Of a stretch of DNA of 64,000 nucleotides, positions 1 through 64,000 are shown in pieces. The notes under the pieces were generated by a model. It was not told the origin of the DNA. It saw nothing but the letters and a program-made list of their open reading frames with translations, and ran no database searches. Position numbers and translations under genes: made by a program. Source of the stretch: Henricia sp. BOLD:AAB3569 (Eukaryota > Echinodermata > Asteroidea > Spinulosida > Echinasteridae); NCBI GenBank assembly GCA_037783545.1, contig JBBELK010000003.1, positions 1,178,001-1,242,000 on the forward strand. The letters are read 5' to 3'. How positions within the stretch are numbered: the first letter of the stretch is position 1; each line of letters starts with the position of its first letter.

Positions 1-140
1 AAGAATAGGCCCATTGCACCGGCAGCCATGACAGGAGTTGTCCCCGATTGTCATGCGCGAGTAGGCACCTTGTGGATCTGTTGTCACAAGATCATTTAAA
101 TAAGAAAACCTGCCCCCTGTCAGGGCCGCATGTGCAAAGA
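1..140. repeat. Foldback element (CACCGGCAGCCATGACAG ends)
   Basis: The left arm near 15-37 is matched in reverse by 108-135. The same arms bound a second copy at 27308-27466, and a left half appears at about 35697-35745. Confidence 0.6.
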
Positions 141-620
141 GTCTATACCAGCCAAGAAGCAAGCCTTTGCCAAAGACTTGCGAGGACCACATCATCAACT
201 GGGAAGCCGCACAACTGATAGTTCCCATCGACAGATGGCACCCAAGACGCACCAGGGAAGCCATCGAAATACACAAGCACAACACAGTACCCCAAGACAT
301 TGGCTTCAACATCAGCAATATCTGGCACTCCCTATTAACCAACCAGACTAATGGGTCACCTATACCCTTGGTCCTAGTTCTCTCCACGACAGCCAGTGAG
401 CACACCACACACAGCCAACCACATGATTAGGATCCTAGCATACCCACGCCTCCACAACCCAAGCCATGCCGCTTCAGTGCACACACTGCTCAGTGCCCTC
501 AACCAGTACTTATAGCCCTGTATCATCACGAGTCCGGCATTACTCCTGAAGACGAACAGAGCACACTGTTCGAAACGTTGAGTTCACTCTCACCGGTTCT
601 TTTCAGAACCACACATGTAC
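140..620 (+). mobile_element. Penelope-like retroelement 3' remnant
   Basis: Translation at 167-350 gives DRWHPRRTREAIEIHKH, then IGFNISNIWHSLL, matching the conserved region after the GIY-YIG endonuclease of Penelope-like elements. Downstream, 546-585 has a hammerhead-ribozyme-like core (CTGAAGA, a perfect hairpin 553-572, then GAAAC). This is a decayed fragment without the RT. Confidence 0.5.
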
Positions 621-663
621 GAAAAAATTTCACACAAAATGTATTGACGCATTTGTTTTGCAG

Positions 664-3600
664 GTCGTAAACTTTGGGTGATGGCGATTGCTGGAACCGC
701 GCCGGACAAGAATCTCCCGCTACTAAGACCCAATGTCAAATACGTTGGCAACATGCACGGAAACGAGGTATAAACTCAGTACAAAATATGTCATATTTTT
801 CTCATTACCATTCTAAAATTTCAGGCTTTAGATCCGTATATTTCCAAGGATATCGTCAAAAAACCACCAATGTTTAGTAAACTAATTTACCCGGTTTCAT
901 AAAGCAGTTTTTGCTTCCACGTCCAAACTAAAGATTGCAAGTTTCCTGGGGTTTTTCCGCAAGTATTTTGGGGAGGTATTTTACATGATTATTTAGAACA
1001 AAATCAATTTCCTGGAAAAATAAGTTTCTTACATGAAAAATAGTCTTTATTGCATCAAAATTAGTCAAGCGAATCAAAAGTTATGTCATTTTTGGTACAG
1101 CAAAGGCGGCCCTCAACTAGGAGTGACTGTCTTTAATGACTAATCATAAACTGGGTTGCCAGGTCATGAACTAGGGTGTGACTTTGCAATCTGCACCGAA
1201 AATAACATGACTTGATTCGCTCAACCAACTTTGAAGCAATCGAGATTATTTTTCATGTAAGAAGATTCCTATCAAGATCTGGGGAAAAACAAGGTTGCCT
1301 GGGTCCAGAGGGAAAACCTGAGGGAGCATACCAACTGTATACCTTATAGCTCAGCGTCTGCTTGGTGAGTCATAGGTCTAGGAGACTCGAATCCCGATTT
1401 GGCCCTTACGATTTTTTTTCTTATCCCAAGTTTGGTTTTATTTTTAGTGGTGATTAGGCACCATACCAGATGTTGCGTTCGTTGGTTTGATCTTAACATT
1501 TTTGAGCATTCCTTTAGTTTAAGGAGATGTTTAGAGAAGAAGTTCTTCAAATTATGTTTTCACAGGTTGTAGGCCGGGAGCTTTTGCTTCACTTTATTGA
1601 GTACCTCTTGGTGAGCTACGACACCGACGATCGAGTAAAGAAACTTTTGGACACGACCAGGGTGCACATTCTGCCCTCCATGAACCCGGATGGTTTTGAG
1701 AAGGCGTTTTCGCAAGGAAGCAATTGTACCTACTCACCAGAAGGAAGGTGGGTATAGGCTTTCGTGTTGTAACCGTGTAGTTAAAGATAGTAGGCATGAT
1801 TGGTAAACTGTTACAAATAGTTTAGTTCCCCTGTGTGATTGAATTATGCATGATTAAAACCAACCTGAGCAAAAACCAGCTCCGTACTTCGTCTACCTTT
1901 TGAGAAAACAGTCAAAAAAGAATTTGCAGTCATTTCGCCCCAAAACCACTTCGTGCACAGGAGGTGGTTCAGGGTGAAGTGGTAGCATTTTGGCGATGTA
2001 GTGTTTGGACGAAGTGATTTGGGGCGAAATGGCACTCGGGCGAAGTGGTTTAGAGGCGAAATGGCACTTGGGCAAAATGGTTTTCGTGAGACGAAAAATA
2101 ACTGTTTAACTCATTTCTCAAAGACTATAGCACTTCAGACAAAACCATTTAAGGGGAAGTTTTCTGCGGTCATAATGTTTATATTGTGTATTTACCATGG
2201 CCCGTTTGTAGTCGAGTCCATCACAAGCCCCCACAAGTCCACCACAAGTCCTCACAAGCCTTCACAAGTCCACCACAAATCCCTGGGTCTTAATTCAAGT
2301 CACAAATTAAAGGAGTGTGACCAGATCACTTTTTTTTACCCATAACTCCCCGGGACTTACCTTATGGGTCATGACATTTTTATATCATAACATCCGTTAT
2401 ATTTTTCTGATTACGAAACTGAAACTCCCGCGCTTCTAGGCCGCATATTTCCGAGGATATCGTCGAAAATCCACCGATTATATGTAAACTAATTTTCCAG
2501 TATCAACGTTTATCCGCTGAAAGCATACTCGATAGTTTTGTTCAATTTTTTACTGGAAATTGCGAATGTTTTCGGGTTTTTGGGACATGGGAGGTGTGTA
2601 TGGGAGTTACTTGATAATATTGGTAAGTTACATCGAAAACTATTTTCCAGAAACTCTGGTCACGCTCCTTTAAGCTATTCAAATGAACTCCAACAAAGGC
2701 ATTCTTTTGTGCGTGTTCATCCTTTGCTTCTTGTTACTGGACTTGTGCGGGACTTGTGATTTTATCGGCTCTGGACTTGTGATAGACTTGTGATAGACTT
2801 GTGATAATTACCATTTATTCAAAGCAAAAACGATGCATGGATTTTTAAGGTTTTCTGAAGAATTACTGCATTAATATTTATCTTTAGGTTTGCAATGCTG
2901 TTTTTAAAAGTTTGAAATAAAAAAAAATTAAAATTTGTCCTGTCTAAATGTTAATTTTCTTACAGGGAAAATGGTAACGGTTTCGATCTGAACCGAAATT
3001 TTCCGGACTTTTTTGATCAGAGGTCCGTACTAGTTCAGCAGCCAGAGACCATGGCAATTATAAAGTGGATTCAAGACAACAAGTTTGTTCTGTCCGCCAA
3101 TCTGCATGGTGGCGCTCTTTTGGCTAATTACCCTTTCGACAATCTTGACCCAGGTAATAGACCGATCCAGTAAGCTCCGCCCATTTAGCAACATGCCACA
3201 CGTGCAATGCACGTGTGCAGCCTCGCCTGCTGCTCGGACCATTATCACTTATCGAGGCCCCTAGCCGGTTTTAAACGTATGTTTAAGATTGGCCAAATCC
3301 ACTTTTATTCCCTAAATACATCATTTGCAATTATCCAAAATTTTACTTGACGAGTTGACAAGAAAAACCCAACGAAAAGAGTTGATAGCAATGGTAACAA
3401 ACACCACATTATTTTTCCCGTGTAAAATGGTACCTTTGTGGGAGAAATTGCCAACTGAAGGTGCTTTTTAAAAAGTCATTTGCAGACAACATTTTACCAT
3501 TTATTCAACACAAAAAAACCTGCATGGATTTTTCAGGTTTTCTGAAGTATTACTGCATCTAAAACTCCTCAAAAAAAGTTCGGAAAGTCAAGTTTGACTG

Positions 3601-6600
3601 ACGATTTCTCTCTTGTTGCAAAATAGTTTTCCTTGAATTTTATATCATTGGAAAGCCCTGTTATTTCTCTTTACGGTGATGTGTCATTTGTTATTACTGG
3701 GGGATGTGCAGCACATACTATCAAATATACATACTATCTTTAAAGGCAGAACATATGATTGGTAAACCGTTACAAATGGTTTTAATCTCCGTGTGATTGA
3801 AGATATGCATGATTAAAACCAACCTGTGCAAAAACCAGCTCGGTACTTTGTCTAACTTTCGAGAAAACAGTCGAAAAAGGCTTTATGGTCACTTCGCCCT
3901 GAAGCACAGCCTGTGCAAGAAGTATTTTGGGGCAAAGTGGCATTCGGACGAAGTGGTGTAAGGACGAAGTTGTTTGGGGGCAAGGTGGCTTTTGGGGCGA
4001 AGTGGTTCAGGGCCAAGTGGTGCAGGGCGAAATAAATTTACGTCTCGTGAGACGAAAAAGAATTGTTTTACTCATTTCTCCAAAACTATAGCACTTTAGG
4101 CAAAACCATTTTAGGGGATGTTTACTACCGTCATCATGTTTATATTGTGTAAGTTATGTGTAAATCTGTGAACATTTCTGATTTTCGAGATTACCAATGA
4201 TGTGTTCTAACTTTAAAGAAGCACAATTCAAAATCGAGAATACACCATTTTTATTTCAATTTATCATTTTGTCCGCTAGGAGACACCCGACTGTTGAATA
4301 ACTCTTCACCATACAGTAAAAGCCCGGATGATGATCTTTTCCGAGAGATATCGCTGGCTTATGCCAGAAATCATCCCAGAATGCTACAGAAAAAGGAAAA
4401 TAAATGCGACGGAGAGGATGGAATTACCAACGGAGCAGACTGGTACCCTGTCAGAGGTGAGTCGACATTAGATTGGTTCCCGATCCCTATAGATTGGTTC
4501 GCTTATTGCGAGAATATAGGGATCGGTAAAGGGCAGCCATGACGGGCAGAATTCTGCCCGTCACGTGGTTATTATTATTTTTGTTGTTTTAGTAAGTGCG
4601 CAGATTTTGTATTGACATTTGTAACTTGGCCGTGCGTGTCGAACATATCCAATTATGTAAATAAAGTACATTGCCTAAAGCAAAGGGCTTAGCCAATTTT
4701 TAAATATAAAAAACACAATGCGCACGCGCAAAGACGACCAATAACAGATCAAAATGAAGCGCCCTTTACCTGTCCTTATATTCTCCTGTGTGGAATATGT
4801 GGACGGGAACCAGTCTAAGTCGACATCTTTCACTCTACCTCTGCGATAAACGCATGGCGTTTCTAAAATGCTAGGTATAGGCCTATACAAAGAGAATTAA
4901 ACACAGTCCATCATTTTTTATATTGACAGTAAACGGGTTTATCCGAAACGTTACTGAAGGTGCTTTTTATTCATTCAACCCAAAAACTATGCATATTTTT
5001 TTCGGGTTTTCTAAAGTATTACCATCTACACTCGACCAAAACAGTTCTGTCACCAGTAAGACATTTATAGATGTTTATGATCAAAGGAATAGAGCTTTAG
5101 AGAGATCATGATGGCAAGCTTCACTGAACAGGAATGCAACAAAGGAGTGTGGTGTCAGAATGAAAAACACCAAAGAACAATGCAACTTGTGATTTGGGCA
5201 ATTTGTGTGTAGACAATTAGGAAATTTTTAAGTGAGTTTGGATTTATCAATGTCTTGTCAAAAACATCCAAATCAAAATGGTTAAATTGTCCAATCTGAA
5301 TCGTGCCATTGCATTAGGTATGGTGGAAGCAAAATACTGAACTGTAACTCCCCTTGCTTGAGTGCAATAAAGTTGACATAGTCGGTGTTTTTCATTCTGA
5401 CCCCACACTCCTTTGTTGCATTCCTGTTCCGTGAAGCTTGCCATCATGATCTCTCTTGAGCTCTATTCCTTTGATATGTTCAGCTAAAATTTGATATATT
5501 ATTTTCCTACATTAAATCAAATTTCATAATAAATATCTACAAATGTCTTACTGGTGACAGAACTTTTTTGGTCGAGTGTGTGTGGCTGAAATCAACATTA
5601 TTTATCAACATTATTTTTTAGTTACGTGATGCTGCTTTTCCTGTTTTTAAAAGTTTTCCTATTGTGTAGTCTGTCTTTAAAAGGTGGAACACGTTTCAAT
5701 TTTCAATATGCTAGGTGGTATGCAGGATTTCAACTATATCTATGAAGGTTGTCCTGAAATTACCGTAGAGGTTGCATGTTGTAAATATCCCCCGGAGTCG
5801 ACTCTACTGGGGCATTGGGACGAAAACAGGCTCGCCCTAATGGCGTATTTGGAGCAAGTCCATCGAGGTATGTGATTTATAATTTGACAGGCTCTGCGTG
5901 CAGGTAATGCGTGCACGCCAAATTCGTGCCACGAAATACGCAGCTCCATGCCTTTGCTACACAGAGCTGCGTATTTTGTGGCCCGAATTAGGTGCGCGCG
6001 CATTGCTGACGAGCCTGCGAGTAAAAACGTTGCTGAAAGATGACAACTATTTACACCGGTTTTTAGGTTGACATATGTCCAGAAAATGGATTTTGTTCTA
6101 ATTAACCTGTGACAATCACATGAAAAACCTCACAAAATACTATCCATCGGAAGAAAAAATATAAAATTTGCAATCTCCAATTTGGATGTGGAAGCAAAAA
6201 GGTTAGTGTAATCACTGCACTGCTTTATGGAACGGATAAATTAATTTACAAAAGATCAGTGTTTTTTTCACGATATGCTTGAAAATAATACGAGACGAGA
6301 GTGCAAAATTTCAGAACTTGTAATGAGAAAAATATCAAAACCCATGGGAAAAAAAGGGGGGATCAGAAATGTTCACAGATTTACACATAACTTACACGAT
6401 ATAAACACGATGACGGCAGAAAACTTCCCCTGAAATGGTTTTGTCTGAAGTGCTATAGTTTTTGAGAAATGAGCAAAACAATTAGTTTTCGTCTCGCGAG
6501 ACGTAAATTCATTTCGCCCAAAAACCACCTCGTCCTGGACCACTTCGCCCCAAAACCACTTCGTGCACAGTCCGTGGTTCAGGGCGAAGTGGTTTTGGGG

Positions 6601-9600
6601 CGAAATGACTGCAAACCCTTTTTTGACTGTTTTCTCAAAAGTTAGACGAAGTACGGAGCTGGTTTTTTCTCAGGTTGGTTTTAATCATGCATATTTTCAA
6701 TCAAACAGAGGGATAAAACTATTTGTAACAGTTTACTATCTTTTAGCATTGAAATAACCTTTTGAAAAATGTGGTAATGGGATTTTGAATAGAGTAGAAA
6801 CTTTATAAATCACAAATATATATGTTCTGGTCTTTTAGGCGTCAAAGGCATTGTCACAGATATCAGCATGAATGATACAATAGAGGGTGCCCGTGTGTCC
6901 ATTGTTGGACGGAGCAACCCACCCCTCGCTTTGCAGACAACCAAAGAGGGAGCGTACTGGAAAATTCTTCTTAATGGAACTTATGAAATACAGGTATGTC
7001 TGGAGTTAGAGTACATAATATAGGAATATATTTATCGCTGGGCGAATAGCTCGATTAATGGCGAGTAGTAAACGGTACTTCATATCACCCTGCCGTGTGT
7101 GTTGTGCGCCTCCGTAGTACGCGTAACGCGCTGTACTAAGGCAATTGGTAAAATAAACCTCGCGTTACGCTCACCAGAGGCACACACAACGCGCACGCAC
7201 ACAGGTGTGAATCGACCTCCAATCGCGGACTTCCCTTTGTTCCTCATTTGTTTGGACATAGTCTATTTTTCCTTACTCTCGTTTGTTTTGTACAGGAGTA
7301 AACCGAGGACGTTCGTTTGGCAATCGCGGACGATATTGTTCTCTTTGTTAAACCCAAAACGTCCCCCATTGTTTGGGAGAACCCGCCCACATCGCTGTAA
7401 TATTCCACATGCTGTGCATGCGCCAAAACAACAAACTGGTACGCGCGCAGACGATTTTGTCAATAAAGTGTCGATGTTACTTGTTAGTTTGCGGCGGCGG
7501 TATATGCAGTCTGAGATTATTTTTGCAGCATTTTCACGATTTCAGAGTGTATTTTGCAAACCAACCTTTCCCAGCACATCTGTCTCACTCCCAGGTTAAT
7601 TAGCCTAAGACTGGATACAGACACTAATGACACAAATTCACTGACGAAAAAAAAATAGAGTCGTTCCGAAGAGGACATCAAGCACCTCGATACTCCAAAT
7701 TTCACTGAACTTTTTATACAATTTAAATTCCACAAATTGATATTCTGCACAGAGACCAAGACGGGATATAACAAAACAATTGTTGACTGGTGTAATGAGG
7801 GATATGGGTTTTAACACCCGAGGGAGCTCATAGCACCCTCGGCGTTGCCTCGGGTGCTATGAGCTCCCTCGGGTGTTAAAACTCCGCAACACATCAGTCA
7901 ACAATTGTTTATTGTGCTCATCTTGTACAACTTGTACATTAGGCCAATGAAATTAGATTACTTGTTTCTCGTCAACTATTTATCAAATTTTGGTGAGGGA
8001 TTTTTTTCATTATTTATTATTCATTATTTAATCAAGGAAAAATACAACCTTTACACATACACGAACTGCCATTTAGAAACTGATTATTAAGGCTCTAAAC
8101 TCACCCAGAAATGGTTTGGTGCAGTATCAATTACATTGAGTTATACCGGGTAGCTTGTGTTTGAAGGAACACTTTGAGATGACAAAATCATGGGAAATGA
8201 CAAAGGAGATGTCTAGTTATGAAAGAGCAATATATTTGAATATAAACACAAAAGCTGCAAAACACAGATTGCGACTGCATGCACAACTCAAATGGAAACT
8301 TTTCACTTGGGAGTAGTTTGCATCTGATTTTTCCCCTTTGTTTGCAAAATAATGAAATTTTGGCATAGTGAATTTTTTTGGTGCGGGGTCAAAATCACAT
8401 GCGGACGCTTACGAGAAACTAGTAATCTAATTTCATATTGGCCTACGACAGGTTTTACTCATCCTGAGATATCAGGGAATTTCCACTCTGCAAAGCGACG
8501 TAACAATACCCTGAGGAAACACACGCAGATCTGTGGAGTGAGCCGGCTGTTGTCTTGAGCCAACTCACGCCCAAGTCAATTTGATGTAATTTAATCAATT
8601 CGGTCATGTTATGCCGAAAAGAAACGATTTCTATACTTTCCAGAAATTGTATTGGGTTCCGTTCCTTATGACTGTCCCATTCCTACCAAACTTTCAAACG
8701 ACGATCTTAATTTACTGCGCAGTTTTTCAAATTAATAACAGGGATGCATGCTGACGAATGTAATGGAACGGATTCCCCAGTATGCTTTAAAAAGCAGCCA
8801 ATCCTCGACGCGGACAACGGCCAGCATTACCGAGTACATGTATCACATGCATGCACGGTGTTTACAATCTGCGCGCGTTACATTTGAATGCTTGCAATCA
8901 TGCTGCAATGCACTGCCAAGCGTCCTGATTGGTCCAGCCGAGGCGACAAGATTTCTGTCGCTAGTCCCACCGTGAAATGGGGCCTTTTTCAACAGGGCCA
9001 CTGTACGCAGGAGTGAGGGAGTGCGTTAAAGGGGCACTGTTGCAAGAGGATGTGTTTTACTGTACAAAATTGGTCTTGCCAAAAGAAAGGAAGATATTTA
9101 ACACCCATTTTTCAGAGACCTTGGTAGTTCCGTCTTGCAGAAAATGATATTGGTTAACAAAAATCCCCACTGGTGTTTAGCCCCAACCAATCACCCAACA
9201 TGGCGACCTCATTTTTAAGAGGCCCTAGCCCTTTAAGAGACTCCCCTAGCCCAAATGCCAGAAGTTCTGTTTTTAAGAAAATTGCAGGTGAAAACACATA
9301 AACACAAAATTTGCCAGACCTCCCAAGTAGGGCGTATTTTCAGCACAGTAGGAACTGTATGCTGAAAATACCCCACACCCTTGACCAAAAGCCACATCCG
9401 CCCCTGCAAAAATTGCAAAAACACCTGAAACGGCTCATTGATTAGATTTCATTTACTGATGTTGTTTACTAGGTAACAAAGGATGGATATACAACTCAAT
9501 CGAAGTCCATCACGGTGCGCGATAGCACGTCATCTAATGACGTTGTCGTTTTGGATTTCGCCCTCGTCAGCGTCAGCGAGGCCTCTCTTTCAACTCAGTC

Positions 9601-9652
9601 GTCTTTCTTCGTTGTGTTAATCGTGATTTCTTCAAAACTCCTTCTCTTTTGA
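664..9652 (+). CDS. Carboxypeptidase M-like metallocarboxypeptidase, 3' seven exons (5' end outside window)
   Basis: Exons 664-767, 1566-1747, 2966-3153, 4280-4456, 5715-5867, 6839-6993 and 9473-9652 all have AG/GT borders and join in one frame to about 378 residues plus a stop. The M14 zinc site is complete: HGNE (first His and Glu, end of exon 664-767), the Asn-Arg of DLNRNFPD, and the His of NLHGG. The catalytic Glu lies in [12 protein letters not shown] and the substrate Tyr in [10 protein letters not shown] transthyretin-like domain starts at about VKGIVTD. The last exon ends in a hydrophobic stretch ([15 protein letters not shown]) after a Ser-rich linker, as expected of a GPI-anchor signal. 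Family knowledge: N/E-type carboxypeptidases remove C-terminal Arg or Lys, and carboxypeptidase M is a GPI-anchored ectoenzyme. The window lacks the signal peptide and roughly the first 40-60 residues. CPN, CPE or CPD relatives are possible, but the CCKYP region and the tail favour CPM. Confidence 0.9.
784..1018 (-). repeat. MITE family B, truncated copy
   Basis: Matches, in reverse, the family seen complete at 46163-46525 and 56000-56341. It is truncated at both ends and is followed at once by a family I element. Confidence 0.75.
1019..1316. repeat. Foldback MITE family I
   Basis: CTTACATGAAAAATAGTC near the left end is answered by its reverse complement near 1250. Better copies lie at 15471-15831 and 20625-21127. 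Confidence 0.7.
1318..1490 (+). repeat. tRNA-derived SINE family D
   Basis: Has a tRNA-like head (TTATAGCTCAG A-box, GACTCGAATCC B-box) and a body ending near CAGATGTTGCGTTCGTT. Related copies lie at 11600-11775 and 52425-52580, with inverted ones at 51536-52400. Confidence 0.7.
1782..2195. repeat. MITE family C with internal minisatellite, right end truncated
   Basis: The left end TAAAGATAGTAGGCATGATT matches other C copies. The centre is a degenerate ~11/22-bp tandem built on GGGCGAAGTGG. Other copies: 3740-4222, 6362-6745, 28583-29063, 60753-61247, and a fragment at 53733-53808. Confidence 0.8.
2210..2805. repeat. Inverted CACAAGTCC minisatellite flanking a MITE A copy
   Basis: Tandem CACAAGTCC units (2210-2280) and their reverse complement GACTTGTGAT units (2735-2805) flank the A copy at 2307-2673. 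This suggests an older foldback element split by the A insertion. Confidence 0.6.
2307..2673 (+). repeat. MITE family A, copy 1
   Basis: ~365 bp. It begins TTAAAGGAGTGTGACCAGA and ends with the near-perfect reverse complement TCTGGTCACGCTCCTTTAA. Internal sequence is nearly identical to copies at 11907, 12853, 24272 (reverse) and 44802. Confidence 0.93.
3155..3330 (+). repeat. MITE family F, left fragment
   Basis: AATAGACCGATCCAGTAAGC matches the end of the fuller copies at 55412-55994 and 59539-60126. It starts two bases after the exon 2966-3153 donor. Confidence 0.65.
3345..3740 (+). repeat. Repeat family M
   Basis: Shares GGTACCTTTGTGGGAGAAAT and TTTTCTGAAGTATTACTGCA with copies at 9771-10015 and 54440-54825, and with fragments at 2808-2905, 4921-5690 and 15350-15470. 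Confidence 0.7.
3740..4222. repeat. MITE family C copy
   Basis: Terminal inverted repeats GAACATATGATTGGTAA and TTACCAATGATGTGTTC flank a CGAAGTGG-type minisatellite core. It ends about 58 bases before the next exon. Confidence 0.8.
4460..4826. repeat. Foldback element
   Basis: The left arm TCGACATTAGATTGGTTCCC and the GGTAAAGGGC segment recur as the reverse complement at 4760-4826. It begins within the donor region of exon 4280-4456. Confidence 0.6.
4921..5690 (+). repeat. Family M copy interrupted by a foldback element
   Basis: M sequence (4921-5030) resumes at 5580. Between lies 5033-5575, whose arms (CTCGACCAAAACAGTTCTGT... at left, its complement at right) also include ~80-bp arms around GGAATGCAACAAAGGAGTGT. 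Confidence 0.7.
5888..6022. repeat. Hairpin MITE
   Basis: The arms around ACGAAATACGCAGCTC and GAGCTGCGTATTTTGT fold back, with outer pairing CAGGCTC and GAGCCTG. About 135 bp. Confidence 0.6.
6062..6355 (+). repeat. MITE family B copy, ends eroded
   Basis: CCAGAAAATGGATTTTGTTC through GTAATGAGAAAAATATCAAA follows the B consensus. A family C copy abuts it. Confidence 0.7.
6362..6745. repeat. MITE family C copy
   Basis: Runs from GTTCACAGATTTACACATAA to TTTGTAACAGTTTACTATC. The minisatellite core is short. It ends about 95 bases before exon 6839. Confidence 0.75.
7010..7770. other. Intron stretch with no recognised feature
   Basis: Contains an open frame of 166 codons at 7099-7599 with no domain, no signal peptide and no splice context. 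I see only CG-richer sequence around 7090-7200. Confidence 0.4.
7774..7912. repeat. Near-perfect hairpin element
   Basis: The inner arms from GTTTTAACACCCGAGGGAGC are ~30 bp with almost no mismatch. The outer arms CAATTGTTGACTG and CAGTCAACAATTG pair as well. The loop is about 14 bases. Confidence 0.8.
8460..9053 (+). repeat. Element family E, copy 1
   Basis: ~594 bp. It begins CATCCTGAGATATCAGG and ends GTTGCAAGAGGATGT. It is flanked by GTTTTACT at 8452-8459 and 9054-9061, an 8-bp target duplication. Other copies: 51636-52229 (reverse), 62163-62738, and a decayed one at 35975-36350. Confidence 0.8.
9062..9460. other. Intron stretch with no recognised feature
   Basis: AT-moderate sequence before the last exon of the carboxypeptidase. 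It has no open frame of note and no repeat that I could match elsewhere in the window. Confidence 0.4.
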
Positions 9653-9724
9653 AAAATGAATTTGATAGAACTGTGGACAGATGTCCATGAGCTTTAAAAA
9701 TATATATGTAGCTGGATTAGGGAT

Positions 9725-9760
9725 GTGGGGGGGGGGGGGGGAGGGGGGGGGAGGGGGGGT
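9725..9760 (+). repeat. Poly-G tract
   Basis: Runs of G interrupted only by single A residues, downstream of the carboxypeptidase stop codon. Low complexity. Confidence 0.9.
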
Positions 9761-9770
9761 TGACATTATA

Positions 9771-10015
9771 TGCCACCTTTGTGGGCGAAATTGCCAACTG
9801 AATGTGCTTTGTTTTTTAAATATTGTCTGCAAAATTGTTTTTTACCATTGATTCACCATAGAGCACACAAAACCATGCATTGAGTTTTCTGAAGTATTAC
9901 TGCATCTGCAGTGTGGCTGAAATTTCTACAAGGCAGTTTATAGACATTAGTCTTGAGTTATGTAAAAGTTGCTGTTCCTGTTTTTAAATATGTTACAATC
10001 ATGTAATCAGTCTTT
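9771..10015 (+). repeat. Repeat family M copy
   Basis: ACCTTTGTGGGCGAAATTGCCAACTG and onward match the copy at 54575, ending near ATCATGTAATCAGTC. Confidence 0.65.
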
Positions 10016-10016
10016 A

Positions 10017-10592
10017 AAGGGCCCATGATTAGAGATTTTTATCAATGAATTCTATGCTATAAAACTACTCTACTCGGTTACAGTCAATATAAATCCTATT
10101 TGGAGCTTGTTTTGGGGGTTAAAACAAGGGTTTTTAGCATTTATGCTAATGTTATATGCATATTCATGAGCAATGTTTTGATGTCACAAGAGGCAAACAC
10201 AGGAAAGTCACAATCAACTGTGCACAAAATATTCCACTTTTTTCTCAAATTTGCTGAAACTTTTGTAATCCAGGGCTGTTTGAGTTTGTTTTACGTGTTG
10301 CCTGTTGTAAGCCATGACAAAACTGGGAGTGAAAACTGCAGTAATTTGCCACAATTCCAGCTTGAAGTCTTATGGGTTCATTCTCTACCTTTCCTCTGTG
10401 TCTTCCTAAAGTGATGCACTCCAAACAGCGCCCTCTTTCTGTGATTTACTGCAATGAAATCTTCAAAGTTGAAAAAGGCTACCTTTTATTGATTTTGCAT
10501 CAAAATAAATAGCAATGTGTTGCTAAACAAGTAATCCATCATGTGAAGGAAAGACGAGGCATAAAGTTGTTTAGCATGTCATGGGCCCTGCA
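10017..10592. repeat. Possible MITE with AGGGCCCATGA ends
   Basis: AGGGCCCATGA at the left and TCATGGGCCCT at the right are inverted. The interior is unique in the window and includes a 104-codon open frame that I do not regard as a gene. Confidence 0.45.
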
Positions 10593-10599
10593 ATATTAT

Positions 10600-11590
10600 A
10601 CCATGGAGGAAGAAACGAAAGCCCATTAGCTCCAACAAAAATAATATGTTGAATTCGTTTCAACGAATTCCGAAATCGGTATTTCGAATTTAACAGTTCT
10701 ACAGAGAATAATATTTTTCAAGACACCCCGGCCGCTCCCCCGAAGTACTGCTGATCAAGATTTGTTTGGATAGGCTACCGTGAAATGTCAACAACTATAT
10801 GGACGACCCAATTATCAACTGATTTTGCATAATCGTTCATATGAAGCTTTCATTGGCGGATTCAGTGGGAGTGCTAAGGGGGCTATATATAGCACCCCCA
10901 CCCCCCCCCCCCCCGGGTGGTGGTTGGCCTTCCCAACCACTCCCCCCCCCCTACCCCCTCCCCACCTCCCCCCACCCCCCCCCCCCCAAACATATTAGGA
11001 ATCCGCCTATGCCTATGACGTGCCCCTTAAAGTGGGTGGGTGGACGTGGGAGAGGGTGACCACTATAGACAAGTTTACACCCATGGTTACATTATATACA
11101 GGACCATCCCTTTCCAATGCGTTTCACTGCACGTCTGTCATAAACCAATTTTGAAGTTTTCGTATAGAATGCAAAGGCAGATTGCCAGAAACCCGCACAG
11201 ACGGATGTCGTTCATTATCCCCACACAACTCCCACGCTCGTAATTTCAATGTCATCAGACTTCCAGCGTGCATAATACTAGGCTATACAAATGATGTTTG
11301 CGTAATGATCGTATGACATAAAGGTCACAAAACTGTTAAAATAATGACAGTATTTTGAGGAATTTTAAACGACGTCTCATGATTTCTTTTGCGATAACAT
11401 TTGCAAATGAAAAGACGTAAAACAATGTTCATTTGTCAATGTTCATGTAATTTGTGTAAGAAAATATTTAATTTTTTATTGAAATTTTTAATTCCAAAAC
11501 AGCAAAAGTTTATTCTGAATATTTAGTAACTAAAGATTGCTCTTTAAAACTTTACAAAATTAATCAACTTTATTTTTTAAAATAAAAATA
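10600..11590. other. Intergenic stretch with a C-rich tract
   Basis: 10900-10990 is almost pure C with short interruptions. The remainder is AT-rich and unassigned. Confidence 0.5.
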
Positions 11591-11599
11591 TTGGGTCTG

Positions 11600-11775
11600 T
11601 AGGGGAAACCCGAGGGAGTATACCAATTGTGCTTTATAGCTCAGCTGGTACGCTACGGTGAGTCAGAAGTCGTGGGTTCGAATCCCGATAAGGCCCTTAT
11701 GATTTTTCTCTCATCCCAAGTTTGGTTGTTTCATTTCAATGGTGATCAGGCACCATACCAAACGTTGTGTTCGTT
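11600..11775 (+). repeat. tRNA-derived SINE family D copy
   Basis: TTATAGCTCAGCTGGTACGC (A box) and GTGGGTTCGAATCCC (B box), then the family body ending CACCATACCAAACGTTG. Confidence 0.8.
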
Positions 11776-11906
11776 AAATCGGCATAATAACATTTGAAAA
11801 GGAAAATTTAACTTTAAAAAAGAATCTGTAAATTAAACAGTTTATTATTTAATCGCTATTTAATTTGAAATGTGTAATTTTAACTTCGTATAGATTTTAA
11901 GCAGTA

Positions 11907-12270
11907 TTAAAGGAGTGTGACCAGATCACTTTTTTTTACCCATAACTCCCCGGGACTTTTCTTATGGGTCATGAGATTTTTATATCATAACATCCGTTAT
12001 ATTTTTCTGATTACGAAACTGAAACTCCCGCGCTTCTAGGCCGCATATTTCCGAGGATATCGTCGAAAATCCACCGATTATTTGTAAACTAATTTTCCAG
12101 TATCAACGTTTATCACTGAAGGCCGACGATAGTTTTGTTCAATTTGTTACTGGAAATCGCGAATGTTTTCGGGTTTTTGGGACATGGGAGGTGTGTATGG
12201 GAGTTACTTGATAATATTGGTAAGTTACATCGAAAACTATTTTCCAGAAACTCTGGTCATGCTCCTTTAA
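11907..12270 (+). repeat. MITE family A, copy 2
   Basis: TTAA-bounded with the same ends and interior as copy 1. It ends 388 bases before the Kremen-like start codon. Confidence 0.93.
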
Positions 12271-12282
12271 GTATGTGATACC

Positions 12283-12289
12283 AGTATAA
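12283..12289 (+). promoter_or_regulatory. Possible TATA box of the Kremen-like gene
   Basis: TATAAAT lies about 370 bases upstream of the start codon, immediately downstream of a repeat copy ending at 12270. Nothing else supports a transcription start here, and an unseen 5' UTR exon is equally possible. Confidence 0.2.
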
Positions 12290-12657
12290 ATACCCGCTGG
12301 TGGGGAAATTTGGAAAACATTTAATTGACAATTGTGCCGTTCCATGACTCAAGGTTTGTACACGCACATAATTTTGAATAAGAAAAGCTGTATTTTGTGG
12401 TTCAAAAGCCACACAGAAAAGAACCATTGAAGTGTGCTGCTTTCGTTCAGTGCGCATACGAAGTGACTCACCTGCAGAGACGAAATGTCGCTGTAACAAT
12501 ATCCACAGAACCAGCGCGAGCTACATGTATGCGTTTACAAAATTGGAAGTTATAGTTCACGTTATTAACGATGATAAAGCAAAAGTGATTTTCAGAACTG
12601 TTGTGGATTTTTAGTACATTTAAAATTCAATTTACAAATTATATACATCGGTGAAAA

Positions 12658-12739
12658 ATGGGACGCCTTGATTACGTGCGTTTCTTATTTGTGATATGTT
12701 GTTTCGGAGTTGCGACACAAGAACAGTTTGTCATGAAAG
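12658..12739 (+). CDS. Exon 1 of Kremen-like gene: signal peptide
   Basis: Codes for 27 residues: MGRLDYV, then a hydrophobic core RFLFVICCFGVAT, ending in a phase-1 GTGAGT donor. The hydrophobic core followed by ATQEQ is typical of a cleavable signal peptide. Confidence 0.85.
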
Positions 12740-15700
12740 GTGAGTACATTTTCAGTTTATCAGAAACGACATCCTTATTATTTTGTCGTTCTTGTTTAAA
12801 GCAAAATTATACGAAAATTTGGGACTTTCTATTATCAGCATTATGTGAAGGTTTAAAGGAGTGTGACCAGATCACTTTTTTTTACCCATAACTCCCCGGG
12901 ACTTACCTTATGGGTCATGAGATTTTTATATCATAACATCCGTTATATTTTTCTGATACGAAACTGAAACTCCCGCGCTTCTAGGCCGCATATTTCCGAG
13001 GATATCGTCGAAAATCCACCGATTATTTGTAAACTAATTTTCCAGTATCAACGTTTATCCGCTGAAAGCATACTCGATAGTCTTGTTCAATTTTTTACTG
13101 GAAATTGCGAATGTTTTCGGGTTTTTGGGACATGGGAGGTGTGTATGGGAGTTACTTGATAATATTGGTAAGTTACATCGAAAACTATTTTCCAGAAACT
13201 CTGGTCACGCTCCTTTAAAGGTGAATTTATATTTTTGTTTTTAATCATACGTTTTGTAAGCTCTACTTTATTGTCCATTTATACACTGTTAAAATATTTT
13301 GTACACTACATTTTTTGTACGGAAAGTCTTGCAGCAAAATTACCGGACGTTTTTTTGTTCCGTAATTTTACGGGATAAATTTTACGGAAATATAACAGCT
13401 AACAAATATACGGTTAGCCTTTGGTCCGTAAAAATTATGTCCGTAAAATTACGGACATTTTGAACAGTGTATTTTTACGGACAATTTTACGGAATTTGTC
13501 GAGGATATTTTCGTAATTTTATGGACTAGTATTTTTGGTTTCCGTATTAGTATTAAAATACACGTAACATGCATTAATTGGATTATTAAACGGATTACGT
13601 CAGCCCCTGTAAATTTCCGTAAAATGTGTTCCGTAAAATTACGGTAGGCCTCCAGAAAAGTAATTTTGCTGCCAGAACTTTCCCGTAATTTTGTTTACGG
13701 GTTTTTTTGAACAAATTTTGTTATTTTAACGGAATTCACACCGAGCTTCGTAATTTTACGGACGTTGACGAAAAATCCGTATTTTTACGGACAAAACAAT
13801 AATTTATATAAACGGAACAATTCCGTAAATTTACGGATAAAAACCCAAAGTTCTGGTAATTTTGCTGTCAGGACTTTCCGTAAACAAATTACGGAAATAT
13901 TTCTGTTAACTAATTTGTGACTGATTTTTGACAAATTTTTACCGACATTCAAAAACGGTCAATAGCCACAAATATTGCGGTTTAAGATTTTAGTGAACCT
14001 CGTAAAAACCCCACACATGTTGGTTTTGTTAGAAAAACTTTTTTTATTTCTGTCTTTGTTGTGATGAATCGTTTATTGTGTATCAATTGCAAAATACCAA
14101 GTATCACGTGCCCGTTCAAAGGGTTGTACACCCACATTTGGTTTTTCCTGGCTTTTTACGAAATCCATCCCAAATGTCATAAGTTCGAAGACAATTCGCT
14201 TTGAAGGTGAATCAAATCAGGAATTGTAAACATTTGATGTGGCATGCAGTGACACATACGATTAGCATTGCACCAATGGCGGCCTTAGACGCGTTCGCCG
14301 TGCTAATCATTTCCATTTTTTTGGACAAAGTTTACGGAATTTGACGTAATTTTACGGAATAGAGAGGTGGAATCTGTATTTCCTTAAAATTACGGATTTC
14401 TGTACAATTTATTTCGTAAGAATACGAAATAGAAAGAAAAAAAAACGTTCTGGTAATTTTGCTGCCAGATATTTTACGTAAAACTATATAGGCCTACGTA
14501 AATTTTGTTTGCGGATTTGTTTTAAAAAAATTTCCATATTTGTATGACTGAGCTCTGTATGATTGTACGGACACTGACGGAGAATCTGTATCTTTAAGGA
14601 TAAACAATTGGATAGGTCTAAACGGAATAATTCCGTAAAATTACGGGAAAAAAACAAAAGTCTGGTAATTTTGCGGCCAGTACTTTCCGTAAAACTCCGT
14701 AATTTGTTTTAAAGATTTGTACAGACTAGCGTATTTTTTTACAGACTTTCCGTGTTTTCAAGGAATTACACCGTTTATTGAAGGAATGAGCTGTGTAATT
14801 TTACGGACATTGGCGAATAATCCGTGTTTTACGGACAAAACAGTAGGACAAACGGAATAATTCCGCATACAATTACGGAGAAAAACAAAACGTTCTGTGG
14901 ACTTTCCATTAAAAAAAGGAAATTTTTGCTTAAAACTACACATTTCCGTATACAGAAATACCGTAAAAACATGTTTTTTTAAACGGAATTTCTATATCAT
15001 CATTTTACGGAATTCACACCGTTTATTTTACATAAATTAACGGTAAATGGCACAATTTGTTTTTGACATTGTTGCATGGTATTCGGCACAGACTGAAATA
15101 TATATATATGCCTAACATGACCGACCATTATATTTTTGTAAGAAATAAATATTTCAAAAACATTAACAATTTTTTCCTCAGACGTCCGTCTGTTCTCGAG
15201 CAGTGACATTCTTTTCGGCGGTGTTGTGGAAGTTCTCACGCCCACTAACGGATGGGAAAAAGTCTGTTATGATGGCATCAACGTACAAATAGCCGATATC
15301 GTCTGTCACAAAAGAGGTACGTTGAATTCTAGCGATCACAACTTAACATTTAACTTCATGAGTTAGCACAAAAAAAACCTGACTAAAAGTGTTGATAGCA
15401 ATGGTAACAAACATCACATGATTTTTTCCCGTGTAAAATGGTGCGTTTGTGGAAAAAAATTGTGGGAGAAATCCAGGTCAAACCTGGCAACCTCAGAATC
15501 TGTTTCCCCGAATCCCGAGTCTTCTTACATGAAAAATAGTCTTTTTTGCATCAAAATCAGTCAAGCGAATCAAAGGTTTAGCCATTTTTGGTACAACCCT
15601 CAACTACATGTGACTGCCTATTGACTAATCCTAAACTGGGTGGCCATTTTCTTGTCAAATAATCAGATCTGGTTCATGAACTAGGGTGTGACTTTGCTGC

Positions 15701-18700
15701 ACCAAAAATGACCTAACTTTTGATTCGTTTGACCGATTTTGATGCAATAAAGACTATTTTTCATGTAAGAAGATTTCCTATCAGGATCCGGGGAAACAGA
15801 TTCTGAGGTTGCCTGGTTTGATCTGGAAATTTTTTAAACACCTTTTATTCACTAATTAGTGTTTTGAAAAGTGTGACATTTTTAACTTCAACATTATAAC
15901 AATGGTTAATCATTGACCAACTATAGATTACTATATTTGTTGCCATGGTTATTAGGTCTACACTAAAACCAGTGAACTGTTCCCCTGTGCTTTGACTATA
16001 GACGTTTCTGATTACCAGCGAATGTTTAGACCCAATCACCATGGCACCTGACATCACACTTTAGTAGTCTAGTGTGTTGCCCCTTATTTATTCACTTTTA
16101 AAGGTTTCGATGAAGGTGCCATGTCTGTGCGACAAGCGACCAGCCTGGGAGTTTCAGTAAATCCTCTGCCATCCCTAGAATGTCTAATCTCTGCTATAGA
16201 CGGAGTAGATGTTGTTCAGTGTCAATATGCGACAGTCTGCAACGATCATGCTCTACTTGTTTGCAACTGTAAGTATTAAAGGAGGTGTCAAGATGACATT
16301 TTTGACACACCCCGCACCCCCCCCCCCCCCCCCCCCCCCCCCCTCCCCCACCCCCTCCCCCCATCCCCATCCCCTCCCCCAGTTGTCCCTATGAGTGTTG
16401 ATATTGTGATAGTACAGTGAAACCTGCTCTTAAGGCCACCTCTATAAAGAGGCCACCTGTCTAAAGTGGCCACATTTGTTCGGTTCCAAACCAGTTGGTA
16501 CATATGGAGGTGGAACCTTGATATTAGGGCCCCTCTCTAACGCGGCCAGTGGCCAAGGCACTTAGACTAGGATTTCTGTATGCACAATTCTATGGCGGTT
16601 GAACCAGGATAATATGGTAAAACACAGTAAATTGCCTCAATGAATCAAGCTACTGTGGGAAATTTTATGAGGAGCTTTAAAAAATTGTTAAAAACAAAAC
16701 AAATTTCAACTTTATAATAAGGAAACCTTTCATACACTTTACTTTTAGCTGTTTCTCAACTATAGACATGGTATGTTTTATGGTGTTTGGATATTTCTGC
16801 ATGTGTACGTTAAACCTCTATATGAGGGCCACCTGCATATTCTGGCCCCATTTCGTCGGTCCCTTGGGTGGCCACTATACGCAAGTTTTACTGTACCATA
16901 TAATTGGTCATATATTTCTCATTACCATTTTAAAATCTCGCGCTCTTAATCCGTATATTTCCAAGGATATCGTCAAAAAACCACTGGTATTTTATAAACT
17001 AATTTATCCATTCCATAGAGCAGTGCAGTGATCACCAACATCCAAATTGGAGATTGCAAATTTTGTGTTTTCTTCCCATGGTATAGTGTTTTGGGGATGA
17101 TTTTTAAGTTTGAACGAAATCCATTTTCTGGAAAAATCTGAACAAGCTCCTTTAAAGAGTGGATCAACATTTTGTTTCTTAGTTGCGTTTTTGTTTTGTG
17201 TATAAAGCTTAAAGAGGAAGAATCCCCCTTGACGAAAATCCAGCATTTAGGCTTTTTTCGATAGTCCAAACATCCCTCTTGCCGACGTGGATTTTTATTA
17301 TTTTTTAATTGTCGGTTTTAAGTGGATAAATTGCAAGCAAAAGTGCGCTTTTCGAAAATGAGATTTTCGCGATTTCTGAAATGCTCATTAGGTATTCATG
17401 ATATGCGCGTGACCCCGTGACGCAATCCTGAGAAAGAGAAGTCAACACGATTGTTAGCTCCATACGTTTACACGCAAAAAACGTGGAAAACCGTCTCTTT
17501 TAGATGGTGTTTTTTTGAAGAATTTTGTTGTTCCAAAAAGCGAGAGATATGCCCAGTAGCTGCGTGGTTGTATGTTTTACCAGACACTATGAAAAAAAAG
17601 AGCAGAAAGATTTTCTTTTCTATTACCAAGAGAGAGAAAAATGAGTCGCTCATTCTATAACTTGTACGTGTTCAAACACGTGGAAACTACGCCCGCAGGG
17701 GACCGTACACAGACCGCTGTGAATGCCGTTCGTTCCGTGACAAAACCACCCGTCGCAATGCACCAGTATTTACTTCAAAAGAGCTTCATTGTGAGCCACA
17801 ATTTCATCGTTTTTTCACAAAACGGGTAATAGTAGATTGTTGTCATACATGTTTTTCACGTTTGTATTTTGAATTACAAGGACAAAATAGGCATGATAAA
17901 CATTCACTTCGTGTATTTTCCATTCAATACTGCACAGACCGTTTTGTATGTTTCTCAGGATGACGTCAAAACCCTGTTGATAAACAAGCCAAGTGACCTC
18001 GAGCGTTTCAGAATCTCGGGTGAAGAGGGTCGGAACTGCTTTACGTTTTAAGCAAAAGCCTGTCGATTTTTTGTGAAAAACAAGTTGTGATGGTGTTGTA
18101 GACACATACACCTCCATGATAAACAGAAAAACTAAAAAAAATGTGGAAGGGGGATTCTAGCTGTTTAATTGTTATTGTCCCTAAGCAATATAATTTGTCG
18201 TCTTTTTATCTCCAGACCCGGGTTATTTAGGCTGCTACAGTCACACGCGAAGAGAGCCATCTCTTGACGAGGCAGTGTTTTCATATTCTAACATGACGAT
18301 TCAGTTTTGCCTCACACTATGTCGACAAGCTGGCTATCCTTATGCCGGGGTGGCATTCGGTCAGGAGTGTTACTGCGAGGGGCAAATATTGACCGGGTTA
18401 TCGTCTAGAAAACTTGGGAATCAGGATTGTTACTTGCCGTGTGTGGGCGACCCGCATCAAATATGTGGTGGCGGAAAGGCGGCAGGAATTTATGACAGTA
18501 AGTTCTGAGAAAAAAACTAGTCATTATAAAAAAAATCGCAAGCATGGTTTCTATTAGGATTCGAACCCTACACCTCTGAACTTGTGGCAGAGTGGTTTGG
18601 GTCACTGGATTGCAACATTTGGGTAAAAAAACTTGGGGTTGCGGGTTCGATATCCAGCCGTGGTACCTATGCCCTTGAGCAAGGTACTTACCTATGCCCT

Positions 18701-21176
18701 TGAGCAAGGTACTTAACCACAATTGCTCCATTCTTCGGAAGGGATGTAAAGCTGTTGGTCTAGTGTGTTGTGTAACACACTTAAAAGAGCATTCTTTGGT
18801 GAAGAGTTAGGGGATTCCCCGGTGTCTTTTGCTGTCGGCTCCCAATGGCGCTACCCACCTATGTATCTCGATGTTTAGGTAGAACATATTTGTAAGTTTC
18901 GTGCAATTCAGCCTACGGGCTGCGATTTGAAGTTAATTAAACCCATTAAATAAAATTAAAGAAATAAAACAATAACATTTTGTTTTTCCTCCAAGGTCGG
19001 CTAGGATCATGTAACGCAGTTTATACGGACGCAGAGGGCGCCCTTGCCTCACCCGGATTCCCCGGCCACTATTCACCAAACGAGCAATGCTCGTGGTTGG
19101 TGGAAGTTCCCAACGCAGCGAACATCACAATACAAATCAAATCCTTTGAGTTAAACTTTGGCGACTATTTGAGGATAGAAACTGGCCCTATGGACCAATT
19201 TATAGCCTTCACTGGTGGCAGCGGTGGGATTCATTTCGAATCATCAGGTTTTCGTCTGGATGTGCATCTTTCGTTCACCTTCACGGGAGGCACGATTACT
19301 GTCACTTTTAACTCTTCTGTGACGTCAACAGGAGCCCAAGGAACTGTTGTGACGTATGCAGCAGGAGTATCCAATACCCCAGGTAGGTTTCAAGATTTGC
19401 ATAAATATTATGGAATAATATGCTAAAATAAATATCAGACATTTTTGTTAAGTCCTACTTTTGATCCTGATTAACTCTGTCATTTGCCAACGGATTTAAA
19501 CCAAAATTTCAGATCATGTAAACAAGGCCTGACAAATTTTATTGAGTGAGTTGCATCAGCTCTGTCCGAGAAAGTGAGATTTAAAAGCCATACGAAAAAA
19601 AACCCACTTGATTTCCAAATCTGCCAGTTTCGACTTGGCCTTCTCCAATGTCGATACACCCTAAAAACATATTGGTTGAATTCAACCAATGTGGTTGGTA
19701 GATATGTGTCCAACCAATCTTTTAGTTAAAATAACCCATCTTATGTATATGGTTTCCTTTTGAACCAATTTGTATTGGTTAAACCAATATGGATTGGTTG
19801 AAAAAGGGTTCCTAACCAATATGGATTGGTTAAAAAAGGAAACCATATACATGTAAGCTTGGTTATTTTAATAGATCGGTTGGACACATTCAACCGATCT
19901 GTTTTTAGGGTGTACTTTGCTGAAGACGGTGGCCGAAAGCCAAAAGCTTCTAAAGGAATGCAGGATCACCCCCGAATGTCATTGCACACCTCCTTGATCG
20001 TTTTGTGCAACTCATCAAGAGGTGCAAAGGGACCTCTGACATAGACAATTTCGTTGACATAGGAGGACGCCCATCAACAATGGCTAATTGATTTTTTTTT
20101 TAATGATTTTTAAATCTCACCCTCTCCGACAAAGCTGCACGTCGCTCAAACAATATTGTTAGGCCCTGTTTACATGATCTGAAATTTTGGTTTAAATCCG
20201 TTGGCAAAAGCAGGACATTTTTTTGACACGTAGGTAAATTGAACTCTTATTTTTGTTTTTCATCACTAGACCGAGTTAACATCAAAACACAGATGCCAAC
20301 TCAGGTGACGTCATCGCAAATTACCTCGCAACCAACAATTAGCCAAACGTTAATACCCAGTACTGAAACTATGACATCACCAGTCGGTAACCCTACAACA
20401 TCAGCACCACCCATCACAACGGCGCTCAATGACGACCAAACAGAAAAAATTCCTACAGCCACCATTTTAGTGACAAGTGCGCAAACTACAAGCTCTGTGC
20501 CCGTAATATCAACACCAAGATTTATTACTATGGCGACAGATGATAAGGGTACAACATCTGTAGGTACGTCGTCTACAAGCCTTTTCTATGTTTCAAATAA
20601 AGTTCTATACAGAACAATAAAATGTCCAGATCAAACCAGGCAACCTCGGAATCTGTTTTCCCGGATCCTGACAGGGAAGCTTCTTACATGAAAAATAGTC
20701 AGTCAAAATCAGTCAAGCGAATCAAAAGTTATGGCCACACAGTCTAGGATAGTCGATAGGCAGTCGCTCCTAGTTGAGGGCTGACATTGCTGTACTAAAA
20801 ATGGCATAAATTTGGATTCGCTTGACTGATTTCATCAAAATCAGTCAAGTGAATCAAAGGTTATGTAATTTTTGGTACAGCAAGGTCAGCCCTCTACTAG
20901 GAGTGACTGTCTTAATTGACTAATCCTAAACTGGGTGGCCAGTTCTTGTTGTCAAATAATCAGATCTGGTTCATGAACTACGGTGTGACTTTGCTGCACC
21001 AAAAATGACACAACGTTTGATTCGCTTGACTGATTTTGATGCAATAAAGACCATTTTTCATGTAAGAAGATTCCCTATCGGGATCTAGGTAAACATAAAT
21101 TCTGAGGTTGCCAGGTTTGATCTGGACATCGCAGGGGCGGATCCAGGAATTTTTCCAGGAGGGGGTTTTGCCACCA

Positions 21177-21209
<33 letters not shown>

Positions 21210-22364
21210 TTGCCTGTAAGATTTTTATGTCAGCTTGTTTCGGACAGGCGGACACGCAAAAAATGCGTTACATAATATTTTTTGGTGTCGGAGCAGGGGT
21301 TGTTTTGACCCCCAAACCCCCCCCCCCCCCCCTTCCCCCCTCTGGATCCGCGCCTGCATCGTTTGGGGGACACCCTGTATTGCACACAAAAACTGTGCAC
21401 TTGCCGTTACTTATTCATACAATGCGTTTCGTGTCGAGTTATAAACAGACATCATTCCTTGTTGAGTAATTATCTCTAGTTTGTTTTTTCTTCTTTTTCT
21501 TTTCCAGCTGTAATCGTGGCAATCGCTGTTGGAATTATTTTGATATTTCTACTCATATTGACCGCAGTAGTGCTGTTTACAACGAGGTAAATGATTCAAT
21601 AGTTGTCGGGCATTAACTTGACCAGACTAAATATTTGTTGCTATGTGGTGCACGTTTTGAGTTCACCATATGAGAGAATGGCACAAAGCAACCAGACTGT
21701 TGATTGCCAGGTAATGGCGTGCACTGCGTAGCAACAATAGCATAGTATGTAGACTTTCTAAACTGCACCTCCATTCGAAAGTTAAGAATTCGGGGCACCA
21801 TATATGTAAATGTTACACACACAAAATGCTAATTTATACATGTAGTTCAGAACGCGATAATTACAAAAAATGATAAATTTCAATCATTTTTATTTTTCCT
21901 GCAGCTTCAAGCGCAAGCACGTACAGCATCGAAGTAACGACCCCAATTCTACGGCATTCGCAAGTGCCGCTTACGCCACATATGATGAAGACGGACAAAC
22001 AGATTCTGGAATATACGACCCTGGATACCAGACGGTTGACGCGGAAGATCCTATGTATCTGTCTATCCGTAACGATCCCAGAACAACACTCTACGATTCG
22101 TCATCCCGAAACGGCGGACATTTCAACACCGCTTTCGCGTCCAGAAATGACAGTGTTAAAACTACGAAAACCGACCACGACTACCAAAGTGTTAATGGAC
22201 TGTCGCGAACAAATACCGAAAAATCATATATTTCGATATATCCAGAAAGTAATAGACAGAGTGTTAGTGGCGAAATATCTACAGAAACGTGCAAGATCGC
22301 TGAAGATGGGTATATGATTCCGACGCCAAAAAATTCAACACAGGCCCAGCAAACGAGATTATGA
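12658..22364 (+). CDS. Kremen-like type I receptor with SRCR-WSC-CUB ectodomain and Tyr-rich tail (complete, 8 exons)
   Basis: Exons 12658-12739, 15182-15316, 16104-16268, 18216-18497, 18996-19382, 20270-20563, 21508-21586 and 21905-22364 join in frame to 627 residues. The start has A at -3 and G at +4 and opens a signal peptide (MGRLDYVRFLFVICCFG). Two exons give a six-cysteine SRCR domain (about 30-126; GGVVEV, GWEKVC). One exon gives an eight-cysteine WSC domain (129-220), one a CUB domain (226-345) with only the first Cys pair, and one a Ser/Thr/Pro-rich stalk (351-448). A 23-residue TM segment and a ~153-residue cytoplasmic tail follow. Every ectodomain exon is phase 1-1. The WSC-CUB order and spacing match Kremen, the co-receptor for Dickkopf and LRP5/6 in Wnt signalling, but no Kringle is present. 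Ligand unknown. A generic WSC/CUB scavenger-type receptor is the alternative. Confidence 0.88.
12853..13218 (+). repeat. MITE family A, copy 3
   Basis: TTAA-bounded copy in the first intron of the Kremen-like gene. It differs from copy 1 at few positions. Confidence 0.93.
13282..15020. repeat. Field of palindromic CCGTAAAATTACGG-type repeats
   Basis: Dozens of imperfect copies of TCCGTAAAATTACGGA, on both strands, fill about 1.7 kb of intron 1. A short element 13282-13471 with ends TACACTGTTAAA and TTTGAACAGTGTA begins it. Phrases such as GGTAATTTTGCTGCCAG recur. Confidence 0.75.
15182..16268 (+). CDS. Exons 2-3 of Kremen-like gene: SRCR domain
   Basis: Exon 15182-15316 gives DVRLFSSSD...GGVVEVLTPTNGWEKVC...ADIVCHKR; exon 16104-16268 gives GFDEGAMSV...LECL...QCQYATVC...LLVCN. 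The VRL start, GxVEV, WxxVC and IVC followed by Gly-Phe are the usual SRCR landmarks. Six cysteines fit the group A pattern. The intron between the halves is phase 1. Confidence 0.85.
15350..15831. repeat. Family M fragment followed by foldback MITE family I
   Basis: 15350-15470 matches family M. 15471-15831 is an ~360-bp foldback: AACCTGGCAACCTCAGAATC at left, its complement at right, with ~100-bp arms that include CTTACATGAAAAATAGTC. Confidence 0.75.
16318..16385 (+). repeat. C-rich low-complexity tract
   Basis: About 25 uninterrupted C residues followed by CCCCTCCCC and CCCATCCCC units, 50 bases after exon 16104-16268. Confidence 0.9.
16412..16896. repeat. Element with ACAGTGAAACCTG ends
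   Basis: GTACAGTGAAACCTGCTCTT at left and AAGTTTTACTGTAC at right, with GGCCACCT motifs inside each end. The same end type bounds 24871-26122. Confidence 0.65.
16898..17158 (-). repeat. MITE family B copy, partial
   Basis: Reverse copy ending CTGAACAAGCTCCTTTAA. The start lies close to the preceding element. Confidence 0.75.
17209..18168 (+). repeat. TTAA-ended MITE family G, long copy
   Basis: It begins TTAAAGAGGAAGAATCCCCC and ends GGGGGATTCTAGCTGTTTAA. The 42675-43115 copy is nearly identical but lacks about 507 internal bases (17415-17922). Confidence 0.85.
18216..18497 (+). CDS. Exon 4 of Kremen-like gene: WSC domain
   Basis: Single phase 1-1 exon of 94 codons: YLGCYSH, then FCLTLC, YPYAGVAFGQECYC, QDCYLPC, ICGGGKAAGIYD. 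Eight cysteines with the FCxxxC...AGxxxGxECxC...C...C...CGG spacing define WSC, a putative carbohydrate-binding domain. Confidence 0.92.
18578..18985 (+). repeat. SINE with tRNA-Leu/Ser-like head
   Basis: Head with GTGGCAGAGTGGTTTGG and GGGTTCGATATCC, then a conserved body (TTCGGAAGGGATGTAAAGC, GATTCCCCGGTGTCT) and an A-rich TAAA tail. A ~26-bp segment around GCCCTTGAGCAAGGTACTTA is duplicated in tandem. Related: 26698-26945 and the 5'-truncated 46808-47120. Confidence 0.8.
18996..19382 (+). CDS. Exon 5 of Kremen-like gene: CUB domain
   Basis: Phase 1-1 exon of 129 codons. SCNAVYTDAEGALASPGFPG, YSPNEQCSW, ITIQIKSFELNFGDYLRIETG and ITVTFNSSV follow the CUB beta-sandwich pattern. The first disulphide pair is present. 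The second pair, and the acidic Glu/Asp/Asp set of calcium-binding CUBs, are not evident. Confidence 0.9.
19483..20212. repeat. Foldback element containing a nested MITE
   Basis: ~47-bp inverted ends, TTTGCCAACGGATTTAAACC at left and its complement at 20165-20212. Nested inside, 19655-19917 has ends TACACCCTAAAAACA and TGTTTTTAGGGTGTA with ATTGGTT repeats. A fragment of the outer family is at 53041-53200. Confidence 0.75.
20270..20563 (+). CDS. Exon 6 of Kremen-like gene: Ser/Thr/Pro-rich stalk
   Basis: Phase 1-1 exon of 98 codons with low complexity rich in Thr, Ser and Pro (for example ITSQPTISQTLIPSTETMTS). It has no cysteine. This looks like an O-glycosylated mucin-like stalk between the CUB domain and the membrane. 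Confidence 0.85.
20625..21127. repeat. Foldback MITE family I, long copy
   Basis: Ends ATCAAACCAGGCAACCTC and GAGGTTGCCAGGTTTGAT. It carries an extra internal inverted segment relative to 15471-15831. Confidence 0.75.
21128..21362. repeat. Element with GGCGGATCCAG ends and homopolymer tracts
   Basis: GGGGCGGATCCAGG at left and CTGGATCCGCGCC at right, with long G and C runs just inside. Another GGCGGATCCAG element lies at 37598-37718. Confidence 0.6.
21508..22364 (+). CDS. Exons 7-8 of Kremen-like gene: TM segment and cytoplasmic tail
   Basis: Exon 21508-21586 encodes AVIVAIAVGIILIFLLILTA and a stop-transfer ...FTTR. Exon 21905-22364 encodes a charged tail starting SFKRKHVQHR. The tail holds several Tyr-x-x-hydrophobic motifs (GYQTV, MYLSI, DYQSV, SYISI, GYMIP) and ends in QTRL, a class I PDZ-ligand pattern. 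The stop is TGA at 22362-22364. Confidence 0.85.
21597..21840 (+). repeat. Repeat family L copy
   Basis: TTGACCAGACTAAATATTTG through TCGGGGCACCA matches 55133-55392 and, reversed, 61297-61575. A piece is at 29512-29650. It occupies most of the TM-to-tail intron. Confidence 0.7.
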
Positions 22365-22664
22365 ACTATAAAACGATTTATTATTATTATTTGTTTTTTA
22401 TAATTCCCCGTTTTTAAAATTTACACTTAAGAAAAATGGGTATAGGTTGAATTCCGGTATCTTTTTTTGCAGTAGAATTCTATAGAATTTTTGTAGAATT
22501 TTGCCTGTCTGCAACAAGGTGACATTTAAAAAATCTGAATGGCAAACTCCCTCCTGGAAAACTTCCTGGCTCCGCCCATGATACATGTTTGGAATTTAGG
22601 CTTGCAAGCGCAACACAAAATTTACAATAATTTTGATATTGTACGATTGTCTATTTCCCTGACT

Positions 22665-23470
22665 GGAGTGCTCGCCCATCAGGGGCCAATTTCATAAAGC
22701 AGTTTAGCAGAAAAATGTGCTTAATTAAAAATTTGTTTGCTTTATAAAAATGGGTTAATAATCAAAATTGTACGTCAACTTGTGTTCTTAGCAAGAATAG
22801 CAGATATTTTTGTGAAAAACACAAGTTAACATGCAATTTCGACTATTGACTCATTTTTATAAAGCAAACAAATTTTTCTGCCAAACTGCTTTATGAAATC
22901 GGCCCCAGGTCTGGGGAATCGCGGTGAAAGCTCATCGCTGACAGGTTGAACGTCGTTACCCATTCATGAGCCGTCGTTGATAGTACGTGCACTGCTATTG
23001 GTCACGCGAGCAAATGAGCGCGCTGCCATAGCAACAGTACGAGCCTTGGTAGTAGTCGGGTGCCAAACGATCGTGCGGTATGACGCGGCACGGCGCTATA
23101 TACAATACAGCTACAAGACTCTGTCAGTGTTTCAAATGTTATGCGGCAAATGTTGTGATTGAATTTGACCGAGATTGGGAGGGAATTCTTCGTGTTTGAC
23201 GAGAGACAACGCCATAAAGAAGTGCCAGGTACTAAATAGGAACCTGTAATGTAATGTGGGCTAAGAAGGTACGTGTCATGTTTCTTGTAAAGACCATTTG
23301 GGGTGTGTTATGGTACTGATTTGTGTGCAGCCTTGTGACCTTTACCGGCGCGGCCCGCGGTGCCCGCTTACAAATGCTTTGCATTTCGGTGCGGGCTTCA
23401 ACTAAATCAGCGATGAGCTCTCATCGTGATTCCCTAGACCTGATGGGTGAGCATCCCCAGCAGGTCGGCG
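22665..23470. repeat. Foldback element family N with nested GGGCC MITE
   Basis: The outer arms (GCCCATCAGG...GGGGAATCGCGGTGAAAGC and its complement at 23410-23450) are split by 22684-22908. That inner element has ends GGGCCAATTTCATAAAGC and GCTTTATGAAATCGGCCC, flanked by CAG. Family N ends recur at 61785-62165. Confidence 0.75.
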
Positions 23471-23629
23471 TACGATACTAATAAAATTGTACGAAAGAAT
23501 TCGACCGCGTGAAGGAAATAAAACAAAGCATTCGTTTCATTCTTCGTTCTAAAACTATTTAAAAAGTAGCTAAAACTTTCACATTTTTTGTACAGTTGTA
23601 ATTAAATTTGTCATTGAAAAAAAAGGTCT

Positions 23630-23652
23630 GTGCTTTTTTTTTTTTTTTTTGG
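23630..23652 (+). repeat. Poly-T tract
   Basis: About 20 T residues in the intergenic region downstream of the Kremen-like gene. Confidence 0.85.
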
Positions 23653-23944
23653 TAAAATTTGCAAAGACGCATGACATATATAATAATACAATGGCTCAAC
23701 ATCTGAAACGAGACTGCCATAGCAGTGATAATTTGAAATTATTTGTTCAATGGTTTGGAATTCTTGAGCTTTTCCTACCTCCATGGGGCTACGTACGTAC
23801 GTACTTATATGGTCTGATCACAATCTAGCGCACATAACCACGTTTTGCACTTCGCTTCCGTTTGGTGTATAAAACCATGGATCGTGCTCCGGCGGAGAAA
23901 CGTCGGCCTAAGCAACTTATCTTTTAGATTTTCATTTAAATGGC

Positions 23945-24694
23945 AATTATACCCAAGAAACAATGAAAAGACCGTGTGCTCAACAAGAACAACTCGTACA
24001 TTATTTCAATGCAAAGAACAAGAAATATTACCCACTGAAAAGTGGATACGAAATAAACAAATAACAGAAATTGCAGCGATGCCTCGCAGTATATAGAGCA
24101 CCGCATTTTGTCCGAATACTGGGCAAAGAATGAAATTTTTGCGGACAACTTTTTTTTTTGTTACGCAAAGACGTCATTCTTTGCCTAGTTTTCGGACAAA
24201 ATGGCGGCGCCCTTAATACTGTGAAGTTTGTATCCACTTTTCAGTGGCCGATATTTCTTAATTTCTTTGCATTAAAGGAGCATGACCAGAGTTTCTGGAA
24301 AATAGTTTTCGATGTAACTTACCAATATTATCAAGTAACTCCCATAAACACCTCCCATGTCCCAAAAACCCGAAAACATTCGCGATTTCCAGTAAAAAAT
24401 TGAACAAAACTATCGTCGGCCTTCAGTGATAAACGTTGATACTGGAAAATTGGTTTACAAATAATCGGTGGATTGTCGACGATATCCTCGGAAATATGCG
24501 GCCTAGAAGCGCGGGAGTTTCAGTTTCGTAATCAGAAAAATATAATGGATGTTATGATATAAAAATCTCATGACCCATAAGAAAAGTCCCGGGGAGTTAT
24601 GGGTAAAAAAAAGTGATCTGGTCACACTCCTTTAAAATAAATGTACGAGTTGTTGAGCACAAGGTCTTTTGTTTCTTGGGTATAGGCCTATAAT
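23945..24694. repeat. Foldback element interrupted by MITE A copy 4
   Basis: The left arm (TATACCCAAGAAACAATGAA... to AGTGGATAC, 23948-24052) is matched in reverse by 24225-24271 and 24636-24690. The right arm is split exactly by the TTAA-bounded A copy at 24272-24635. Confidence 0.85.
24272..24635 (-). repeat. MITE family A, copy 4 (reverse)
   Basis: TTAAAGGAGCATGACCAGA to TCTGGTCACACTCCTTTAA, reverse relative to copies 1-3 and 5. TTAA on both sides. Confidence 0.93.
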
Positions 24695-24870
24695 TTTTTC
24701 AGCTGTAGTCCCCACATGTTCTGGTGCCGATGGCAAAAGTGGACCTGATTTGCACTACATTCAGCATGTAGTGCAAATGCCTACATGTATTGTGAAGATG
24801 CGACTAGCCAATTAGTTGAGCATAGATTAGTGCTTTGTAAGGCCTACGAATCCCACAAGTAGGCCTAATT

Positions 24871-26122
24871 GTACAGTGGAACCTGCGATTAAGGCCATTT
24901 TGATAAAGAGGCCATCTGTTTATGGCCACCCGTTTTTGGTCACGCACGGTGGCGTAACAATTAAAGGTACATTTGTAATATGTGCGATGTCGCAAATTGT
25001 GTCGCAAATATGTTTGCAAATATTTGCATATGTGTCTGTTTTCAATACTGGAGAGACCTTTTCCTCCAGGATTATCGATTATATCTCTGTACAATGTCAT
25101 TCATCCTCTCTCAAAACAGAAGAAATATCTTAAGATGGATCTAAGGAGATAACTTCAGCTAAAGAACTGCAACGAATAGTGCCACAACATACCTTCCTGA
25201 AACCCCTGTGTGCAAATTTACAATATACCGTATGTAACCAAGGACACCAAAAAATGTCACAAAGTATGTGTCCTATGTTACATACGTTAAATAGGAAATT
25301 TGAACACAGGATTTTAGAAAGGTATGTTGTTGCACTATTTGTTGCTTAAGTTATCTTCTTAGATCTGTCTTAAGAAATTTCTTTTGTTTTGAGAGAAGAT
25401 AGATGGCATTGCACAGAGTTATGATCCTGGTGAAAAAAGTCTCTCCAGTATTCAAAACAGGCTTATATACATGCTTAAGCAGGGCGTTTTTGGCTAGAGG
25501 GTCTACCTAACGCGCGTCGCCAGGAAAAGATGGGAAATTGGCTTTGAAGCCCTCTTGTTTCTAAAAAAAAAAAAAAAAATACGCTTAAGGGGAGTTCACA
25601 CTATCGCGGAAAAATCACACTGTTCCATTGGTTTATACACAAACTGGTTTGCCGCTTGTGCGCGGCCTATCGCGACGCGCAAAACGTTTTGAGCTGGGTC
25701 AAAGTTCAAATCTGTTGAACTTTGACCGCGGTGCGCTGACCTTTCCAACGCGCGGCCAATGAGGTATCAGAGAAGCCCCAAGTTACCAGAGTGGAATTTT
25801 CTATTTTGGAATAATCGGCGATTGGGAGCTCATGCAATGCGGTGAGCGCAGCGCGAAAGTGTGATTTTTCCGCGATAGTGTGTATCCGCCTTTAGGCTAC
25901 ATGCCAAGTATAAAGTATGCAACAAAAATGTATGACATCGCAAAGATATTTGCGTAGAAATTTACGACATCGCAAGTATTTGCAAAGATATATTTACAAA
26001 GAAATGTGCGACAAAATGTGCGACATCGCAAAAAACTTGCAAAGATAATGCTATAATGCGACCTTTATAAAGGGGCCACCTGTAATAGTGGCCTTTTTTT
26101 AACAAGTTTCACTGACACTGTA
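24871..26122. repeat. Composite: ACAGTGGAACCTG element with two nested foldbacks
   Basis: Ends GTACAGTGGAACCTGC and ...GACACTGTAC, with GAGGCCATCTG and GGGGCCACCTG motifs. Inside: 25031-25465 (arms TTCAATACTGGAGAGACC and its complement) and 25583-25897 (perfect 25-bp arms around CACACTATCGCGGAAAAATC). Confidence 0.7.
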
Positions 26123-26129
26123 CTATCTC

Positions 26130-26640
26130 CTTCCATATTTTGCTTTCCTTGATCGTACTCGTAGTGCTTTTACTTAAATATACAGTCACGTACAGCGCGG
26201 GATTGTGAAGAAAAGGCATATCACATTTCCTGAATTCCACCTGTCGGCGAAGGATCTTAAGTTTATTCACCTATAGCAAACCACTCAAATTTAGTCAAGT
26301 GAGGATAATGTGATTTGCATTCGCAGTGAACTCATCCATAAGCTCGCGTGTAGCATGTGTCGCGCAAGTATAGCGTTGTTTCTGTTACAACTGACCTTGA
26401 ATTAAAGGTTTAAAAAACGACGTTCATTTCACGCTTGGATGTTTAGGACTAGAGCAGGATTGAAAATCAATTAACGCATTCGAAACCGTGCACTCGAGTG
26501 ACTTTTACAGTCACGAACGCAAAAGGGCAAACGAGCGAGTGATTGCTTCATTTTCTCGAAATGGTGGAATTTGCAAGTAGGTAACGCTCAGGCTGTTCAG
26601 AGATTGAAAAAAATACTGCCTCAAAATCGCAGACAGGTCT
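26130..26640. other. Intergenic stretch with no recognised feature
   Basis: No coding signal or repeat matched elsewhere in the window. Confidence 0.4.
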
Positions 26641-26697
26641 CCCATGGTCGTACCACTAGTCGTGCAACTGGTCGTGTTACCTGACGATCGGTGCATG

Positions 26698-26945
26698 GGG
26701 TACCGTGGCCGAGTGGTTTGGGTCACTGTTTCGCAATACTCGGGTGAAAACTTGACGTTGCAGGTTCGATACCCGGCTGGGGTACCTGTGCCCTTGAGCA
26801 AGACACTTAAACACACTTGCTCCATCCTTCGGAAGGGATGTAAAGCCGTTGGTCCAATGTGTTAGGTAACGCACTTTAATTATTAAAGATTCCAGAGCAT
26901 TCTTTCGTGAAGAGCAAGGGATTCCCCGGTGTCTCTGCCTGTTTC
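26698..26945 (+). repeat. SINE with tRNA-Leu/Ser-like head
   Basis: GTACCGTGGCCGAGTGGTTT (A-box region) and GGTTCGATACCC (B box), then the same body as 18578-18985. It lacks the 3' part of that copy. Confidence 0.8.
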
Positions 26946-26994
26946 TAATTCATCCTGGGTTTCCTCACGCTTGCGGGCGACAGTGCAATGGGCA

Positions 26995-27305
26995 CTTTTG
27001 AGGAATCCTCAATAACATCACCTTACGATCGATCGTACGACCGACTGCGATCGATCGCGAGAGCGGTCGCAGGTCGGCACGATTGATTGCACGATCCGTC
27101 AGTTGCTGATCGCCACGATTACCTACGATCGATCTTGCGATCGATCTCCTATCGTTGGTGATCGTATACGACCACGCGTACCACCAATGTGACTGCCATT
27201 GAAGATCGTAGTTAACATTGCCGATTGGTCGCACGTCGGCCAAATCGCCACCAATCGCTCGATCCAGAAATCGTCCGATCCGGTGTGACTGGTTGTCATT
27301 CAGGC
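26995..27305. repeat. GATCGATCG-rich element
   Basis: Inverted GATCGATCGTACGAC and ACGATCGATC motifs, and GGCCAAATCGCCACCAA, recur at 41760-42070 and 42472-42595. Confidence 0.55.
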
Positions 27306-27307
27306 AA

Positions 27308-27466
27308 CTAGCAATAGAGCTTCTGCACCGGTAGCCATGACAGGGGGCAGGTTTTCTTATTTAAATTATGTGAAAATAGAACCACAAAGCGCCTACTCAT
27401 GCATGACACACGGTGACAATGTGAGTGCCCCCTGTCATGGCCGCCGTGCAAAAGCTCTATACATGC
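27308..27466. repeat. Foldback element (CACCGGTAGCCATGACAG ends)
   Basis: AATAGAGCTTCTGCACCGG at left against CGCCGTGCAAAAGCTCTATA at right, with inner GCCATGACAGGGGGCA and TGCCCCCTGTCATGGC. Confidence 0.8.
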
Positions 27467-27469
27467 ATG

Positions 27470-28580
27470 TCTTTAATTATAGGCTTATGTATTTAATGGT
27501 TGTGCAGATATACCATACCAAACGCCAATTCGTATTATGTATTTTGGTATCATTACTAAATTTAATGAGCGCGCTGATTTTTTTCTTTGAAATCCAATAC
27601 AAACACATTTTTAAAAAATTAAAGACGCATGCTCGTCAATACACCACGAATTTCACCGCGCTCCATACCTTGCCCGAGTAGGGCAGCTGCTCTTAAATTC
27701 CAAGAGGGTGCATGGAGGCTCATTATTTATGCGAGATCGCCACAGTGTGTTTATGCGTTGCTAGGGTAATCGAATCACGCGTGCGCGCTTAGTTGTGTGT
27801 GTTGTTGTATGTCGTTTGTACCAAAGAGTTCCCATGTGATTCAACCATCTATATGATACCTTCTTGAAGCAAATGTGACCATATGGCTGAAACTACATGT
27901 CATGAATAACAAAGGGTGTGTTTTCTGTGATAAATTTGATTTTGAAAAGATACACACCCTATTTGCAGAATGGATGAGGTATTAGCCTGCACCATGGCCC
28001 AACACCCTCTGGGACCGTAAGAGCGGCTGCCAGGGCAAGGTCTGGAGCAAGGTACATCGCAAAACAAACGAACGCTACCAAAATATGTAAAGATAACAAG
28101 CAGTTGTATAAATATACACATGTGTTATACAAATGTGTTGCAGAAAACATTCACACAGATAAATAATACCTGTAACAACATCTTCCAAAATATTTAAATA
28201 CAAAAAAAATGTACATCGAGAATTTCAAATCTGGAAGACCAAGTGCTATAAATTCAATATTTAACGTCGGGGTGAGGTTAACATGATATTTTCTTGCATA
28301 AACGCTGACAAACAATTATTGTTTCTGATTTTGAACATAGATACCAGACTCGACAGCAGACAGTGCTAGTGATGTGCAGTATAAACCATTTACACATTAA
28401 CATTAATTTATATACAATGGACCAATAATCACGTTGTTCTCCAAGTGAAGTTGAAGTCGATGTGTTTTAGAATTCCATTTTTTTTCTAACAACCATCCCG
28501 TACTTCAATATTAAACGCATTATTTTTGCACTTCCTGTCTATATGGCACGTTACTATTTTAGGGTACCGTAGCGTTAAAT
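27470..28580. other. Intergenic stretch with no recognised feature
   Basis: AT-rich, without a convincing exon or a repeat found elsewhere in the window. Confidence 0.4.
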
Positions 28581-28582
28581 AT

Positions 28583-29063
28583 AGTATACATGATTGGTGA
28601 ACTGTTACATATAGTTTTATCCCCTGTGTGATTGTAAGATATGCATGATTAAAACCAACCTGAGCAAAAACCAGCTCCGTACTTCGTCTATAACTTTTGA
28701 GAAAACAGTAAAAAAGGGCATTTCGCCCCAAAACCACTTCGCCCTAAACCACGGCCTGTGCACGAAGTGTTTTGGGAGCGAAGTAGCATTTGGGCGATGT
28801 AGTGTTCGGACGAAGTGATTCGGGGCGAAATGGCACTCGGGCGAAGTGGTTTGGGGGCGAAATGGTTTTAGGGCGAATTGAATTTTCGTCTCATGAGCCG
28901 AAAACTAATTGTTTTACTCATTTCTCAATACATGTATATCACTTCAGACAAAACCATTTCACGGGAGGTTTTCTACGGTCATCATGTTTATACTGTGTAA
29001 GTTAGGCGTAAATCTGTGAAAAATTTTGATTTTCGAGATACCAATCATGTATACTGCCTTTAA
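28583..29063. repeat. MITE family C copy with intact ends
   Basis: AGTATACATGATTGGT and ACCAATCATGTATACT are perfect inverted ends. The centre has six or more CGAAGTGG or CGAAATGG units. Confidence 0.85.
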
Positions 29064-29511
29064 TCACAAAATCTACGATACTAATATACTCTTTATTTTA
29101 TTGACAACATGTAATTTCTTATATTTCCTTGCAAACCAACCACCAGTTTAGCACAACTTTGCTGGAGTCTGCGCCCAGCGTTTTTTCCTGTTGGTCCTCC
29201 TTTAAAATTAAGTTTACACGAAGAATATTTGTTAATCCCCACGTTACCCCTAGAAAACTATGGAGATACATGTGAGAAGGTAGAACCGTGATTTGGCAAT
29301 AACTTGTCCAATCCCCACCAAATTCTGTCTGGTAGTTCTTGAGAACCTTTCCTTGCGTATGCTAAGTATGGAACTCTTCCCGATTTTTCTGCAGAATTTG
29401 TCCAGATAATTTTGAAAACAAAAATCTTCATAATGTGTAACATGCCAAAGCCATGTTTGAATTAGCTTTTATTCGTTACAGATTTTATTTCGTCTACCAA
29501 CCCCCCAATGC

Positions 29512-29650
29512 GGCAGGCGTGGGTTACATTAGTATGTGACTTTTTAAACTGCACTTCCATTTGAAAGTGAAGGTTCGGGGCACCAGCCATTGTGCAAACG
29601 TGAAAGGCTAAATCGTTCGCTGTGGCTTGCCTATTTACACACTATAGTCA
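29512..29650 (+). repeat. Repeat family L fragment
   Basis: TAAACTGCACTTCCATTTGA and CGGGGCACCAGCCATT match the right half of family L. Confidence 0.6.
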
Positions 29651-29813
29651 ATGGGATATTTTAAGCCACAGCAACAGTCTGGCACTTTTCCAAGTAACAG
29701 TCCAAATCGTACACACGTGGTTTGGGGACGCAATGGATATTCTTTCAACATATAGGCCTACGCCAATAAACCTTATCGACGTTCTCAATGCATTATGGGA
29801 TTGGATGACAAAA

Positions 29814-30105
29814 TTGCCCGGCCAAATGTGCATAAACCTGTGAGGCGGACACCAAATCGGCAACTTTTTTACTCATTTTCACGAAAACCAAAAAGAGTTC
29901 AAGAATCAACCTCCCACCACTTTATCTTTGACACATATCAAACATTCTGACAAACATGTCCCGAAACAGAAATGTTGCAAATGCGAGAAATCATTGGGGA
30001 TTCCCTTCGTATCGGTAGAGTCCGAGTAGGGCCTACCATGCTCGCAGCTCGGTAAGTTGGGGAGTTGGTGTCCGCCTCATAGGTTTATGCACATTTGGCC
30101 GGGCA
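29814..30105. repeat. Foldback element downstream of the SLC16-like gene
   Basis: ~40-bp arms with almost perfect pairing: GCCCGGCCAAATGTGCATAA at left, its complement at right, ending in GGTGTCCGCC. Total ~290 bp. Confidence 0.85.
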
Positions 30106-30141
30106 ACTATCAGACGGAGTTTGGTGCCGATTGGGCAGCGG

Positions 30142-30147
30142 TTTATT
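30142..30147 (-). terminator. Possible polyadenylation signal of the SLC16-like gene
   Basis: AATAAA on the minus strand, about 160 bases downstream of the stop codon. It lies just before a foldback element at 29814-30105 and is the nearest canonical hexamer I found. Confidence 0.4.
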
Positions 30148-30303
30148 GCGCTATCCAAGATTTTTTATGTCTGCTTGTTAAAGTTGTAGCGACGCCATAT
30201 TGCTAAATAACGCTTCTACCTATGGGGGATATCCCCGTAGTTTTATAGGTATCCCCACTTCACTAAATTCTGAGACAGATTCCTGCCCAAAGCCATTAAA
30301 TTC

Positions 30304-30491
30304 CTACATATCTACAGAACTGTCCGTCTCCAGTTTTTGGGCAGATTCGTTGTTCAATTCATCGTGTTCACGTCTGCTCCGAATTCTCATCAAAACGGCC
30401 ACTATGATTTGGAAGACGGCTGCGAGCGTGTAGTATACCCCAGTCATGCAAAACGAAGCAGTGTACGTGCCAGTGACGTCACGGAGAAGAC
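30304..30491 (-). CDS. SLC16-like gene exon 4 (C terminus)
   Basis: Encodes GLLRDVTGTYTASFCMTG, a hydrophobic helix (YYTLAAVFQIIVAVLM) and a charged tail ending ETDSSVDM followed by TAG. Confidence 0.88.
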
Positions 30492-33400
30492 CTGCAAGAC
30501 AGAACACGTGAGTAAAAATGAGAGGTAAATTTTCACTTGAAAATGAGCATTTCCCAACCTCGATAGCCAAAACATGATTTCAGAATACAACCCTCTGCTA
30601 AATAAAATACAGGAATACATTTACTTGAGTTTGACCGTTTAACAAATTCAAAAAATTATATATTCATGTCTCGTTGTCGAACTGTACACACAATCCCGTC
30701 GTATTACGGAGTCGCTAGCGTCCACATGTAAGCATTTTGCCCTTCCGCTGCCGTTTTATTTTGGGCGCGCGCCCAACTTTGGACGATCACAGAGTGGACG
30801 TCCACAGAATTGAAACGACAACGGTAGCCGTTAGCGGCAAACGTTGAAAGTTTCAACACGTCAGTTGCCGTTTCCGTCGCAATTCAGCCGCCCCGGTCGA
30901 CCCGAGATTCTCTTGCGCCGCGACGTAACAATCGGCATCAAGCAACGCTCAGGTCACAAAACAGAACAAATCGTGCTGGTGTCGCTGAACAAGCGGCAAC
31001 TCGACGCAAAATAATGTCGCGCACGATGGCGTGATTTTTCCGCACGCTGATTGGCCAACGAAAACTGGATGCGTGTGTCACGCGCGCATCTTGTTTTCTA
31101 ACCTAGATCTTGGCTGTGACGATCGGCATCACGTTGAACATGTTCTACTATTGCGTTGATATTTTATTTTTAGCGCCGTCTGCAGATGCCGATTGTCGTC
31201 GGAGCTACACACAGGTCTAAAAACAATCGCTGACTATTTGGATACCGACGGGCGTTATAGCTCAGGCGCAGCTTGGTCATAAAAAGCCAGTCGACGACTT
31301 TCATGTGTGGTACATGGTCATGAGGGCGGCTTAACGAAAGAGTTTCGTCATGTCAAGTTTTCACGTACTGAAGCGGCATGATATATCAAGTATCTAACCT
31401 GCAGTAAATCCGCCAGCGAAGGCCCCACAACTGTCGAAAAACATGGCCAATCCGTAGGTAGTTGGCAGACCACGGAGGCTCACAAGATCCCTCAAAACGA
31501 CCGGCACTAGCGGGTATACGGCCCCCGATGAAAACCCAACAACTAAACACGAGATCATCACCCCAGCATACGTCTTGGAAATAACATTACCAAAAGCTCC
31601 AAACGCTCCAACAGCCAGAGCCACAGCGTACGTAGTGTAGGCGGTGACCAGTCTGCGATGAATAAACCAGCCATGAGTTAGTCTGGTAAACGACGATCCT
31701 GCACCTAACACAGATAGTGACATGCCCGCCATTTCGGTACTAACTCCTACCAACCCTGTGCTCGCAACCACGTGGAATGTGACGGAATAAAAGGCACACG
31801 CTTGGAAGAAACTGACAGGACACATTAGGATAAACGCTGCCGCATATGATAACCAACAGTTGTTGCTGAAATTGTCTAAAGAAAATCGTCTGCTACGTTT
31901 CGATCGGTCGCCACATATTTCCTCTACTTTCTTCAATTGTTCGTCTTCCAGTGTGTTCTTAACATCTGGCATTTGACCAACAATGTCCGCTTTCCTTTGT
32001 TGATTGTCGGACAAATGTTCCCTGCTGTCATTTTCCTCACAAGAGGTTCCTTGCATTGATAAAGACACATTTTCCTCGCACTCCAGTCTACTTACGCTTT
32101 CCTGTTCAACATCATGACTAACTCTCTCGATCAAATCACTGTCTGTTTCCGGATTTTCCAAGCTCTCATTTCCACATCCTTTCATCTCAATCTTCGAGTA
32201 CAATTTAGAGCTCTTCTTGGCAAGTTCACGCCTGTTTCCATAACAACCGGTTTCACTCGGCAATGGTCGGAACAGGGAAGCGGCAACAAGTATGTTGAGA
32301 CTAATTCCCCCTTGGATAACGAGAGATCCCCGCCATCCGTAGCTGTCAATTAAATAATCCAGCAATGGCGGCAGTACGAACACGGCCACTCCGGGCCCGC
32401 TAAACGCAAGTCCATTCACTATGGCGTAACGTTGCTTAAAGTAGTGTCCTAGAATTACTGTGGCTGACACGAACACGAGACCAGAGCCTATTCCTGTCGA
32501 AAAGAAACAGAAAAAGGGTTATGTCATGTCTTTAAAGATGTTGGTATATTCACAATAAACCGAATGAGAGATGACGTCATCAATGTAATCAAAACCACGT
32601 CGCGCACGGGTTCATGGGATTGTTTGGAGTACTCTAATAAAATGGCATATGCGTTATAGTCCGTGAATTCGAGGTGGTAGGTGCTTCGCTACCGTAAAAT
32701 ACTCCAGACTCTTCGGAGGTGGCTCTAGTTGAAAAGCGATGTAAACTAGTGAATTTGTCGTACACTCTCAGAACGTTGGTTAAAAATTTTAACCAACTTG
32801 GTTAAAATGTTAACCAACCATGTATTACCAGGTGAACATCCCAACAGTTGGTTAAAACCTTAACCAACCCAGGTTGGTTAAATTTTAATACGTGGTTGGT
32901 TAAAATTTTTAACCAATGATTGGTTAATTAAATTTTAACCAACCTGTTGGTTAATGGTGAGTTGGGCAAATTTTAACCATGCAGTTGGTTATACCAGAAT
33001 GGTTGGGCAATTTACTTAAATGCTGTTCACAGAAATTGGGCAATATTTTACCAACAGTTGGTTAATTTATTATGTTATCAGTTCTTTAAGACACTAAATA
33101 AAGGAAAATACTACACAATGACCTTGATAATTTTACATTTTATTATTTTGAATATATCACGTACCGTATTTTGATGTACATAACCAGCAGCAGTAGGTCA
33201 AATATATCCTTAAATTTTCTGAATGAAAGTATTTGGATTCTTTCAAACACATCACACTGTGTTAACAATGAGTTTGATAATGCTTAAGTGCTTTTTGTTT
33301 TTTGTGTGGTTTACACAGACAAAGAAAAGTTAACTTCGGGTTGCGAAATAACACTAACACAATTTATATTTAGTTGCGATTAGCTTGCAAAGTATGGAAA

Positions 33401-36400
33401 GTTTGTTCTGGATCAAAAAGTAGTTAGCATACAATCATTACTGTTCACTTAATAAAAAGTTTCCCGTATTCAGGCTTCTCACACCAGATTACTCTAAGGC
33501 AGCTGTAGCTCACAAACAAAATGTCAAACGGCAGATCAGATGATTTAGTTAATGTCCAGCACACTATGTCTTCTTGAATGTTAGTGTTTCCATCAGAATG
33601 ATCCACCTCAATCGGCGGCCCTCACCAGCTTTATCATGAGTAGCAGTTGTCAGATCAACTGTGATGAGTGGTTGTCGCCTTGGCTTCTCATTACCGTGTT
33701 GTTATTAAATTGCTGTATGGATAAACAAAATGAAACAAAGACTAACTTAGTATGCATGACATATATCGGAAAGAATTTACAAGTCGGACATCACATAAGC
33801 CCTCATGCACTCAGCCTATAGGACAACTCAGAAAAATTATAAATTTTTTCGAGTAAATTCTTCATATTTTTCCCCTCTAAATTTTGGTTCTCTCATTATA
33901 TTTGCACTTATTGCTATTTAATAAATAACTTTAAGGCAAAATTAGTGATGTCCGAGTACTAAATTCTTACCTTTTTTAAATAAAAAAATATCAAAAAGAC
34001 TTCTCTTCAAACGTTTAACACATTTTAGTGGTTATTAAATCACTATAAGGACAATCAGTGCTAATCAGTGGTAATCAGAATTCTTTCCAAATCATGTACC
34101 TATCACTTGTTTCCCCCATCCTGGCGATTCGTCCACGACGTACGCATATAGAAATAAAATTTACAGCGCAGAGGAAAAAACGTGCACGTTTTGTTCTCAT
34201 ATGGGCGAGGATTTTGTCATCCAAATTTTCCCCAGGGGCGGGGAATTTATCACACGAAACTTAGTGACAACCCCCCACCTCTTATACTCTTAGGTGGAAC
34301 AGCCCGGGGGTGGGGAACTAGGGAGGAGTGGGAGAAACGAAGACCGTGCGTATAGCGAGTACATGTATGTACTCCACTATCACTAGCATACACACGGCTA
34401 TACGTGTACAAAGCGTAGCCGTGCATGCCGTGCGTGGATGGTTTACAAAAAATAGCACGTTCATGTCGGCTTAAACCTTCGAAAATGTCTGCCAAATCTT
34501 TCTGCTAGCAACCACTAATGTATCCACACAGTCTAACGAAATACTAGACGATTAAACGAGACAGGCTTACCTTCAAATAACCGTCATTTCGGCTCAGAAA
34601 CACCGCTCAGATCTGACCGTGAACTTTCGCCATTTTGTGTGTGTTTTACTGTGTGCCTGTACTGTACGCACACACAACGTTTTTACATCGACAACGACGC
34701 GACGCGTGAAAGAAAATGCTGCACTGGCGAATGTTGCTATTCACCAATGGCAGCTTTCGCTGGACACCACGTGATATGGTTGGGCGATTTGTTTTAACCA
34801 ACTTCTCTTTTGCGGGGGGTCGACATTATAACCATAGTTGGTTAAAATACAGCCCTCTGATCTTATATTTTACACAACCCGCAGTTTACCCAACCAGAAA
34901 GCAGAATAATTCTTAACCAACCCCTGGTTAAAGACAAATTTACCCAACTCATAGAATTTAACCAACATTGGGAGGTTTTTAACCAACTTATTTTTAACCA
35001 GTCATATTTTAACCAGCGTTCTGAGAGTGTACGTAAACACAAACACAATGAGCAGCGGTTCAGCGTGTATACGCCATTTAATCCCACAATGCTTTGCGTG
35101 GAGAGGATTGTGCGACACGGTTTGTTTACATGTGCCCATATGCCGTCTGGTACCCTATAGGCTCTCACCATTCTTCCTCCATGCTCTCACATAGAATCGC
35201 ATGCATGTAAACGATCCATCCTGACGTCACGATGACGTCATCTATTCACTCACCTGCGACCAATCCCATCGTGATGAATATATGAATACTAGAACTAGCG
35301 AATGAGGTAGCAATGTATCCACACGAAACGGCTATTCCTCCCATGAGTGACGTCATTCGGCAACCAAATCTCTTTACACATACGCTGCCAATTGGACCTG
35401 GAGAAAAGAAACAAGAAACACACGAATCGGAATACAATGTATTATACGTGCGTTTGCGATTCCCCACAATTCCCTGCGCGCAGTGCATGATGGGACATAA
35501 TTCTAGTACACCACACAGGAGCTCTAAGTTTGATCGTGTACAAACGAATCAAACGTACGTGGCAAATCTGTTTTTGACACGAGTGTTACCTGGTAAGATA
35601 AAGCTCAGATACAGATACTGTCTGTTTTGAGGTTACATCGGCGTCTATAGGGGTGAAATACTATAACTCGTGTAATAAATGCGATGGTATAGACCCTTCA
35701 CACCGGCGGCCATGACAGGGGGCAGCTTTTTCTATAAATGATGTGACAATAGATCAATGAAGTATAGCCCCAGTCTTCCAAAAGATACTTCAGAAGTCTA
35801 TTGATAGTGGAGAACTCCCAGAAGACTGGTTGAACGCCAACATCGTTCCGATATACATGTACAAGAAAGGAGATCGGACAAATCCGGCTAATTTTCGTCC
35901 AATTGCCCTTACTTTAATACCATGCAAGCTCCTTGAGCATATAATACACCGGCACATCATGTATCATGTCTCCTTTTGCAACAGTGCCCCTTTAACGCAT
36001 TCCCCTACTGATCGTGCCTACCGAGGCCCTGTTGAAACCGGTCCCGTTTCGACGCTGTGGAACAAGCGACAGAAATATTGTCGATTGGTCGCTATTTCTT
36101 ACAGGACATTATCCTATACTCGCTCTCTAATCTCCATCCCTCTGAGTAAATACAAATGTCGCAGGAATTATCGATAGGATGAATGTTACAAAAACAAAAA
36201 CTCAAACCAATTTCGAGAAAATAACATGACCAATTTCATTTAATTACATCCAAAAATGACTCAGGCGTGTGTTCGCTGAACGCAACATCCGACTTACTAC
36301 ACATATTTGCGTGGATTTCCTCAGAGTGGAAATTCCCAGAGATCTCAGGATGACTTACATGTAGCTGCCAATAAAGTGGTCCCTGAGCTTATGATCCATC

Positions 36401-36581
36401 CAAGCTCAGCACTGCTCGCTTCAAACTCGTCTTGTATCGAGGTAAAGTACACCCCACTGCAGAGCGAAGTCCCCATGGTTAGGAACATTTGAACGAAGGA
36501 GCCTGTAGTTACCAGCCAGCCCCATCCTCCACCCGGTTCCTTTTCTCCAAGACGTCGGAGTTTTCTTGGACGATTCTTCAT
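30304..36581 (-). CDS. SLC16 / monocarboxylate transporter-like protein (complete, 4 exons)
   Basis: Exons on the minus strand are 36581-36359, 35397-35254, 32493-31399 and 30491-30304. The splice phases agree (1, 1, 1) and give 549 residues. The first exon carries the SLC16 N-terminal signature around TM1 (GGGWGWLVTTGSF; the usual Asp-Gly-Gly is Gly-Gly-Gly here). The second gives IGSVCVKRFGCR and TM2-3. The third, 365 codons, carries GIGSGLVFVSA, the second signature YFKQRYAIVNGLAFSG, GWRGSLV, a long charged cytoplasmic loop, and most C-terminal helices. The last exon has a further helix and an acidic C terminus. Family role: proton-linked or facilitative transport of monocarboxylates or related solutes across the plasma membrane with 12 helices. 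The substrate cannot be told from sequence, and several SLC16 members transport other solutes. The start has A at -3. Confidence 0.92.
30500..31390. other. SLC16-like intron 3, CG-richer, nothing assigned
   Basis: 30740-31210 is noticeably richer in CG than its surroundings (GGGCGCGCGCCC, CGCGCGCATC). I found no exon and no match elsewhere. Confidence 0.4.
31399..32493 (-). CDS. SLC16-like gene exon 3 (core of transporter)
   Basis: A 365-codon phase 1-1 exon. It contains TM4-6, a ~120-residue hydrophilic loop with many Glu, Ser and Lys, and TM7-11 with LTHGWFIHRR and FFDSCGAFAGGF. The donor is GTTAGA, weaker than the others in this gene. Confidence 0.92.
32759..35033. repeat. 2.27-kb foldback element in SLC16-like intron 2
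   Basis: Perfect 17-bp ends CGTACACTCTCAGAACG and its complement. Clusters of TTGGTTAA/TTAACCAA repeats lie just inside both ends (32770-33070 and 34790-35015). The ~1.7-kb centre has no transposase-like frame. Confidence 0.85.
35254..35397 (-). CDS. SLC16-like gene exon 2
   Basis: A 48-codon phase 1-1 exon: PIGSVCVKRFGCR, then GGIAVSCGYIATSFASS and IFITMGLVA, matching TM2-3 of SLC16 proteins. The acceptor has a pyrimidine-rich tract before CAG, and the donor is GTGAGT. Confidence 0.88.
35697..35745 (+). repeat. Half of the CACCGG/CCATGACAGGGGGCAG foldback
   Basis: ACCGGCGGCCATGACAGGGG matches the left arm of 27308-27466. The right arm is missing and a LINE fragment follows. Confidence 0.5.
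35760..35965 (+). mobile_element. LINE reverse-transcriptase fragment
   Basis: The translation contains ELPEDWLNANIVPIY, KKGDRTNPANFRPIALT and CKLLEHIIHRHIM, the start of a non-LTR retrotransposon RT domain. It breaks off before the catalytic core and cannot be active. Confidence 0.85.
35975..36350 (-). repeat. Decayed element family E copy
   Basis: CCTTTAACGCATTCCCCTAC through GAGATCTCAGGATG is the diverged, shortened reverse of family E. It abuts the SLC16-like exon 1 donor region at 36351. Confidence 0.65.
36359..36581 (-). CDS. SLC16-like gene exon 1
   Basis: Encodes a basic N terminus (MKNRPRKLRRLGEKEP), the GGGWGW motif and TM1. It ends in ...SSGTTLLAAT with a phase-1 GTAAGT donor at 36358-36353. 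Confidence 0.88.
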
Positions 36582-36592
36582 TTTAACTGCAT
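36578..36592 (-). promoter_or_regulatory. Short upstream ORF overlapping the SLC16-like start codon
   Basis: An upstream ATG begins ATG-CAG-TTA-AAA-TGA, whose stop overlaps the main start as ATGA. It would matter only if the mRNA includes this sequence, which is likely given that it lies 11 bases upstream. Confidence 0.35.
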
Positions 36593-36837
36593 GGATTAGA
36601 CATACAGAAATTTAATCCTCAATACAGCTCTACAAGAAGGATTGTACAATGTACAGTTGAGCTGTGAGGTTATTAAGTACTAAATGTCACGGCAGCCGCA
36701 ACATTATACGAGCATTATTTGTCTGCGAATGTGCTCGTTTTATGCCTATTGAAATGTTTTCGGACAAAAGTTCAACAGCTCAAGGCATAACAGGTGATTA
36801 TCGCTGTATAAATTGAAGCTAACCACAAGAGGAAATG

Positions 36838-37104
36838 CGTGTAACACCCGTTTCATCATACCAGAGTCGCGTCGAACTAAATTATCCCAGAGGTTCGACT
36901 TGGAGCGACTTGGTTCGCCAAAAGTCAAAAGATCGACTGTTCCAGTCGGTCAGAACGACTGTAGAGGGACTTGGTTTCAGGCGCCGATCTTCAGTGTACG
37001 CACAGCTCGCATTAATATTAGAACGCCTGTCTGGAGCGACTCGGATCGCTCTCACTACAATTAGTTCGGCGCGATTCTGGTGCGCCTGTATGAAACGGGT
37101 ATAA
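36838..37104. repeat. Foldback element
   Basis: ACACCCGTTTCATCATACCAGA at left is answered at the right by GCGATTCTGGTG...TATGAAACGGGT. Confidence 0.55.
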
Positions 37105-37114
37105 TCTACGTCTT

Positions 37115-37260
37115 TGAAGCGGGCCTCCCACTGTGCGATTTTTGCTACGAATTAGGTACGATTAGCTACGATTTGGTTGCGATTGTGTATAGAGTATACC
37201 TAATCGTACCGAATCGTGGGGAATTCGTGGCAAAAATCGCACAGTGGGAGGCCCGCTTAA
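37115..37260. repeat. Hairpin MITE family J, copy 1
   Basis: AAGCGGGCCTCCCACTGTGC and its exact complement bound ~145 bp. Copy 2 is at 42072-42230. Confidence 0.88.
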
Positions 37261-37269
37261 TACATGATG

Positions 37270-37590
37270 TGAACTTAAGAAGTGTGCGCTGGGTGAACAA
37301 GCGGCGAATGAATAAAATTGAATGAATGATGCAATCTTAAAACGTACAGTAGTTATAAAGGCATGCTGTCACGTATACAGTATATGTAGGCTGGAAAGAT
37401 TAATAGCTCTTGGAATAAAAAAGGATCAAATAGGTAAAGACATGAATGAATGTTGTATTCACCAAGGTATAGTAGGCGAACAGTTTAATGTTTAGAGGAA
37501 TGGTGGGATCCGCTCTATTATTAAAGGGACAGTCAAATATGGTCACTACACTTTGTCACTCGTCATGTGGCATTAACCAGGAATAAAGCA
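37270..37590. other. Intergenic stretch with no recognised feature
   Basis: Nothing assignable seen. Confidence 0.35.
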
Positions 37591-37597
37591 ATGTTCA

Positions 37598-37718
37598 CAG
37601 TGGCGGATCCAGCCTCTTTAAAGTACAGAAATACAAAGGAAAAGCGTTGCTACAACCCCATGAAATCCATGTAGGCATATTCCTGTATTTTAATGAGGCT
37701 GGATCCGCCACTGGTTCA
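37598..37718. repeat. Hairpin MITE with CAGTGGCGGATCCAG ends
   Basis: CAGTGGCGGATCCAGCCTC and GAGGCTGGATCCGCCACTG are perfect inverted ends, total ~118 bp. Confidence 0.85.
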
Positions 37719-38497
37719 GGGTCTTTGTTCAATTTTACTTTTTCTAATGACGTCATGGAAAATTTTCACATGCAGAGGCACTTCCCCTGATTGCATGTGG
37801 GAAAGTATTCAACAACAAAACATATTATTGGTAAAACATAATCTGCTCTTCTGGTGACAGAAAAAAATAGGATGTGGAAAACTAGACACTATGCAAAAAC
37901 ATTCAATCCATTTTAATGTCTACTTTTTGAACCTCTATCATATCAACACACATTACATGAATGATCAGCAAGTGCGGGTGCTGAGCATTAAGCTAGGTTC
38001 ATACTTCTCCGCCGAACTCACTCGCCGCACTTTCGCCGAGTGTAGTCGCTGCAGAGTTAATACTGACCGCGCACTGTTGAACTTGTTTGACCCTACTCGG
38101 CGGTCAAAATTTCCGTTCCGCACGTAGGTCGCCGAGCGAGTATGAATTGGGCTTTAGTCAATTTGCGCACATTTGAACATGGCCAAAATCGTCTGCACTG
38201 CCCGCCGTCAACGGTTTACAAAAAAGCTTACAAGCAATAATTGTTGGCAACTTTTTCCCCCATGTTTGCCCTCGTATATGTTCTATAGATCTACTAAAGA
38301 CATTTCAACTCGTTCACCAAAAGCTACCATAGAATTGTTACTAATTCATCTTTAATTCTGATATAAATTAACACTTTTTAGCGAAAGCTGTTTTCTTTTC
38401 AATCGCGTTTACAATTCCGCCATCTTGAAAAGTGACATGATTACAACTGACTAGAGATGAACCTACCCCCGGGGCTTGGTTCCTCTAGTCAGACTAG

Positions 38498-38562
38498 TAT
38501 ATAGTCAAACCACGCAGCGTTCGGGTGACTAGCTATAGTCAAACCACGCAGCGTTCGGGTGA
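38498..38562 (+). repeat. Two-unit tandem repeat
   Basis: A ~35-bp unit containing AGTCAAACCACGCAGCGTTC is present twice back to back. Confidence 0.85.
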
Positions 38563-38867
38563 CATCTAGATCGCCGACTATATGGTTAGAACTTGCTCTA
38601 CGTTGGTTCGTAACTTTCGATGCGTGTACAAAACGGTAGCTGTTCAATTGGTATGCGATTTGTATTATCGTAATTATCATAACATATCCAGCAGATGAGA
38701 ATGTAATGCATGTACGCATGCATACCGTGTACAACCGTCCGTCTGTCCCACAACAGACACTACGACGTCATCGACCTAGACCTTTGATCTTTCCCAGCGT
38801 GTCAATTCCACTGAGTTATATGCCCTGTTACATGCCTCCATCTATTAATATTAACGAAGCGTGTTTA

Positions 38868-39446
38868 TATTTTTCCAGAAAATAGATTTCGTTTTAACTA
38901 AGAACCATATAAAATACCTCCCCAAAATACTATCCATGGGAAGAAAACAGGAAATTTGCAATCTTTAATTTGGATGTGGAAGCAAAAGGTCGGTGTGATC
39001 ACTGCACTGCTTTACGGAATTGGATAAATTAGTTTACAAAACATCGGTGTTTTTTTACGATGTATCCTTGGAAATATACGGATAGAGAACGCGACATTTC
39101 AGAATGGTAATGAGAAAAATATGACAAATAGTATGGTATCAAAATATCAACACCCGTGGGGAAAATAGGGGTACTAAAAATGACCTGGGGCCAATTTCAT
39201 AGAGCTGTTCAGCAAAACAAAATTGCTTAATCCAAAAATGTTTTGCTTTATAAAAGTGGGTTAGCAGTCAAAATCTTATGCGATGTGTTCACAGTTGACT
39301 GGTGTTGTGCTATTCTTGCTAAAAACACAAGTTGGTATACAATTTTGACTATTAAACTATTTTTATAAAGCAAACAAATTTTGGATTAAGCAAACTTTTT
39401 TGCTAAGCAGCTTTATGAAATTGGCCCCTGGACACGCTCCTTTAGA
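38868..39446 (+). repeat. MITE family B copy with nested GGGCC MITE
   Basis: The B sequence stops at ...AAAAATGACCTG and resumes with GACACGCTCCTTTAG. Between them is a GGGCCAATTTCATAGAGC ... GAAATTGGCCC foldback flanked by CTG on both sides. Confidence 0.85.
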
Positions 39447-39885
39447 CAGCCGAAGTGTGACGTGTGGCCATGGCAATTGGCTCTAAACATCATGGCCGTC
39501 GGAAAAAGTACCATTGCAAATGCACAGGGACACGGTTCAGTGATTTTTAGTGTATAGCCAATTGCCAAGGCAACCAACAAAAAATGACGTATTCACTTCG
39601 GCAGTGAGGTTCGACCGTACTATAATTAGGGCACATACGTACATTGTGCACGGCACGTCACAGACCATGACCACTGCACTTAACACAGGTGTTGGCAACA
39701 AAATTGCCGTCTATATTCATGTAGGGATAGGGAAACCGGCAATAATTACAAAAGGTATTAATTATGCAGTTCCAGATTCTGAAATATTGGCTGTTGTGTT
39801 GTGGGGGGTTGGGAAACTGTTAGAGAATGCACCGGACTGTTTTTTAGAATAACTGTGACCGTAAAATTGTGGGTTCACAAAGTCA

Positions 39886-40158
39886 ACAGTGGCGCACCCA
39901 GTATTTTCGTGGGGCCGGGCTGGCCATGGCCGGCTGGCTGACACAACTTTCCCTGCGATGCCTACTGCCAAATAGCGCTTGTTTTGTTATGGCCATCCTG
40001 TCGATGATGTCAATGCTGATATTCATTGCCCTGTGTATTGACATCGAGTCCCGTCAAACGCTGGTTGCCCATTTTAATTTTAATTTTTTTTCAGAAGCTC
40101 AAGAACCCTGAGCCGGCACCCCCACCCCGCCCCCAATCCTTGGGTGCGCCACTGGTTC
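39886..40158. repeat. Element with CAGTGGCGCACCCAG ends
   Basis: CAGTGGCGCACCCAGTATT at left, TTGGGTGCGCCACTGG at right. The interior is unique here. Confidence 0.7.
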
Positions 40159-40669
40159 ACAAGCATTCCTGCTAAATCTATTTAAGATATGGTTTAAACC
40201 ATTACAAACCTTCGTCGACATTCGCTATTTCCTGTAACAAGTCTGTAAACTGTTGGTTGCACTTGCAGTATGGAGCTCCATGGTTGCAGAAATACTCACC
40301 AGTCAACTATGCATAGCCTCTGTACTTAACTGCAGTGGGTCGTAGTGCTAGCATGTCAATAGAATGGAGCAATGTCAATACCAGATCCAGTGACCGTGAC
40401 GCGTGCGGGACCGTACCAACTGGAAAACTAGCTATTTGATAGTGGCGCGCCACACTACCAAACTCTCATTACCACGATTTTCACAACACACATCTTAACT
40501 AATCCATGCTGCCTATTCTATATTCAGCCACATTTTTCGACCATCCACAAAGTTGAATTTGTCAGAAAGGATGCGCTTACTTACAGTGCGTCTGTCTCCC
40601 CGGCCCCACGGGTGCTGCAGCGCATGTGACCCGGAACGTAGCTCTCCGTTTGCAGACTGTAGGCCTATG

Positions 40670-40975
40670 ACTTGTTGTTGTTGTTGTTGTATATTTTATG
40701 GCATCTTCGGCAACTAAGGTCCTTTATGCCATCAACTATACGGTTTTAGCTTTAACTATACTATATTATCAACTAGAGATGACGAAGAAGGAGTTGCAGT
40801 TTTAGAAGTGGGAGGAAAACCCCCAGAGAAATGCCCCAGGGGAAAACCCACGCGGTCAAGTAGGGACTGCAAACCCAATCCACATACACGCCCCGGATTC
40901 GAACCCGGGACCCCAGAGGTGAAAGGCGAGGAAAGAACCCGTACGCCAACCCGACCGCCCCGCCCTATGACTTTA
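40670..40975 (-). repeat. SINE-like repeat, reverse orientation
   Basis: Contains GAAAACCCACGCGG and GGATTCGAACCCGGGACC (reverse of a Pol III B box). (TTG)n and a T-rich run lie at the 40670-40690 side. It is similar in style to a repeat common in aquatic animal genomes. Confidence 0.55.
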
Positions 40976-41116
40976 CTCCCGTGCTCCGAAGGCTATGCTC
41001 GTAGAACAAACACGATTCCGTGATGAGGGAATTTGACCGGCGTTGCCCTATACAGCTGAAATAATTTTGCATGACTAAAGAGACGGTGCTCGGAATATCG
41101 ACTAGCTAAATTCAAT

Positions 41117-41545
41117 AGACCGTGTAAGTTGACCTCGAGAACGTGCGACACTCCGCGAGATTGGTCGACTTCCGGAGACCTCGTAGCTTTAAACTACGTG
41201 CAGCGACCGTTTTTTTTTTTCGGTACCATTTTGACACCACGTCAAAATTAGCAGTTTCACCTATACTGATTCGGGGTCCATTGTAAAAATTCCTAAAATC
41301 CCATTTATTACCTGTGCGAAAAGTTATAATATACCTTGTAAGTTGACCTCGAGAACGTGCGAGACTCCACGATATTCGTCGACTTCCGGATACCTCGTAT
41401 TGGACCTTAACCACGTGCAGCGACCGTTTTTTTTCCGGTACAATTTTGACACCACATCACAATTAGCAGTTTCACCTGTACCAATTCGGGGTCCACTGTA
41501 AAATTCTTAAAATCCCATTTATTACTTGTTACAAAAGTTAACTGA
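41117..41545 (+). repeat. Diverged ~215-bp tandem duplication
   Basis: TGTAAGTTGACCTCGAGAAC starts both units. CGTGCAGCGACCG, AGCAGTTTCACC and ATCCCATTTATTAC recur in order at the same spacing. Confidence 0.85.
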
Positions 41546-41759
41546 GCAAAAAAGTTCATAACATTTTAAATCTGACCTTTTATTTCCGTCTCTGAGATAA
41601 ACTGGTAAACCTACACGTAATATAAAAACACGTAATATAAAAACCACACAGCCATGACAACGCGTCGCTGGTAGTCCGCAAGTGGCGCGAATATTTTGGC
41701 GCAGTGTCGACTAGTTGAGTTGCTTCCAGTTTCAGGGTCGATGTACGCGCGACTGGTCG

Positions 41760-42595
41760 CAGCTAGAGGTCGTGGGTGATCGCCATAGCAAAATCAATCG
41801 CAGCAATAAGGTCGATGGTCAAGTTCAAAACTTCTGAACTGCGACTGCCAGTCGTGCATGGTCGCCGGTCAAGCAGTCGCACGACTGGTCGTGTAACTGG
41901 TCGTGCCACATGTCATACGACCCCACGATCAGTGGTGCAGTTCGCCACGATTGATCGTACGATCGCTACCACAATGGTCTCACGATTACCTATAACCGAT
42001 CTTGCGATCGATTCTCTCCAATCTTTGGTTACCGCACATGCACGCGTACCACCAATCGTAGTATAACCAGTCTTAAAGCGGGCCTCCCACTGTGCGATTT
42101 TGGCCACGAATTTCCTACGAATTGGTACGATTATCGGAGACTGTCTATAGACTCTACACACAATCGTACCAAATCGTACCCAATCGTAGGAAATTCGTGG
42201 CAAAAATCGCACAGTGGGAGGCCCGCTTAAGCTGGCCGTACACCTTGCGTTCCGACTCCGTTGCGAGTGCACAGACACGCCAAATTTCGAACATGCTAGA
42301 AATTCTGCGATGGCGTTGGGATCGACGACACGTACACAAAATCGTGACTACATCACCATCGGAACGCATCGCAAAACCCGTACACCTTGTACATGTGATG
42401 CGACTGCACAACATGCATGCGCTATCGGGATCGGATCACGGACGAAACGCAAGGTGCACGGCCGGCTTTAAGAGCAATCGCAGTATGTGACTGCAAATCG
42501 CAACAACATTGCCGATTGCATGGTCGTGTGTCGGCCAAATCGCCACCAACGGCACGATCCGGAAATTGTTCGATCCGGTGTGAATGAGGCCTTAG
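41760..42595. repeat. GATCGATCG-type element split by two TTAA MITEs
   Basis: Sequence related to 26995-27305 runs to 42071 and resumes at 42472. Between are J copy 2 (42072-42230) and a second foldback (42227-42471, ends TTAAGCTGGCCGTACACC and its complement). The two share one TTAA. Confidence 0.75.
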
Positions 42596-42674
42596 CAACC
42601 AACTTTTTCACGGCCCCCAAAATAACTACACGTATACTAAGTGTTTCAGCCCTCCGTATGCCCAAGTTTCTATA

Positions 42675-43115
42675 TTAAAGAGGAAGAATCCCCCTTGACG
42701 AAAATCCAGCATTTAGGCGTTTTTCGATAGTCCAAACATCCCTCTTTTTATTATTTTTTAATTGTCGGTTTTAAGTGGATAAATTGCAAGCAAAAGTCGC
42801 TTTTCGAAAATGAGATTTTCGCGATTTCTGAAACGCTCATTAGGTATTCATGATATGCGCGTGACCCCATTCAATACTGCACAGACCGTTTTGTATGTTT
42901 CTCAGGATGACGTCAAAACCCTGTTGATAAACAAGCCAAGTGACCTCGAGCGTTTCAGAATTTCGGGTGAAGAGGGTCGGAACTGCTTTACGTTTTAAGC
43001 AAAAGCCTGTCGATTTTTTGTGAAAAACAAGCTGTGATGGTGTTGTAGACACATACACCTCCATGATAAACAGAAAAACTAAAAAAATGTGGAAGGGGGG
43101 ATTCTAGCTGTTTAA
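42675..43115 (+). repeat. TTAA-ended MITE family G, internally deleted copy
   Basis: Same ends as 17209-18168, with a single ~507-base deletion joining GCGTGACCCC to ATTCAATACTGC. Confidence 0.88.
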
Positions 43116-43709
43116 TCAAAACCCTGGTTCGCAAAGTTTTATATTCTTCTGGCCTTCCCCCTCGACGTGTTCTTGTTACATCGTCCCCCTTGGATGCTAT
43201 GCTGCGAGATTGCGATGACTTCTATTCAGTACGGTATCAATGGTTCAACGGAATGCACTCGTAAACGATCTCATCAACTTATAAGGATTATTTCATCGCA
43301 GTGCATTCCGGCATGTTTTAACCATGGATGTTTTCCTGTTTTGTATCCCCCAATTTGAAAAGGACGGCCCTAAAATAAAGACGTACCAACTGCAGCGTTT
43401 CTAAACGATTTTCGCTTAAAATCGACATATGCAAAAGTCTCTTGTCCTATTGATTTAAAATGAGTGCTCGGATATAATATCTGTGGCTAAATTTGACAGT
43501 CCCGCCGACTGCGTTTGTTCACCCAATTAATCAGTTGGGGCAATCAATAAATACGCCTTTACATAGACTGTGAAAGTCAGATTCGAGCGAATCATTTTAA
43601 TAAAATCGCTCATTCTTCAACCGCGCACCAGGTCTAAAAGACATCGCTTTTAGACATCTGGTAGTAGCTTTTTGTGGTTCTTGTATGTATACGTACGGAT
43701 CTTGAAAAC

Positions 43710-43718
43710 ATGCAGTAA
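43710..43718 (+). promoter_or_regulatory. Minimal upstream ORF before receptor start
   Basis: ATG-CAG-TAA ends two bases before the receptor ATG. If it is in the 5' UTR, ribosomes would need to reinitiate or leak past it. The transcription start is not visible. Confidence 0.3.
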
Positions 43719-43720
43719 AG

Positions 43721-43957
43721 ATGATCATATCTTGGTTTATAAACTTGGTTGTTGTAAGTATCTTCTTGAAAATAAACCAAGTTGACCGAGTGGCAATTAT
43801 AAAAAACGACCGGTAAAATTTACGAAGGGGGAGTAATCTTAATTATTAGTCAACTGTTGCATCTGCGCACTTGTTATCCACAAAAATGTGTCTATTTTGT
43901 TTCCATTGTAGGTTGCCTCATTTTGTATCGAGTTTTCTGGTGGCCAGTGCGTTGACG
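43721..43957 (+). CDS. Receptor exons 1-2: signal peptide
   Basis: Exon 43721-43753 gives MIISWFINLVV with a GTAAGT donor; exon 43912-43957 gives VASFCIEFSGGQCVD. Joined, they form a typical hydrophobic signal peptide, and exon 2 ends in phase 1 to match exon 3. A three-codon upstream ORF (ATG-CAG-TAA) ends two bases before this start. Confidence 0.72.
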
Positions 43958-46900
43958 GTGAGTGAATCTTAATTTTCATATCTGCTGTATTAATTTCAGT
44001 TCTGTTGGTGAGCACTTGATCAGCTTGTTCAGACCAAATCAGTTTTGTCTACACATGTCAAACTTTTGAATAGCCGACGACTGTCGCAAATGAAGCTAAT
44101 TCTCCGTGCGGTTTGGAATGGTCCGCAACGCATTGGATGGGAATTTGACTAAATTTGCACGATTAACAGTAAGGGATTATTATTTTGTTTATAGCAGGCC
44201 AAATTGGAAGATGTTGGCGAATTTCCTTGACTTGTAAAATAGCGAGCATACCAGAGCCTGGGTACCAGAGGCAATACAACTAGGCTATGAGAAACGTACG
44301 TGGGGGTTGTAAGCGCGGCCTGAAGTCAGGGACGCGGGCCAAACGCGATTGTTAGCTAAAGTCGTCAATAAGTCGGCCGGTTTAGATGGCAATTTCGCTA
44401 AATTTGCAGGACAAGTGTGGGATGTAGTTCTGCTTGGGTAGGCAAAATTGGAATGTGTTAGGGAATTTCCTTAGCTTCAAAAATAGCAAGCATATATAAG
44501 TCTGTTTTCAATACTGGAGAGACTTTTTTACCAAGATCATAACTCTGTGCAATGCCAGTCATATATCTTCTATCAAAACAAAAGAAATATCTTAAGACAG
44601 ATCTAAGGAGATAACTTAAGCAACAAATAGTGCAACAACATACCTTTGGGTTGAAGCTGAAACCAAATTAAAGTTGCACTGCCCGTGTTTGGGCCGATTT
44701 GGGCGTACAAATTTTTTTTAAAAGTTAAATAGGTATTTTTCTAGAATAGAAACAGTTATCAGCTTTCATTTGGTACCAAGAACGTAAAAATCCGTCAAGG
44801 ATTAAAGGAGTGTGACCAGATCACTTTTTTTTACCCATAACTCCCCGGGACTTACCTTATGGGTCATGAGATTTTTATATCATAACATCCGTTATATTTT
44901 TCTGATTACGAAACTGAAACTCCCGCGCTTCTAGGCCGCATATTTCCGAGGATATCGTCGAAAATCCACCGATTATTTGTAAACTAATTTTCCAGTATCA
45001 ACGTTTATCCACTGAAAGCCGACCCGATAGTTTTGTTCATTTTTTTACTGGAAATCGCGAATGTTTTCGGGTTTTTGGGACATGGGAGGTGTGTATGGGA
45101 GTTACTTGATAATATTGGTAAGTTACATCGAAAACTATTTTCCAGAAACTCTGGTCATGCTCCTTTAATGCCAGTCGATTAAAAACAAGAAATGATTAAA
45201 AGGCTGGCAGGTCATTTAATCGACAGGGTTATGACGTAAATGTACATGTGCGCGTACATGTGTACATTGTACACATACTATGTACATATGAGCGTACGCG
45301 CACATGTACAACATGTGAAGCACGTTTCAAGAAAAAGGCTTGTATCTCCAATTCCCGACGTCGGAAATTTAAGTTTTTGATATTTTTCGTTACAGAGACA
45401 CGTAAGCTTTCTAAATTCGTTCGCTTGTGTAAATTATTTTTTTAATCCTTTCACCGAAACACGGGCAATGCAACTTTAAGTGTGCTTTGGATCAGAATCA
45501 ATTAGACTTTTTAAGTTGAAGAGGACAGTATGAATAAGTTTTACTGGAGTCTGTTCGGAAAATGGTGAAATTGTTCTCACTTCATCGAGATTTGGTAGGC
45601 AAGATGCAAGACGCGAGACGCGAGATTGGAAACGTAACGCGAGATTTGGCAGTCAAAAGGGGAGACGCGAGTTGCGAGATGGCAGGTGCTAAACGCCATA
45701 GTATAGGCATATATTTGTTTTAATTTTTTGTGTGCAGAATCCCCCATCCCTCCTATTGTTTCACCTAAAACATGGACACCGTGGTACAATGTTGACGACC
45801 CTAGCGATGGCACAGATGATGAGACATACACGGCAGTCAAAGCGGTTAGTTTGTCTAAATATTTATTAGATGTACCCGGTAGTGAGTGCTTTTACTCATT
45901 ATTTTAAAGCCTAAGGAGCTTGTGCAGATTTCCCCTCAAAATTATATCATAAAATACCCCCTTAAAATACTATTCGTGGGAAGAAATTTGTATTTAAATC
46001 TCCAATTTGGATGTGAAAGCAAAAAAGGTTGGTGTAATCACTGCACTGATTTATGGAACCCGATAGTTTACAAAACATTGGTGTTTTTTTCGACGACATC
46101 CTTCATCAATTGATTCAAATGACTCTCATCAGCGTTTTTACTTATTGTGCTACTGATTATTTTAAAGGATCTTGTTCAGATTTTTCCAGCAAATGGATTT
46201 TGTTCTATTAAACCTAAGAATCACATAAAATACCTCCTCAAAATCCATGGGAAGAAAACAGGAAATTTGCAATCTCCAATTTGGATGTGGATAAAGCTGA
46301 AATTAAGGTTGGTGTAATCACTGCACAGCTTTATGGAACCGGATAAATTAGTTTACAAAACAGTATCCCTCAATATATATACGGATTGAGAGTGCGAAAT
46401 TTCAGAATGGTAATGAGAACAACATGAAAGATGATATGGTATCAAAATTTCAACATATGTGGAAAAAGGGGGAGGGGGAGGGGGAGGGGGAGTTCAAAAA
46501 TGTGATCTTGACACACTCCTTTAAAATTGATACTCGTGTCAATCAATTATTTACAGATGCATCCAGCAGTGTGCCCTGGTCCAAGCAATGCTGAGTGCAG
46601 GGTTCGATTCCTTCTCACTGACCACGTGACCGCTGGTCAAATTTTGGTCACTAGTTGTTCACAGACTGGGGGATTATTGTGCCGACATACTGACCAGACC
46701 AACGGAGAAGACTGTCTGGACTACGAAATAAGATTCGAGTGTCCAGCACCGGCAGGTACAATTTCCTCAACTATAGAAGGGTCATATCTGTTAATCTTAT
46801 TTTTGGCCAATGTTTCGATACCCGGTCGTGGTACCTCTCCCCTTGAACAAGCCACTCTACCATGATCCATCCTTTGGAAGGGATGTAAAGCCGTTAGTCC

Positions 46901-49900
46901 AGTGTGTTGTGTAACACACTTAAAGATCCCAGATAATTTTTTCGTGAAGAGTAAGGGGATTACCCGGTGTCTCTGGCCGTCGGCTGCCAATGGCGCCACC
47001 CACCTATGTAGCTCGATGTTTAGGTGGAAATTATTTGTAAGCTTCATATTATACAATTCAGACTGTTGGCTGCAATTTGAGGTTCATTAACCCATTAAAT
47101 TAAAATAAAATAAAAATAAAAACATTAAACTTCAATTGTATAACCAGGATAATCACTATCATTTTATCTTGGCTGGATGGTACGTCCAATTTCCTAGTTA
47201 TAGACAGAATCAAATAGCTGCCATCTTGTAGGGCAGTTTCTTTGTTCCTTAAGGATATGCATGGTTGCACATTGTGTCTGTAAGTTGTCGGGCCAATTTA
47301 AATATCAAAAATTGGGTCCAAAAGATGGCAGCTAATCATTGACTGATCTGTTCTCTATTATCAATTAAGACACCCTTCCTGAGCCTCATTTCTACTGGGA
47401 CCTGTCCACGAAGGCCTCACCAAGTTCCGAAGAGCCTCCAACCTGCGACGGTATGGTGACCTCGATCTACCCCAACGCCGGTGGTATGACAGGGTCTGTA
47501 GGGGGCGTCCTTTATGTCGACGATAGCTACGATTCCTGCGACCATCTGTGCGCTGTCAAGAACGAGGATTCAGGCTGGGTGAACTATGGATCTGCAAACG
47601 ACAGGTGCATTTCAGATCCTGCTTGCTGCACTGCAGGGTTCACCATAACCTTCTGGATGAGAAACAGATGCCCTCGGTCACAGAATGCCTTTAAATTCAT
47701 TTTTAACACTGGGGGACACACCTATAAGGCACGTGGAATCTCTCTTCATATTTCTCAAAGTTACTTTTTTTGGGTTCGAGCAGGAGCAAGCGATTCCAAA
47801 TACTGGGACATGACAATGCTCAATGCTGCCGATTTCCCTGATGATCGGTGGACTCACTACTGCTTCGCTTACGAACCATCCTTGGGAATAGAGTACTACA
47901 GGAACGGAACACTCGCATATTCCAAATATACCAAAGATGTAGACGATCCCAAAACTAGCGACTTTGATGACGTAGTTATGTTCAACCGCAACAATGACAA
48001 CACACATTTCTACAAACCTTTAGGTCACTACAGCGACTTCAAAATATTCTATAGATATTTTAACGCTACAGAAGTCAAGACAGCGTATCGGAAAGAGACA
48101 ACAGGTAATTATGAGATGTTTTTGAATATTCTAATAATTGTAAGTCTAATATTGCTTGAATATTCGGTTAATTTGTTTGAACAAGTGTACAGATTGCAAA
48201 ATGTCATATTACCTGTCCACCTCGGTTTGGACGAAGCTCCTCAGTCATGGTCAAGGTAATTGTTCTCCATGTTATTACATCTTCAGAATCAAAGCTGGTG
48301 ATCTACTATCTCAGAAAGCACAGCCACGCCGACAGCCTAGGAGTCGAGCTGGAGTGCTTAGCCAAGGCAGGCAGTCAGCCCACAATCAATTGGTATCGAT
48401 CAGATGATGGAGCATACTTCAGCTTGGTGTCCCCTTCATCACCTGACGTGGCCATCTATGAGAGCTTCCCCAACAGCTACCGAAGACGATCCATCCTGAT
48501 ATCTCGCCATCACATATTCTCTTCCGATACAATGATTGCGTGTGAGGCAGTAGATACCTATGGGGGAAGAGTGTCTAGGATGCTAACCATTCTTAAACGT
48601 AAGTAATATAATCTTTCCTAGTACTTTGCCAAAGGCGTCAGATTTATTGTAACCTTTCCGTATTTTCCCGTTTTTAAAAGATACGAGATATTGGACACCG
48701 TGGTTGAATGCGGATACCCCAGCAGATGGTGATGACATCGAAACACTGCTTCAACATCAAATGGTTCGTAATAATGCAAACTTTCTGTCACAAACTTAGA
48801 GCGGGTTTACACTGATCACGATAACCGTTTCCGAAACGCTTCAGAAACGGTATTCTTCCTATAGAAACGGCCTTAAACGGTTATTTGGTGGTGCACGCAA
48901 ATTAAAAGTAGGTTTGGATAGTCTTATACAATCCATGTTAAACTGGCTAGGGTCCTCTGCGCTGATAAAAATGATGTTTATGGTGTTTTTGCGTCACTCG
49001 TGCTGCATTTCACCGTAGCTCTGTGCACTAAATTTTAAAGGACTCAGGTAGCCAAAAAGGCGATCTACTATTTGGCTACCTGAGGCTGTGATTGGTCAAT
49101 TCCAAAATGGGCGGAGCTTACTGGATCGGTCTATTGTTAAACGTCCCCCATTTGAATACAGAAATTGCTCATCAAACGCTGTTCATGCGAAACACGCAAA
49201 AGGCAAAATAGCTCTATCCAACCACTGGGATGTTTGTTACAATCTTTATATCTTCCACAATGTTGGTGTTTCCAGGGATACAACCTTCTTTGCAAAAGCC
49301 ACACCGACATCCAGTGCCGTACAGTTCATGATGGCATCCCGTCCAATGAAACGGGCCAGATATTCAACATCAACTGTACGTTACCGGCTGGATTAGTGTG
49401 TCTCGGAGTGGAGCAAAAATTTTCAACGATCAACTCATGTTTTGATTATGAGGTTCGATATCAGTGCCCCGAACGTAAGTATCTTTTAAAAAAATATTGA
49501 TGTACATGTATTTTTTGACAAAAACAAAGTTGTCCACACTTTTACGGTTCTACAGCGTGTAGTATTTTTCAAGACCCCCTCCCTCCCCCCGAAATACGAG
49601 GCCTACTTATCAACATTTTATGTCAGCATTTGTCAACATTTTACGGTGCTTGTAAAGTCGTACGCGGCCCTCGACCCCCTTCCCCTTCCTATGCTCTGCA
49701 GACCCGTGAATATGTTAACAACTTAGGACGTCCCCTAACGAATTGACTTGAATATCCCAAAGTTTCAGTCAGTGTTTTAAGGAAACTTGGGGCGTATTCG
49801 AAACTACGTGTTGCCAGAACACGGGAACGGAGTTTCGAATGCCGAGAATAAACACGCGAACACCGTTCACAACTGAACTAGATTCTCACTTCCCACTCAG

Positions 49901-52900
49901 TGGTGAGTGGATGAAGAGTACTTGAGAACAAAGATGGCCGACCAAAATGAATGGCTACGATTGGAAGTGATTTAGCCCGAATACCTCTGGCTGCACACAT
50001 CTTATGTTTGACGGCCAGAGCAGTAGACCTTCCCCAGCGGCCGGACTTTTTTGTAGCGAATTTGCTACATACTTTGAGCGAGATTGTCCTCTGACCCAGG
50101 ACAGAGATTTCCAAAGTTAGGGTACCTATAGGAACTCATACCTTTTGCAAAACACGAAATCTTCATCCATTTGTCCAAGAGGTGACGATCATTCTAAAAG
50201 TTCCAGAAATATTGTTCCTCCATTACCGTTTTAAAAATGGCGGCGCCCTTAATTCTGGGTGTGTTGTAATTGCATTGGGCGCGTAGAGTGCCCAATGCAA
50301 TGCGCTTAAAAAAGTCCGGCTGCTTGGGAAAGTCTGTAGTGCTCTGGCCGTCGCACATAAGATGTGTGCCGCCAGAGAAATTCGAGCTAGAAGTGATTTT
50401 AGCCGGATGCCGGAAATTTACTCCCAACTTTATTAAGTAAACTACATGTTTTTGGTAGCACGTGAGAAAAACAGCGGCATAAAACAAAAAAAATATGAAT
50501 GAGATTTTGAGGCAGTATATTTCTCAACAGCCAGAGTGTTAACCACTTCCACCATTTTGAGAAAATGACGCAACCACTCGTTTGCACTTTCATGTTCGTA
50601 ACTGTCAACTCCAAAACGCCTTTCCCGAGTGCAGGGTTTCTAATAGGCCCTTATAATGTGAGGTTTGCTTGTTTTTCCTTTCTGTATCAGCGCATTACCG
50701 ATGGACACCGTGGTATGATGCAAATGATCCCGACGGGTCTATGGAGGACGAAACTCTAGACACTCACAAAACACAGGTGGGGTATGATTAGCGTTTGCAA
50801 GTTGCTACTAAAAATTACAAGTGTGACAGTTCAAGTTTAATAGAAATGTACTTTTGACGTGACGTTTTAATCCTGGAACGAGGCATAAACCCTTTAATGA
50901 GATAACCACCCCTCACGGGGATCACTTAAGATACGCCCCAAACCCCTGCCCAGCTTGCCTTAACGAATACACAGGGACTGCCGGTTTTCCCCTCTAAAGG
51001 GCTTGCTAAGCTTACGTGATAGCCAATCCCAATCAGTGAGGAACAACTGCAATACCGTGTTTCGAGACCACCAGTTGGCCTTATAACTCAATTGGTAAGG
51101 CATCTGCACATTAAGCAGAATGTCTGCGGTTCGAATCCCGGTGGAGCCAAGTTGTTTTTTACTGCATCCAGGTTTCCCAAACCCGTGGACATTTGTCCAC
51201 AAATTTATTCACCCCGGCAGTCTCTGGGTCGTAATCCCTAAAAATAATCACTTAATTATTAAACAAATAATTATGCAATACATTTCATTTTTAGGCATAT
51301 CCAGATTTATGCAGCTCTCCCGTGGGGGCTGAATGTCGTGTCAAAGGCAGCAACCAAGACTTATTCTCCAGTGGGATTGTTCCCGAGATCCCGTATCTAT
51401 GTAACGCAAATGGATTCCGATGTCAATATGCAGACAACACGGCGCCCTGTCCAGACTTCGAAGTACGCTACCAGTGCCCTGTGATAGGTAAATAATCTGA
51501 ATATTTTCAAATTTACATAAAACTATACCTGATCACCATTAAAATGAAACAACCAAACTTAGGATAAGATAAAATAATAAGGGCCTTATCGGGATTGAAA
51601 CCTGAGACCTCTGTCTCACCGGGCAGATGCTCTACCATCCTCTTGCAACAGTGCCCCTTTAACTCACTCCCTAACTCCTGCGTACAGTGGCCCTGTTGAA
51701 ACAGGCCCCATTTCGCGGTGGGACAAGTGACAGAAATTTTGTCGCCTCTGCTGGACCAATCAGGACGCGTGGGCAGTGCATTGCAGCATGATTGCAGGCA
51801 TTCAAATGTAACGCGCGCATATTGTAAACACCGTGCATGCATGTGATACATGTACTCGGTAATGCTGGCCGTTGTCTGCGTCGGCGATTGGCTGCTATTT
51901 AAAGCATACTGGGGAATCCGTTCCATTACATTCGTCAGCATGCATCCCTGTTATTAATTTGAAAAACTGCGGATTAAATTAAGATCGTCGTTTGAAAGTT
52001 TGGTAGGAATGGGACAGTCATATGAAACGGAACCCAATACAATTTCTGGAAAGTATAGAAATCGTTTCTTTTCGGCATAACATGACCGAATTGATTAAAT
52101 TATATCAAAATGACTCCGGCGTGAGTTGGCTCAAGACAACAGCCGGCTCACCCCACAGATCTGCGTGTATTTCCTCAGGGTATTGTTACATCGCTTTGCA
52201 GAGTAGAAATTCCCTGAGATCTCAGGATGTGACTCACCGGGCAGATGCTCTACCACCTGAGCTATAAGGCACAGTTGGTATACTCCCTAAGGTTTTACCT
52301 ATGGACCCAATTTTTTTGTTTCATTTCAATGGCCATCAGGCACCATACCAGATGTTGCGTTCGTTACGTTTACCTAGTTGCGCTACCATGAACACCGAGA
52401 GAAAAATTTGGTCCATAGGGAAAACCTGAGGAAGTATACCAACTGTGCCTTATAGCTCAGCTGGTAGAGCATCTGCCCGGTGAGTTAAAGGTCTCAAGTT
52501 CGAATTCCGATAAGGCCCTTACGATTTTTCTCTTATCCCAAGTTTTGTCGTTTTCTAAGGACATTTTTCTTCACAATGCTGTGACAAGTTTTAAATATGT
52601 TCTCTTAAAATTCTTTGGCTTTTACAGAACCCGCACTTCCAAGCATTGTCAGCCTCCAGTTACTGAGTTCGTCACGTGACACGGACGTACAGCTAGAATG
52701 CACTGCCAAAATCAGCCAATCTGCGATTGGCCAATTTAATCTGACGTGGGCGTCGCTTGAACGCACGCTTCCCTCCACGTATGTTCCGTTCACCGAAAAT
52801 GATGACGTAACCATCTCCGCGCTTCAGCTGTCATCAATTCTAACCATCAAGGATTTTGCCTGTAGTGATTATGCCAAGAAGACATTGGCGTGTGTTGCTC

Positions 52901-55900
52901 AGGAGGGAATTGTTTATGCACGGAAGACTGTTGACGTGAAAGTTGGTAAGATTTTTAAAATTTGCTCTACAAGTAATTGTAATAAATTTTTAATGATACT
53001 ACGTACGAAAAAAATTACTTTTGATTCTAAATTTTGAACCAATATTTTCAGATCACGTAAACAAGGCCTGACAAATTCTATTGAGCAACTTGCATCAGCT
53101 TTGTTCTAGAGAGTGTACCTTAATGAAAAAAATATATATTTCAGATTATGCAACTTTCGACTTGGCCTCCTCCATGATCCAATGTCAATACATATCATTA
53201 GTAGCAGTAAAAACAAAACACACACAATATGTGACCCGCTCTGGGGAAAAGGTAGTTTAAGTCGCGCAGTTTTCACGACCATAAGAGCATGATCCAAAAC
53301 TAGTAAACACTGGATTAAAATTTCAAAATTTCCTAAATTAGTCAAAATGATACCTCGAACAGTGAAGGAATTACAAAAATTAACAGAAAAAAATCGGCTG
53401 GGCAAACTGTGCCATCACATTTCAAAGAAATAGTTGAAAATGCATGTAAAAAATTACAGTTTTTGTCAATTTTATAAATTTTTCGTCCCTCACGCATAAA
53501 AACAACCTCTGCATAAAACTGTAAATTCAATTTCAACATGTGTGTGTCTTAACATCAGTAGCAGGTAAACAAACAGGTTCACTTTAGTTTTTGTTTGTTG
53601 TTTTGAGGAAAGGCATTATTGTCTCTTGATTTCCGTCCCTCACTGAGGGACGAAATTGGATCACGCTAATAAGTACAAATCTGTGGCGCTCATTAAAATA
53701 CCAAAACACAATGAAAATTCCAGGCGGAGCACAGATGGTTTTAATCATGCATACCTTCAATCACACAGGGGGATAAAACTGTTTGTAACAGTTTACAATC
53801 ATCTTTAAATTTTATTCGATAACATAAGACTAAACGATAAAGACAATTTTTGACTAAACGATAAAGGCAATTTTTGACTAAACAAACTTTTTCTCAACTT
53901 TCTAGATCCTCCGCCTCCAGTCTTACTGGAGTTTTGGGAGCTCAGTGGCAAGTCAAGTTCCGACCAACAAGATCCATCATCCTGCACTGCATATAACCAG
54001 CCTTTTACTGAGAACGATCACGCGACGCACGTCACAGGTCAAGTCTCGTACATACAAGCCCCGGATGTCGTCAACCACGCATGCGCTGTTCTGACTGATA
54101 TGAAAAGTGCCATCGATTTGGGGGCCTTTGATGGTCACTGTATATCATCTCCCGATAAATGCGCATGCGGAGCGACATTCGTATTGTGGGTCATGATTTT
54201 TGACCTGGGCAATATGACGTCCGATGCATATTTTCTAAGTTCCGCTGGGCAAAGTTCATCAGCCCACGGTTTTGCATTTTACCAGTCGGCTGCTGATTTG
54301 GCGTACAGATTTAGAGTAGGAACATCCGGGAAATCTTTTGATGAAGTCATAGTTTCCAACGAAGAGATTCCCAAAGAGTCTTGGTTCCATCTTGCTCTGG
54401 TGTTTGACCATGAAGAAGGTGCCAAGGTACCATACTAATTTTCTTTTTAATGCCCCAATACATTATTTGCAGTTACCCAAAATTTTACTTCACGAGTTGA
54501 CAAGAAAAAACGACTAAAAGTGTCGATAGCAAATGTAACAAACACCACGTTATTTTTGTCCAGTAAAATGGTACCTTTGTGGGAGAAATTGCCAACTGAA
54601 TGTGCTTTTTTTTAAAGTTGTCTGCAGACCACTTTTTTCCATTCATTCATACACCAAAAACATGCATGGATTTTTCAGGTTTTCTGAAGTATTACTGCAT
54701 CTATGTGGCTGAAATTTCTACAAGGCAGTTTATCAACATTATTCTTTAGTTATGTAATGCTGTTGTTCCTGTTTTTAAAAGTTTTCCAATCATGTAATCT
54801 GTGGCAAATGTGTTGGTTTTTTTCAGGTGTACATAAACGGGCAGTTGTCAGCATCATCGGGTGAATTTCAATCTGATGTTACTACGCAAGACGGGAATAC
54901 CAGTCTAGTAATTGGTGGCGCAACCTTGTTCTCGGGATTCTCAAAAGCTGCTTTCAGCGACCTGAGTGTGTACTCAGGCGCACTCACCCAGGCTCAAATC
55001 GATGACGTCATGTCATGCAACTCTTTAAGTAAGTCAAATGCGTCGCATGATCATCAATTACTCTTTTGCGTGTTTTGCACGAATAGCGTCTGGTGTTTTG
55101 ATGTACTTCCTTTCACATGCGCACTTAGTATCCACTTGACCAGACTAAATGTTTGTTGCTATGTGGTGCACGCGGCAGGTGTGAAGTACAGAATCAATAC
55201 CGTGTTCACCGTAGGAGAGAATGGCATAAAGCAACCAGACTGTTGGTTACTAGGCAATGGTGTGCACCACGTAGCAACAACAACGTAGTATCTGACTTTC
55301 TAAACTGCACCTTCATTTGAAAGTGGAGAATTCGGGGCGCCAGCCATTATCCAAATTGTACACGCAAAAGGCTAAATACTACATCGTTAATGCTGCAACA
55401 TACGTTTTTAACAATAGACCGATCCAGTAAGCTCCGCCCATTTTGGAATGAACCAATCACAGCCTCAGGTTGAGGTAACCAAAAAGTGGATCTCCATTTT
55501 GGTTACCCGAGTCCTCAAAATTTTGTGCACAGAGCTACGGCGAAATGCAGCACGAGTGACGCAAAAACACCTTAAACATCATTTTTATCTGCGCAGAGGA
55601 CCCTAGCCGGTTTAAAACGGATTGTATAAGACTATCCTAACCTACTTTTAATCCCTTCATAAATGTGTTTTTGTGTAAACTGGAAAAACTCACCAAAATT
55701 AGCTTGTTGTTTTGCTATGTTGTGCATTCACTGCGTTCTAGATGTGTGTCGAGATGTTTTTGTTCGATCGCGCGCGTTACGCGTATTGCAGGCGTGTTGT
55801 ACGTGCACGCACACGACTGGATACTTAAGTGCACATTTTGCTTTCGAGCGTGCAGTTTCTGTGTGTGTGTTTCAATACGCGCTAACCAGGGCGCAGATGC

Positions 55901-58900
55901 TGATGCAAGGCGCGGCCACGCGACTCTACTGCACGTGCCTCACATGTTGCTAGGCAATTTCTAAATGGGCGGAGCTTGATAAATCGGTTTATTAAAACAC
56001 AGGAGCTTGTCCAGATTTTTCCAGAAAATGGATTTCGTTCTAACCTAACAATCATATACCGGTAAAATACCTCCCCAAAATACTATCCATGGGAAGAAAA
56101 CAGAAAATGTGCAATCTCTAATTTGGATGTGGAAGCAAAAAGGTTGGTGTAATCATTGCACTGCTTTATGTAACCGGATAAATTAGTATACAAAACATCG
56201 GTGGTTTTTTGACGATATCCTTGAAAATATACGGATTGAGAGGTCAAAATTTCAGAATGGTAATGAGAAAAATATGAGAATATGACACCCGCAGGAAAAA
56301 TGGCGGGGTTTAAAAAGGTGATCTGGACACGCTCCTTTAATCGTTTCTGAATTTCGCATTTTATCATTAAAACAAACTTGTGCAAATCACGTGACTAAGA
56401 CAAATTTTCTTTACATTTTCAGACACTTCATTTGAGATAACAAAGGCGAAGCAATCGCCTCTGCCACCAGATAGCGCCCTAAACTTTGAATGCCAGGCAC
56501 GTGGCTTTCCCGCGCCAACAATTGAATGGGAATTTTACGATTCTGGCAGCAATATGAAAATTTCGCCAAACCCTGCATCTTCTATGGAAGTGTTTAATTT
56601 CAACGCTTCAAAATGCGTCACCAAATCTACGCTGGTTATCCATGCCAATCTCGCTGGTACCTTGGCTGCGGTGGTTTGCGTCGCAAGAAGTTCTGGACAG
56701 GAACTGACGAAAAGTTTAGAAATAATTCAGCGTACGTATACAATGGACTAGTCTAATCCTTACTTTGTGTTTATTCATTTCAATTCCTTTCATGCAAATT
56801 TCTTGTAATGCCGGGGTCCGACTATCACATAAAGCCTAGCCGTAAGGGCAACGTAGGGCTAATTTTTATTTTCACTTTTTACGACTCCGTAAAAACCTGT
56901 AAACCGTGGGCCTCGTAGTGCCACTGAATAGCCACGTACTCGCTTTGTCAGACCCTCGTAAGGCCATGTAATTTCCACGTAACGGCCACGTAACACAACG
57001 TAGTTGTCACGTATCTCCCAAGTAAGAATCATGTGACACGTATGGGCCATGTACTGCCGCGTAGTGCCCCTTGGAAACCACATATCCCCTAAGAGACACG
57101 TAAAAGTGTTGCGTGAAAATACCAAAAATTCAAAAAGGGGGTCCCCAGTCCCTTCCAGTCATTCAGCTTCTTGACCGTCAAGAAGACGGACTTAATAGAC
57201 CTGAAACGTAATGACGTCACGCAATGTTTACCGCGGTGCATTATGGGTGAAAAGTGGGGACGAAATCTCTGCATCTCCAGTTTGCATGCGTTGCATGCAT
57301 AGCGCCTAGCGTATTATGGGAACTTTACTAACTGCTTCGCTGGCAAAAAACATCAAAAACAAAGATCGTAAATTTCTAAAATGGTTCGTGTCAACTTAGT
57401 TGTGCCTGCGTGAGTTTTAAGCCCACGACGGACGCCGGAATTATGGTTTTAACATTTAAGGCCTCAAAAGGCGGCGAAAATGGCCCTGCAATAATTGTGC
57501 AAAATACCAATGCAGAGATTTCCTTTACAGAAATGCAAGCTTGCCGCAAGCTTGCATTAAGCTTGTAATTAGATTGCTGCAAGCTTATTAAGCTTGCAGT
57601 CTTGTGTGCAAGCTTGTGCACAAGCTATAGCGGCAAGCTTTACATTTTTCTAAGTTGTCCCTGCGGTATATACAGTATTAGCTTGCAAAAATTCCAATCC
57701 CGGCAAGTTTACTTTGGGGCAAGCTTGCTGGCGAGTGGTAGGTAAGCATGTAGGCGAGCTTGCGGCAAGCATGTAGGCGAGCTTGCGGCGAGCATGTAGG
57801 CGAGCTTGCGGCGAGCATGTAGGCGAGCTTGCGGCGAGCATGTAGGCGAGCTTGCGGCGAGCATGTAGGCGAGCTTGCGGCAAGCATGTAGGCGAGCTTG
57901 CGGCGAGCTTGCTGCGAGCTTGCGGCGTGCTTGCGGCGAGCTTATGGCAAGCTTATGGCAAGCTTGCTGGTGAGCAGGTAGGCAAGCTTGCCCTCATTTG
58001 CATTTTTGGAACCTTGCAAGCTTGCAGACAAGCTTGTCTGGTAGCTTGCAGCAAGCTTGGAAGATTTCTGTAAGGGTTCATCCCCACATTTCACCCATAA
58101 TGCACCACGGTAAACATTGCGTGACGTCATTATGTCATAGGTCTATTTAGATTGCTGTCCTCGGATATCCCCTGTAATTGCCACATAGTGCCACATAGTG
58201 CCACATATTACATGGCCCTCACAGGAGTAGCCCCGTAGTCGTTAAGTATGTGCCACGGCAGTGAATAGGGCCGACTGTACGTAATAACATTTTGAACCTT
58301 TTGAAATTCCCGTTCTACCACGCAATAAACGTCACTCAGAACCCGTAACTTTTACGTAGATGCCGTAACTACCACGCGATAGCCACGTCCCACCCCGCAT
58401 CACAAAAATAGTCCTACGTTGCCTTTACGGCCCAGCTTTACGTCGTAGTGTAAGCCCGGCATAACACACTGTTATGTTTTGGTACTTGCAGCAACATTTC
58501 ATGGCAACGTCAACATTTCAACGATCGGTAACATCATCCCGGGGGAAACAGTTCGACTTCTTTGTCACGTGACAGGGGATAAAGTCTACACAGTTGACTG
58601 GTACCGTAGAGAGACAACGAAAGATAGCACATCTACTGATGAACTACTTGAGTCAACAGAGGGCGCTAAATACAACGCGACGAAGATTGTAATATCACCC
58701 ACCGTTGTTGAGATGTATTTCGATATCAAATCGTTTATTGATGAAGATTATGGCATCTATGTGTGTTCTGTTAACCGTGGACTCGCTATTGGAACAGTGC
58801 ATATAGATAAAGGTACGTGTAATAGACCGTATCGAATAGCTGCCATCTTGTAGGGCAGTTTCATTGTTCCTTGAGGACGTGAATAGGACATGAATGGTAG

Positions 58901-61900
58901 CACATTTTGTGCTTATATTGTTGACCAATTTAAATGACACAAATTGCTCTACAAGATGTCAGCTATTCGATACGGTCTATATACCCTTGAAAATTTGATC
59001 AATATGTGCGAGCAAAGAAATATATTTAATTACCTTAATAAAAATACTGCCCCTATTTTAGCAACAGAAGTTTTCTAAATTCATTTACAGATGAAAGCAT
59101 CACATTTTTAAGCCCTCCATTTTTCTCATGGGTGTTGTGATTTTGATACCATATTATTTGTCATATTTTTCTCATTACCGTTTTGAAATTTCGCGTTCTC
59201 AATCCGTACATTTTTAAGGATATCGTCAAAAAACCACCAATGTTTTGTAAACTAATTTATTCAGTTCCATAAAACAGTGCAGTAATTACACCAACCTTTT
59301 TGCTTGTACATCCAAATTGGAGATTGCAAATTTCCCGTTTTCTTCCCATGGAGAGTAGTTTTTGCGGAAGGATTTTATATGATTGTTTGGTTAAAACGGA
59401 ATCCATTTTCTGGAACAAAAATCTGAACAGGCTCATTTAAATATAATTGTGGCAGTTTGCCAGTGGTCGATTTAATTTTTCATTCATCCATCTTTGTCAT
59501 ACCCATGCACTTCGAGTCACATTTGTCTAGAAATGACCAATAGACCAGTAAGCTCCCATTTAAAAATTGCCTACCAACATGCCACACATGTGAGGCACGT
59601 GTGCAGTAGAGTCGCGTGGCCGTGCCGTGCATCAGCGTCTGCGCCCTGGTCAGCGCAGATTGAAACACGCACACGCACACAGAAACTGCATGCTCGAAAG
59701 CAAAATGTGCACTTAAGTATCCGGTCGTGTGCGTGTACGTACAACACGCCTGCAATACGCGTAACGCACGCGATCGAACAAAAACACCTTGACACACATC
59801 TAGAACGCATTGAATGTACAACATAGCAAAACGACAAGCTAATTTTGGTGAGTTTTTCCCGTTTACACAAAAACACATTTATGAAGGGATTAAAAAGTAG
59901 GTTTTGATAGTCTCATACAATCCGTTTTAAACCGGCTAGGGTCCTCTGCGCTGATAACAAATTAAGTGGTGTTTTTGCGTCACTCGTGCAGCATTTCACC
60001 GTAGCTCTGTGTACAAAATTTTGAGGACTCGGTTAACCAAAATGGAGATCCACTTTTTGGTTACCTCAACCTGAGGCTGTGATTGGTCAATTCCAAATTG
60101 GGCGGAGCTTACTGGATCAGTCTATTAAGTAAGTTACTAAGCAAATTACAATGCTACAAATTTTCTGTTTTAACCATTTCCGGATGAACGTAAAGTGTAA
60201 GAAATATAAAGTCCATCTGTATATAATTTTTTCTGCTAGATTTGAAACAAACTACAGTAAACCCAACTGCATCAAACGTTATCCAGACGAACCACGATAC
60301 AACGTCATATTCAACAAGTGTGGAACCCACGCGTCCCACTCCGAGTACATCAAACATTATCCAGACGAACCACGGTACCACGTCATATTCAACAAGTGTT
60401 GAACCGATGCATCCCACTCCGAGTACATATCAGCAAGATAAAGACACTACCATATATACTACAAATTCTGAAAGTTCGACAGTTAGTACGTCAGATGAGG
60501 GCAACCAGATGCGAAGTACTACAGACATGTTTGAAAAGACGAGTGAAAATCTGGTGACGCAAAAAATATCGGAGCATGAAACGCCACAGTCATCTGCATA
60601 CCAGAACACTGCGCAAACTCCGATTCGCGTAACCTCTGACTCGACAACAGAGCGCAATGGGGAGATGATCATGACGCCATCAACTACAGACTCTGAAAAG
60701 AACTATGTTGTACAAGCTACTGGTAGGTTTACTGATACCGTAAGTTTACTCTTAAAGGTAGTACACATGATTGGTATCTCGAAGAATCAAAATGTTCACA
60801 GATTTACACATAACTTACACGATATAAACATGATGACGGCAGAAAACTTCCCCTGTAATGGTTTTGTCTGAAATACTATAGTCTTTGAGAAATGAGCAAA
60901 ACAATTATTTTTCGTCTTGCGAGACGTAAATTCAATTCGCCCCAAAACCATTTCGCCCAAGTGCCATTTTGCTCCCGAACCACTTCGCCCAAGTGCCATT
61001 TCACCCCAAATCACTTTGTCCAAACACTACCTCGCCCAAATGCCACTTCGCCCCAAAACCACTTCGTGCACAGGCCGTGGATCAGGGCGAAATGACTGTA
61101 AACCATTTTTTGACTGTTTTTTCAAAAGTTAGACTAAGTACGGAGCTGATTTTTGCTCAGGTTGGTTTTAATCATGCATATCTTCAATCACACAGGGGAT
61201 AAAACTATTTGTAAAGTTTACTAATCATGTGTGCTATCTTTAAGATGCCGTGTTTATATTTTGATAAAAATGTCAAATTCATTTCAACTAGCCTTTTGCG
61301 TGTACCATTTGTATAATGGCTAGCACCCCAAATTCTCCACTTTCAAATAGAGGTGCAGTTTAGAAAGTCACATACTATGCTGTTGTTGCTACATGGTGCA
61401 CGCCATTGCCTAGCAACCAACAGTCTTATTACTTTATGCCATTCTCCCCTATTGTATTGATTCTGTAGGGCTACTTCACACTTGCTGCATGCATCTCATA
61501 GCAGCAAAATTTAGTCTGGTCAAGTAGATACTGAGGAAGTACGTCAGTGCACCAGCCGATATTCATGTGAAATATGCAAAAGACGTGCTATCTTTAAAAA
61601 TATTCCTACGTAGTTTGAAAATTTTGGATTGCTTGATTGTTTCAGATGGGTTAACAACGCCCGGGGTCGAGGTTACAATGTCCGGTGACAAAGGCGATAA
61701 GCAAGACCAGTCTACGATAATACGAAAAAGTGAGTATTCGTGACGATTTTGTATTTGTTTGAGGTTTACTGTAGTCTCATACCCAGACCTGCTGGGGATG
61801 CTCGATCAACAGGTCTGGGCAATTTGCTGAAAGGCGCATCGCTGATTTGTTGACACTAGTCTGAACGCCAGACTCGTTCACAAAATGTGTCCGACAGTTA

Positions 61901-63911
61901 TAAAGCCATCTACGAGAGTACGCACACTGCTATAGACCGTGTAAGTCTTGTTTCGGGTCACACTTCCGGAGACCAGTCAGGGAATTCTGTCAATAGGGTT
62001 TTAACGTTGTGACAATCTTCTTTCAATTATCACCTTACCGTACCGCGTTTGTAAGCGCCCATAACACCAATAAATGAAAAAGGCACCTTAAAATCTATCG
62101 ATTCAATAAATAAAATGAAGAAAAGGTGCCCAGACCTGTTGGGCAAGCATCCTCGGCAGGTCCATCCTGAGATCTCAGGGAAATTCCACTCTGCTAAGTG
62201 ACGTTACAATGCCCTGAGGAAATCCACGCAAATCTGCAAAGTAAGGCGGCTGTTGCATCTAGCAAACACACGCCCGAGTCATTTTGATGTAATTTAATCA
62301 ATTTGGTCATGTTATGCCGAAAAGAAACGATTTCTATACTTTCCAGAAATTGTATTGAGTTCTGTTCCCTATGACTGTCCCATTCTTACCAACATTTCTG
62401 CCGACGATCTTATTTACTCCGCAGTTTTTCAAATTAATAACAGTGATGCATGCTGACCAACATGAATGGAACAGATTCCCCCATGCTTTAAATAGCAGCC
62501 AATCACCGACACGGACAACGGCCAGCATTACCGAGTACATGTATCACATGCATGCATGGTGTTTACAATCTGCAGGCGTTACATTTGAATGCCTGCAATG
62601 CACTGCCAAGCGTCCTGATTGGTCCAGAGAGGCGACAAGATTTCTGTCGCTTGTTCCCCAGCGAAATGGGGCCGGTTTCAACAGGGCCTTGGTACGCACG
62701 AGTAGGGGAGTGCGTTAAAGGGGCACTGTTGCAAGAGGCCTGGATATACGATACACTGGAAATACGACCACTTTTAACATTTTATCAATACAATCTTGTA
62801 CGATCGCAGGTAATCTGACATGGTTGATTCCCTTTGGTGTTGGCTTGGCTCTTCTTGGCATTCCTGCAGTCATCGTCTGCTACTTGATTTGCAAAAAGAA
62901 GTAAGACGGTCATTTTCTATGCTTTCACCCGTCGCACAAAGACATCTGTTTTGACGTATACATGGCGAGTCAGAAGAAAAAAAAACGTTCTTTTTGTTTC
63001 CAATTTTTTTTTTTTCAAAAACTTGAATATATAATTTCTGTGACAATGCAGTCATGTTGATATGGTTACTGAGCACGTCTCGTGATTAAATCATTGATTT
63101 ATGGTATTGCATAACAAAGATAGATGCAATTCTTTCCTGGGTTCTGAAATAACTATCAACACATTTTGTGCCTAGCTAATAAAGAAAACTGACATTGACA
63201 ACCATTGCACTATTTCAAGTCTGTTACGATTCAGGAGCTAAGAAATCGCATAACTGTTGAAGTACAGGCATTACGAAGGACACGGCAGTGTTGTAATCGA
63301 GTCACCAATATCGAGTCCGAGTCCAAGTCTTGAGTCATTAGCCTCGAGTCCGAGTCTCGAGTCACTTTCCTTGAGTCCGAGTCCGAGTCACTTGTTAGCC
63401 AAAATGAAACTGAATCTGCTGGGTTTCGTACACACAATATGTGAAATGATGATGTGCTTGTGCGCTCCTTGCCGGCCTGGCGGGGCAGTGTACATATTCT
63501 CGCATTGTACTGTGTTTTTCACCCAAGAATCTTGCATTAAGTGTGCGAATATATATATTTTTTCTTTTTTTGAAATATGTAACTCGTAAGTTACGAGCCA
63601 CCATGTTCAAGTCCGAGTCATCGGATGAATGACGAGACTCTCAATGGATCATTTTGTGATTGATGTCTTTCAGAGATAACTCCATCCATGGCCTAGACAT
63701 GCTAATGGCGACTGCCAAGGCACCATTTCCTAAGACCAAGGCCAACAAATCTTATCACGGAGAAGAGCCCAGGGCTCCGCCCCGGATGACGCATGTGCTG
63801 CCGCCCCAAATCACACCCGTGCCGACACCCACACACGCCGGGATTCAAATGATTGAGGTTCACGAATTCAACAAACCGTCGGAATCTTCCGAGCTTACTG
63901 AGGACATTTAG
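43721..63911 (+). CDS. Large modular type I receptor: WxxW, LamG and Ig domains (complete, 19 exons, 1519 aa)
   Basis: Exons: 43721-43753, 43912-43957, 45738-45844, 46557-46755, 47370-48104, 48287-48598, 48681-48763, 49276-49474, 50691-50776, 51295-51487, 52628-52945, 53906-54426, 54827-55028, 56423-56731, 58492-58812, 60240-60722, 61646-61729, 62810-62900, 63674-63911. Total 4560 nt, in frame throughout. Domains by residue: signal peptide 1-24; Mucin2_WxxW (CysD) 36-127; LamG/ConA-like 130-372; Ig 375-476; WxxW 481-570; WxxW 576-663; Ig 667-769; LamG 772-1010; Ig 1014-1113; Ig 1116-1220; Ser/Thr stalk 1222-1409; TM 1415-1436; tail 1440-1519. All modules are phase 1-1. CysD domains occur in gel mucins and CILP, where they mediate protein interaction. 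Function unknown; a surface adhesion or recognition role is inference. I do not recognise the architecture. The weakest part is the 11-codon first exon. Confidence 0.9.
43960..44490. other. Receptor intron 2, unassigned part
   Basis: No exon-like frame or repeat recognised. Confidence 0.35.
44490..44655 (+). repeat. Fragment of the 25031-25465 foldback
   Basis: TTTTCAATACTGGAGAGACT to GTGCAACAACATACCTT matches one arm of that element. Confidence 0.7.
44666..45481. repeat. TTAA-ended foldback with nested MITE A copy 5
   Basis: TTAAAGTTGCACTGCCCGTG at left and CACGGGCAATGCAACTTTAA at right. The A copy at 44802-45168 sits inside. 45240-45312 is an additional GTACATGT-rich hairpin with 17-bp perfect arms. 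Confidence 0.8.
44802..45168 (+). repeat. MITE family A, copy 5
   Basis: TTAA-bounded, near identical to copies 1-3. Confidence 0.93.
45738..46755 (+). CDS. Receptor exons 3-4: WxxW (CysD) domain 1
   Basis: Exon 45738-45844 encodes KTWTPWYNVDDPSDGTDDET and a phase-0 donor (GTTAGT). Exon 46557-46755 encodes HPAVCPGP, AECRV, GLLCRHTDQT and CLDYEIRFECP. The WxxW start, the acidic DDxET and the final C-x-DYE-x-RF-x-C are hallmarks of the Mucin2_WxxW family. WxxW is a C-mannosylation consensus. Confidence 0.9.
45903..46525 (+). repeat. Two consecutive MITE family B copies
   Basis: 45903-46132 (3' part missing) and 46163-46525 (to CACACTCCTTTAA) fill the intron inside WxxW domain 1 and end 31 bases before exon 46557. 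The second contains a GGGGGA repeat. Confidence 0.8.
46808..47120 (+). repeat. SINE, 5'-truncated
   Basis: Starts within the B box (TTTCGATACCCGG) and carries the full body plus a TTAAAATAAAATAAAA tail, as at 18578-18985. Confidence 0.8.
47200..47345. repeat. Foldback family K copy
   Basis: AATAGCTGCCATCTTGTAGGG recurs at 58830. The right part AAGATGGCAGCTA pairs back. It ends about 25 bases before the LamG1 exon. Confidence 0.7.
47370..48104 (+). CDS. Receptor exon 5: LamG / concanavalin-like domain 1
   Basis: A 245-codon phase 1-1 exon. It starts DTLPEPHFYWDLS and contains FTITFWMRNRC, DDRWTHYCFAYEP, EYYRNGTLAYSKY and GHYSDFKIFYR. The FTITFW, WTHYCF, YRNG and DFKIF elements mark the ConA-like jelly roll. 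Nine cysteines suggest extra disulphides. Confidence 0.85.
48287..48598 (+). CDS. Receptor exon 6: Ig domain 1
   Basis: A 104-codon phase 1-1 exon with the Cys (VELECLAK), Trp (TINWYRS) and Cys (TMIACEAVD) triad of an Ig fold. The DxGxYxC motif before the second Cys is not kept. Confidence 0.82.
48681..49474 (+). CDS. Receptor exons 7-8: WxxW (CysD) domain 2
   Basis: Exon 48681-48763: RYWTPWLNADTPADGDDIET, phase-0 donor. Exon 49276-49474: YNLLCKSHTDIQCRTV, GLVCLGVEQ and SCFDYEVRYQCPE. The intron position and phase, and the 199-base second exon, match domain 1. The donor GTTCGT is non-consensus after GT. Confidence 0.87.
48900..49136 (-). repeat. MITE family F, half copy
   Basis: Matches the 59890-60126 half of F, ending GGGCGGAGCTTACTGGATCG. 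Confidence 0.75.
49790..50560. repeat. Foldback-type region
   Basis: CACACATCTTATG...CGGCCAGAGC near 49993-50030 is answered by GCTCTGGCCG...ACATAAGATGTGTG near 50341-50372, with further pairing of CCGGACTTTTTT and AAAAAAGTCCGG. The ends are unclear. Confidence 0.6.
50691..51487 (+). CDS. Receptor exons 9-10: WxxW (CysD) domain 3
   Basis: Exon 50691-50776: RWTPWYDANDPDGSMEDET, phase-0 donor GTGGGG. Exon 51295-51487: YPDLCSSPVGAECRVKG, FRCQYADNTAPC and PDFEVRYQCPVI. It follows domain 2 directly, so domains 2 and 3 are a tandem pair. Confidence 0.88.
51068..51155 (+). repeat. tRNA-like SINE head
   Basis: CTTATAACTCAATTGGTAAG and GCGGTTCGAATCCCGG fit A and B boxes, and a CTGC/GCAG anticodon stem is visible. 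The residue before the would-be anticodon is C, not T, so it is not a working tRNA gene. Confidence 0.6.
51536..52580. repeat. Inverted SINE D copies, one split by element family E
   Basis: A reverse SINE D (51536-51635, resuming at 52230) is interrupted by E copy 2 (51636-52229). A forward SINE D follows at 52425-52580, sharing the leader GGTCCATAGGGAAAACC in inverted form. Confidence 0.8.
51636..52229 (-). repeat. Element family E, copy 2 (reverse)
   Basis: CATCC...GGATG ends as in copy 1. It is flanked directly by 24-bp direct repeats (51612-51635 and 52230-52253) that differ at one base. Confidence 0.85.
52628..52945 (+). CDS. Receptor exon 11: Ig domain 2
   Basis: A 106-codon phase 1-1 exon: VQLECTAKIS, FNLTWASLE, KKTLACVAQEG and VYARKTVDVKV. 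It shows Cys-Trp-Cys with a closing beta strand. Confidence 0.82.
53041..53200 (+). repeat. Fragment of the 19483-20212 foldback family
   Basis: TTTTCAGATCACGTAAACAA, AAGGCCTGACAAATT and TTGCATCAGCT align in order. Confidence 0.65.
53210..53730. other. Receptor intron stretch with no recognised feature
   Basis: No coding frame or matched repeat, apart from inverted CCGTCCCTCA and TGAGGGACG near 53635-53650. A family C fragment follows at 53733-53808. Confidence 0.4.
53906..55028 (+). CDS. Receptor exons 12-13: LamG / concanavalin-like domain 2
   Basis: Exon 53906-54426 contains LLEFWELSGKSS, GATFVLWVMIFDLG and ESWFHLALVFDHEEGAK. Exon 54827-55028 continues VYINGQLSASS, TSLVIGGATLFSGFS, AAFSDLSVYSGALTQAQID. 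WFHLALVFD, VYINGQ and FSDLSVYSGALT are classic LamG/pentraxin elements. Unlike domain 1, it is split by a phase-0 intron, which holds a repeat copy. Confidence 0.9.
54440..54825 (+). repeat. Repeat family M copy in the LamG2 intron
   Basis: Fills the whole intron between exons 53906-54426 and 54827-55028, ending at the polypyrimidine tract of the acceptor. Confidence 0.75.
55133..55392 (+). repeat. Repeat family L copy
   Basis: TTGACCAGACTAAATGTTTG through CGGGGCGCCAGCCATT. Confidence 0.7.
55412..55994 (+). repeat. MITE family F copy
   Basis: AATAGACCGATCCAGTAAGC at left, its imperfect complement (GGAGCTTGATAAATCGGTTT) at right; ~580 bp. Confidence 0.8.
56000..56341 (+). repeat. MITE family B copy
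   Basis: AGGAGCTTGTCCAGATTTTT to GATCTGGACACGCTCCTTTAA. It ends 82 bases before the Ig3 exon. Confidence 0.85.
56423..56731 (+). CDS. Receptor exon 14: Ig domain 3
   Basis: A 103-codon phase 1-1 exon: PPDSALNFECQARGFPAPTI, EWEFYD, STLVIHANLAGTLAAVVCVA. FPAPTIEW is typical of I-set Ig domains. Confidence 0.87.
56810..58464. repeat. Nested foldback stack with AAGCTT minisatellite core
   Basis: Outer ends ATGCCGGGGTCCGACTATCA and the complement near 58464. The second level is 57197-58143 (arms with AATGACGTCACGCAATGTTT). The third level is about 57521-58074 (arms CCTTTACAGAAAT and ATTTCTGTAAGG). The core is a ~23-bp tandem, AGGCGAGCTTGCGGCGAGCA, seven or so units at 57740-57910. Confidence 0.85.
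58492..58812 (+). CDS. Receptor exon 15: Ig domain 4
   Basis: A 107-codon phase 1-1 exon: IIPGETVRLLCHVTGDK, TVDWYRRE, FIDEDYGIYVCSVN. It has a canonical Cys, a Trp and DYGIYVC, and is the best preserved Ig fold in the protein. Confidence 0.88.
58822..58982. repeat. Foldback family K copy
   Basis: ATAGACCGTATCGAATAGCTG at left and the exact complement at right. It begins nine bases after the Ig4 exon donor. Confidence 0.85.
59085..59441 (-). repeat. MITE family B copy, reverse
   Basis: CATTTTTAAGCCCTCC to TCTGAACAGGCTCATTTAA; the full interior is present. Confidence 0.8.
59539..60126 (-). repeat. MITE family F copy, reverse
   Basis: The same element as 55412-55994 in the opposite direction, ending GGCGGAGCTTACTGGATCAG. 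Confidence 0.8.
60240..60722 (+). CDS. Receptor exon 16: Ser/Thr-rich stalk with duplicated 26-residue unit
   Basis: A 161-codon phase 1-1 exon with no cysteine, dominated by Thr, Ser, Gln and Asn. Two consecutive 26-residue units begin SNVIQTNHDTTSYSTSVEP and SNIIQTNHGTTSYSTSVEP. It is likely an O-glycosylated stalk. Confidence 0.85.
60753..61247. repeat. MITE family C copy
   Basis: TTAAAGGTAGTACACATGATT and AATCATGTGTGCTATCTTTAA ends; CCACTTCGCCC-type minisatellite inside. Confidence 0.85.
61297..61575 (-). repeat. Repeat family L copy, reverse
   Basis: AGCCTTTTGCGTGTACC through ATTTAGTCTGGTCAAGTAG is the reverse of 55133-55392. Confidence 0.7.
61646..61729 (+). CDS. Receptor exon 17: short linker before the membrane
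   Basis: A 28-codon phase 1-1 exon (DGLTTPGVEVTMSG, then DKGDKQDQSTIIRK). It has AG/GT borders and keeps frame with both neighbours. As a symmetric exon it could be skipped without a frameshift. Confidence 0.7.
61785..62738. repeat. Family N foldback followed by element E copy 3
   Basis: CCCAGACCTGCTGGGGATGC and CCCAGACCTGTTGGGCAAGC are related N ends at 61785 and 62130. E copy 3 (CATCCTGAGATCTCAGG ... GTTGCAAGAGG) follows at 62163-62738 and ends 71 bases before the TM exon. Confidence 0.7.
62810..63911 (+). CDS. Receptor exons 18-19: TM segment and cytoplasmic tail
   Basis: Exon 62810-62900 encodes LIPFGVGLALLGIPAVIVCY, then LICKK, a membrane helix with a basic stop-transfer. Exon 63674-63911 encodes a 79-residue tail with one Tyr (NKSYHGEE), a Pro-rich run (RAPPRMTHVLPPQITPVPTP) and the end SSELTEDI, followed by TAG. 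Confidence 0.88.
63298..63400 (+). repeat. GAGTCCGAGTC minisatellite
   Basis: A short unit based on GAGTCCGAGTC repeats about eight times with variation. An inverted CAAGTCCGAGTCATC recurs at 63608. It lies in the last intron of the receptor. Confidence 0.8.
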
Positions 63912-63928
63912 TTATTTTTCTTTACCTT

Positions 63929-64000
63929 TTAAAGGAGCGTGTTCAGATTTTTCCAGAAAATGGATTCCGTTTTAACCAAACAATCATATAAAATACCTCC
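63929..64000 (+). repeat. MITE family B copy, cut by window end
   Basis: TTAAAGGAGCGTGTTCAGAT begins 18 bases after the receptor stop codon, so the 3' UTR probably contains it. Confidence 0.8.

Follow-up and report, generated by a model that had tools for sequence, protein, structure and literature searches.

The question raised by the stretch of DNA analysed here, a window of 64,000 nucleotides from the starfish Henricia sp., is whether WxxW modules of the mucin type, which are known best as components of secreted gels, can also be built into a receptor anchored in the membrane. The original prediction had joined nineteen exons without a frame break, and the join proved exact: the 19 exons of gene A (43721-63911, forward strand) connect in frame without a stop to a coding sequence of 4560 nt, i.e. 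1519 residues plus stop codon, and all 18 introns have GT-AG borders. The predicted domain order, coordinates and topology were likewise confirmed by Pfam and hydropathy: a signal peptide is followed by WxxW-LamG-Ig-WxxW-WxxW-Ig-LamG-Ig-Ig, a Ser/Thr stalk, one transmembrane (TM) helix and a short tail (Table 1). The N-terminus is hydrophobic and signal-like, and hydropathy yields a single TM stretch at residues ~1413-1437. Gene A is thus a predicted type I membrane protein; its exon junctions, its expression as one transcript and its surface location are likewise predictions from sequence. The stalk comprises 189 residues (1222-1410), of which 66 are Ser or Thr (26 Ser, 40 Thr) and 11 are Pro. 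A tyrosine signalling motif was looked for in the tail and none is present; since the tail holds one tyrosine (1468) besides that at the TM border (1435), tyrosine signalling is not indicated for gene A.

Table 1. Parts of gene A and the tract shared with gene B (positions in the window, all on the + strand).
Feature	Position	Description	Evidence
Exons 1-2	43721-43753, 43912-43957	start, signal peptide, mature chain start (..QCVDESPIPP..)	exon join, hydropathy
WxxW module 1	45738-45844, 46557-46755	two exons; residues ~36-127	PF13330 70.1 bits
LamG module 1	47370-48104	single exon	PF13385 52.6 bits
Ig module 1	48287-48598	single phase-1 exon	Ig_3 18.4 bits, under cut-off 30
WxxW module 2	48681-48763, 49276-49474	two exons	PF13330 70.6 bits; 6tm6 Mucin-2, E 1.2e-7
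WxxW module 3	50691-50776, 51295-51487	two exons	PF13330 44.8 bits
Ig-like module 2	52628-52945	single phase-1 exon	no Pfam match; Cys pair 689/753 and position
LamG module 2	53906-54426, 54827-55028	two exons	PF13385 67.8 bits
Ig module 3	56423-56731	single exon	Ig_3 24.9 bits, E 3e-5, under cut-off 30
Ig module 4	58492-58812	single exon	Ig_3 31.6, I-set 27.1 bits, both over cut-offs
Ser/Thr-rich stalk	60240-60722, 61646-61729	two exons	composition
TM exon	62810-62900	TM helix, then CKKK; 100% identical in second copy	hydropathy up to 2.43
Cytoplasmic tail and stop	63674-63911		exon join
A-B tract	47368-48606	exon 5, intron 5, exon 6	95.1% identical over 1243 columns, same contig (blastn)

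Each module was scanned alone against Pfam-A, with cut-offs of 22.4 (PF13330), 27.6 (PF13385) and 30 (Ig_3) bits. These were passed by all three WxxW modules, in agreement with their earlier assignment to PF13330, by both LamG modules (Laminin_G_3) and by one of the four Ig modules (Ig4). Among solved structures, the best match of WxxW1 is Mucin-5AC (8ov0, E 3.4e-10). For WxxW3, a Mucin-5B structure appears only at E 0.053, ranking behind a snake-venom enzyme at chance level (0.033), and the WxxW3 exon is absent (E > 0.001) from an exon-wise genome search that lists the exons of WxxW1 and WxxW2. LamG2 is closest to an extracellular arabinanase (E 3.2e-5), followed by pentraxin PTX3 (E 0.038); LamG1 has no convincing match, none of the PDB sequences falling below E 0.06. 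The Ig1 motif NSYRRRS is present in all five aligned rows.

Gene A sits on contig C3, and a search of the genome (740.7 Mb) revealed a second copy, A', on contig C141. The two contigs are collinear, introns included, in blocks of ~83-98% identity interrupted by insertions. In the second copy, 19 of 19 exons retain their splice borders and the frame stays open, exons 1 and 2 are both 100% identical, and the exon-16 indels between the two copies (6, 3, 3 and 3 nt) preserve the frame. The proteins agree in 1414 of 1519 residues (93%). With 87.5 synonymous changes on 1022 sites and 109.5 non-synonymous changes on 3523 sites, dN/dS over the coding sequence is 0.35 (Nei-Gojobori), which indicates purifying selection. 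The ratio is 0.25 for LamG1; TM helix and tail, with 2.5 vs 2.5 changes, hold too few to show constraint. Among the best 31 of 261 candidates in the same genome, the tail matches at C3 and C141 only. The conserved borders and the dN/dS ratio together lead us to reject a chance joining of exons. Positive selection across gene A is also unsupported, given the overall ratio and the fact that in no domain does dN significantly exceed dS; the smallest p value (0.145) is that of WxxW2, with 0 synonymous vs 8 non-synonymous changes. In a PITH-domain gene downstream, a stretch of 65 residues is matched only on C3 and C141, at 100% identity. Because of this identical stretch and the collinearity of the contigs, we favour C3 and C141 being haplotypes rather than paralogues or a segmental duplication.

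Relatives of gene A were sought among 5.8 billion sequences by a protein search that needs shared 5-mers and similar length; this found four, and a profile search raised the number to seven. All seven are from starfish (Acanthaster, Patiria and Asterias), are named uncharacterized at NCBI, and align to gene A over the N-terminal WxxW-LamG-Ig region. Three WxxW modules are present in five of the seven, and one in Asterias P0006 and P0007, the latter continuing after Ig1 into its own Thr-rich stretch. The QC-x-x-ESP start of gene A is common to P0002, P0004 and P0005. The closest counterparts in architecture, Acanthaster planci LOC110978922 (P0001; 59% identity over 61% of the query) and Patiria miniata LOC119728099 (P0005; 60% over 49%), carry three WxxW modules, LamG and Ig in the order of gene A. 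P0001 continues into a second LamG, as gene A does; the P0005 model ends before it, and Ig2 places P0005 with gene A (96/95). Unlike gene A, both models (926 and 806 aa, respectively) end before stalk, TM helix and tail. As to whether related genomes show the same order, the answer is thus divided: it recurs in five of the seven as far as the three WxxW modules are concerned, and in P0001 into the second LamG, but stalk, TM helix and tail are matched by none of the seven. The single-pass end consequently rests on one genome, in two copies. With residues 772-1519 as query, no public relative was found among 7987 candidates scored.

No membrane receptor mixing WxxW, LamG and Ig domains in this way was known to the original prediction. 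The order itself holds for gene A, but gene A is not a one-off: seven starfish proteins share its N-terminal region, and a further Henricia gene, gene C, has WxxW, LamG and Ig exons before GPS and 7tm_2, which makes gene A a member of an unnamed family. Among the open-licence titles and abstract openings listed, none describes a receptor carrying WxxW modules. We regard gene A as a predicted modular adhesion receptor, unusual both in its set of domains and in the way it evolves.

This mode of evolution becomes apparent from a tandem paralogue, gene B, which lies downstream of gene A just past the window (C3:1248399-1282771). Gene B begins with the first six domains of gene A (WxxW-LamG-Ig-WxxW-WxxW-Ig), as do Acanthaster LOC110979373 (P0002) and Patiria LOC119728100 (P0003); in all three, unlike in gene A, an F5/8C domain replaces the second LamG and more Ig modules follow. 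The F5/8C domain of gene B was assigned by homology to P0002; taken singly, the last F5/8C exon scores 15.1 bits, under the cut-off of 28.2. Gene B probably continues, because its last Ig exon bears a GTAAGT donor; no 3' exons were found before or beyond the PITH gene among plus-strand ORFs of at least 55 aa up to C3:1312000 or by hydropathy up to C3:1288500.

Genes A and B are most alike in LamG1 and Ig1 together with the intron between them (Table 1). For intron 5, A-B identity is 96.1% and A-A' identity 96.7%; it is the sole intron to align collinearly between genes A and B (pieces of at least 60 columns), other intron matches being scattered and repeat-like. At exon 10, in WxxW3, the tract 51289-51479 is 95.3% identical over 191 columns, exons 3 and 4 are ~90% identical, and exons 7-9 match only in pieces at 80-84%. 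In a tree of LamG1 and Ig1 (11 rows), A and B group by species (own species 100/100, Acanthaster 97/96, Patiria 99/98, all starred), and the segments of P0002 and P0003 pair with the gene A of their own species on short branches. A tree constrained to unite the A rows is worse by 489 log units (AU p 8.4e-5); this test used 9 rows of the 11, without P0006 and P0007, and its clade was named after the tree had been seen. The tree of Ig2 splits A from B instead (92/92, not starred). With half of WxxW3 added to Ig2, the Acanthaster and Patiria sequences sort by gene (100/99 and 83/88) and A and B of Henricia fall together weakly (78/87); the A and B versions of exon 10 are themselves 95% identical, so this exon may have been converted too. 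The neighbouring genes A and B thus appear to copy their head by inter-locus gene conversion.

A recent, separate duplication giving rise to A and B in each species is disfavoured, because the two genes are told apart in several species by LamG2 vs F5/8C and by Ig2, and because no intron other than intron 5 is collinear; for Ig2, an A+B clade is rejected in Acanthaster (AU p 1.7e-6), yet in Henricia it is not rejected (AU p 0.072). The paired immune receptors CD300A and CD300C are described as paralogues with the same pattern, i.e. extracellular heads homogenised by gene conversion, which is thought to preserve the ligand-binding site (PMC12447643). The ectodomains of the starfish genes differ in being much larger, and A and B diverge from each other in domain order after the sixth domain. 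A comparison of LamG1 of gene B between C3 and C141 gave dN 0.036 and dS 0.037 (20.5 vs 5.5 changes), a ratio near 1, unlike that of gene A, from too few changes to interpret.

The explanation we prefer, with about even confidence, is that gene A encodes a membrane-anchored adhesion or recognition receptor whose ligand-binding head is shared with gene B. A multi-domain head (WxxW-LamG-Ig, WxxW-WxxW-Ig, LamG-Ig-Ig) would be held off the membrane by the stalk, which is probably O-glycosylated. The N-terminal part, LamG1-Ig1 and probably WxxW1, would bind the ligand, presumably a glycoprotein of mucus or matrix, with the WxxW modules serving as a docking scaffold and the tail signalling or anchoring. 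Gene conversion would keep the heads of A and B alike, so that both probably see the same ligand, and they would pass it to different C-terminal ends in the manner of paired immune receptors. A docking function would accord with descriptions of the CysD fold as a stable scaffold open to evolving new interaction capabilities (PMC9169620, PMC11912381).

The modules of gene A share the PF13330 family and the WxxW motif with the CysD domains of the gel-forming mucins MUC2, MUC5AC and MUC5B, and the six cysteines of WxxW1 and WxxW2 align with mucin cysteines. Each of the three modules has six cysteines, as opposed to the five disulfides, hence ten cysteines, of mucin CysD (PMC11912381). For this reason the label CysD, under which they had been predicted, applies to all three in the sense of PF13330 membership but not in the strict mucin sense: they are not canonical CysD domains. 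They also differ in sitting between Ig and LamG modules. Gel-forming mucins have VWD assemblies and a C-terminal cystine knot (PMC9169620). A Pfam scan of gene A at E up to 1 gave no VWD or cystine-knot family, which sets it apart from that class. Proteins of the CILP family combine a TSP1 domain with WxxW and Ig and are secreted; gene A differs from them in its TM helix and in that TSP1_2 is only sub-threshold (10.5 bits, cut-off 27). CysD domains are reported to occur first in Bilateria, and together with PTS regions in Deuterostomia (PMC9169620), and WxxW is also described as a C-mannosylation sequon (PMC10154233).

All 26 candidates for PF13330 in the genome were scored, giving 21 matches (four each on C3 and C141, five each on C171 and C266, and one each on C127, C471 and C164). 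By inspection, the WxxW modules on C127 and at the loci inspected on C171 and C266 (L001, L003, L004, L008) contain an additional CC and are flanked by stretches of Ser/Thr, as in gel-forming mucins. The loci C171:1494890-1503344 and C266:638090-645550 are near-duplicates of each other, both with Ser/Thr repeats and WxxW modules of the CC type, and probably represent one gel-forming mucin in two haplotypes.

That the same genome has mucin-type loci (C127, C171, C266), whose WxxW modules are rich in Cys and accompanied by Ser/Thr runs, would fit a gene A that is a structural, membrane-tethered anchor for mucus or matrix, its WxxW modules docking on gel-forming mucins and its tail merely anchoring, a role that is possible although we think it rather unlikely. 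It would agree with the matches of WxxW1 and WxxW2 to mucin CysD structures and with a tail free of tyrosine motifs, and a precedent is found in MUC2, where CysD1 is described as docking onto the neighbouring bead (PMC9169620). However, the gene A modules do not have the extra cysteines of mucin CysD, and LamG1-Ig1 is the tract of highest A-B identity over its length, which speaks for a module that confers specificity and against a generic anchor.

A different origin may be read from gene C, which lies on C164 (2258853-2247095, minus strand), distant from and unlinked to gene A. Its exons encode, in order, LamG (56.9 bits), WxxW (41.5), Ig (35.5), a Ser/Thr stretch, GPS (35.2, cut-off 22.5) and 7tm_2 (125.1, cut-off 20.6, scored on three joined exon pieces). 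Read from these exons in order on one strand, gene C is an adhesion-GPCR-type receptor, with LamG, WxxW and Ig upstream of GPS and 7tm_2; GAIN was not recognised, and two Ig-like exons have no Pfam match. A weak second WxxW lies upstream (2260460-2260290; tblastn with P0002, E 8.5e-4). Between the LamG of gene C and the LamG2 module of gene A there is a match at 27.9% (E 4.9e-17). Asterias P0004, which has an A/B-type head, ends in a segment resembling the region before the GPS of gene C (score 159; maximum 65 in 1000 shuffles) and read as GAIN-like; the P0004 tail gave no match in a search of the Henricia genome at E 0.001, and no Pfam family reached its cut-off there.

The order of the gene C exons and the end of P0004 would fit a derived position of gene A with respect to a family of adhesion-GPCR type, in which gene A shares descent with gene C and has lost the GPS and seven-TM end. 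We regard such descent as improbable: the gene A protein has a single TM helix and, by Pfam, lacks a GPS, and is thus no adhesion GPCR; none of the 48 GPS matches in the genome lies on C3 or C141; and gene C is known from exons alone, two of its Ig-like exons lacking a Pfam match. An artefactual fusion of two genes, with foreign stalk, TM and tail exons, is very improbable, for although no public protein spans the junction (7987 candidates scored), exons 14-18 each start in phase 1 on one strand with the frame open throughout, and all borders are kept in the second copy.

Under the preferred reading of gene A as a recognition receptor, one may go a step further and imagine, as a rather doubtful extension, an undescribed recognition system of starfish in which WxxW/LamG/Ig heads are mounted on different ends: single-pass in A, an Ig array in B, and adhesion-GPCR-type in C and perhaps in Asterias P0004. 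Gene conversion would keep the A and B heads alike within each species; paired receptors would let cells probe mucus or matrix, and the related gene C would be a G-protein-coupled mucus sensor. In one and the same animal, WxxW modules occur in a receptor predicted to be single-pass and next to exons for GPS and seven TM helices. This suggests that the module known from secreted gels could let cells directly sense mucus or hold on to it. Adjacent genes whose heads are homogenised species by species also allow the idea of paired receptors to be tested outside vertebrates.

Several other features of the window were noted. Inside intron 14 of gene A (57700-57960), a short tandem repeat, its unit ~23 bases long, is visible by eye. 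An ORF at 35761-36177 (+) resembles a reverse-transcriptase fragment by eye, with no Pfam match for the 75 of its 138 residues that were scanned. On the opposite strand, a major facilitator transporter ORF is found at 31394-32518 (-; MFS_1, 70.4 bits). At 18968-22364 (+), a CUB ORF (46.4 bits) is followed by a Ser/Thr-rich ORF and then by an ORF with several tyrosine motifs (..YDPGYQTVDAEDPMYLSI..); these, read as separate ORFs, possibly belong to another single-pass receptor with a signalling tail.
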